Source of the DNA: a virus
IMG/VR virus record: IMGVR_UViG_3300003937_000076
Span: 1 to 34,916 of that record
Length of the DNA: 34,916 nucleotides
Reading direction: 5' to 3' (one strand)
Shown: piece after piece, positions 1 to 34,916 of the stretch
Layout: the number at the start of each line of letters is the position of its first letter
How positions within the stretch are numbered: the first letter of the stretch is position 1
Translations under genes and position numbers: made by a program
Notes under the pieces: model-generated
Told to the model about the DNA's origin: nothing
What the model saw: only the letters and a program-made list of their open reading frames with translations
Databases searched by the model: none

Positions 1-534
1 ATAAAAGGAAAATGGAATGTAATAGGCGGCCGCAATCAACAAACACCAGAAGCAATTCCAAAAGGTTGGCTAGCTGAGCGAGTAGATCCGCATGGTGATG
101 TATTTAGCTGGGTAAGAAGAAGTCTAAGGATTTATAGAAGTTTAGATTATCTTTGTGGAAGATATAATATCCCATATGTACAAACACAAATGATACCGTT
201 ATATGTAGATTGGTTAAGAGGATTGCCTCCCACTGATCAAGAAATAATGTTTGGCGGCAAAACATTTGAAGATGATACACTAGCATATCCAGGTGATCCT
301 AAAGAAGATCTGAAAAAAATACTTGATATTATAATTGAATATGATGGAATTATAGATGCACGTAACTTTTTAGGTTGGCCAATTTCAAGAAATATTGGAG
401 GATTTCCTCTTAGTATTGAGGTGTGTGGTGTAGTAGGAAGTCCTTATGTTATATCACAATATGATGGTCATCCGAATGCTGCTGGTCATATAAGATTAGC
501 AGAAGCTATTCATGAATTTATAAAAAATAAATGA
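1..534 (+). CDS. SGNH-hydrolase-like protein, 5'-truncated by window edge
   Basis: The reading frame is open from base 1, so the start codon lies before the window; an internal ATG at 190 is not the likely start. The visible 177 residues align along their length with the next gene: both have a G-W-L-x-E-R segment, then G-D-V-F-S-W-V-R-R-S-L-R, P-Y-x-Q-T-Q-M, a G-W-P segment and a C-terminal D-G-H-P block like block V of SGNH (GDSL) hydrolases, which supplies catalytic Asp/His. The N-terminal Gly-Asp-Ser block would be upstream and is not visible. SGNH enzymes are esterases, deacetylases or O-acyltransferases, often acting on sugars. It overlaps the next gene by ATGA. The family assignment rests mostly on the intact paralogue; the substrate is unknown. 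Confidence 0.6.
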   Translation: MKGKWNVIGGRNQQTPEAIPKGWLAERVDPHGDVFSWVRRSLRIYRSLDYLCGRYNIPYVQTQMIPLYVDWLRGLPPTDQEIMFGGKTFEDDTLAYPGDPKEDLKKILDIIIEYDGIIDARNFLGWPISRNIGGFPLSIEVCGVVGSPYVISQYDGHPNAAGHIRLAEAIHEFIKNK

Positions 535-1352
535 AATATTTAATAGTTAGTGGTGATAGTTTTACTAATTTAAAATTTAGATCTACAAATCACCCTGATA
601 TGGATACGTCTTGGCCAAAATGGCCTGAGATATTAGCTAAGAAATTAGATATGAAACTTATTTGTTTAGGGTCATCTGGTCAAGGCAATGAATATATTTA
701 CTCATCGCTACAAGATACAATTGAAAATATAAAAGATAAAAGTCAAATAGGTTTAGTTATTGCTGCATGGTCTCAGGGATTTAGAAAAGATTTTCAAGAA
801 AAAGATGTATGGCAACATACTGATGTATCACGGGGAAATAGAGCTGCTTCAAGAAGAGGATGGCTATTAGAACGTAAAGCTCTCGGTGATGTATTTAGTT
901 GGGTACGAAGAAGTTTAAGAACCTATTTAAGTTTTCAATATATGTGTGAATACCATAATTTGCCATATCTACAAACACAAATGGTAAATTTATATGGAGA
1001 TTATATAAAAGCATCAAATGGTATAATTAAAACCTATCATGATATTGAAAATTATAAAGATGTTATGGCTATTCTTCCTGCTGGTAGTTATTCCAACCAA
1101 GAGAAAGATAATAATATAGAAACATTATTAAAGATAATAATGTACTATGATCCGTTAATTAATCATAAATACTATATAGGTTGGCCAACTATAAAACAAC
1201 TTGGTGGATATTCTATGGATAGGAAATATTTTGATCTAGATCCAGATAATCCAAACATTATATCATTAGACGATGGACACCCCACTAAAGTTGGCAATGA
1301 AGTGTTAGCAACTTTATTTTATGAACATATAAAACAAGGAGAAATTAAATGA
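531..1352 (+). CDS. SGNH/GDSL-hydrolase-like protein
   Basis: The 273-aa protein starts with a beta-strand followed by Gly-Asp-Ser (residues 8-10), the nucleophile block I of SGNH hydrolases, and ends with D-D-G-H-P (about 247-251), matching the Asp/His block V. A G-S-S-G-Q-G-N segment (about 48-54) could serve as the Gly/Asn oxyanion block. A canonical block III G-x-N-D is not evident; the equivalent strand reads I-A-A-W-S-Q. It is a tandem paralogue of the preceding gene. ATG 531 overlaps the upstream stop as ATGA, and no clear Shine-Dalgarno is present, so translation is probably coupled. In a sugar-enzyme operon it may be a sugar O-acyl esterase or transferase. The fold is fairly secure; the activity is inferred. 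Confidence 0.6.
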   Translation: MKYLIVSGDSFTNLKFRSTNHPDMDTSWPKWPEILAKKLDMKLICLGSSGQGNEYIYSSLQDTIENIKDKSQIGLVIAAWSQGFRKDFQEKDVWQHTDVSRGNRAASRRGWLLERKALGDVFSWVRRSLRTYLSFQYMCEYHNLPYLQTQMVNLYGDYIKASNGIIKTYHDIENYKDVMAILPAGSYSNQEKDNNIETLLKIIMYYDPLINHKYYIGWPTIKQLGGYSMDRKYFDLDPDNPNIISLDDGHPTKVGNEVLATLFYEHIKQGEIK

Positions 1353-2026
1353 GTAATATAACAGAGTCTCTAAATAAAAGAGCTCATGTCGTACATTACC
1401 ACACTGGTCATGGAGAATTAGTTCCTACTAGAGCGGCTATAGATGACATACTAAAAATAGGTTATCCGCTTGCGACATCAAAACAAAATGCCTTTCCATA
1501 TAAATGTTATGTGTTAGGACCAAATGTAGAAAGAAGCAATCATCTATATCAGATGTGTGAGCAAAATAAAGTAGATTTTGATGGAGATGTTGGTGACAAA
1601 TACCATGCAAATCCTAATCTATATCATATTGCAACAGCACCGTGGACATTGATATTTACACCACGAGTCGCTCCACCTAATGCCTTTGCAGCAGAACAAT
1701 GTGAAGCAACAGGAACTCAGTGGGAAATGGGTAGAGAAGATTTTATCCCAGATGGTAGAGAAAGTTGGGGTATAGAAGTAGGAATGATTGCTAAAACAAT
1801 TACAGGAGCAGTGTGCGATGCAGGGTGGGATACTTCATATGCTATTTGTTTTCCTAAACAAGTAGAAAAGTGGCATTCAAAGCATTATCCATTTATTAAA
1901 TATACACCATATCTAATACAAACTATAGGAAAGGCAGAATTATATAAATGGCAAAATATGAAACCAGAAAGTCTTGCTAAAGATACGTGCCCTCCATTTG
2001 ATGATATCTTTGCTTTTATAGACTAA
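1349..2026 (+). CDS. Nitroreductase-like flavoprotein
   Basis: The 225-aa protein has the layout of the FMN-dependent nitroreductase family: an N-terminal S-L-N-K-R (about 7-11), a helix ending in P-T-R-A-A-I-D-D-I-L-K-I-G, then A-T-S-K-Q-N-A-F-P-Y-K-C-Y-V, equivalent to the family's A-P-S-x-x-N-x-Q-P-W-x-F-x-V. Later comes a W-G-I-E-V-G-M helix followed by G-W-D-T-S-Y-A, like the usual end of the FMN-binding core. These enzymes use NAD(P)H and FMN to reduce or dehydrogenate small molecules. A good ribosome site (AAGGAGA) precedes ATG 1349, which overlaps the upstream stop by four bases. The resemblance is by pattern only; the substrate is unknown. Confidence 0.5.
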   Translation: MSNITESLNKRAHVVHYHTGHGELVPTRAAIDDILKIGYPLATSKQNAFPYKCYVLGPNVERSNHLYQMCEQNKVDFDGDVGDKYHANPNLYHIATAPWTLIFTPRVAPPNAFAAEQCEATGTQWEMGREDFIPDGRESWGIEVGMIAKTITGAVCDAGWDTSYAICFPKQVEKWHSKHYPFIKYTPYLIQTIGKAELYKWQNMKPESLAKDTCPPFDDIFAFID

Positions 2027-2032
2027 TAAATA
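2025..2032 (+). promoter_or_regulatory. Candidate T4-type late promoter (variant)
   Basis: AATAAATA differs from the T4 late box TATAAATA at one base. It lies between the nitroreductase-like and isochorismatase-like genes, the only real gap in the plus-strand operon. The predicted start of transcription, six bases past the box, is 2-5 bases before ATG 2040 or 2043. It also overlaps the upstream stop codon, and AT-rich chance matches are possible. Confidence 0.35.
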
Positions 2033-2039
2033 GAATTAT

Positions 2040-2660
2040 ATGATGAAAAAAGTGATCGTACTAAACCACTTTCGTGGTTATCCTGAACTAATGGACGAAT
2101 GTTCAAATAACAATCGTTACGCACAATTACAATTCTTAATAGATCATGTTTATGGCAAAGCTTCTGACGTGGTGTTCTTATGGAATGATTCAATAAATAT
2201 AGACACACCAAAAGAAGATAAAAAAATGATGGCTATTAAGGATATTTCTCAAACAAACTTTAGTCATAGATGGGTCAGCTTCTTTGATAGCCACAATCTA
2301 GATGCAATCTTATTGAAAGTTGCACAAGGCGAGGAAGAAGATGTAGCTGGTAATCCACATATAGGATTTAATATTACGCCACACAATTCACATATTATAA
2401 TAACTGGAACAAATACTGCAGGATGTTTATTAAGAAACGCAAATGTTTCAATAAAAGAATGGTTCGATAGAGGATTTACAATAACACTTTGTTTATCAAT
2501 GTGTGCTGATTATCAATTAGATGGTCTTAATCCAACAGATAAGAATCAAAAAGCTACCGCAATTTTATATCAATATCTTAAAGATAATGATATGATACAT
2601 AAGGTAAATATTTGTTATAGTCCACAAGAAATGGGAGAAATACATGACAGGCTGGGATAG
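2040..2660 (+). CDS. Isochorismatase/cysteine-hydrolase-like protein
   Basis: The 206-aa protein begins with a hydrophobic strand (K-K-V-I-V-L-N-H) and later has I-I-I-T-G-T-N-T-A-G-C-L-L (about 119-131). The latter matches the isochorismatase-family signature in which a strand ends in G-x-x-T-x-x-C, with the cysteine (C129 here) as nucleophile, followed by a helix and a second strand (G-F-T-I-T-L-C-L). The N-terminal strand has Asn where the family usually has the catalytic Asp. The family includes amidohydrolases and pseudo-enzymes. Either of two adjacent ATGs (2040, 2043) could be the start. It overlaps the aminotransferase gene by 17 bases. The fold is moderately supported; the catalytic status is doubtful. 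Confidence 0.42.
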   Translation: MMKKVIVLNHFRGYPELMDECSNNNRYAQLQFLIDHVYGKASDVVFLWNDSINIDTPKEDKKMMAIKDISQTNFSHRWVSFFDSHNLDAILLKVAQGEEEDVAGNPHIGFNITPHNSHIIITGTNTAGCLLRNANVSIKEWFDRGFTITLCLSMCADYQLDGLNPTDKNQKATAILYQYLKDNDMIHKVNICYSPQEMGEIHDRLG

Positions 2661-3714
2661 AGATTATTTAGAAAATAAAGAGGAGTATTTAGAACTCTTC
2701 GATAGCGCAATGCAAAAAGAACAAGAGAGAAATATAGAATTTCTTGAGAAGAGCTTAAAGAAAATAACAGGTAGAAAGTTTGCAGTTGCTTGTAGTAGTG
2801 GCACAGATGCTTTAACTTTTGCCTTATTAAGTTTAAATCTTAAACCTGATGATGAAGTGTTAGTGACTAGCTTCTCTTGGATATCATCAGCATCGTGTGT
2901 ATCATTAGCTGGTGCCACACCAGTATTTTGTGATGTAGATTTAGAGACATATCATATATCACTTGATAGTGTTCTTGATATGGTGAGTGATAAAACTAAA
3001 GCAATTGTTTATCCACATTTATTTGGAAGTATGTCTCCAACAGATGATCTAAAAGATTTTTGTAGAGATCACGGTATTGTATTCATTGAAGATGCATGTC
3101 AAGCTTTAGGTTCTAAATTTAATGGTCATCCAGGCGGATCAATAGGAGATATTAGCACATTAAGTTTTAATGCAAACAAACAAGTTGCTGGTATTGCTGG
3201 AGGTGGTGCAGTACTCACAGACGATAAAGAACAAGCGGTGTTATTTAGAAAATTAAGAAAGCATGGTGAGCATGAAGTATTAGGTTATAATTCTAAAATG
3301 CTTGGTATGAATGCTGAGTTTATTAATTTTAGATTAGGGAAGATGGATGATTGGAATTGGAGAAGACGTATTATTGCTGAGAAATATGATGTAGCACTTG
3401 CACCATTACCATTTGTTATTATACAAGTACAAAATTCTGCTGAATACCATAGTTACCACAAATATGTTATTAGATTTGAGAATAAAGAATTAAGAGATGC
3501 TGCAAAAAATATGATACAAGGATCAGGAGTACATTATCCTACACCTATATGTGAACATCCAATGTATAAAAACATTAATCATGTAGTAGGTGATTATTCA
3601 AATGCGAAACAAATATGTGATACAATACTAACATTACCTATAAATCCATGGATAACGGATGAAGAAATAAATAATGTTGTAGAAAAAATTCAAAAAGTTT
3701 TATTTATGGCATGA
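2644..3714 (+). CDS. DegT/DnrJ/EryC1/StrS-family PLP sugar aminotransferase
   Basis: The 356-aa protein is of normal family length. It shows C-S-S-G-T-D-A-L (about 50-57, phosphate contact), G-D/D-E-V-L-V-T-S-F-S-W and A-T-P-V-F-C-D-V-D (91-99), the PLP-ring aspartate in E-D-A-C-Q-A-L-G-S (D150), and the Schiff-base lysine in S-F-N-A-N-K (K179) followed by a Gly-rich G-G-G-A-V-L. These enzymes transfer an amino group to keto-sugars (nucleotide-linked) or keto-cyclitols, making amino sugars for surface glycans and aminoglycosides. GGGAGA precedes ATG 2644, inside the end of the upstream gene, so expression is coupled. It is the most confident sugar-pathway assignment here together with the carbamoyltransferase. 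Confidence 0.93.
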   Translation: MTGWDRDYLENKEEYLELFDSAMQKEQERNIEFLEKSLKKITGRKFAVACSSGTDALTFALLSLNLKPDDEVLVTSFSWISSASCVSLAGATPVFCDVDLETYHISLDSVLDMVSDKTKAIVYPHLFGSMSPTDDLKDFCRDHGIVFIEDACQALGSKFNGHPGGSIGDISTLSFNANKQVAGIAGGGAVLTDDKEQAVLFRKLRKHGEHEVLGYNSKMLGMNAEFINFRLGKMDDWNWRRRIIAEKYDVALAPLPFVIIQVQNSAEYHSYHKYVIRFENKELRDAAKNMIQGSGVHYPTPICEHPMYKNINHVVGDYSNAKQICDTILTLPINPWITDEEINNVVEKIQKVLFMA

Positions 3715-4046
3715 TAGAAATAATCAACAATCGAATTTTTTTAATCGATGACAAAGCTAATCTCCATGAAATAAAGGATGGTGGCTTAATGCCTTTATAT
3801 CATAGTATGGAAAAACTATTAGGTAGTGTAGTCATTGATGAAAGTTTAGTTGAAGATGTCGAAGCTATATATTCCTACATAGTAGAAAAAATATATCTCA
3901 TGCCAGAATATTCTAAATGGTCAGATACTCCATTTAAGGAAGAGCCAAAAAGAAAATTGTTAATAGCTTTTAATAAATTTTTTCATGAGATTGCATATAT
4001 GGAATGGATATTAAAAGATGCTAAAGATGGTGGATTTTCGAAATGA
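3711..4046 (+). CDS. Unrecognised 111-aa protein between aminotransferase and radical SAM genes
   Basis: No family was recognised. The protein starts with a beta-rich stretch (I-E-I-I-N-N-R-I-F-L-I-D-D), followed by mostly helical, charged and aromatic sequence with E-E-P-K-R-K and F-F-H-E-I-A-Y-M-E-W. It contains no cysteine, signal peptide or membrane segment. It is locked to both neighbours by four-base ATGA overlaps at each end, so it is probably made in step with them. It might be a partner protein of one of these enzymes, but nothing in the sequence proves this. Confidence 0.7.
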   Translation: MIEIINNRIFLIDDKANLHEIKDGGLMPLYHSMEKLLGSVVIDESLVEDVEAIYSYIVEKIYLMPEYSKWSDTPFKEEPKRKLLIAFNKFFHEIAYMEWILKDAKDGGFSK

Positions 4047-4879
4047 AATTAACTGATGTACAAAATAATTATCTAGCAATAGATTTCTTTTTATCGATGT
4101 CATGCAATAAGGATTGTCATTATTGTACGAGCTATACTTTAGAACAAAGGAATCTAACCGTTGATATGGAGTTCTTAGAGAGAACATTATATTATTTAAG
4201 AAACTACAAGACTAGATGTAACATACTTGGTGGTGAACCTGGTTTAATTAAGAATTTACCTGATGTAATCAAAGCAATTCAAAGTAATCCTAATCATGTA
4301 TGCGAAGTACTATCTAACTCCACCGTAAGGAGAAGATACCCACAAGTATTGACAGATCCTACTATAATATATGTTGAGCATTTCATATTAGATTTTTATG
4401 AGCATGAGATATCTTTATTAGGACCTAAGTCATATGATTTCCATGATGAGAATGATTTTCATAACTATAATCTAGTTATTAAGACACCTAACTTTGAGAA
4501 GTATAAACATCTATATCCTGAGGCAATGAAAAAATTAGATCATAAAAATACCTTATGGAAAGAGTTTAATGGCAGATCACCTGATTTTGCTAATATACAA
4601 TTAAACGCCCAAGCAGCTGAGATAGATAGGAAGATGTGTGCAGCATTTCCTATGGTACCTGTTATTAACTTTGAGAATCAAAACTTAGTGCATTGTAGTA
4701 AGAAGTTTGCAAACAATGCTATCACCTCTAAAGAATTTGAGATAACTCAAGAGAATATAGATAAGATGATGAACTTCAGATTATTTAAATATGAAAATTA
4801 TTGTAAGACCTGTACAGAATATGTCCAACCAAAGGGACATTTTAATATTAAAAAATATGCGAGTATACTAAATGAATAA
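4043..4879 (+). CDS. Radical SAM enzyme with C-terminal auxiliary-cluster cysteines
   Basis: The 278-aa protein has the radical SAM motif C-x3-C-x2-C at C21, C25 and C28 (C-N-K-D-C-H-Y-C), close to the N-terminus as usual, then a G-G-E-P motif (about 63-66) that contacts SAM. Four further cysteines, C199, C218, C254 and C257, are spaced like an auxiliary 4Fe-4S cluster in a shortened SPASM ('twitch') domain. Members with this layout include dehydrogenases of amino-cyclitols and various maturases. It starts in an ATGA overlap and its end overlaps the carbamoyltransferase start by 8 bases. Radical SAM identity is firm; the auxiliary cluster is a strong inference and the substrate unknown. Confidence 0.88.
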   Translation: MKLTDVQNNYLAIDFFLSMSCNKDCHYCTSYTLEQRNLTVDMEFLERTLYYLRNYKTRCNILGGEPGLIKNLPDVIKAIQSNPNHVCEVLSNSTVRRRYPQVLTDPTIIYVEHFILDFYEHEISLLGPKSYDFHDENDFHNYNLVIKTPNFEKYKHLYPEAMKKLDHKNTLWKEFNGRSPDFANIQLNAQAAEIDRKMCAAFPMVPVINFENQNLVHCSKKFANNAITSKEFEITQENIDKMMNFRLFKYENYCKTCTEYVQPKGHFNIKKYASILNE

Positions 4880-6500
4880 AAAAATAATGGCAGTAGCATT
4901 GAACCTACACGATCACAACACATATGATGGAGTATGGCATAATCAAAGAGAAAGGCAAACACGATTTAAGCATAACCTACCTTATCGTGCAGAAGCTTAT
5001 GCTCATCAATCAGATATATTAAATCCTGGTGATTATAGATTAAATGATGAATTCACTAAAGAATATTTTAAGAAACCTGATGATGGTGTTCTAGCATTCA
5101 CATATACTTACGGTGGTGTAAGAATGTCAAAAGATGAATTACTTGAAACGGTATTAAAAGGACATGATGAGATATTTGATTGGCAACCTAAGAAATTGTG
5201 GGATCATTATTATAAAGATGACATATACTTTATAGACCATCATCAATCGCATGCTGCATATGCCTTTATTAATTCAGGTTTTGAAGAGGCTGATTGTTTA
5301 GCCATCGATGGTATTGGCAATCGTTATCGTTGTTGTTTCTTTGATAAACATGGAACAATGACTGATCTGTCAAATATATTGCCTATTGGTTGGTTATGGA
5401 ATCACATGTCAAATTTAACAGGGTTTGGTACGTTAGGTGCAGGTAAGCTTATGGGACTATCTGCTTATGGCAGAAACAATGATTACTTCTATGAAATATT
5501 TGAAACAATACTTGCTGGTCCTATAACAGAAAAGAAACAGGAGAAATTCGAAGAATATATTGATTTAAATAGATATAGAAAAGAAGATCTAGCATTTACT
5601 CTTCAGAAATTTACAATGGACAAAATAAGAGAATTTGTTCATCCGCTTCAATCTTCTCATAATCTATGTGTTGCTGGTGGTGTATCTTATAATGGATATA
5701 TGAATGAGGCATTTACTAAAAGATGGAAAAATGTACATGTACCTCCAGCAGTTGGTGATGAGGGTCAAGCTCTTGGTGCATATCAACATGCTGACTATGT
5801 TTTAAATGGTAACAAACATGTAGTAGATACTTATTCTGGTAAAGCCTATGATTGGGAACCCACTGAAGATGAAAGAATAAATGATCAGAATATGTATGAA
5901 AGATGGTCATCAGGTAAAGGGTTTCAATGGGGATATGAAGCATTATTTTGGGAACCTCTTAATATGACTGAAGTTGCTCAACAAATTGCTGATGGTAAAA
6001 CAGTAGGTTGGTTTCAAGGCAAATCTGAGAGTGGCAATAGAGCATTAGGTAATAGAAGTATCTTAGCAGATCCACGTAATCCCGATATAAAAGAAATTAT
6101 TAATAGTTCAATTAAAATGCGAGAAGACTTTAGACCATTTGCTCCTGCTGTAATGGAAGAACATTATAAAGAATACTTTGCTACGAATCAGCCATCACCA
6201 TATATGTCAAGAATTATGCCGGTAATATCTGATAAAATTCCAGGTGTAACACACGTTGATGGAACAGCAAGAATACAGACAGTGAATAGAGAACAAAATG
6301 AGAAGTACTACGATATCATTAATGAGTTTTATAAAATAACCGGTATACCTATGTTACTCAATACTAGTTTTAATTCTCAAGAGCCTATCGTAGAAGAACC
6401 GTGGCATGCGATACGTACCTTTCGTGAGACAGCTATAGATATATTAGTCATTGGAGATTGGATGTTAATTAAAAAAGTAACAAGTGATGGTTGGGGATAA
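4872..6500 (+). CDS. NodU/CmcH/TobZ-family carbamoyltransferase
   Basis: The 542-aa protein matches the two-domain O-carbamoyltransferase family. The N-terminal kinase-like domain has H-H-Q-S-H-A (H123, H124, H127), a metal/carbamoyl-adenylate site, then A-I-D-G-I-G (about 144-149) and G-K-L-M-G-L-S-A-Y-G (191-200). A V-A-G-G-V motif and D-E-G-Q-A-L-G-A follow. The YrdC-like C-terminal part shows G-N-R-A-L-G-N-R-S-I-L, R-P-F-A-P-A-V and L-L-N-T-S-F-N. The enzyme makes carbamoyl-adenylate from carbamoyl phosphate and ATP and transfers the carbamoyl group to a hydroxyl, typically of a sugar (Nod factor, tobramycin, cephem). Related genes are known in marine T4-like phages. The length is normal and the motifs intact. 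Confidence 0.93.
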   Translation: MNKKIMAVALNLHDHNTYDGVWHNQRERQTRFKHNLPYRAEAYAHQSDILNPGDYRLNDEFTKEYFKKPDDGVLAFTYTYGGVRMSKDELLETVLKGHDEIFDWQPKKLWDHYYKDDIYFIDHHQSHAAYAFINSGFEEADCLAIDGIGNRYRCCFFDKHGTMTDLSNILPIGWLWNHMSNLTGFGTLGAGKLMGLSAYGRNNDYFYEIFETILAGPITEKKQEKFEEYIDLNRYRKEDLAFTLQKFTMDKIREFVHPLQSSHNLCVAGGVSYNGYMNEAFTKRWKNVHVPPAVGDEGQALGAYQHADYVLNGNKHVVDTYSGKAYDWEPTEDERINDQNMYERWSSGKGFQWGYEALFWEPLNMTEVAQQIADGKTVGWFQGKSESGNRALGNRSILADPRNPDIKEIINSSIKMREDFRPFAPAVMEEHYKEYFATNQPSPYMSRIMPVISDKIPGVTHVDGTARIQTVNREQNEKYYDIINEFYKITGIPMLLNTSFNSQEPIVEEPWHAIRTFRETAIDILVIGDWMLIKKVTSDGWG

Positions 6501-7360
6501 TGCTTAGTAGAGATAAATTATCTCATGTAACAAATATATTAAACTTAAAAAATCCTAAAGCTAAAGGAGTTAATCACGTACTTGACGTTATAACTGCTAT
6601 AGAACAAGAGGACAATCTTTTATTTCTTAATTTATTATTAGATGACGATCAAGATAGAAGCTTGCTCGATAGTGTATTCACTGCAATTAAGCATGAGCCA
6701 GATCACGAAGAGGATATTTTAGATTCATTTAGTGATAATCAAGTCTTAGCTAAAACAAATTTAGTGAATGGCTTAGATAATCTAAATCTTTTAAATAAAG
6801 AAACTGAAGTTGTTATATTCGGATGCTGGTATGGAAGTATTCTTATACCGCTATTACACGACAAAGTTAAAAGTATTACTGCAATTGATGTAGATGACCA
6901 TGCGATTTCAATTGGTCAAAATAGATTCTTCGACCAATATGATAATATCACTTGGATAACCGGCGACATTTTCGAAGATTATAGAGATATGTTTGATACT
7001 GCAGATATCTTTATCAATACCTCATGTGAACATATGTTACCTATGAAATGGTGGGGTCCAAAGGGTCCAAGAAAAGACCATGATTGGTTTAAAGAATGGA
7101 ATGGTGATTATAGAAGAGAGTGGAAAGGTAAAGATGAGAACAAGTGGCCGGTATATGATATAGGTTGGTGGGAAAGAGTTAAACCTTCTGCTCATTTTGC
7201 CTTTACATCTAATAACATGTATGATATCCCAGGCCATATTAACTGCGTAGATAGCATAGAAAAATTTAAAGTACAACTACCAGCCGGAGCAGAAGTATTG
7301 ACAGAGAGTGAATTAGAAGACGAGAGAGGTATCAGGTATCTATTAATTGGAAAGCTATGA
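6500..7360 (+). CDS. Class I SAM-dependent methyltransferase-like protein
   Basis: I chose ATG 6500, which overlaps the upstream stop as TAATG, over a TTG at 6491; this gives 286 aa. The first 100 residues are helical and acidic. A Rossmann core follows: strand V-V-I-F then G-C-W-Y-G-S (about 108-113) as a degenerate motif I, then I-T-A-I-D-V-D (about 126-132), whose aspartate would bind the SAM ribose, and an N-I-T-W-I-T-G-D-I strand typical of motif III. A W-W-G-P-K-G-P-R insertion rich in Trp/Lys is unusual. Its place between carbamoyltransferase and glycosyltransferases suggests sugar methylation. The fold is likely; activity and target are inferred. Confidence 0.65.
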   Translation: MLSRDKLSHVTNILNLKNPKAKGVNHVLDVITAIEQEDNLLFLNLLLDDDQDRSLLDSVFTAIKHEPDHEEDILDSFSDNQVLAKTNLVNGLDNLNLLNKETEVVIFGCWYGSILIPLLHDKVKSITAIDVDDHAISIGQNRFFDQYDNITWITGDIFEDYRDMFDTADIFINTSCEHMLPMKWWGPKGPRKDHDWFKEWNGDYRREWKGKDENKWPVYDIGWWERVKPSAHFAFTSNNMYDIPGHINCVDSIEKFKVQLPAGAEVLTESELEDERGIRYLLIGKL

Positions 7361-8223
7361 AAAGAATAATCTATAGTATATATGTTGATATACCAGCACC
7401 TGAACATTATGGCACCACCTCAAAAAGTAAATTTGATACAGTAGAAAAAGCAGAGATAACCGTTGATGCTTTTAAAGAACATTATGATAGATTAAAAGAA
7501 TGTAAACGAGTTTATGCTGAGCGTATAGGTGTACCATTTAAGATGTACGAATACGATAATAGATATAAACAGTTTGAAAAAGATTTTCAACGCGATTACC
7601 CAGAGGTTACTGGATATGAGATAATAAATTTCTATAAATTACATGTATTATATGAGTTAGCAAAGAGCTATGATGAAATTCTATACTTAGACTTTGATGC
7701 TATACCTATGAATCATTCAGAAAATTTCTTCGAAGAATGGGATTTAAATAAAGGAATATGTGTCTTAGATAATAACGATAAGATTGTTCATAACGTAGAA
7801 GCTAGCCAAAGTATACGTAGTCCATCAGCAAAATATTATAATTGTCAAGCGATGTTATTAGATGGTGGTTATTATCCTGATAATGATGTAATCAATACCG
7901 GTATTATTGGTGCAAGTGCAAAACATATAAAGCAGTTAGATTATTTCGGTGGATTTAAACACATATTAGAAATGATGACATCATTAAGAAGTGATGATTA
8001 TAGAGAAATCGGTCTATACCCTAAAAATATTGTCGATATGTTTAGATATGATAATGAAACTATTTTCGCATATAAATTAAAAGTTAATAAAGTTCCTGTA
8101 CAATGGCTTGACCCAAGATGGCATTACTTCTTTGATATGCAACAGTTCATACCACCTTTTGCAAAGATAGTCCATGCAATCTGTAAAGATTTTGATTGTG
8201 TGTGGAGAAGATACGATGGTTAA
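7357..8223 (+). CDS. Glycosyltransferase-like protein (GT-A fold, DxD)
   Basis: The 288-aa protein has an N-terminal strand (K-R-I-I-Y-S-I-Y-V) and a central I-L-Y-L-D-F-D-A-I-P motif in which D112 and D114 form the DxD that binds a divalent metal and nucleotide-sugar phosphates in GT-A glycosyltransferases. The hydrophobic strand followed by DxD and the later N-T-G-I-I-G-A segment (compare N-x-G of GT8-like enzymes) fit a GT8/capsule-type transferase. No membrane segment is seen, so it should act in the cytoplasm. It begins in an ATGA overlap with a weak GGAAAG site. It is the first of three neighbouring DxD proteins. Donor and acceptor are unknown. Confidence 0.7.
   Translation: MKRIIYSIYVDIPAPEHYGTTSKSKFDTVEKAEITVDAFKEHYDRLKECKRVYAERIGVPFKMYEYDNRYKQFEKDFQRDYPEVTGYEIINFYKLHVLYELAKSYDEILYLDFDAIPMNHSENFFEEWDLNKGICVLDNNDKIVHNVEASQSIRSPSAKYYNCQAMLLDGGYYPDNDVINTGIIGASAKHIKQLDYFGGFKHILEMMTSLRSDDYREIGLYPKNIVDMFRYDNETIFAYKLKVNKVPVQWLDPRWHYFFDMQQFIPPFAKIVHAICKDFDCVWRRYDG
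8204..8210 (+). promoter_or_regulatory. Shine-Dalgarno that fixes the second glycosyltransferase start
   Basis: GGAGAAG ends five bases before ATG 8216, an excellent spacing. It lies inside the end of the upstream glycosyltransferase gene and selects 8216 over the in-frame ATG at 8174. Confidence 0.75.
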
Positions 8224-8977
8224 AATATGTACCGTATACTATAGCGACAAATATAATGCAGACTATGTAAGTAAATTATATGATAGCATAAGAAGAAACT
8301 GTAGTATACCATTTCAATCAGTATGTCTTAGTGACGATCCTAATGTCGAAGCTGATATAGTATTACCATATAATCCTCATGGCGATGTAAAGAAACATTG
8401 GCATAAACTAAAATTCTTCTCTCCGTATTTTGGATATCAATCTCCAGGTGATGATATAATAATTATGGATATTGATCAAGTTATTACAGGCAACGTTGAC
8501 GACCTTATAGGACATTATGTACAAGAGAATGAATTAGTTACGTATGGTATATGGTGGAATAGACAAACCATACAGATGGCAACAAATGCATTACAAACAA
8601 ATGGTGGATTTTACAAGTTTAAATCTGGTAGTTTATCATATGTATGGGATGACTTTATTGAGAATCCTGAGTATTGGCAAATGCATTACTACAATGAAAG
8701 AGTTGTTCACTTTCCATATTACGGTGAACAGAACTATGTTAATTGGAGAGCATGGGAAAATAAGATAAAGATAATTCCTACACCTGAAGAGTGGATAGGC
8801 AAATGCGATATGGATATGGCCGAAAATACAGTAAATAATAAATTATATTTTGAAGAGTTTGGTGATTTTATGTTTATGGATAAGGTAAATCCTAATATTA
8901 AAGTAATGCACTTTACTGGTTTAGAGAATACTATACATGACAATCGCTGCGGCTGGATTAAGGATCATTGGAAATGA
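8216..8977 (+). CDS. Second glycosyltransferase-like protein (DxD)
   Basis: I start this gene at ATG 8216 (253 aa), because a strong ribosome site precedes it and the protein then begins with a typical strand (V-K-I-C-T-V-Y-Y-S-D); an in-frame ATG at 8174 would add 14 implausible residues. The DxD motif lies at D85 and D87 in I-I-I-M-D-I-D-Q-V-I. Downstream an N-G-G-F segment and an H-F-T-G near the C-terminus resemble the Gly/His metal-ligand region of GT8-like enzymes. It overlaps the previous gene by 8 bases and the next by four. It is probably a cytoplasmic glycosyltransferase; donor and acceptor are unknown. Confidence 0.7.
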   Translation: MVKICTVYYSDKYNADYVSKLYDSIRRNCSIPFQSVCLSDDPNVEADIVLPYNPHGDVKKHWHKLKFFSPYFGYQSPGDDIIIMDIDQVITGNVDDLIGHYVQENELVTYGIWWNRQTIQMATNALQTNGGFYKFKSGSLSYVWDDFIENPEYWQMHYYNERVVHFPYYGEQNYVNWRAWENKIKIIPTPEEWIGKCDMDMAENTVNNKLYFEEFGDFMFMDKVNPNIKVMHFTGLENTIHDNRCGWIKDHWK

Positions 8978-9540
8978 AGAGAATAATATGTTGTAGATTC
9001 GGTGATAAGTTTAATCAATGGCATGTTGATAACTTAAAGCATATGATCGACAGCTGGTCAGGTATAGAGTATGATGAATTTGAAGTTGTTGAAAGAGATC
9101 TATATGGTAATTGGTATAATAAATTTCAGATGTATGATAAGTTTAGGGATGGAGAGAACCTCTATTTTGATTTAGATATGATTATATATGGAAGATTGCC
9201 TAATCTATTTAAAAAGAATTTTACACTATTAGATGATAAATGGTGGAGAGAACCAGCACATACACCATTAAACTCTTCAATAGTTTCTTGGACTGGTGAT
9301 GTATCATATATATGGGAGAAGTTTTGGCCTTATGCTGATGCTTATATGAAGCAATACAATAAAGGCAGTGATGAATGGTATTATAAAGAAATAGAATACG
9401 AAATGTTTAATCCCGTATGTCCAAAATTTAATATGAAATATGCTGATCCTAACTTCCGTATATGCACCTTAGGACAGATGCATCACATTATGGAAGAAGG
9501 GTGGTCCGGTTGGTGGTCACCCTGGTTTCTTAAACGTTAA
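8974..9540 (+). CDS. Third, short glycosyltransferase-like protein (DxD)
   Basis: The ATG at 8974 forms an ATGA overlap with the upstream stop and gives 188 aa; an in-frame ATG at 8968 is also possible. The N-terminus (K-R-I-I-C-C-R-F-G-D-K-F) is a strand-turn like those of the two preceding proteins. The motif L-Y-F-D-L-D-M-I carries D66 and D68. The protein is shorter than the other two and Trp-rich near its C-terminus (G-W-S-G-W-W-S-P-W), with I-C-T-L-G-Q-M-H-H before it. It may be a compact transferase or a degenerate copy. Its stop codon shares the palindromic TTAA with the stop of the convergent gene on the other strand. Confidence 0.6.
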   Translation: MKRIICCRFGDKFNQWHVDNLKHMIDSWSGIEYDEFEVVERDLYGNWYNKFQMYDKFRDGENLYFDLDMIIYGRLPNLFKKNFTLLDDKWWREPAHTPLNSSIVSWTGDVSYIWEKFWPYADAYMKQYNKGSDEWYYKEIEYEMFNPVCPKFNMKYADPNFRICTLGQMHHIMEEGWSGWWSPWFLKR

Positions 9541-10229
9541 GCTTCTGTTCCTTTAGCTGCTGCTATTTTCTTTGCAGCTGCCACTTTTGCTTTCTGTACT
9601 TCAGGCCTCTTAGCAGTTGCTGCTCTGTTTTTCGGTGACATTTTAGATTCTTTCTTAATTGTCGCCTCTACTTTATCTAGTGCTTTTTCATTTTCTTTAG
9701 GATCAAGTTCTGCTACAACATCAGTGTCCATAGATCTTACACCTGTAATAGCAAATGCATGCTGTAAGATTTCAATCTTATGTTGGGCCTTTCTTAATGC
9801 AGTCTTAGCTTCAACATTATCTGACTCACGTATTTCTTGTAATTCAAATAGTGCTAGCTTTAATGCAAATAAATGATCTTCATTTTCCATGTTAGTAAAG
9901 ATAGCTTCAACAAGAGTAGGGAATATCTTTGTCTTTGACAAATTACTTTCTTGCTCTAGCATACCTGAATCTGCCATAACTTGTTTTGCCATTGCAACGA
10001 AAGCTTCACTCTCTGCTTTCTTGATATTCCAAGTTTCTTCATGAATCGCATCCATAGTAGTAATTTTCATAAGATCTTTAAAATCTTTTTGCTCTTCTGA
10101 AGCCTCAATAACATGAGGTGTTAGTTCCATTTCACCCGTATGATCCATGTTCAGTAAAACTTCAAGGTTCTTCCTGTCCTGGTCAATGAAGGTTGCTGAT
10201 ACAAATGTATCTTTAGTGATTAAACTCAT
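9537..10229 (-). CDS. Helical protein of unknown function at the end of the fibre operon
   Basis: No family was recognised. The 230-aa protein is mostly helical and acidic through the middle (E-E-Q-K-D-F-K-D-L-M, A-L-F-E-L-Q-E-I-R-E). It ends in a Lys/Ala-rich tail of about 40 residues (A-A-A-K-K-I-A-A-A-K), a composition seen in nucleic-acid-binding or flexible tails. No signal or membrane segment is present. The start is supported by GAGGAAAG upstream and by TAATG overlap with the previous structural gene, so it is the last gene of the fibre operon. That position suggests a fibre chaperone or minor virion component, but this is only context. Confidence 0.75.
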   Translation of the reverse strand: MSLITKDTFVSATFIDQDRKNLEVLLNMDHTGEMELTPHVIEASEEQKDFKDLMKITTMDAIHEETWNIKKAESEAFVAMAKQVMADSGMLEQESNLSKTKIFPTLVEAIFTNMENEDHLFALKLALFELQEIRESDNVEAKTALRKAQHKIEILQHAFAITGVRSMDTDVVAELDPKENEKALDKVEATIKKESKMSPKNRAATAKRPEVQKAKVAAAKKIAAAKGTEA

Positions 10230-11143
10230 TATGCTTTCCTCGCTTTTAAATAGTATGTTGAAATTGTCGCCGCCGAACCTGACGGGAACTCTTGTGTTCG
10301 ATAGTCATCGCCACCAACTTCACGTTGTGCGTATGTCGAACTGTTTAATTTAGTATTGACCATACCAGAACCTAAGTTAGTGCCTGATCCATCAATTGCG
10401 TATCGTATTTTATGATTAGTTAATTCTACTGCCACATAACGTATCATCTCTTTTATAATAGCATCAAACTCTGCTTCAGTATATTCTTCAATATTGTTAT
10501 CACCATTAATGAAACATGGGTTTGCGCTGTAATCAGTCTCTGTACCATTTGCTCGATGAAGATAATAGTTAGTAATTGTAGTTGGTTGGTCTTGTGTTTC
10601 AGTAATACCACCCGCAGTATATGCTCCAGCGTTTGCACGTGTATCTGTAAATACCGCTGTTGTTGAAACATTAGTATATCCAGATGGAGCTGAAGTAGAT
10701 GTGCTAATCTGATAAGGTAGTGCTGCTATAATTGCATCAACAAGAGTATCTGCATAAGTATCAAACATCTCTTGTGGAGTCATAGCTTTTAAATTATTGC
10801 TTGAATCTACATATACCGGGAATCTTGTTGTAGAGCCATTATCATTAAATGTTAATGAACCTGCAGTTGCTTCAGATATCTTATCATATGAAACAGTTAC
10901 AGTACTTACATCAGGAGTATCTCCAGCAGAACGGAAGCTACTCGCATGAGATGTTGCAGCACCCGCTTGGGTTCTTGTATCACTCATGGCACTGAGCGTA
11001 CCACTGCTACCAACTTGGGATAATGTAACCGATTGATCTGCTAAGTATAACCATTTTGCTCGGTTAATAATCGCAGTCTTATCGTCAGCTGACATCTCCT
11101 TCAAGTTGTTTGAATCTATTTTTACTGGTGTTCTTGCTGCCAT
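10229..11143 (-). CDS. Virion structural protein with three internal repeats
   Basis: The 304-aa protein contains three copies, about 90-100 residues apart, of a short motif: I-D-S-N-N-L-K-E-M-S near residue 8, V-D-S-S-N-N-L-K-A-M-T near 111 and I-N-G-D-N-N-I-E-E-Y-T near 210, each followed by an acidic helix. Between them lie Ser/Thr/Gly-rich beta segments typical of phage tail proteins (T-R-T-Q-A-G-A, T-R-A-N-A-G-A). ATG 11143 has AAAGGA upstream and two TATAAATA late-promoter boxes, so it is probably made late and independently of the 927-aa fibre. It is probably a fibre- or baseplate-associated structural protein; the exact role is unknown. Confidence 0.75.
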   Translation of the reverse strand: MAARTPVKIDSNNLKEMSADDKTAIINRAKWLYLADQSVTLSQVGSSGTLSAMSDTRTQAGAATSHASSFRSAGDTPDVSTVTVSYDKISEATAGSLTFNDNGSTTRFPVYVDSSNNLKAMTPQEMFDTYADTLVDAIIAALPYQISTSTSAPSGYTNVSTTAVFTDTRANAGAYTAGGITETQDQPTTITNYYLHRANGTETDYSANPCFINGDNNIEEYTEAEFDAIIKEMIRYVAVELTNHKIRYAIDGSGTNLGSGMVNTKLNSSTYAQREVGGDDYRTQEFPSGSAATISTYYLKARKA

Positions 11144-11148
11144 AGTAT

Positions 11149-11156
11149 TATTTATA
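11149..11156 (-). promoter_or_regulatory. T4-type late promoter immediately before the 304-aa structural gene
   Basis: The minus strand reads TATAAATA here. Six bases past the last A lies the A of ATG 11143, so a transcript from this box would be leaderless. A second box lies 23 bases further upstream. Confidence 0.5.
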
Positions 11157-11168
11157 TCCTTTAGTTAA

Positions 11169-11209
11169 GTCTATTTATACTCATCTTAAATAGAAAAGTA
11201 TAAATAGAC
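11169..11209. repeat. Perfect 12-bp inverted repeat with a late promoter in each arm
   Basis: GTCTATTTATAC (11169-11180) and GTATAAATAGAC (11198-11209) are exact reverse complements separated by 17 bases. Each arm contains TATAAATA: one faces the 304-aa gene and the other faces back into the 927-aa fibre gene. The repeat lies directly after that fibre's stop codon (11221), so its RNA could also form a 12-bp stem that marks the 3' end. Confidence 0.85.
11172..11179 (-). promoter_or_regulatory. T4-type late promoter for the 304-aa structural gene
   Basis: The minus strand reads TATAAATA, extended as GTATAAATAG. The predicted start near 11166 is an A and leaves a 22-base leader that contains the AAAGGA ribosome site, so this is the more conventional of the two boxes for the gene at 11143. 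Confidence 0.65.
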
Positions 11210-11220
11210 GTTGTTAATAT

Positions 11221-14004
11221 TTATGCTCCTGCACCATATACTGTTTTCACAGTTGAACCAGCCGCGTTAATAATCAATAATGTTGATAATGTCTTTAACT
11301 GAGCTGAACCAATAGCATCATCTGCCATCTTCGCTTCAGTAACTGAATCATCAGCATAGTGAGCCGTATCAATAGAACCGTCGACATACATATCAGAATC
11401 AATACTATTGTCGGCCATCAAAGCCGCTGTAATCTGATCATTTGCTATATGTGCCGTATCAATTGAACCAGCTGCATAGTGTTCAGAATCAATTGCATCA
11501 TCAGCGATCTTAGCACCAGTAATTGCATCTGCTGCTATCTTCGCGCTTGTCACTTGTAAATCACCTAAGTGAGCAGTGTCAATAGAACCATCAACGTACA
11601 TATCAGAATCAATGCTGTTGTCTGCCATCAGCGCTGCTGTGATTTGGTCATTAGCAATATGTGCTGTGTCAATAGAACCATCGACATACATATCTGAATC
11701 AATAGAATTATCTGCCATAAGAGCCGCAGTAATTTGATCATTGGCTATATGCGCGGTATCGATTGAACCATCAACGTACATATCAGAATCAATAGAATTA
11801 TCTGCCATTAAAGCTGCTGTGATTGCATCATTGGCAATGTGAGCAGTGTCAATAGATCCATCTGTATAGTGTTCTGAATCACAAGCATTATCTGCTAAAT
11901 TATCACCATCAACGGCATCATTAGCAAGCATCGCATGTTCTACAGCTGCAGTTTGAATTGTTCCTGCTGCTGTCACATTTCCTGAACCATCGAAACTAGG
12001 TGATGTCCATACAACATCTCCTGTCATTCCTATTGTTCTACCAGTTGCTAACGCTGTAGCAGTACTAGCATTACCTGTAACCGCTCCTGTAACATTACCT
12101 TCAATTGTGGCAACTAAAGTACCAACTGCGTAACCAGTACCAGCCGTGTTAACCGTTGTTGTAGGCTCTGCTTGATTGTCTTTAAATAGTTTCCACTTAC
12201 CTGAATCAGAAGCATCTCTGAACATTCCACCATATAAGTCTTGTGAACCTGATGTATCATACAAACCATACCAACCAATATCAACTGCATCCGCAGCATT
12301 ATTAGTTGTTGCTAATGCAACTAATGGATCAGCAACTTCGATTGTTGTTGAAGAAACTGTTGTTTGAGTACCACTTACTGTTAAGTTACCCGCAATCGTT
12401 ACATTATTTGGTAAACCAACTGTGATTGTACCTGCACTCTCAGCAACTTCAATCTCATTAGTTGTACCAGCAAAAGTTAATGTACCACCAAGAGCAACAG
12501 GTGATGTGTTTGAACCATCACTTACTGTAACACTTGAATTTGCTAAGTGAACATTATCTACTGAGCCATCAACTATATGCTCACTATCGATTTGGTCATC
12601 AGCAATCAAAGCAGATGTAATATTGTCTGCAGTGATATGAGCTGTTTGGATTGAACCATCGATATAAGCATCTGTGTTAACACTATTAGGTGCTAAATGC
12701 TCAGCATCAATTGAATCTGCAACGATATGCTCTGAGTTAATTACATCATCTGCAATCAAAGCTGCAGTGATTGAGTCAGCTGCGATATGAGCAGTTACAA
12801 TTGAACCATCAATATAAGCATCAGTATTAACAGAGTTTGCTGCTAGATGTTCCGCATCAATAGAGTCTGCAACAATGTGCTCACTATCAATTTGGTCATC
12901 TGCAATTAACGCTGATGTAATCTGATCTGCCGCGATATGCGCGGTGTCAATCGAACCCGCTGCATAATGCTCTGAATCAATGGCATCGTCCGCTATCTTA
13001 GCTCCTGTAATTGCATCAGCCGCGATCTTAGCAGTAGTAACATTTAAATCAGCAATATGCGCAGTATCAATTGAACCATCAACATACATATCTGAATCAA
13101 TACTATTGTCTGCCATTAAGGCAGCTGTAATTTGGTCGTTAGCAATGTGAGCAGTATCAATTGAGCCATCAACTAAATGCTCTGAATTAACAGAGTCATC
13201 CGCTAGCTTAGTACTATCAATTACGTCTGCAGCAAGTTTTGCTCTTGTGACATTTGCATCAAGAATCTTAGCTGTTGTAATTTGGTCATCAGCGATATGA
13301 GCTGTATCAATAGAACCATTAACTAGTTCTGATGAATCAACCGTGTTAGCTGCAAGACTTACAACACCTGCGTTAGTCATTGTTACATCACCACTTAGTG
13401 CAGCAGCAGTAAATCCTGTGCCATCACCAATTAATACTTGAGTATCTGCAACTGCTTTAGCTGAAACAACACCCGAACTGTTTGCATCTCTTACTAAAAC
13501 TGTGTTAGCAGCTGAATCAGCGATCTTCGCTAATGTTACTTGAGCATCTGCAATGTGAGCTGTATCAATTGAACCATTTACTAGTTCTGATGAATCAACT
13601 GTGTTAGCAGCTAGTGATATTACACCACCATCTGTCATAGTAGCATCGCCACTCATAACATTGTCGATCCACATCGATGTTCCAGTATCATACAATATCA
13701 TTGAGCCATCGGCCGCAGATGTAATGTTTACATCGTTATCTTCTGCAAGTGTATTCTCAGCACCAACTTGGGCATCTACATAAGCTTTGACGGATTGCTG
13801 TGTAGGTACTTTAGTGGCACTATCAGATGACATGTTATCTTCATCAACAACAAATCCGACCGTTGCTGAAGAAGCTAATGATGTATCTAATAACGTACCC
13901 GCTGCATCAGGTAACGTTATTGTTCTATTTGTAGAGCTATTAGGAGAAGCAATAGTAAATATACCAGTTCCGCCTGAATCACCCTGTAGTTTTAATTTTG
14001 ACAT
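11221..14004 (-). CDS. Giant tail-fibre protein with decapeptide-repeat shaft
   Basis: The 927-aa protein opens with a Gly/Thr-rich head (T-I-T-L-P-D-A-A-G-T), then a D-E-D-N-M-S-S-D-S-A-T module and a short S-A-A-D-G-S-M-I-L-Y-D module. Residues from about 143 to 495 and from about 690 to 910 are a ten-residue repeat (I-D-T-A-H-I-A-D-D-Q and variants); G-S-I-D-T-A-H occurs 11 times. Between the two blocks is a knob (T-V-S-S-T-T-I-E-V-A-D-P-L) shared with the 889-aa fibre. The C-terminus (L-L-I-I-N-A-A-G-S-T-V-K-T-V-Y-G-A-G-A) is nearly that of the 439-aa fibre. AGGAGAG precedes the ATG. Probably a trimeric receptor-binding fibre or its shaft. Confidence 0.9.
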   Translation of the reverse strand: MSKLKLQGDSGGTGIFTIASPNSSTNRTITLPDAAGTLLDTSLASSATVGFVVDEDNMSSDSATKVPTQQSVKAYVDAQVGAENTLAEDNDVNITSAADGSMILYDTGTSMWIDNVMSGDATMTDGGVISLAANTVDSSELVNGSIDTAHIADAQVTLAKIADSAANTVLVRDANSSGVVSAKAVADTQVLIGDGTGFTAAALSGDVTMTNAGVVSLAANTVDSSELVNGSIDTAHIADDQITTAKILDANVTRAKLAADVIDSTKLADDSVNSEHLVDGSIDTAHIANDQITAALMADNSIDSDMYVDGSIDTAHIADLNVTTAKIAADAITGAKIADDAIDSEHYAAGSIDTAHIAADQITSALIADDQIDSEHIVADSIDAEHLAANSVNTDAYIDGSIVTAHIAADSITAALIADDVINSEHIVADSIDAEHLAPNSVNTDAYIDGSIQTAHITADNITSALIADDQIDSEHIVDGSVDNVHLANSSVTVSDGSNTSPVALGGTLTFAGTTNEIEVAESAGTITVGLPNNVTIAGNLTVSGTQTTVSSTTIEVADPLVALATTNNAADAVDIGWYGLYDTSGSQDLYGGMFRDASDSGKWKLFKDNQAEPTTTVNTAGTGYAVGTLVATIEGNVTGAVTGNASTATALATGRTIGMTGDVVWTSPSFDGSGNVTAAGTIQTAAVEHAMLANDAVDGDNLADNACDSEHYTDGSIDTAHIANDAITAALMADNSIDSDMYVDGSIDTAHIANDQITAALMADNSIDSDMYVDGSIDTAHIANDQITAALMADNSIDSDMYVDGSIDTAHLGDLQVTSAKIAADAITGAKIADDAIDSEHYAAGSIDTAHIANDQITAALMADNSIDSDMYVDGSIDTAHYADDSVTEAKMADDAIGSAQLKTLSTLLIINAAGSTVKTVYGAGA
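11366..11455 (-). repeat. Isolated copy of the 90-bp fibre repeat
   Basis: This 90-base unit encodes the same 30 residues as the tandem copies at 11576-11845 but with different synonymous codons. It is separated from them by other decapeptide repeats. Confidence 0.85.
11576..11845 (-). repeat. Three tandem 90-bp repeats in the fibre shaft
   Basis: Units lie at 11576-11665, 11666-11755 and 11756-11845 (30 codons, three decapeptides each). The first two differ at 18 of 90 bases by my count, yet encode the same residues, including an AGC/TCT serine switch. The third has Ala for Gln at one position. Confidence 0.9.
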
Positions 14005-14023
14005 TTTTTTGTCTCTCCTATTT

Positions 14024-16693
14024 TTAAATTATTGCCCAGACACTGTCGCTTCCGACTGTAACCGAACTCCCTGAATTAATCATAATCGGGCCTGCTGAAA
14101 TCATATTGTTTCCGTCTTCCATGACATAATCTGTTGAAACAACCGACTCGTGTTCCCATGATGGTGATTTTGTAACGTTACCGCCACCAACTAATCCCCA
14201 TTCACTACCTGTATATATCTCTGCTTGAGATAAAGTAGTATTCCATCTGAAGAAACCAGCACTTGGAGATCCATCTCTTTGTGCAGTTGTTCCAGAAGGT
14301 ATCTTTGCGGAAGCAGTATTACCTGATTCCATTACAGCGCCAGCAGCTTCTACATTTGTTGCTGATGCATATTTATTCGTTGAACCTTCACTAAGGTCAT
14401 CTGTATCGTTGGACGATAGGTTATATCCACTTGCACCTTCGTTAGCAGATATTGTTAATGTGTTTGCAGCATCATTATATGTTGCAGTTACGTTTGTACC
14501 ACCAATAATTAATGCATTTACACGATCATCAACTCTTTCGTTTGTAAAATATAGATTCGATGAACCTTCAGTTATCTCATCAGTATTATCTTTACCTGCT
14601 ACTTGAGCATCGACATATGCTTTAGTAGATTGCTGTGATGGAACATGTGTAGCTGAATCAGATGCCATATTATCTTCATCTTTAATATGAGCTGCAATAC
14701 TTGTTACAGTACCCGCACTACCTGAAGCATCACCGGTTAAGGCACCAACAAATGCTGTTGATGTAATACTTGTAGCACCTGTAACAACACCAGCGTCAAC
14801 AACAATTGTGCCATCTAATACAACTTGTTGTCCAGCCACAGGACCAATATTTAAATCAGTACCACCAGTGGTTGAAATAGTATTTCCGTTAATATTAATG
14901 TTATCAACTTGTAATGCTGTGAGTGTACCTACTGAAGTAATAGCTGTTTGAGCTGCACCTGTAACTGTAGCGGCTGTACCAGATGTATTACCTGTTACAT
15001 TACCCGTTACATTACCTTCTAAGTTAGCAACCAATGTACCAGTCGCATGGCCTGTAGCACCTACATTAACCGTAGTTGTTGGTTCTGCCTGTGAATCTTT
15101 AAATAATTTCCATTTACCAGAATCTGATGCATCTCTAAATAGACCAGAGTATAGATCTTGTGAACCACTCGTGTCATATAAACCATAAAAACCAATATCA
15201 ACAGCATCGGCTGCGCTATTAGTATTAGCTAACTTTAATAGTGGGTCTGCAACATTGATCGTAGTCGATGAAACTGTTGTTTGTGTACCTGCAACGGTTA
15301 AGTTACCTGCGATTGTGACGTTAGTAGGTAATCCAATCGTAAGAGTATTACCTGACATGGCTGTTTCAACTTCATTTGCTGTACCTGCAACTGTGAGTGT
15401 TTCAGAAGCAAATTCAATTACACCTGTGCCAGAATCACCAGCAACATCTAAATCAACAGCGTCGACATATGCTTTAATAGATTGTTGAGTAGCTATTTGA
15501 GTAGCTGAGTTAGATGCCATATTATCTTCATCTAATACAGCAGAACCACTAACAGCCGTATTTAATACTGGACTTGTTAATGTTTTATTCGTTAATGTCT
15601 GTGAACCAATTAATGTCGTGACAGTACCATCAATAGCAATTGAGATATCGTTATTAGATACTGTTGTATCAATACCTGTACCACCTGAGAAATCTAATAC
15701 ATCACTCGCTAGAGCTACTGCATCATTACTTCCTGAATCAGCTCCAACCGTTAACGATGTCGTGATAGAAGCAGTGCTTACAGCCGTAACTAAACCTTTA
15801 GCATTTGCTGTGACAATTGGAATTGCTGTTGAAGAACCAAATTGACCTACGTTAGAATTAACTGTAGCAAGTGTTATTGCACCGGTATCAGCTAGAGTAG
15901 CGTCACCTGACATGACATTGTCAATCCAAACTGAATTGCCTGTATCATATAATAGTAATGAACCATCTGCGGCTGAAGTAATAGTAGTATCATTTAATTC
16001 GGCAAGAGTATCGGCTGTATCTACTTGAGCATCAACATAAGCCTTAATACTTTGTTGAGTTGCTAACTGAGTAGCTGAATTAGTTGCCATATTGTCTTCA
16101 TCTAATATAGCCGAACCACTTACGCCTGTATTAATGACAGGACTTGTTAATGTTTTACTTGCTAATGTTTGTGAACCTGTTAGGGTGGCAACTGTATTGT
16201 CAATTGCGATGTGTATATTGTTTCCAGATATAGATGTATTAATACCTGTAGAACCACCGATACCCAATACGGTGCTATCTAAATCAATAGAGAGTGAACC
16301 TGAATCATCGGCAGTTAAATCTAAATCTTGAGCTGTTACTTGTGCATCCACATAAGCTTTAATTGATTGCTGTGTAGCTAATTGTGTTGCTGAATTCGAT
16401 GCGAGGTTATCCTCGTCTAATACTGGAACTACAAAGTCAAGTGTATTATCTGAATCATCGTAGGTTACCGTAATAAAGGTCTCAGTATTTGATGCGACCA
16501 TTGCACCAACAGTATCTGCAATAGTTTCACCACTTTGTGTAAATTGGCCTAATGCATTCCATGCTGTGGAACCATCACCAACTTTTAGATAGGTATTTGT
16601 TTTATCTAATCCTAATTCACCATCAGCGAGTGTCGGGTTATTGCTCGACCAGTTAGCGGCCGTATCTCTTCTTAATTTAAAGATTGTACTCAC
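14024..16693 (-). CDS. Giant tail-fibre protein with GTG start
   Basis: The 889-aa protein begins with a domain resembling the N-terminus of the Mtd tropism determinant (F-K-L-R-R-D-T-A-A-N-W then A-D-G-E-L-G and K-V-G-D-G-S-T-A-W). It then repeats several modules: D-E-D-N-x-A-S-N-S-A-T-Q linked to Q-Q-S-I-K-A-Y-V-D-A (at least four times), L-T-S-P-V-x-N-T, and the same knob as the 927-aa fibre (V-S-S-T-T-I-N-V-A-D-P-L). The C-terminus (M-I-N-S-G-S-S-V-T-V-G) is a known type of phage-fibre tip. The start is GTG, shared with the upstream TGA stop as GTGA and preceded by GGAGGAG. It is probably a trimeric adhesin or fibre shaft. Confidence 0.88.
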   Translation of the reverse strand: MSTIFKLRRDTAANWSSNNPTLADGELGLDKTNTYLKVGDGSTAWNALGQFTQSGETIADTVGAMVASNTETFITVTYDDSDNTLDFVVPVLDEDNLASNSATQLATQQSIKAYVDAQVTAQDLDLTADDSGSLSIDLDSTVLGIGGSTGINTSISGNNIHIAIDNTVATLTGSQTLASKTLTSPVINTGVSGSAILDEDNMATNSATQLATQQSIKAYVDAQVDTADTLAELNDTTITSAADGSLLLYDTGNSVWIDNVMSGDATLADTGAITLATVNSNVGQFGSSTAIPIVTANAKGLVTAVSTASITTSLTVGADSGSNDAVALASDVLDFSGGTGIDTTVSNNDISIAIDGTVTTLIGSQTLTNKTLTSPVLNTAVSGSAVLDEDNMASNSATQIATQQSIKAYVDAVDLDVAGDSGTGVIEFASETLTVAGTANEVETAMSGNTLTIGLPTNVTIAGNLTVAGTQTTVSSTTINVADPLLKLANTNSAADAVDIGFYGLYDTSGSQDLYSGLFRDASDSGKWKLFKDSQAEPTTTVNVGATGHATGTLVANLEGNVTGNVTGNTSGTAATVTGAAQTAITSVGTLTALQVDNININGNTISTTGGTDLNIGPVAGQQVVLDGTIVVDAGVVTGATSITSTAFVGALTGDASGSAGTVTSIAAHIKDEDNMASDSATHVPSQQSTKAYVDAQVAGKDNTDEITEGSSNLYFTNERVDDRVNALIIGGTNVTATYNDAANTLTISANEGASGYNLSSNDTDDLSEGSTNKYASATNVEAAGAVMESGNTASAKIPSGTTAQRDGSPSAGFFRWNTTLSQAEIYTGSEWGLVGGGNVTKSPSWEHESVVSTDYVMEDGNNMISAGPIMINSGSSVTVGSDSVWAII

Positions 16694-16947
16694 AGTGAGG
16701 CTCCTCCGTCATATGTTTTAAGGACTGAAATACCCGCAGTTTCACCATCTAAAAGTATATCACTATTCCAGTTACCCATATCTATTACTTTTTCTGAACC
16801 AATAGAGAATATTTCTCCACTAGCATCCTTGGAATATAAAATTTGGTCTGAAACGTTAAGAGCTAATTCGCCTTGTTGGAGATCGTTAGCTACGGGTTTC
16901 TTTCCCGCAACCGTCGATTGCTTGATTTTTACTACTGTTCCTGCCAT
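16690..16947 (-). CDS. Small fibre-linker protein with Mtd-like N-terminus
   Basis: The 85-aa protein starts M-A-G-T-V-V-K-I-K-Q-S-T and has L-Q-Q-G-E-L-A-L-N-V-S-D-Q-I-L-Y-S-K-D. This matches the same N-terminal attachment fold seen in the 360-aa fibre (starting M-A-G-T-V-I) and the 889-aa fibre, but without the rest of a fibre. It ends in Y-D-G-G-A-S-L, similar to the D-G-G-T-F and N-G-G-S-F ends of neighbours. It may be a connector or a remnant of a longer fibre. Its start lies 43 bases downstream of the predicted late-transcript start, and its stop overlaps the GTG start of the next gene. Confidence 0.8.
   Translation of the reverse strand: MAGTVVKIKQSTVAGKKPVANDLQQGELALNVSDQILYSKDASGEIFSIGSEKVIDMGNWNSDILLDGETAGISVLKTYDGGASL
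16701..16707 (-). promoter_or_regulatory. Strong Shine-Dalgarno for the GTG-started fibre gene
   Basis: GGAGGAG on the minus strand ends seven bases before GTG 16693. It supports GTG as the true start of the 889-aa fibre although it lies inside the preceding coding region. Confidence 0.8.
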
Positions 16948-16970
16948 ATATATGCCATCTAATTGTTTAA

Positions 16971-16988
16971 GGTGATTATATAATCACC
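16971..16988. promoter_or_regulatory. 18-bp perfect palindrome at the predicted 5' end of a late transcript
   Basis: GGTGATTATATAATCACC is fully palindromic. In RNA it can form a 7-bp stem with an ATAT loop. It begins two bases after the predicted start (16990) of the transcript from the late promoter at 16996-17003, so the mRNA would carry a 5'-terminal hairpin. It could also be a protein-binding site in DNA. Confidence 0.8.
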
Positions 16989-16995
16989 ATAATGT

Positions 16996-17003
16996 TATTT
17001 ATA
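16996..17003 (-). promoter_or_regulatory. T4-type late promoter for the 85-aa and 889-aa fibre genes
   Basis: The minus strand reads TATAAATA within TTATAAATAA. It lies in the 82-base gap between the 360-aa fibre and the 85-aa gene. The predicted start at 16990 is an A and would be followed at once by the palindrome at 16971-16988. Confidence 0.65.
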
Positions 17004-17029
17004 ATATAATTAAACTCAATTCAAATTAA

Positions 17030-18112
17030 TTAGAACGTTCCGCCATCAATAGTGCCTGAAGCTTGAGGTACTCCACCTGAAGTGAAGCCTAAGTGCTGAT
17101 ATTGTGTACCAGTAATATAACTTAGTGCCGTACCACCAGCATTTGATACCCAATAACCATTTCCAGTATGTGAACTTACTCCTGTACCACCTTGTGCCAC
17201 AGCAAGATCAGTCACTAATGTTAGTGAGCCAAGATGTAATGCGGCAGGTGTACCAGAAAATACTTCTGATGTGTTTGTTGCGCTTTGCAACATTGTAAAT
17301 CCAGCAGCTGAGTCGTCCCAACCCATGAAACCAACTCGCGCTGATCCATCGTTATATCTAAATTCAACACCTCGGTCTTTGTTATCATCAGCACCTGATG
17401 AAGCCGAAGTACCTAATGTTAAGATTGGATCTTCTAATGTAGTTACTGTGCTATTGACTGTAGTTGTTGTACCATTAACAGTAAAGTTGCCCGTTGCTGT
17501 AATATTAGCGAACTGAACATTAGCATTTGTTGCAACACTCTGACCAATATTAATTGTGATTGTGTTATCTGTTACAGCTGTATCTACACCTGTACCACCA
17601 GCAAAGTTAATAGTTTCACCAGTGTTTACTGAATCATTTGAACCTGAATCAGCACCAATACTTAGTGAACTAATTACTGTACCAAACGTTAGATTACCTG
17701 AACCGTCCGTTTTTAAGAATTGACCATTTGAACCGTCAGCTCTTGGATAGTTTAATCCATCTAATACAACATAACCACTGCCATTTGGCGTAAGAGTGAT
17801 GTTACCATTCGTGTTAGTTGATGAAATAACATTGCCATTTAACGTTAAATTATCAACATGTAATTGGTCAATTTTTGAATTTGCATCTACTAAGATTGCT
17901 GATGACGCTGTTAACGTACCAGCTGTGTGGTCCATCATGTCTGTATAGACTTGACCACCAATAACTCTAGCTACTACATCTGAACCCGATGTTTCACCAA
18001 TAAATAATTTATCTGAATTAAATGAATAGGCTTGTTCACCGACGGCTAGTGCATCGGTCGCAGGAGATCCTGTTCCTAAACTATATTTGGTTATAATTAC
18101 TGTGCCTGCCAT
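17030..18112 (-). CDS. Tail-fibre protein with Mtd-like N-terminus
   Basis: The 360-aa protein begins M-A-G-T-V-I-I-T-K, with A-V-G-E-Q-A-Y-S-F and L-F-I-G-E-T, the Mtd-type attachment fold. The middle has S-L-S-I-G-A-D-S-G-S-N-D and then V-N-G-T-T-T-T-V-N-S-T with E-D-P-I-L-T-L-G, a knob common to fibres of marine T4-like phages and related to the knob in the two giant fibres here. A segment with F-M-G-W-D-D-S-A follows. The C-terminus is T-I-D-G-G-T-F. The upstream ribosome site is AGGGAATAGGAT. It is probably a trimeric virion fibre that joins the baseplate or another fibre at its N-terminus. Confidence 0.85.
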   Translation of the reverse strand: MAGTVIITKYSLGTGSPATDALAVGEQAYSFNSDKLFIGETSGSDVVARVIGGQVYTDMMDHTAGTLTASSAILVDANSKIDQLHVDNLTLNGNVISSTNTNGNITLTPNGSGYVVLDGLNYPRADGSNGQFLKTDGSGNLTFGTVISSLSIGADSGSNDSVNTGETINFAGGTGVDTAVTDNTITINIGQSVATNANVQFANITATGNFTVNGTTTTVNSTVTTLEDPILTLGTSASSGADDNKDRGVEFRYNDGSARVGFMGWDDSAAGFTMLQSATNTSEVFSGTPAALHLGSLTLVTDLAVAQGGTGVSSHTGNGYWVSNAGGTALSYITGTQYQHLGFTSGGVPQASGTIDGGTF

Positions 18113-18125
18113 ATCCTATTCCCTT

Positions 18126-18374
18126 TTAAAATGATCCACCGTTAATTTTTAACAAGCTACCGGTATCTTCTATGAGTGATTTAACCTCAAACTTAGCCGC
18201 TGTTGCATTATATTGCATCAATGATCCATCAGTTCGTGCAGATATATCAACATCTGTTAGCTGCGCTAAACTCTGGCCAGTTGTAAGTAATACTTTTTGA
18301 GCTTCGATAGTCCTCTGCTGCGAGCTCTTGGCTTGTAAACTAGGTGTTGTTGTTATCTTACCTTGTAATGCCAT
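18126..18374 (-). CDS. Small fibre-associated protein
   Basis: The 82-aa protein has a basic/Gln-rich start (Q-A-K-S-S-Q-Q-R-T) and then A-Q-L-T-D-V-D-I-S-A-R-T-D-G-S-L-M-Q-Y-N. That is the same module as the L-N-D-T-T-I-T-S-A-A-D-G-S segment in the two giant fibres. It ends K-I-N-G-G-S-F, like the T-I-D-G-G-T-F end of the 360-aa fibre. The ATG overlaps the upstream stop as TAATG. It is probably a short fibre, tip or connector. Confidence 0.75.
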   Translation of the reverse strand: MALQGKITTTPSLQAKSSQQRTIEAQKVLLTTGQSLAQLTDVDISARTDGSLMQYNATAAKFEVKSLIEDTGSLLKINGGSF

Positions 18375-18709
18375 TATTGTGTTACTCCTGGTGTTACTGT
18401 CACTTGTCCCTCTATAACTCGTGTTTTATACGCGTTACTTGTTTTTGTTATCTCAACATCGTATACATATCGACCAGCTTTCATCGCATTGGTCTGTGTG
18501 TTACTTAATGCTATCGTAATTTTTCCAGCAGCTGCATCAGACACCGTACATGTAAAATCAACTTTTGTACTAGACGAATATGTCTTTCTTATCTGTCCTG
18601 CTACCGTATAGCCAGTTAGATTTGCTGTTGTGCCATCTGTATCATCTATCTGCACTTCAGCTGTAAAATCTGTTCCTTGGTCTATACTTAAATCTGAATA
18701 TACTGCCAT
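18374..18709 (-). CDS. Small beta-sandwich virion protein
   Basis: The 111-aa protein reads as a single beta-sandwich domain: D-L-S-I-D-Q-G-T-D-F, then an L-T-G-Y-T-V-A-G-Q-I-R-K strand pair, G-K-I-T-I-A-L-S, A-G-R-Y-V-Y-D-V-E-I and V-I-E-G-Q-V-T-V-T-P-G-V. This order, with Q-G-x-D-F at the start and R-Y-x-Y-D-V near the end, resembles small Ig-like phage baseplate or fibre proteins of the BppU-N type. AGG upstream supports ATG 18709, and a near-match late box (CATAAATA) lies at 18719-18726. It may anchor fibres to the baseplate. Confidence 0.75.
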   Translation of the reverse strand: MAVYSDLSIDQGTDFTAEVQIDDTDGTTANLTGYTVAGQIRKTYSSSTKVDFTCTVSDAAAGKITIALSNTQTNAMKAGRYVYDVEITKTSNAYKTRVIEGQVTVTPGVTQ

Positions 18710-18729
18710 ACTTGTACCTATTTATGTTA

Positions 18730-20049
18730 TTATGAACCTGCACCGTACATTGTTTTCACAGTACTTCCTGCAGCGTTAATTATTAATAATGTTACTTCGT
18801 CTTTTAGCTTCGCTCTTGATACTGCGTCATTAGCTAGCTTAGCTTCTGTTACTGCAAGAGCATCTAAATCATTTGTACTAACACCACTCGCTGCAACAGC
18901 AGTTGTGATAGTTACTGAACCTAAGTTCGTCATTGTGCCAGAACCGGTTACGTCACCTGTTAGCGTGATTGTTGGGTCATTAACATCAAAGTCGAGTGTA
19001 TTATCACTATCGTCGTATGTTACTGAAAGGCCTGATTCAGTATTTGAACTAACCATTGCTCCAACTGCATCTGCTACACCTTCAAGGAATGCCGCACCTG
19101 CATAAATATCAGATCCGCCGTATAATAATGTAGTAGCATTTAATGCACCATCTACGTCAACTATATATGTTCCGTGAGGAGCTTTACCAATACCAACCTT
19201 ATCAGAGTCATTTATTGTTATCGTTGCAGTAGAGTCAACACCTAATTCTAATGTATCACTAGCAGGAGCATATACACCGGCCGCTGCTGATATAACTCCA
19301 GAAGCTGTTAGTGTTCCTGTAACTAATCCGCCTGTGACTGTAGCACCTGTTGAACTCGTTGCAAACTTAGAAGCATTATTATGATAAAGAATTACAGCAC
19401 TACCATTTGTCGCCGCAAGTAATGTCTCATCATCTGCAGCATTCTTAATCTGTATATCATCACTTAGAATCTTTAATGCACCTGTGTTACTATCAATCTT
19501 ACTGTTTGTGCCATCGTGTGATATAAGTAAGTCACTACCAGTACCAAGTGTAATAACATGAGAGTCTAACATTGTTAAACCATCTGCTGTGATTACGCCT
19601 GTGACATCTACACCGGTATTAGTCGTGGCAATCTTCGCATTATCATTATAATGTAGAGTAACTGCACCACCGTCAACACAAAGAATATAATCTTCACTAT
19701 GATTCTGTGTTTGTAATCTTAAATCATTACCACCAAGTCTGAATTGGCCCGTTATATTTGTTAAACTAGAATTTGTGCCATCATGTTTTATTGTTAAATC
19801 ATCACCAGTACCCATTCGTATCGCAGCATTGTCTGCCCAATCGAGGTTACCAGTCATTTGAACACCACCTGTTAGTGTTATACTACCCGCGACAATCCCT
19901 TGGTGTGCTTTTATAGCAGCAACAATAGTTGAGGCACCAATATCACTATTTGTGACTTCGCTTATATCACCAATCGCAGTACCTATCTCATTGGTCTTAG
20001 TTCTCCATTGTTCAAATGTATTTGCTGTTGTTACGTTTACTGTTGCCAT
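18730..20049 (-). CDS. Tail-fibre protein with HDGTN repeats
   Basis: The 439-aa protein starts with an attachment segment (T-F-E-Q-W-R-T-K-T-N-E-I) found at the N-termini of fibres in marine T4-like phages. It then has two copies of a long beta-repeat: G-T-G-D-D-L-T-I-K-H-D-G-T-N-S and G-T-G-S-D-L-L-I-S-H-D-G-T-N-S, each followed by a D-D-I/N-D-L strand, a Y-N-D-N/Y-H-N-N turn and a T-G-V-D-V-T-G or T-G-A-T-V-T-G strand. The C-terminal 35 residues (ending V-K-T-M-Y-G-A-G-S) closely match the end of the 927-aa fibre. AGAGAGA supports the start. It is probably a trimeric receptor-binding fibre. Confidence 0.87.
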   Translation of the reverse strand: MATVNVTTANTFEQWRTKTNEIGTAIGDISEVTNSDIGASTIVAAIKAHQGIVAGSITLTGGVQMTGNLDWADNAAIRMGTGDDLTIKHDGTNSSLTNITGQFRLGGNDLRLQTQNHSEDYILCVDGGAVTLHYNDNAKIATTNTGVDVTGVITADGLTMLDSHVITLGTGSDLLISHDGTNSKIDSNTGALKILSDDIQIKNAADDETLLAATNGSAVILYHNNASKFATSSTGATVTGGLVTGTLTASGVISAAAGVYAPASDTLELGVDSTATITINDSDKVGIGKAPHGTYIVDVDGALNATTLLYGGSDIYAGAAFLEGVADAVGAMVSSNTESGLSVTYDDSDNTLDFDVNDPTITLTGDVTGSGTMTNLGSVTITTAVAASGVSTNDLDALAVTEAKLANDAVSRAKLKDEVTLLIINAAGSTVKTMYGAGS

Positions 20050-20050
20050 A

Positions 20051-20245
20051 TTATCTCTCTATTAATTGTTTTAACATATCTTTAATTTCCGATACATCCT
20101 GTTCTACTTTATCTAATCTGTTTGCATCTACTTTCATTCTTGCTCTATTAGCTGAATGCATTACACCATCACTATTCATATTTATAATAGCACCTGAGTT
20201 TGTATCTCTTACCATGCCAGGATGTCCATAAACAGGTATCTTCAT
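20051..20245 (-). CDS. Small structural protein with C-terminal coiled coil
   Basis: The 64-aa protein starts I-P-V-Y-G-H-P-G-M-V-R-D, continues with S-G-A-I-I-N-M-N-S-D and ends in a heptad-like helix (L-D-K-V-E-Q-D-V-S-E-I-K-D-M-L-K-Q-L-I-E). It starts at the stop codon of the 1687-aa gene (TAATG) and is followed closely by the 439-aa fibre, so it is part of the same operon. A short beta head plus a coiled coil suggests a trimeric fibre linker or chaperone. The function is unproven. Confidence 0.75.
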   Translation of the reverse strand: MKIPVYGHPGMVRDTNSGAIINMNSDGVMHSANRARMKVDANRLDKVEQDVSEIKDMLKQLIER

Positions 20246-23200
20246 TACACTCTCAATGCTATAGCTCTAAGATCTTGACACATTGGTACAGTACTAGTAC
20301 TTCCAGATCTCATTACGATCTTAATAGCAAATATAGTAAATGTATTTGCTGCCGTAACAGTATATTCTGTTTCGTTATATTTAGTTCCATCTGAGAATGC
20401 AACTGCACCATTATTGCCCGTTGGTGTTGCTGCTACCCATGCACCGGTATCAAATATTCCGGCTGTATTACCAAGCTTATAGTATACGTCAACAAATGAT
20501 CCGTTAGGTCGATTAATATCTAATAAGATCCTTAAAGAATCAGAACTATCATTTAATTGAACCGTCTTCGTTACATATTTCGCTAAGTTAGATCCATTAG
20601 TTGCATGTGTCTCTGCAACCGTAGCACTATTATCAATCCTATTACCAATCGTTATAAGCGAAGATCTTTCTAAATCAATCACTGGAGATAAATAGTTTGA
20701 AGTAGATGTAAATGTACTCTGAACTTCAACAGTGTGTGTTGCTCCAGGCTTAATAACCTTAGGTGATAATGGAGTATAGTCTTCATTAGGCACAATAGCG
20801 GCCGCAGTAGTTCCAATCGATGTACCATTACCAACAGCTGTATCTTTAATTGTATAAGATGATGTGGTATTAGGTAATACAACTTGAGCAATCATTGGAC
20901 GAACTGTATTCCATTCTAAACCTTCTGTTGCTTGACACGCTGAACCACCACCATTACCGGCAGTAATCGCTGCTGCGTGATTAGCTGCAGCAACCGTAAT
21001 TGTATAACTATCTCTTGCGATCGCAGTAATTGTATGTGCTTTGTTTAATTCAGCAGCTGTATAACCATTCGTTGCAACGAACCCTGCAAGAGTAACTGAA
21101 TCACCAGCCGAATGACTATGGTCACGATGAGCTACAGTAATAATGTTATCTTGTGCTGCAGTGTTTACTACAGTAGTTAATGGATCTACAACCAATTGTC
21201 TTGAAGGCAATGCAGAGTTTCTTAATGTAGCTACACGAGTTGTAGTATCAAATACAGCTCTCTTCAATACAAACGTTAAGTCTTTATTCTGATCAGCTGT
21301 CCACGTTGAAGCGTTCTGCGACTTGAATAATACACCATTGTATGGTTGTTGTGATATTCTATTACCGTTTTGATCTTCTTTACCAATCTCAGCATAACGT
21401 ACTGTGTACTTATTAGAGTTAGCTATAATAACAATAGCATATTCAACGCTATCTTGTAGATATACTGGTGATGGGAATGTAAATGTAGTTGCACCAGATG
21501 TATTCACTGAACCAGGATTAAGTACTACGTTAGCAAATGGAAGAACGTTTTGAGTTGGGAATCCGTTTACCATTTCGCGTATGCTTAGTTGTACCGGTAT
21601 AGCAGCATCTTTCGCAGTAAAATAAAGATCTACTGAAGTAATAAATGCAGCTTGGTCAAGTAATATTGATTGTGCTAATGGATCTTCCCAATTCCTTTGT
21701 ATTTGTCTAGTTCCTACAATTCGACTATCACTAGTTGTATCTGTCACAGAATTTCTTGCGATTACAGGAGTTCTTGTTGAAATAATAACATTCTCTCTTG
21801 TCTCTAATAAACCGGCCGCAGTATAATTTGCTGTAGCTGATGTAGTAGTTACTTCATCATCGTTAGTAGATGATTGAGTTAATTTAAATTCTTTTTGTCC
21901 TGTTGGGAAATTGAGAGCAGAGTTATTAGGTATTAAGAATGTACCACTCACTGCACCGTTCGCATCAGTTGTTAGAGTTGATGCTGTGCCTGGGTGAGCA
22001 GTAACAGTATTAACACCAACTAAAGGCGTATATGAATAGCTTCCACTCTTAACATAAGATGCTACAGCTGTGCCATCAAAGAATGCATAGACTTGAGTCG
22101 CTGGCTTCATGCGCGTAGCAGAGAAGGCAACCAATCTTGTTCTCATAAATGGTATAAAGTTAACCTCTACAATACGATCGCCAACACTAAATCTTGATGT
22201 TTGTACTTCGATTGTTTGTTGAATACCGGTTCTTGTAGCGGTTCCAGTCTCAACTAAGTTTTGTGTATCACCACCAGCACCTTGCCATGATCTATTGCCA
22301 CTCCAGTTAGTTGACCAATCACCCCATACTGTACCTAATTGAGGCTCTAAAGCATTCATCATTGAATCAAATTCACCATCGTTATTAATGACAACTTCAG
22401 GTCTACGATCAATATCTCTCCACTCATCAGATGATGGTGTAAGTGTCATTGAACCAGTCCAGTTAAATACATCATATGGATTAACGTTGATTTGACCAGA
22501 ATATTGTGTCTGCGATATCACATTACTAGCAGTTGTATTTGTAGTATATGGTAATGTAAGTAAATCACCTGTCTTTTGAGTAGCAGATGAACCAGGAACA
22601 TATTCTAATGGAGCATTACCAGCCGCAAATGGAGGTCTCAGTATTCTATTAGGTATATCAATTGAAGCTCTATACTCTGACGAACCAGAGTTTGACATTC
22701 TTGTATTTGAGAATGCATCTACTAAATAACCTGATTTAAATCTTGGATTATTACTTCCATCTAATATTTGTTTATTCTGTGCTTCAGCTTCTAAGAATGA
22801 TAGTACTGAATAGTATTCTATTTGACTTATTCTCTTATCGATACGACCTATATCACGCATAGTATATCTACGTTGGTCAATAAATTTAACTGTAACTTCG
22901 TCAGGAGTTAATGTATATGCAGGAATGCTTAACGTATATAAATGCATAGAATCCGTAGGAATTTCAGGCTCGACCGGGAAAACGGCCGGTACACCCGGCG
23001 CAACGCCAAATACACCCTTAGAATCAAGATATATCTTATCTATTCTTGGTAAGTAATATTGTATATTAGTTGAGAACTGAGAGAATCTTACTGGAGCAAC
23101 TGCTGTTATAGCACCGGTTCCTGTAAAGTTACCTCCAGCATTACCAACTCTTGGTCTAAAGTCAATAGCTGATCTTAATTCTATATCACCAAGCTTAGGA

Positions 23201-25308
23201 ATAGCTGAGTAATCTATTTGACCAGTATATGAATCAACTGAGAAGAAGTCTCCCGTTGAATGTGAGAAATACTTATATGTAACAGTAAGTGCTACTGCTG
23301 CTGTGTAATTAGATGTAGTCTTCTTCTTAATACGACCAACATCATAATAATCATCTCTTTGTCCGTTATCTAATTCGAAATGGGTTGTAACATTAGCAGA
23401 ACCAGAAGTCTCAACAACTGATACTAATTCATGTACATCTGCATGTCCAAGAGCTTGACCAGTACCGGTAAAATCTGTGCCTGCATTAAATGCTACAGCT
23501 GTATTTCCAGATAATGTCTTAGTCTTTTGACCTAATGTACGTATCATTGGAGCGATAAGTCTTACTGTATCTCCTACAGCACCATCACTGCCACCACCAC
23601 CTAAATCTCCAGATGTTGGTAAGTTAGCAATAACAACACTTGGTGGGTTTGCACTGTTATTAATAGTAATATCACCTACTAATACCTCTTCACCACCATC
23701 TCCATCATTAGTATCATTAATCAAAATCCAATTTGTGTTAGCTGCTTTAGAACCAAATTGTTCTCCACTTGATAATGCAGTAAATGTGGCTGTACCAGAA
23801 CCTGATACTGTTGCACTACCAACTATACGATTGACATTATATGTAAAGTCAAAATCATCTGCTGCAGACTCATCAACTTCTCCGTCTAATGTTTTAATTC
23901 TTTTATATGGTAATTCATATACTAAACTGTCAGGGCCGATGTTATATGCGGTCGCAGCGCCACTATCCGCGATTGTTGCGGCGAAGGCCGTTCCTGCCGC
24001 GGTGCCCTCTTTGTCATCTAATTGAGTAGCTGCTGTCATTGTACCGGTAAAATCGAATATATGTATTCTATATCTTGATGCAGATGTTGCACCATTACCA
24101 CTTACACGTTCGATTGAACGAGCTCGACATGTACCAATCTCTGTACCACTGCCATTCTCAATAGATATCCTACCAAATGTGGTAATATCAGGAGTTCCAG
24201 TCATCGCTGTGACTTCAATAAAGTTATTATGAGTCATCTCTACAAGTTTATCATCAACTACTTCAGATGTTCTTGCTCTATCAAAATGTACATTTGTATT
24301 TGATAATGTTTCAATCTCAAATCCTCTTACATAAGCTTTCGAAGGCTCAACAACTGCTGTTAATTTCGTAGCATCAGGGCTTGAGACTTGATGTGTTTTA
24401 ATAAGAGTTTTAAATGGATTTACATAGTAATTACCTGATTCGTCAAATGTTCTACGTGCTAATTCTTGTTCTAATAAATTGTACTCAGCTGAGCGCGCAT
24501 GCTTAGTAATAACACCAGACTCTAATCGAGCAATAAGAACAAAGTTACCGCTTGATGCATTTACTGCTTGAGAAGATAAGACTGCTGTAATAGAATAACG
24601 ATGTGCACCTGGAGCAGACTCATTAGGAGTGCCCGTAGCATTATCGTTTAAAGATGAATCGGTACCCGAACTGACAAGGGATTCAGTTACGAGTAAACCG
24701 ATATCAAATGATACATCAGGAGAATATTTATTTAAAACAATTGTGCTTGCTTTAACCGTAACGAAGTGTCTCTTAATATAATAGATACCATCTTCGATCG
24801 AAACGATTGAACCAAATCCTACTGGAGTTTTACCATTTGCATCATTAGAATTTGCAACAGTGGCTGTCTTACTTCCTGTTGCTGTTAATGAAGCATTATT
24901 AGCAAATACTGCACCTGAAATATATTGTACAAATAACGTAATAGAGTCATCGCCGCTAGCTAATGTAGCATGAATAACACGAGCAACATTAGTACCATCA
25001 CTATATTCGGTACCAACAATGTCTGCAACTGCACTTGTGTTACACGCCGATAATCTTACATAATCAATTTTATTATGTAGGTGTACTGCACCTGGAACAA
25101 CAACTGAACCATCCTTAAATAAATGATCTCCTGTAGCAGAGATCTGATGTTGTAATGATGATTGCAGCTGAGTTAATTCTCGAGCTTGTACTGCCTTACC
25201 GGGTCTAAATAATATCCTTTGATATTGTTCTTTAGGGCTGAGTGTATTGCCCGATGCAACCGACTCAAAGTCGTCCCAATATGGTTCTACGTTAAATGCT
25301 ATTGCCAT
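20245..25308 (-). CDS. Large DUF4815-type baseplate/fibre-attachment protein
   Basis: The 1687-aa protein opens with A-F-N-V-E-P-Y-W-D-D-F and then Y-Q-R-I-L-F-R-P-G-K-A-V-Q-A-R-E-L-T-Q-L-Q and F-K-D-G-S-V-V-V-P-G (about residues 28-72), the hallmark of the DUF4815 family of large structural proteins in marine T4-like phages. The middle is mostly beta-structure. A later part has P-L-A-Q-S-I-L-L-D followed by a jelly-roll-like domain (S-V-D-L-Y-F-T-A-K-D, S-I-R-E-M-V-N-G, V-E-Y-A-I-V-I), as in adhesin modules. It sits between gp8 and the fibre genes, where T4 carries gp9-gp12, so it may attach fibres to the baseplate. The precise role is inferred from position. Confidence 0.85.
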   Translation of the reverse strand: MAIAFNVEPYWDDFESVASGNTLSPKEQYQRILFRPGKAVQARELTQLQSSLQHQISATGDHLFKDGSVVVPGAVHLHNKIDYVRLSACNTSAVADIVGTEYSDGTNVARVIHATLASGDDSITLFVQYISGAVFANNASLTATGSKTATVANSNDANGKTPVGFGSIVSIEDGIYYIKRHFVTVKASTIVLNKYSPDVSFDIGLLVTESLVSSGTDSSLNDNATGTPNESAPGAHRYSITAVLSSQAVNASSGNFVLIARLESGVITKHARSAEYNLLEQELARRTFDESGNYYVNPFKTLIKTHQVSSPDATKLTAVVEPSKAYVRGFEIETLSNTNVHFDRARTSEVVDDKLVEMTHNNFIEVTAMTGTPDITTFGRISIENGSGTEIGTCRARSIERVSGNGATSASRYRIHIFDFTGTMTAATQLDDKEGTAAGTAFAATIADSGAATAYNIGPDSLVYELPYKRIKTLDGEVDESAADDFDFTYNVNRIVGSATVSGSGTATFTALSSGEQFGSKAANTNWILINDTNDGDGGEEVLVGDITINNSANPPSVVIANLPTSGDLGGGGSDGAVGDTVRLIAPMIRTLGQKTKTLSGNTAVAFNAGTDFTGTGQALGHADVHELVSVVETSGSANVTTHFELDNGQRDDYYDVGRIKKKTTSNYTAAVALTVTYKYFSHSTGDFFSVDSYTGQIDYSAIPKLGDIELRSAIDFRPRVGNAGGNFTGTGAITAVAPVRFSQFSTNIQYYLPRIDKIYLDSKGVFGVAPGVPAVFPVEPEIPTDSMHLYTLSIPAYTLTPDEVTVKFIDQRRYTMRDIGRIDKRISQIEYYSVLSFLEAEAQNKQILDGSNNPRFKSGYLVDAFSNTRMSNSGSSEYRASIDIPNRILRPPFAAGNAPLEYVPGSSATQKTGDLLTLPYTTNTTASNVISQTQYSGQINVNPYDVFNWTGSMTLTPSSDEWRDIDRRPEVVINNDGEFDSMMNALEPQLGTVWGDWSTNWSGNRSWQGAGGDTQNLVETGTATRTGIQQTIEVQTSRFSVGDRIVEVNFIPFMRTRLVAFSATRMKPATQVYAFFDGTAVASYVKSGSYSYTPLVGVNTVTAHPGTASTLTTDANGAVSGTFLIPNNSALNFPTGQKEFKLTQSSTNDDEVTTTSATANYTAAGLLETRENVIISTRTPVIARNSVTDTTSDSRIVGTRQIQRNWEDPLAQSILLDQAAFITSVDLYFTAKDAAIPVQLSIREMVNGFPTQNVLPFANVVLNPGSVNTSGATTFTFPSPVYLQDSVEYAIVIIANSNKYTVRYAEIGKEDQNGNRISQQPYNGVLFKSQNASTWTADQNKDLTFVLKRAVFDTTTRVATLRNSALPSRQLVVDPLTTVVNTAAQDNIITVAHRDHSHSAGDSVTLAGFVATNGYTAAELNKAHTITAIARDSYTITVAAANHAAAITAGNGGGSACQATEGLEWNTVRPMIAQVVLPNTTSSYTIKDTAVGNGTSIGTTAAAIVPNEDYTPLSPKVIKPGATHTVEVQSTFTSTSNYLSPVIDLERSSLITIGNRIDNSATVAETHATNGSNLAKYVTKTVQLNDSSDSLRILLDINRPNGSFVDVYYKLGNTAGIFDTGAWVAATPTGNNGAVAFSDGTKYNETEYTVTAANTFTIFAIKIVMRSGSTSTVPMCQDLRAIALRV

Positions 25309-25321
25309 GTCTCTATCCTAT

Positions 25322-26848
25322 TTAAAATGCGATTACTAATCTTATTGTTTCTACTTGTCCAGACCCTCTGCTTGTTGCTGTTCTATTCTCTACAAACATT
25401 ACATCGCCTTGATGATGGTTAATTAAAGGTGTACCTACAGCTGAAATTTGATTACCTGCACCTGATGAACCTGTTGCTCTCGTCAAATGTGAAGTAGTAA
25501 ATGTACCAAATCCAGTAGATTCATTTTGTATATAATGTAATACACCGCTTGTGTTATTGTATTCTACACATATGCCTTTAGCACCAACCGTACCACCAGT
25601 GTGGCCTTCAAATGCGAAGTCAGCTACATATGTACTTGATAATGAAGCAGGAATTGTTACACTCTTACATACATTATATGCACTTGCTTCTGCAACTTGA
25701 GCGATTGTACCTGTACTTGAACCTGATAATGTTGTAGCCAAAGCTTTAAATATTTCTCCAACAACTGGATTACCGCTTGTTGAACCTACGGTTGCCCAAT
25801 TAGCATCTGTGGTATTACCCATCGTTAAGATCTTATAAAAATTACCTACAACCATTGAGCCTGTAGCTGTAACTACCGCACTCTCATTTGCTTTCTCAAT
25901 AGGGTTTTTAACAACTGCTATTTGTCTAAAGTCATTTGAATCAGGAATTGCGCCTGACTCATCGCCAGTGAATACTGTATTGATTGTAACATAATGTGCT
26001 CTTAGATCATTTGTCGGATCTGCTCCAAACCCACCAAGTGGACCAATCACCGGCCTTACTGCGCCATTAGATCCTGAACCACCCGTTACTGTAACAGTAG
26101 CGTGAGTATATCCTGTGCCAACGTTAGTCATTGTGATACCTGTGATAGCTCCACCAGATACTGTAGCCGTAGCTGCAGCACTTGCGCCATCACCTGCAAT
26201 AGTTATTGTAGGAGCTGAAGTATATCCAGTTCCCGCAGTTGTGATCTTCATATTATAGATTGCGCCATCAACTGCATTGCCTTGCACTGACCATTGATTT
26301 GTTAATGCACTATCTGCACCACCAGCTGGAGCTTCTGCTAAACGTCTTACTGGTATAAATGATGTTGTTAAGAATTTAGTTACATCAGCTGTTGGGACTG
26401 TATACATGTATTTCCATATATAACCATCTGATCCACTATGATTGATAACACCCGATGTTTGAACACCTGTATCGTCTGGGTTAGTTGTACTTGCGCCTGC
26501 TCCGGCCTTTAAGCACATATATACATTGTTATTTGCTGAAATAACAAAATATGCTTTGCCTTCTATGTTTGTATCTTGATCGTCATATTCTATATATGTT
26601 GTGCCGGAAACCCATAATCTCCTTGTTGCACAATGAACAATGTCTGTAGCATCAATACGTTTCATGGCGAACATGTTTTCCCATAAAGTATGTGATGTAT
26701 AGTCATTTTCATATGGGGTTGTCGGAACAGAATCATCTGTCCATGCGTTAGGCCGTCCCAGAGCCATATAGAATTGATTATCACTAAGACTCTCAACGAA
26801 CTTATTCGTTGAATCTAGTCTAAATTTGCTTGTGATTATTGCTGCCAT
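25322..26848 (-). CDS. gp8: Baseplate wedge protein gp8, enlarged
   Basis: Both ends match T4 gp8: I-I-T-S-K-F-R near the start, a G-R-P-N-A-W motif (T4 has G-R-S-E-P-W), G-D-G-Y-I-W-K-Y-M-Y (about 144-153), F-R-Q-I-A-V-V-K-N-P-I-E-K-A (about 305-318) and G-D-V-M-F-V-E-N-R near the end. It is 508 aa against 334 in T4. The extra length sits mainly in two insertions: a beta-repeat built on G-T-G-Y-T-S-A-P-T-I-T-I (about 200-275) and a second module with G-N-F-Y-K-I-L (about 330-385). gp8 is a dimeric wedge component near gp7 and gp10 in T4. AAAGGAAA precedes the ATG. The assignment is firm. Confidence 0.9.
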   Translation of the reverse strand: MAAIITSKFRLDSTNKFVESLSDNQFYMALGRPNAWTDDSVPTTPYENDYTSHTLWENMFAMKRIDATDIVHCATRRLWVSGTTYIEYDDQDTNIEGKAYFVISANNNVYMCLKAGAGASTTNPDDTGVQTSGVINHSGSDGYIWKYMYTVPTADVTKFLTTSFIPVRRLAEAPAGGADSALTNQWSVQGNAVDGAIYNMKITTAGTGYTSAPTITIAGDGASAAATATVSGGAITGITMTNVGTGYTHATVTVTGGSGSNGAVRPVIGPLGGFGADPTNDLRAHYVTINTVFTGDESGAIPDSNDFRQIAVVKNPIEKANESAVVTATGSMVVGNFYKILTMGNTTDANWATVGSTSGNPVVGEIFKALATTLSGSSTGTIAQVAEASAYNVCKSVTIPASLSSTYVADFAFEGHTGGTVGAKGICVEYNNTSGVLHYIQNESTGFGTFTTSHLTRATGSSGAGNQISAVGTPLINHHQGDVMFVENRTATSRGSGQVETIRLVIAF

Positions 26849-26863
26849 GTCTTTTCCTTTGTT

Positions 26864-28039
26864 TTATGAAATAACGAGTGAACTAGCTCCACCCATTCCG
26901 AATTGTGTACTTATATTGTTATTTATACTATCTTCCAACGTCCAGTGAGCAAAATCTGAATTTGGTCCTAAATATAGGAACTTCATGTTTTCCCAATGGT
27001 TTTGCATACCTATCTTACTAAGTTCTGAACTTCCGTTAGTAAAATGAGTATACGATTTCTCTAATAGATGACTATTAAATTGTACCGGTCCATGTTGGAA
27101 TGCACCGATGTTAAAGTTAATTTCGCCAGCGGTTTCTAACCAACCGTACTGAGCTGCTGTATTTCCTTGATCGAGTACTTTAATTAATATTGCAATCTCG
27201 CCAAAGAACTTAAATCCTGCTGGATGGATCAATCTTGTAAATGCATTACTCCAATCTGCTACGTTTGCACCAGTTCTTAATACATATGAGAACTGCTGAT
27301 AGTAATAAGAGTCTTGAATAAACTTTTTATCTGATAAGAATCCATCATTATTCGTGAACAAACCCTTTGGATATGTTCTTATAACATCGCCATTTGATAA
27401 TGCACTCGTAAATGTTAATTTATATTTTGTAGTAGTATCAGAATAAACCGATTCAGTATAATCTGTACCTGGAACTTGATATGTGTTATTGACAAATACA
27501 ACATCATCATCAAAGAATGCTGCGTTGCCATCATCATTATTTGCAGGAGTTACTGTTGGTGTACCACTAATTGTGAATGTATTCGTTGCTGTAAACTGAG
27601 TTCTATCGGCTTGAATTGCGGCCGCTTGATCTGTCCAATTTCCATCAGATGGATTAAGTATATCTACAAACGGAAAATATGTTTCTACTTCGTCATCGTA
27701 TATAACACGAAAGAATGAAGTGATCGATTCGGGTGTACCTCTACTTATATAGAACTCTATAAGCCTTTTATAAAATAATCTTGGATCTGTAGCGAAATCT
27801 CTTGGTACTGCAACACCAATTTCGTTCTGCAATTCTGTTAATAAGTGATCTTCTACATAATCGATATCTCTTTGGATATCTAATGCATTAAGATAGAATG
27901 CAGAATCATTTGAACGTTCTAAATATAATGCATATGTCTTAAGAAAATTAACTAAATCAGGATACGAAGTTTCGACATGATCTGGTACTAAGTCATCGAT
28001 GTATGAAGATATATTATATTTTCCAATAGTATTTGACAT
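26864..28039 (-). CDS. Baseplate wedge protein in the gp7 position
   Basis: The 391-aa protein has a helical N-terminal part (S-Y-P-D-L-V-N-F-L-K-T-Y-A-L-Y-L-E-R, then D-I-D-Y-V-E-D-H-L-L-T-E-L and L-F-Y-K-R-L-I-E-F-Y-I-S-R-G-T-P-E-S) and a beta-rich part with aromatic residues. The F-Y-x-x-R-G-T/S-x-x-S pattern is common in phage wedge proteins. It lies exactly between gp6 and gp8, where T4 encodes the 1032-aa gp7, but it is much shorter and I see no direct match to T4 gp7. A late-promoter box for gp8 is embedded near its 3' end. It is probably a reduced wedge component; the orthology is inferred from position. Confidence 0.7.
   Translation of the reverse strand: MSNTIGKYNISSYIDDLVPDHVETSYPDLVNFLKTYALYLERSNDSAFYLNALDIQRDIDYVEDHLLTELQNEIGVAVPRDFATDPRLFYKRLIEFYISRGTPESITSFFRVIYDDEVETYFPFVDILNPSDGNWTDQAAAIQADRTQFTATNTFTISGTPTVTPANNDDGNAAFFDDDVVFVNNTYQVPGTDYTESVYSDTTTKYKLTFTSALSNGDVIRTYPKGLFTNNDGFLSDKKFIQDSYYYQQFSYVLRTGANVADWSNAFTRLIHPAGFKFFGEIAILIKVLDQGNTAAQYGWLETAGEINFNIGAFQHGPVQFNSHLLEKSYTHFTNGSSELSKIGMQNHWENMKFLYLGPNSDFAHWTLEDSINNNISTQFGMGGASSLVIS
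26920..26927 (-). promoter_or_regulatory. Candidate late promoter for gp8, inside the upstream gene
   Basis: The minus strand reads TATAAATA within coding sequence, 72 bases before the gp8 ATG. The predicted start near 26914 is an A. It could be a chance match from Asn/Ile codons in the C-terminus of the upstream gene. Confidence 0.4.
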
Positions 28040-29922
28040 TATGCGCTCGTTGTCTCGTAATCAATACCAGCAGTTGTACCACCAGTTGCCATTGTATCTA
28101 CCTCACCTGAGATAGTAGCCGTTGAAGTATTAATATCTAATAATACATTTCTTGCGGGCGATACATCGGTACTAGCTGGTTTAACCGTCACATCGATCGT
28201 AGTTTGTCCTGTAGGCAATGCTGTTACATTAAATGAAGTAAGAGTAACTACACCTGTAGTTTCATTTATTGAGCCAGCATTAGTATCTAATACTAAGCCA
28301 CCTGCATCAATCACTTGAATAATACGAGTCGATGAATCGGTGTCGTAATAGTCTTTAAGCTTGGCTTGAGCTGTACCATTAAATGTGAATGTATTTGAAG
28401 TTACATAAGAACCTGTTGAAGAACTTGTGCCATCTAAATCAGTTAATGGTTGATTAAACTTAAGTGAATAAGCTTTAGCAGTACCAAGTGTAGGTGTAAT
28501 CTTTTGAGTCATCTTCACTCGTGTAACGTTAGATATAATAGAAATATTTGTATCATCAATCTTCTTCGTTACATTCGATAATCTAAATACTCCACCAAAT
28601 GTTTTTAATACGTCTGTGTTATGTGTCACTAGTGTGTTCCTTATTGATGTTGCTAAACCTGATGCAGTAACTGTAGCTAAGTTAGGATTAAATTTAAAGA
28701 ATATTTCTAAGTCAATATAAATGTATGCAGGGTCAATAAGCACTGGAGTAATACTTACAACGTTTTTAGGTTTAAGAATACTCGTTTTAATTGTTTCTTT
28801 CTGTGCCTCAGTTAATGTCTCTGATGATTTTGGTTTAATACTAATGTATACTTTACCATAATCAGGAACATCATGAGATTCTCCACCCCATACCGATACA
28901 GCATCAACATCACCAAATTCATTTTGAATAATTGATTTATAGTCATCAGGTGTTACTGCACGATTTTGTGCTACATGGGCAAGAGGAGCATTAAACTTAA
29001 TAGCTTCTTTAGTTTCTCTTGGTGCACCACCGGTAGCTTGTGTTACGAGTGTGATTGTCTCATCTGTGTTACCATTCAAATTACCAGTTAATTCAAATAC
29101 TGTAGCACCGTTTACATCTAAGCCTGATGCAATATAAGAATATTCTATTTTAACAATATTACCATTACCTGGCCTTTTACCAATAATATTATCACCAAAT
29201 TTAACTTCATAAAAGCCGTCACGAGTTTCTTCTAAGAAATATGCTTCGCTCGTGCCATCTAAATTTACTATGTTAGTATTTAAAGTATATGTTCGAGTTG
29301 CATCAGTTGCAGCTGAATCGGTAACAGTAACTTTGATCGAAGATGTATTTACATTTGATTGAGGTAATATATATTGTTCGAATGCATTATTTTGATATGT
29401 ATATGATACTGATGTAAGTGTACCTTGTTCGATAGCTATATTCGAAAAGTTCCAACCAGAATCAAAGTTAATCGTAGATGTATTAGAAGCAAACATTGGA
29501 TAATCAACACCACTAACAGTAGTCTTAAATGCAGTGCCTCTTGCCATAGTTAATGGCAATGCAGTATTACTACCATCATGATTCCATAATGGTGTAGCAC
29601 TTGTATCGTAATTCATTCTTACATTAATATAAGCAATTGAAGGTGAAATAGATTTAGGAGTATAACCTAATAGCTTAGCATGAGATACGACAGAAGTTCT
29701 TAGCTGTGACGTATCAAGGAATGTTTCGTTCAAAGCGAAGTTTGCATTCATTGAGTTGATATGAGTTACATATGCTAACACATCAATAATGGTTGACATC
29801 GCAGAGCCATCATAGTTATAATCATTAAACGTTGTATCTGTGTCTTTCATGTATGCAACTAGATTTGTCTTTATCTGATCAAAATCTAATTGACTTGCAT
29901 TAATTCTTCTTTCGATTGCCAT
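28039..29922 (-). CDS. gp6: Baseplate wedge protein gp6
   Basis: The 627-aa length is close to T4 gp6 (660). The N-terminal region has L-D-F-D-Q-I-K-T-N-L-V-A-Y-M, F-N-D-Y-N-Y-D-G-S-A-M-S-T-I-I-D-V-L-A-Y and N-E-T-F-L-D-T-S-Q-L-R (about 12-92), with K-L-L-G-Y-T-P-K just after. These match the gp6/J-like baseplate family. A later V-T-P-D-D-Y-K-S-I-I segment followed by V-S-V-W-G-G-E is the second conserved core. In T4, gp6 dimers with gp7 and gp53 form the wedge ring around the hub and trigger sheath contraction. The ATG overlaps the upstream gp25 stop. The assignment is firm. Confidence 0.93.
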   Translation of the reverse strand: MAIERRINASQLDFDQIKTNLVAYMKDTDTTFNDYNYDGSAMSTIIDVLAYVTHINSMNANFALNETFLDTSQLRTSVVSHAKLLGYTPKSISPSIAYINVRMNYDTSATPLWNHDGSNTALPLTMARGTAFKTTVSGVDYPMFASNTSTINFDSGWNFSNIAIEQGTLTSVSYTYQNNAFEQYILPQSNVNTSSIKVTVTDSAATDATRTYTLNTNIVNLDGTSEAYFLEETRDGFYEVKFGDNIIGKRPGNGNIVKIEYSYIASGLDVNGATVFELTGNLNGNTDETITLVTQATGGAPRETKEAIKFNAPLAHVAQNRAVTPDDYKSIIQNEFGDVDAVSVWGGESHDVPDYGKVYISIKPKSSETLTEAQKETIKTSILKPKNVVSITPVLIDPAYIYIDLEIFFKFNPNLATVTASGLATSIRNTLVTHNTDVLKTFGGVFRLSNVTKKIDDTNISIISNVTRVKMTQKITPTLGTAKAYSLKFNQPLTDLDGTSSSTGSYVTSNTFTFNGTAQAKLKDYYDTDSSTRIIQVIDAGGLVLDTNAGSINETTGVVTLTSFNVTALPTGQTTIDVTVKPASTDVSPARNVLLDINTSTATISGEVDTMATGGTTAGIDYETTSA

Positions 29923-30320
29923 TATCGTAATCTCTCTATTGTGGTAGCAATATCAATTACTTCATTTGTTGATACTACTCTACCGGTTACTGTTATGAAA
30001 ACTGAGTTTTCCCCAGGTTTTGTTTGAACATTTACATTAAGTACTTGTATTCGTGGCTCATAATTTATTAAAGCCATTTCAATGCTTGTTGACATATTAG
30101 CAGCTGTTACGTTATTCATATTCTCAAAGAGATATGCCCTTAAATTTGCGCCAAACATATAATCAAATGGTCTTTCGCCATGATTTGTACGAAGTATATT
30201 AAGACAGCTTTGTATCACTGCAGCATTGTTCTTCTTTATTCCAACGTCATTCGTATTAGGATTTTGCTTAAAAGAAAAATCTAAATCTTTATACGTTTCT
30301 TGTCGTGCTATCTGTGCCAT
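29922..30320 (-). CDS. gp25: Baseplate wedge protein gp25
   Basis: The 132-aa protein is T4 gp25 in length and sequence: Y-K-D-L-D-F-S-F near the N-terminus, V-I-Q-S-C-L-N-I-L-R-T-N-H-G-E-R-P-F as the family's core (residues about 35-52; E-R-P is the lysozyme-like signature of the GPW/gp25 family), M-F-G-A-N-L-R-A-Y-L-F-E-N and Y-E-P-R-I-Q-V. gp25 joins the baseplate ring to the sheath. A TATAAATA late box lies seven bases before its ATG, and no Shine-Dalgarno is visible. Its stop overlaps the gp6 start. Confidence 0.95.
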   Translation of the reverse strand: MAQIARQETYKDLDFSFKQNPNTNDVGIKKNNAAVIQSCLNILRTNHGERPFDYMFGANLRAYLFENMNNVTAANMSTSIEMALINYEPRIQVLNVNVQTKPGENSVFITVTGRVVSTNEVIDIATTIERLR

Positions 30321-30326
30321 ATATCT

Positions 30327-30334
30327 TATTTATA
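30327..30334 (-). promoter_or_regulatory. T4-type late promoter directly before gp25
   Basis: The minus strand reads TATAAATA, with six bases between the box and ATG 30320. The predicted transcript start is at or within one or two bases of the start codon, and no ribosome site is seen, so the mRNA would be essentially leaderless. gp25 may also be translated from the longer operon transcript. Confidence 0.5.
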
Positions 30335-30337
30335 CAT

Positions 30338-31432
30338 TTATTCTGGATTTTGAGGACCATTTGTATTACCTTGTGAGGTATCATCTGCTCCAGTATCAGG
30401 TTGTGTATGAATATGAGTATTCAAATTAATTGCATCTGATTGTATCGTTACAGCCGAATCAGTATTAGTTCTTAATGTATGAGTAACATCCACATTACCA
30501 TTTAAAATAATTTTTTTATTTGAATCTGCCCATGCTCCAGATACAGTTGTAGATTCTACTAGAGTAGGAACTTTTAATGTCATATCACCTGCGCTAGTTA
30601 CATTAGTTGCTCCACTAATATCTGCTGTCATATTACCCGTAACTATTGATGACATATTTCCACCTACTTGTGTAGTTAAATCTTTAGCTACTGCAATATT
30701 AGCATTACCACTTACAATAATTTTAACATTACCTTTTACTTCAAGCGTATCATTACCTGCTACTAGCTGATAATTATCTCTTACAATTCTTTCTACCTTT
30801 GAACCATCTGGTCCTATCTCATATTGAGTACCACCCGCATGTCTTTCTTTTATACGTTCATGTCCAGGTGTATCATCATATTCTTTAACATGACCACTTT
30901 CTGTTTCATATACATGATTATATGGATATTTTGGATTATATGGACTTAATGGTTCATATTGTCCACCTAACTCACCAGCAAATGGATCATCTTCAGCTCT
31001 TGTTCTTACATTATTATCATGTACTCCAAGGGATTTTGTTGGTAAAGTTCCTATGACTAAAAACTCTTGAGCAGCAGAATCTAAAAATATACCACAAACT
31101 AAACTGCCTTTCTCTCTTACATCACCAGTTCTTGGCACATTTGAACCTGCATTAAAAGTATATTCTTCAGCAACGTCATTAATTGTTTTGAATTCTGGAG
31201 CAGGAGTAGTTATTGGCCAAGGTAGAAGATCTCCTGTTTTCCATAATAATTCTGCTTTTAAATTGACCGAATGACCATGTCCTAATGTTGCTGGTGTACT
31301 TGCAGGCATAAGAACATTTGACCATGGCAATGAATATGTTGGTATATTATCATGAATACCATATACACTTACCTTTACTCTTCCGAGTTTTTCTGGGTCA
31401 TTAATATCTTTTACTTCGCCAAATTGGTACAT
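30338..31432 (-). CDS. gp5: Baseplate hub spike gp5 without lysozyme domain
   Basis: The 364-aa protein has an N-terminal OB-fold (F-G-E-V-K-D-I-N-D-P-E-K-L-G-R-V-K-V; residues 1 to about 150) as in gp5/VgrG spikes. It continues through S-G-H-V-K-E-Y-D-D-T-P-G-H-E-R-I and E-I-G-P-D-G-S-K to a repetitive beta-helix (about 205-340; V-K-G-N-V-K-I-I-V-S-G-N). T4 gp5 (575 aa) has a lysozyme domain between these parts; here there is no room for it. The C-terminus has H-I-H-T-Q-P-D-T-G, recalling the H-x-H metal-binding tips of P2 gpV-type spikes. The spike punctures the outer membrane under the tube. It overlaps the gp27-like gene by one base. Confidence 0.9.
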   Translation of the reverse strand: MYQFGEVKDINDPEKLGRVKVSVYGIHDNIPTYSLPWSNVLMPASTPATLGHGHSVNLKAELLWKTGDLLPWPITTPAPEFKTINDVAEEYTFNAGSNVPRTGDVREKGSLVCGIFLDSAAQEFLVIGTLPTKSLGVHDNNVRTRAEDDPFAGELGGQYEPLSPYNPKYPYNHVYETESGHVKEYDDTPGHERIKERHAGGTQYEIGPDGSKVERIVRDNYQLVAGNDTLEVKGNVKIIVSGNANIAVAKDLTTQVGGNMSSIVTGNMTADISGATNVTSAGDMTLKVPTLVESTTVSGAWADSNKKIILNGNVDVTHTLRTNTDSAVTIQSDAINLNTHIHTQPDTGADDTSQGNTNGPQNPE

Positions 31433-32622
31433 TATGCATACTCTCTTAACATTTTAACACTTTGAAGATAATCTACTTGATTACTAGCATTAACAGTAAA
31501 AGTATGATTCATATCAGATATAATATATGATCCATCTGAAATAGAATATGATACTTCACTCTCGCCTAATTCTAATAATGTAGATTTACCTGCTCCTAAA
31601 TATGGAGAAGGTGTCATTCCAGTAACATTAATTGTATTATTATATAATCTTCTTTTTTGATTCATAGCAGCTTGATTATTAGGTGAATGAAGATCTGAAA
31701 ATAAAGATTTTTCTTGGTATTGTACTGGTTCACCATGTGGACCACGTGATTCAGTTAATACATCATATAATTTAGCAGATAGTCTATGTCTAGTTGATAC
31801 AGCCGAAGAATTATTAGGTAATACTTCATTCTTTTTTATTTCAGTTTCATCTAATTGAACTTCATGTAGTTTAAATCCATATTCACCTCTAGCAATTTTA
31901 TCAGCTTGATGCATTTTATATTCTTCTAATTCAAAAATAGAGGCTGAGCCTTGAGTTACAATTTCCCCGCTTCCAATCTCGTCAAGACTTACTGTCAAAT
32001 CTTTTATAGAAAATCTATCATTGCTTTGGCCAATATGAAAATCACTATCCATAGTAGCTAGCGAACCTAATCTACATGTACCTTGATCCCATAATCTTTG
32101 ATAAAAATAAAATCCAGTATGTCTTGCATCAACCGCTGTGCTTACAACATTGCGAATAGCTTGCATCGCCGATATATTTGGAACAATATATTTTCCATTT
32201 GTTGCAGCTATAGAATTAATTTCAAGTAATGACGAAACATCAGTTACTGACCTATATAATTTAGAAACAATATCATGACTTGATCCACTAAATACTTTAT
32301 TAATATCATTTGTTTTTAAATGAAATTCTTCTGGAGTAATTAAATGCATAACATATTGTTTTTCTGATTTAAATATTTTCATTTGATTAATACCATCAAT
32401 CATAAAGATATTAGTACATGTCTCATCAAACACTGTAAATGATACTTCAACTGGAACTAATTCATTATTTCCACCAATAACTTTATCAAAAAAGTTAATA
32501 CCATCTAACACTTCTATATTACCTTTTAATAAGCCATTGATACTCTCAAAGAATGTCATTGATTGTACTAAATCCGTAATATCAGACGTAGCTGCGTTAA
32601 CTGTAAAATTATTTATTATCAT
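31432..32622 (-). CDS. gp27: Baseplate hub protein, gp27-like
   Basis: The 396-aa length fits T4 gp27 (391 aa). It has the two-tube-domain layout of hub proteins: an N-terminal beta-domain (G-L-L-K-G-N-I-E-V-L-D-G-I-N-F-F, V-P-V-E-V-S-F-T-V-F), an F-S-G-S-S-H-D-I-V-S-K-L-Y-R helix (about 113-126), Y-I-V-P-N-I-S-A-M-Q-A-I with an F-Y-F-Y-Q-R strand, and a C-terminal D-G-S-Y-I-I-S-D-M-N-H-T-F strand pair. Placement beside gp5 supports the call, since gp27 and gp5 form the hub-spike complex. The ribosome site AGAGAG of gp5 lies in its end. Sequence identity to T4 is low, so the call rests on pattern and context. Confidence 0.75.
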   Translation of the reverse strand: MIINNFTVNAATSDITDLVQSMTFFESINGLLKGNIEVLDGINFFDKVIGGNNELVPVEVSFTVFDETCTNIFMIDGINQMKIFKSEKQYVMHLITPEEFHLKTNDINKVFSGSSHDIVSKLYRSVTDVSSLLEINSIAATNGKYIVPNISAMQAIRNVVSTAVDARHTGFYFYQRLWDQGTCRLGSLATMDSDFHIGQSNDRFSIKDLTVSLDEIGSGEIVTQGSASIFELEEYKMHQADKIARGEYGFKLHEVQLDETEIKKNEVLPNNSSAVSTRHRLSAKLYDVLTESRGPHGEPVQYQEKSLFSDLHSPNNQAAMNQKRRLYNNTINVTGMTPSPYLGAGKSTLLELGESEVSYSISDGSYIISDMNHTFTVNASNQVDYLQSVKMLREYA

Positions 32623-33326
32623 TACGACATTGCAGATACAAATGCTTGTACTATAGTGTTTAGATGTTGAGATTTAATTACTTTTAAATTTCGATTCTGA
32701 TCTGTTATTGCTGTCTCATAATCGAGCAATGTATAAGGAACTGTCACATTACTACGTCTTACTCTAACTCCTGATGTATTTCTGTGGTGATGCGGTGCAT
32801 AAGCTTGACTCTTAACAAAATTACATGCTGCGGCCGATCCTGAAGTTGCACCATTAATTGTTTCACCAGTTATAGTAAATGTGCCAGATGTTAATTCAAT
32901 TGTAACATAACCCAAATTAACATGTATTTCTTTTACAACTCCCTTAGCACCTGAGACTGAGCCAGTCACTGTCTCGCCAACTGTAAATTTATTGTTTAAG
33001 TCATCATCGGTATCAGCACATAAGTATTGATACTTATTTGTACAGTAATCTAATAATTGTGTTGAGCTCATTGGCCAATCATCCCATATATTTTTTATTT
33101 GTGGATTAAGTAATAAAAATGTCCAATGATATCTCTCATCATTATATAATCTTTTCGAAAGAATATCTGGCCTTTCACCATCTTGAACTGAAACTGTTTC
33201 ATAGTATACAGAACTATTTAATAATGCATTAGAAACTTTAGCTCTAGCCGTTAAATTTTTTAATGCGTCTAAATTACCTGATCCATCTACATCAATTGCT
33301 ACATTGTTTATACTTGCAAAATACAT
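32622..33326 (-). CDS. gp53: Baseplate wedge protein gp53
   Basis: The 234-aa protein has the gp53 core: Y-Y-E-T-V-S-V-Q-D-G-E-R-P-D-I-L, L-Y-N-D-E-R-Y-H-W-T-F-L-L-L-N and W-D-D-W-P-M-S (about 40-86), a LysM-like region that in T4 gp53 (196 aa) clamps neighbouring wedges. The extra length comes from an inserted beta-module (G-E-T-V-T-G-S-V-S-G-A-K-G; about 115-170) also common in marine phage proteins. GAAGGAGGT upstream of ATG 33326 is the strongest ribosome site in the baseplate operon. Its stop overlaps the gp27-like start. Confidence 0.92.
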   Translation of the reverse strand: MYFASINNVAIDVDGSGNLDALKNLTARAKVSNALLNSSVYYETVSVQDGERPDILSKRLYNDERYHWTFLLLNPQIKNIWDDWPMSSTQLLDYCTNKYQYLCADTDDDLNNKFTVGETVTGSVSGAKGVVKEIHVNLGYVTIELTSGTFTITGETINGATSGSAAACNFVKSQAYAPHHHRNTSGVRVRRSNVTVPYTLLDYETAITDQNRNLKVIKSQHLNTIVQAFVSAMS

Positions 33327-34102
33327 TAGAAACCTCCTTCAATATCGTGTCTATAAAGTGGAACAATCTCTTTAAGTGTTATACTCATTGCAACTTCAAC
33401 TGGATTATTTCCATCCTTAAAAAATGAAGTATTATTTGGATTATATGTAATATTAACGGCTTCAATAACAGTTGGAGGCATTTGTATCATATCACCAGCT
33501 CCATGGAATGATGTAACAACGTGATCTGGAACAGTTAGTGTAAGCGAATCATTTCTTTTCGCATGTGCTGCTATTCTAAAATGTTTAATAATTTTTGTTA
33601 CTTCATCTGATTCATCTTTACTGTCAGGCAAAAATGTAAATGTAAATGTAAAACTTCTTAAACCTGTTGATTGATATGCCATATAATCATGAGGATTAGT
33701 TGCTTTACCAGTAGATCTTTGGTATTCATCACTTACAATACTAGCACCTGCTGCACCGAGAAAACCACCAAGAACCTTTCCTTTATCTGCTATAAATTCA
33801 GTAGCTTTAGGAAAAGCTTTTCCTAATAGTTTAGGAATATATTTCTCACTTAATGCACCTACTCCAGTACCAAGTGCTGTCATTGAAGCTTGAGATGTTG
33901 CTACTGTACCTGCACTTTCTCCTGACAAATCAGCCACCCCACCTTCAAGTATTCCTGCAACCTTTCTTGTTGCTTCATTATAAACTATCTGATCATTTAT
34001 TTGAATATCAGTAGGCATATATAATGCTATTGAACCTGCGTATTGTCTTAATGCTGCAGTAAACCATCCTCCTTTACCTGCTTCGCCAGCCGCTTCGAGC
34101 AT
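33326..34102 (-). CDS. gp48: Baseplate tail-tube cap gp48, C-terminal fragment
   Basis: The 258-aa frame starts at an ATG inside a duplicated segment and repeats the last residues of the upstream frame (M-L-E-A-A-G-E-A-G-K-G-G) before continuing W-F-T-A-A-L-R-Q-Y. The C-terminus (M-S-I-T-L-K-E-I-V-P-L-Y-R then G-G-F) matches the end of T4 gp48 (M-R-E-I-I-T-L-N-R, G-T-F), and F-T-F-T-F-L-P-D-S-K with I-I-K-H-F-R is the conserved tube-like core. gp48 with gp54 starts tube polymerisation on the hub. Removing one 74-bp copy joins it to the upstream frame as one gene of about 435 aa. It may be translated by reinitiation, or the split may be an assembly error. Confidence 0.85.
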   Translation of the reverse strand: MLEAAGEAGKGGWFTAALRQYAGSIALYMPTDIQINDQIVYNEATRKVAGILEGGVADLSGESAGTVATSQASMTALGTGVGALSEKYIPKLLGKAFPKATEFIADKGKVLGGFLGAAGASIVSDEYQRSTGKATNPHDYMAYQSTGLRSFTFTFTFLPDSKDESDEVTKIIKHFRIAAHAKRNDSLTLTVPDHVVTSFHGAGDMIQMPPTVIEAVNITYNPNNTSFFKDGNNPVEVAMSITLKEIVPLYRHDIEGGF

Positions 34103-34214
34103 AGTAGAACCTTGATGAGGATTACTATCACCTGTTACAGTCCTCCTTTACCTGCTTCGCCAGCCGCTTCGAGCATAGTAGAACCTTGATGAGGATTACT
34201 ATCACCTGTTACAG
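34067..34214 (-). repeat. Perfect 74-bp tandem duplication inside gp48
   Basis: Bases 34067-34140 and 34141-34214 are identical. Because 74 is not a multiple of three, the second copy shifts the frame and brings a TAA after ...G-K-G-G-L. The lack of any difference between copies means the duplication is very recent or artificial. Confidence 0.97.
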
Positions 34215-34707
34215 CATCAGGCATATAATCTTGTAATAATGAATAATATGTTCCTTGAAATTCTAAATCACTTGGATCTGTATTACCACCAGCAGCTTTA
34301 GCAAATCCCATAGCCTTAGGAGAGTTTAGTGTTCTTGCTTTTTTACCAGCTTCACCCATCATTCCTAATTTATCTAATTTTTTCTTTGGAGTTATTTCCA
34401 TAAATTCAAAAAATACAAATGGTTCCATAGAATCTTTCAATATACCTGGTTCATTGTCAGGTCCTTCACGACCTTTATCAGCTATTCGACTTTTAGCATA
34501 ATGACTAGAAGAATTTGAATTATAATTAGTAACATTATTGAAATCTTCTCCTACTGTCTCAGGATATTTAAGATTAAATGTTATACGTTTTCTATAAAAA
34601 TCGCTAGCTTGAACACGTGATTGAAATACATCACCTTTTTTAATACGAACATTTGGAAATTCTAATCCCATTGAATCATTTAATTTTCTTTCGTATGCGT
34701 CTGACAT
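34135..34707 (-). CDS. gp48: Baseplate tail-tube cap gp48, N-terminal fragment
   Basis: The 190-aa frame starts M-S-D-A-Y-E-R-K-L, with R-I-K-K-G-D-V-F-Q-S-R-V and R-K-R-I-T-F-N-L-K-Y-P, and an F-V-F-F-E-F-M-E-I strand of the tube-like core. It ends prematurely at a stop created by the tandem duplication. The full gene would run on into the frame ending at 33326. AAAGGA precedes the ATG and a TATAAATA late box lies 28 bases upstream, so this is the first gene of the leftward baseplate operon. As it stands the product would be about 44 percent of the full protein. Confidence 0.85.
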   Translation of the reverse strand: MSDAYERKLNDSMGLEFPNVRIKKGDVFQSRVQASDFYRKRITFNLKYPETVGEDFNNVTNYNSNSSSHYAKSRIADKGREGPDNEPGILKDSMEPFVFFEFMEITPKKKLDKLGMMGEAGKKARTLNSPKAMGFAKAAGGNTDPSDLEFQGTYYSLLQDYMPDAVTGDSNPHQGSTMLEAAGEAGKGGL

Positions 34708-34734
34708 AATTAGTCCTTTAATTCGTTATATAGT

Positions 34735-34742
34735 TATTTATA
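34735..34742 (-). promoter_or_regulatory. T4-type late promoter for the baseplate operon
   Basis: The minus strand reads TATAAATA within TTATAAATAA. The predicted start near 34729 is an A, giving a 22-base leader that contains AAAGGA before ATG 34707. It is back to back with the gp4 promoter. Confidence 0.7.
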
Positions 34743-34750
34743 ATGGTTTG

Positions 34751-34758
34751 TATAAATA
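34751..34758 (+). promoter_or_regulatory. T4-type late promoter for gp4
   Basis: TATAAATA lies eight bases beyond the opposing late box. Six bases past its last A is the A of ATG 34764, so by T4 spacing the transcript would begin on the start codon. No other ribosome site is present. Confidence 0.6.
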
Positions 34759-34763
34759 GTTGT

Positions 34764-34916
34764 ATGAAAAAGACATATTCTGGTTCTTGGAAACCAAAAA
34801 ACTTACATAAGTATAAGGGTGATCCAAATTCAATACATTATCGATCGTTATGGGAACGTAATGCATTTAGATATTTAGATAAAGCATCATGGGTTAAGTG
34901 GTGGAATTCTGAAGAA
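34764..34916 (+). CDS. gp4: Head-completion protein gp4, 3'-truncated by window edge
   Basis: The 51 visible residues match the start of T4 gp4 (150 aa; also called gp50): Y-S-G-S-W-K-P-K-N-L-H-K-Y-K-G-D-P, then I-H-Y-R-S-L-W-E-R and F-R-Y-L-D-K. T4 has Y-S-G-K-W-V-P-K-N-I-S-K-Y-R-G-D-P and Y-R-S-N-W-E-K. The protein caps the filled head before tail joining and has a nuclease-like fold. It reads rightward, divergent from the baseplate operon, and its own late box abuts the ATG. The frame runs off the window at 34916. Confidence 0.93.
   Translation, partial: MKKTYSGSWKPKNLHKYKGDPNSIHYRSLWERNAFRYLDKASWVKWWNSEE

Follow-up and report, generated by a model that had tools for sequence, protein, structure and literature searches.

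Pelagimyophages carry a host recognition cluster in which tail fibres, GT8 glycosyltransferases and radical SAM cassettes lie between VrlC and gp14 (Zaragoza-Solas 2020, PMC7029224). As far as the available part of that paper goes, the cluster is hypervariable, such genes are read as modifying the host O-chain, and neither a carbamoyltransferase nor an aminotransferase occurs in the description, whereas both are present in the operon reported here. Within the literature covered, most subscription papers being outside its scope, this was the only directly relevant paper on the cluster. In the cultured Pelagibacter phage Mosig EXVC030M (MT647606), an island beside the fibres and VrlC has its genes named as molybdenum cofactor enzymes and hypothetical proteins, and the cluster is not taken up in the genome announcement (PMC7892664).

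The window analysed here is a 34,916-nucleotide stretch of viral DNA, of which positions 1–9540 are occupied by twelve plus-strand ORFs (A–L):

1..534, plus strand: A, SGNH-like protein (Ser/Asp/His), truncated 5′ by the window edge (in full, 269 aa, in contig L036)
531..1352, plus strand: B, second SGNH-like protein, 273 aa (Ser/Asp/His)
1349..2026, plus strand: C, nitroreductase-family protein, 225 aa, accessory (family profile against PDB)
2040..2660, plus strand: D, isochorismatase-like cysteine-hydrolase fold, 206 aa, accessory (AF2 fold)
2644..3714, plus strand: E, DegT/DnrJ/EryC1/StrS aminotransferase, 356 aa (Pfam)
3711..4046, plus strand: F, DegT accessory domain, 111 aa, a separate gene or fused to E in relatives
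4043..4879, plus strand: G, radical SAM enzyme with a twitch-like C-terminal four-Cys set, 278 aa (motifs, fold)
4872..6500, plus strand: H, TobZ/NodU-type O-carbamoyltransferase, 542 aa (Pfam, TobZ match, HHxxH)
6491..7360, plus strand: I, class I-like methyltransferase, 289 aa (sub-threshold Pfam and NCBIfam matches)
7357..8223, plus strand: J, GT8-like glycosyltransferase, 288 aa (sub-threshold Pfam GT8, DxD)
8210..8977, plus strand: K, glycosyltransferase (PHROG 1962), about 255 aa (longest ORF begins at 8174)
8968..9540, plus strand: L, glycosyltransferase (PHROG 1962), 190 aa (PHROG, DxD)

The eleven A–L junctions consist of ten overlaps of 4–17 bp and one 13-bp gap which, with the conserved order given below, confirm, with twelve genes, the single coupled operon described in the first-pass annotation. 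Its further description of a full pathway is right about the tailoring families, which are present, but the window holds about half of the unit. As ORF A is open at its 5′ end, the window edge at base 1 truncates the operon; ten further genes lie upstream in a 99.8% identical contig, where the complete unit (seen in L036 for A) has 22 genes over ~21 kb and six radical SAM regions. Gene u8 is weakly QueC-like. The opposite strand carries the fibre array and VrlC:

9537..10229, minus strand: M, protein accompanying N (22/23 loci), convergent with L
10229..11143, minus strand: N, Ser/Thr-rich (24%) 304-aa protein of the tail-fibre array, proposed acceptor
11149..11179, minus strand: pair of TATAAATA boxes (late promoter, T4 type), at 6 and 29 bp upstream of N
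11221..14004, minus strand: O, 927-aa repetitive protein of the fibre array (no informative family match)
14024..16693, minus strand: P, tail fibre protein (PHROG 892, tail fiber)
20245..25308, minus strand: VrlC homologue, host recognition cluster landmark (against Mosig VrlC, 36% across 1357 columns)

These are features of the host recognition cluster, with fibres and glycosyltransferases next to VrlC in a T4-like structural region; the window does not reach the gp14 side. A tRNA scan found none.

The Mosig island occupies the same site and shares the core X–SGNH–E(F)–G–H–I–J–K–L, followed by M, an epimerase and N on the opposite strand; N corresponds to Mosig_00097 and M to Mosig_00095. Its G and H are 72% and 68% identical to those of the window, and it has no C–D pair there. 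A near-identity search of the operon against the phage collection gave no match, and Mosig is the sole record among its 50,697 with relatives of G, X, J, N or M.

Conserved core and accessory genes

The arrangement is conserved in related marine myoviruses and in Mosig. The radical SAM gene has DegT upstream of it in 49/49 dereplicated loci, and the order H–I–J–K–L is kept in 27/30. The loci were gathered by searches with N, G, H or C, which makes all counts dependent on the presence of those genes, and many of the contigs are truncated. We looked for scattering of the genes and loss of catalytic residues and found neither for E–L; the conserved part is E–(F)–G–H–I–J–K–L. The G family was confirmed in 331 viral stretches compared to three in 84,980 species genomes, two of the three carrying the fibre-side genes of this phage and the third being a 7.6-kb operon fragment. 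G is essentially phage-only, and host-encoded copies of the pathway were rejected on the same three phage-like stretches.

Most of the family calls made at first pass hold. The DegT score of E (284 bits against a Pfam cut-off of 19.8) is accompanied by an invariant PLP lysine, Lys179 (25/25 sequences), and the closest PDB entries are scyllo-inositol transaminase 7b0d and QdtB. E misses the cut-offs of all NCBIfam equivalogs, including PseC and ArnB (best PseC, 193.7 against 423.5 bits), so that no particular sugar is assigned to it. The following ORF, F, which had been left unnamed, is a gene of its own in 26 of 48 representatives, a C-terminal extension of E in 20, and neither in two.

G scores slightly below the radical SAM Pfam cut-off (29.1 against 29.5 bits), and its CX3CX2C and GGEP motifs and four C-terminal cysteines (C199, C218, C254 and C257) are invariant in 20/20 aligned sequences. 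The four cysteines would suit one auxiliary cluster of a BtrN-like twitch dehydrogenase. The predicted model of G, with a mean pLDDT of only 72 and weak in the Cys regions, resembles SPASM/twitch enzymes (Z of 11.4 for SuiB, 10.4 for PqqE, 10.2 for BlsE, 9.4 for BtrN and 8.7 for SpeY), the peptide-modifying SPASM enzymes ranking ahead of BtrN.

Both carbamoyltransferase domains of H score well above their Pfam cut-offs (N domain 80.7 bits, C domain 220.2 bits). Its profile matches TobZ at 1.4e-48, and the metal-site HHxxH is kept in 36/36 rows with letters, suggesting an O-carbamoyltransferase that putatively acts on a sugar hydroxyl. H is fused to the radical SAM protein u4 in nine distinct proteins (835–975 aa) from 15 loci; as with F, the libraries searched give this fusion no family name. 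In three loci that have no H downstream of G, the sequence runs out within an open u4 gene. The E–F and u4–H fusions tie the steps of the pathway to one another. The families and kept residues support the combination of amination, radical chemistry, O-carbamoylation, methylation and transfer in one operon.

Genes A–D did not prove to be a fixed set. C was labelled in 12/51 representatives and D in 4/51, which are lower bounds because many contigs are cut, while an SGNH gene (A or B) directly upstream of DegT is common but not fixed (38/47). A fixed nitroreductase–isochorismatase pair was rejected, as C is directly followed by D in 3/51 representatives, window included; the C–D pair is accessory. 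The SGNH residues Ser11, Asp247 and His249 are invariant (14/14), although Pfam GDSL scores are below cut-off and a profile search against PDB gave no match. C alone has no Pfam match, and a 16-sequence family profile reaches PDB 3gfa at 2e-6, with the next matches at 0.02 and weaker. D has no Pfam match either, and its eight-sequence profile finds nothing in PDB below E 0.4; its AF2 model (pLDDT 85.7) has an isochorismatase-like cysteine-hydrolase fold, with Z of 10.7–13.2 among the matches listed. Cys129 of D is invariant (8/8), and the usual catalytic Asp position is His in 3/8, D included. X is the first gene of 25/26 visible operons; a profile search against PDB found nothing, and its C-terminus appears GT-B-like by eye.

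Transfer genes and the fibre-array protein N

K and L match the PHROG 1962 glycosyltransferase family at 3e-12 and 1e-4, and the DxD motif is invariant in J (23/23), K (20/20) and L (19/19). Against PDB, the J profile had no match, and that of K gave only spurious ones (Lupus La and one methylase chain), which were rejected.

Within 8 kb of N, in 23 dereplicated loci, J/K/L are present in all 23, M in 22 and I in 21, while DegT or radical SAM genes are found in 9. Among 15 whole records, a strong N match occurs in ten, of which nine have J and four have G; the tenth has no J but has K and L instead. None of the five whole records without a strong N has J or G. In one relative, fibre–N–M–L–I–J–K run on one strand with gaps of at most 9 bp and no E, G or H in 18 kb. 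The glycosyltransferases accompany N also where the genes for building the sugar are lacking. N or M shares a strand with E/G in eight loci. A control of 77 gp25 loci (729 kb) contained no match to the E and G–N families. Neither N nor M matches a PHROG family of known role. A weak partial match to N in HTVC008M (23% over 77 residues) was not counted as N. In two representatives, L129 and L093, J is present but N and M are not, although the sequence continues for 2.5 kb past L; because both begin inside E and the nearest type has N and M upstream, they were counted as cut and not as exceptions.

Virion glycosylation, one of two readings that the first-pass annotation had found attractive from the neighbouring fibre genes, is now better supported because the glycosyltransferases follow gene N (23/23 loci, and the fibre–N–M–L–I–J–K locus).

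Expression of the island and its possible product

The late box TATAAATA lies at 12/20 divergent operon starts (shuffles, mean 0.8, maximum 5), at 18/20 when T, C or A is allowed as first base, and at 1/356 internal genes. In the near-identical contig, too, the operon is preceded by the box, at a distance of 26 bp. Across the window it is no commoner than in shuffles (9 against 7.8). From its place and its late boxes, N may be a virion protein. A sigma70-like promoter is present too at 10/20 starts, so expression is not necessarily late only. None of 21 proteins scanned has a strongly hydrophobic 19-residue stretch (maximum 1.53), pointing to a cytoplasmic pathway.

We consider it reasonably probable that the operon is part of a late-expressed virion-glycosylation island, in which an exchangeable carbamoylated-amino-sugar cassette feeds a transfer unit acting on N or M. 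The operon would be the right-hand part of this island in a pelagimyophage-type T4-like phage, and the island would have two layers. The transfer unit, J, K and L with methyltransferase I, would belong with N and M of the fibre array and glycosylate N (or M) in the cytoplasm, ahead of assembly. The second layer would be an exchangeable sugar-building cassette whose core, G, E with its F domain, and H, may yield a carbamoylated amino sugar. In the order that we propose, G would create or reshape a keto group by a BtrN-like radical oxidation or another redox step, E would aminate it, H would add an O-carbamoyl group and I would methylate. The SGNH, nitroreductase, isochorismatase-like, PP-loop and further radical SAM genes may be variable decorations. 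A bolder form, which we hold tentatively, is a modular virion-glycan system: a conserved N–M acceptor with the J/K/L/I unit, to which whole sugar cassettes can be added, here a radical-SAM-rich, aminoglycoside-like one for a carbamoylated amino sugar destined for the fibre tip. Such phages would vary their surface chemistry by cassette swapping, not by fibre sequence alone.

Instead, the operon might act on the infected SAR11-type cell by altering its LPS core, which would prevent superinfection or keep progeny from re-adsorbing to debris. This is close to the published view of pelagimyophage GT8 genes, which links GT8 to LPS (PMC7029224, in the part available); the sigma70-like promoters at half of the operon starts would permit earlier expression, and the LPS core would still be reachable by a cytoplasmic pathway. 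However, J/K/L follow a fibre-array gene, late boxes stand at the operon starts, and no flippase- or Gtr-like hydrophobic protein was found among the 21 tested, and we regard host-surface remodelling as unlikely. The six radical SAM regions of the 22-gene unit and the fold matches of G to SPASM peptide maturases would also suit a RiPP- or aminoglycoside-like product, either a modified peptide or a small molecule that diffuses, with F or a short ORF as its starting material. Against this stand three to four glycosyltransferases with DxD and the lack of an exporter-like hydrophobic protein among the same 21, which make it improbable. F itself was rejected as a RiPP precursor, being fused as a DegT domain in 20 representatives.

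Less probable still is DNA hypermodification, with H carbamoylating and the glycosyltransferases glycosylating modified bases of the phage DNA. Some phage carbamoyltransferases do act on 5-hydroxymethylcytosine (PMC8670742, as far as available), DNA is a possible target of phage glycosyltransferases, and u8 has its weak likeness to QueC. The H family, however, has W/G/R at TobZ positions 408/421/423 (69, 71 and 71 of 72 rows) where the DNA enzyme has I/C/T, the neighbouring genes are fibres, and no thymidylate-synthase family gene was found in Mosig, although its genome is only 75.7% complete (PMC7892664). Least probable of all is a loose pile of auxiliary genes with no joint product: the region is hypervariable (PMC7029224, available part) and accessory genes come and go, but adjacency or order is conserved (49/49, 44/47 and 27/30), genes overlap and two gene fusions occur.

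Comparison with known systems

Glycosyltransferases of SAR11-type phages have hitherto been read as host-surface tools (PMC7029224, to the extent available). Their tie to a fibre-array family offers a testable alternative: N (Mosig_00097), as the candidate acceptor, is encoded together with its partner M by a cultured phage. There are also function hints for the DegT accessory domain F and the radical SAM–carbamoyltransferase fusion. If this is true, some of the ocean's most abundant bacteria are infected by phages that coat their own particles with radical-SAM-made sugars, and sugar swapping would be a way of varying adsorption or shielding.

H relatives occur in 141 phage records, mostly cyanophages, and H matches the family of cyanophage Nol-like carbamoyltransferases (PHROG 1601) at 3.5e-107, with about 30–37% identity. 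The 5-hydroxymethylcytosine carbamoyltransferase (PMC8670742) belongs to the same superfamily at 24% identity. As examined, the carbamoyltransferase neighbourhoods of S-TIM4 and HTVC008M are without relatives of E and G. The chemistry of butirosin BtrS/BtrN and tobramycin TobZ also comprises DegT amination, a twitch radical SAM enzyme (BtrN is described in PMC9012708) and O-carbamoylation; the homology is remote, no equivalog cut-off was reached here, and product and acceptor may well be others. In mycobacteriophages, phage-coded glycosyltransferases modify virion proteins at the C-termini of capsid and tail tube (Freeman 2023, as relayed in the available part of PMC12619734), whereas the acceptor proposed here belongs to the fibre array, and a cassette with radical SAM, DegT and carbamoyl functions is added. 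As a setting, the host recognition cluster of pelagimyophages is already known (PMC7029224), and the strongest new result is the tie of N to J/K/L.

Layout of the operon and its families

The window, which is the entire IMG/VR record of 34,916 bases, comes from a T4-like myovirus, and PHROG families in it include baseplate wedge and hub, tail tube cap and fibre. The features needed here are as follows.

1-9540, plus strand: genes A to L, twelve genes filling the whole interval
20245-25308: homologue of VrlC, the host recognition cluster landmark, 36% over 1357 columns to VrlC of the cultured Pelagibacter phage Mosig
Near-identical contig, operon gene 1: 971 aa, N-terminal X domain fused to a twitch radical SAM enzyme (NF033640, 240 bits)
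Near-identical contig, genes after gene 1, in order: nitroreductase, isochorismatase-like, two twitch radical SAM proteins, nitroreductase
Near-identical contig, next in order: SPASM-like 132-aa protein, truncated radical SAM gene u7, PP-loop protein, radical SAM-like protein, then A to L

Genes A to L converge on the fibre-side genes M and N, with a 4-bp overlap at the meeting point, and the GC content of the operon is 32.5% compared to 36.9% for the rest of the window. The same operon was found in two near-identical contigs (99.8%), and as the full operon in the near-identical contig comprises 22 genes over about 21.0 kb, the window holds only the last 12 of the 22. Among near-identical contigs, L037, L038 and L015 have an intact u7, a 259-aa radical SAM gene, and L036, L002, L039 and L003 have a copy that lacks the N-terminal cluster motif, reflecting either strain-level loss or an assembly error. 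Close to the window's right end (34067-34214), an exact 74-bp tandem repeat could likewise be real or an assembly trace. At 11221-14004 lies a fibre-array protein of 927 aa in which a SIDTAHIA-type unit recurs in many near-copies; Pfam gave nothing useful for it.

The aminotransferase, carbamoyltransferase and radical SAM enzyme named in the first-pass annotation all stand: judged by sequence, E as a DegT enzyme and H as a carbamoyltransferase are certain, and G is certain as radical SAM by its motif. The nitroreductase-like assignment of C holds for the family. The putative glycosyltransferases J, K and L and methyltransferase I were assigned from weak profiles together with invariant motifs; gene D has the isochorismatase-like fold, but the catalytic Asp position is not conserved; and the SGNH pair, A and B, keeps the conserved residues, yet profile scores are below cut-off.

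Conservation of the core and its tie to gene N

Searches with H, C and G supplied the loci, to which three annotated phage regions were added. An intact G was present in 117 of 135 loci, reduced at 97% G identity to 51 representatives, and positions of E and H were counted only where the contig covered enough sequence. E is found upstream of G, no more than four genes away, in 49/49 and H downstream in 44/47; in the three loci without H, the contig stops partway through an open u4-type gene, a radical SAM gene fused to H elsewhere (15 of 135 loci, 9 distinct proteins, with only 2 such loci among the 51 representatives). The order H-I-J-K-L follows in 27/30, the remaining ones being HKIJJ, HIL and HIJK. 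An SGNH gene is immediately upstream of E in 38/47, and family X is present in 25 of the 26 operons with a visible start. Among 48 representatives, F, the DegT accessory domain, is its own gene in 26, extends E at the C-terminus in 20 and takes neither form in 2; its profile matches each of the 20 long E proteins at 2e-20 or lower. The shared gene order among related marine myoviruses, which the first-pass annotation set as a check, is seen for E to L, whereas C and D, as well as upstream genes u1-u9, are variably present. Searches with G confirmed 331 viral stretches, the best 80 of which were fetched. G was found in three stretches among 84,980 species genomes (two with the phage's fibre-side genes, the third a short operon fragment) and in one of 50,697 phage records, which is Mosig.

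M and N, the latter a Ser/Thr-rich protein proposed as glycan acceptor, were searched separately. The 39 N loci reduced to 25 at 95% N identity, 23 of which had at least 4 kb beyond N. All 23 carry at least one of J, K and L within 8 kb of N, together with M in 22, I in 21 and E or G in just 9. The layouts are convergent (the window), co-directional N-M-L-I-J without sugar genes, or same-strand N-M followed by E-G-H-I-J. The clearest case is G008, where a fibre gene (1516 aa) and N-M-L-I-J-K run on one strand with overlaps or gaps of at most 9 bp; E, G and H were unmatched within the 18 kb read, and G in the whole record. Fifteen whole records were compared, several of them picked because they contain N or the operon. 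N is strongly matched in 10; nine of these carry J and the remaining one K and L, whereas J is in 0 of the other 5 (one-sided Fisher 0.002 for N-J). G is in 4 of the 15, every one with N. For the five whole records picked on gp25 only, N and J occur together in two and are both missing from three. In a gp25 control of 77 loci (729 kb; 39 loci of 8 kb or longer), families E and G to N were unmatched. Representatives with J also have N or M in 30 cases; both are absent on the side covered in two, which are cut on the other side, and seven more are cut too early. In the marine phage contigs L200, L202 and L205, N-M-L-I-J stands beside further radical SAM/SPASM genes (L202 also has an SGNH-like and a PP-loop gene), and these would represent a second cassette type.

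Promoters at the operon start

We scanned 20 representatives with a clean divergent operon start. The operon-facing box TATAAATA occurs at 12/20 starts and [TCA]ATAAATA at 18/20, compared to dinucleotide-shuffle means of 0.8 and 1.4 (maximum 5 for both), and TATAAATA lies within 60 bp of only 1 of 356 internal genes. The accessible part of PMC2984593 gives TATAAATA as the T4 late promoter and NATAAATA as that of cyanophage S-PM2, and describes overlap of early and late promoters as possible. A sigma70-like pair with extended -10 is also present at 10/20 operon starts, so timing there is likely mixed. In the near-identical contig the box is 26 bp upstream of the operon's first gene. Of the seven boxes on the window's minus strand, six precede a minus-strand gene by no more than 72 bp, N having two such boxes, but the total box count in the window is not above shuffles.

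Chemistry, site of action and known systems

DegT enzymes add an amino group to keto sugars or cyclitols, and TobZ-type enzymes place carbamoyl groups onto hydroxyls. The closest solved relatives of E are scyllo-inositol transaminase and QdtB. BtrN-like twitch radical SAM enzymes convert a ring hydroxyl to a ketone, according to the portion of PMC9012708 available; a fold search with G did not single out BtrN, with peptide-modifying enzymes ranking higher. A sugar epimerase on the fibre strand near the operon in many relatives (Pfam 81 bits; annotated in Mosig) points to nucleotide sugars. In many relatives (for example L110, 15936-16664) a gene of this family separates M from N, which is not the case in the window. 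Across from the operon start, some relatives encode a B12-binding radical SAM protein and a redoxin (L110 4068-5918, 3487-4122). In Mosig (L052 10412-14999), the annotation of the X and radical SAM genes as enzymes of molybdenum cofactor biosynthesis looks misleading.

None of the 21 operon proteins tested has a transmembrane-like stretch, which places both synthesis and use of the product in the cytoplasm. The best fit to such a pathway is glycosylation of a virion protein, with the LPS core as target being the main rival. A role in DNA modification is disfavoured: at three sites that differ in DNA-modifying carbamoyltransferases, as presented in the part of PMC8670742 consulted, H has Trp, Gly and Arg, whereas that enzyme aligns there with Ile, Cys and Thr. 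The thymidylate-synthase family was unmatched in Mosig, with the limitation that this genome is incomplete.

In the literature covered, with few subscription papers, no description turned up of the E-L core, the E-F and u4-H fusions or the N-M tie. The island type itself is already described, in the pelagimyophage host-recognition islands of PMC7029224. Mycobacteriophages are a known case in which phage enzymes glycosylate the virion (cited in PMC12619734).
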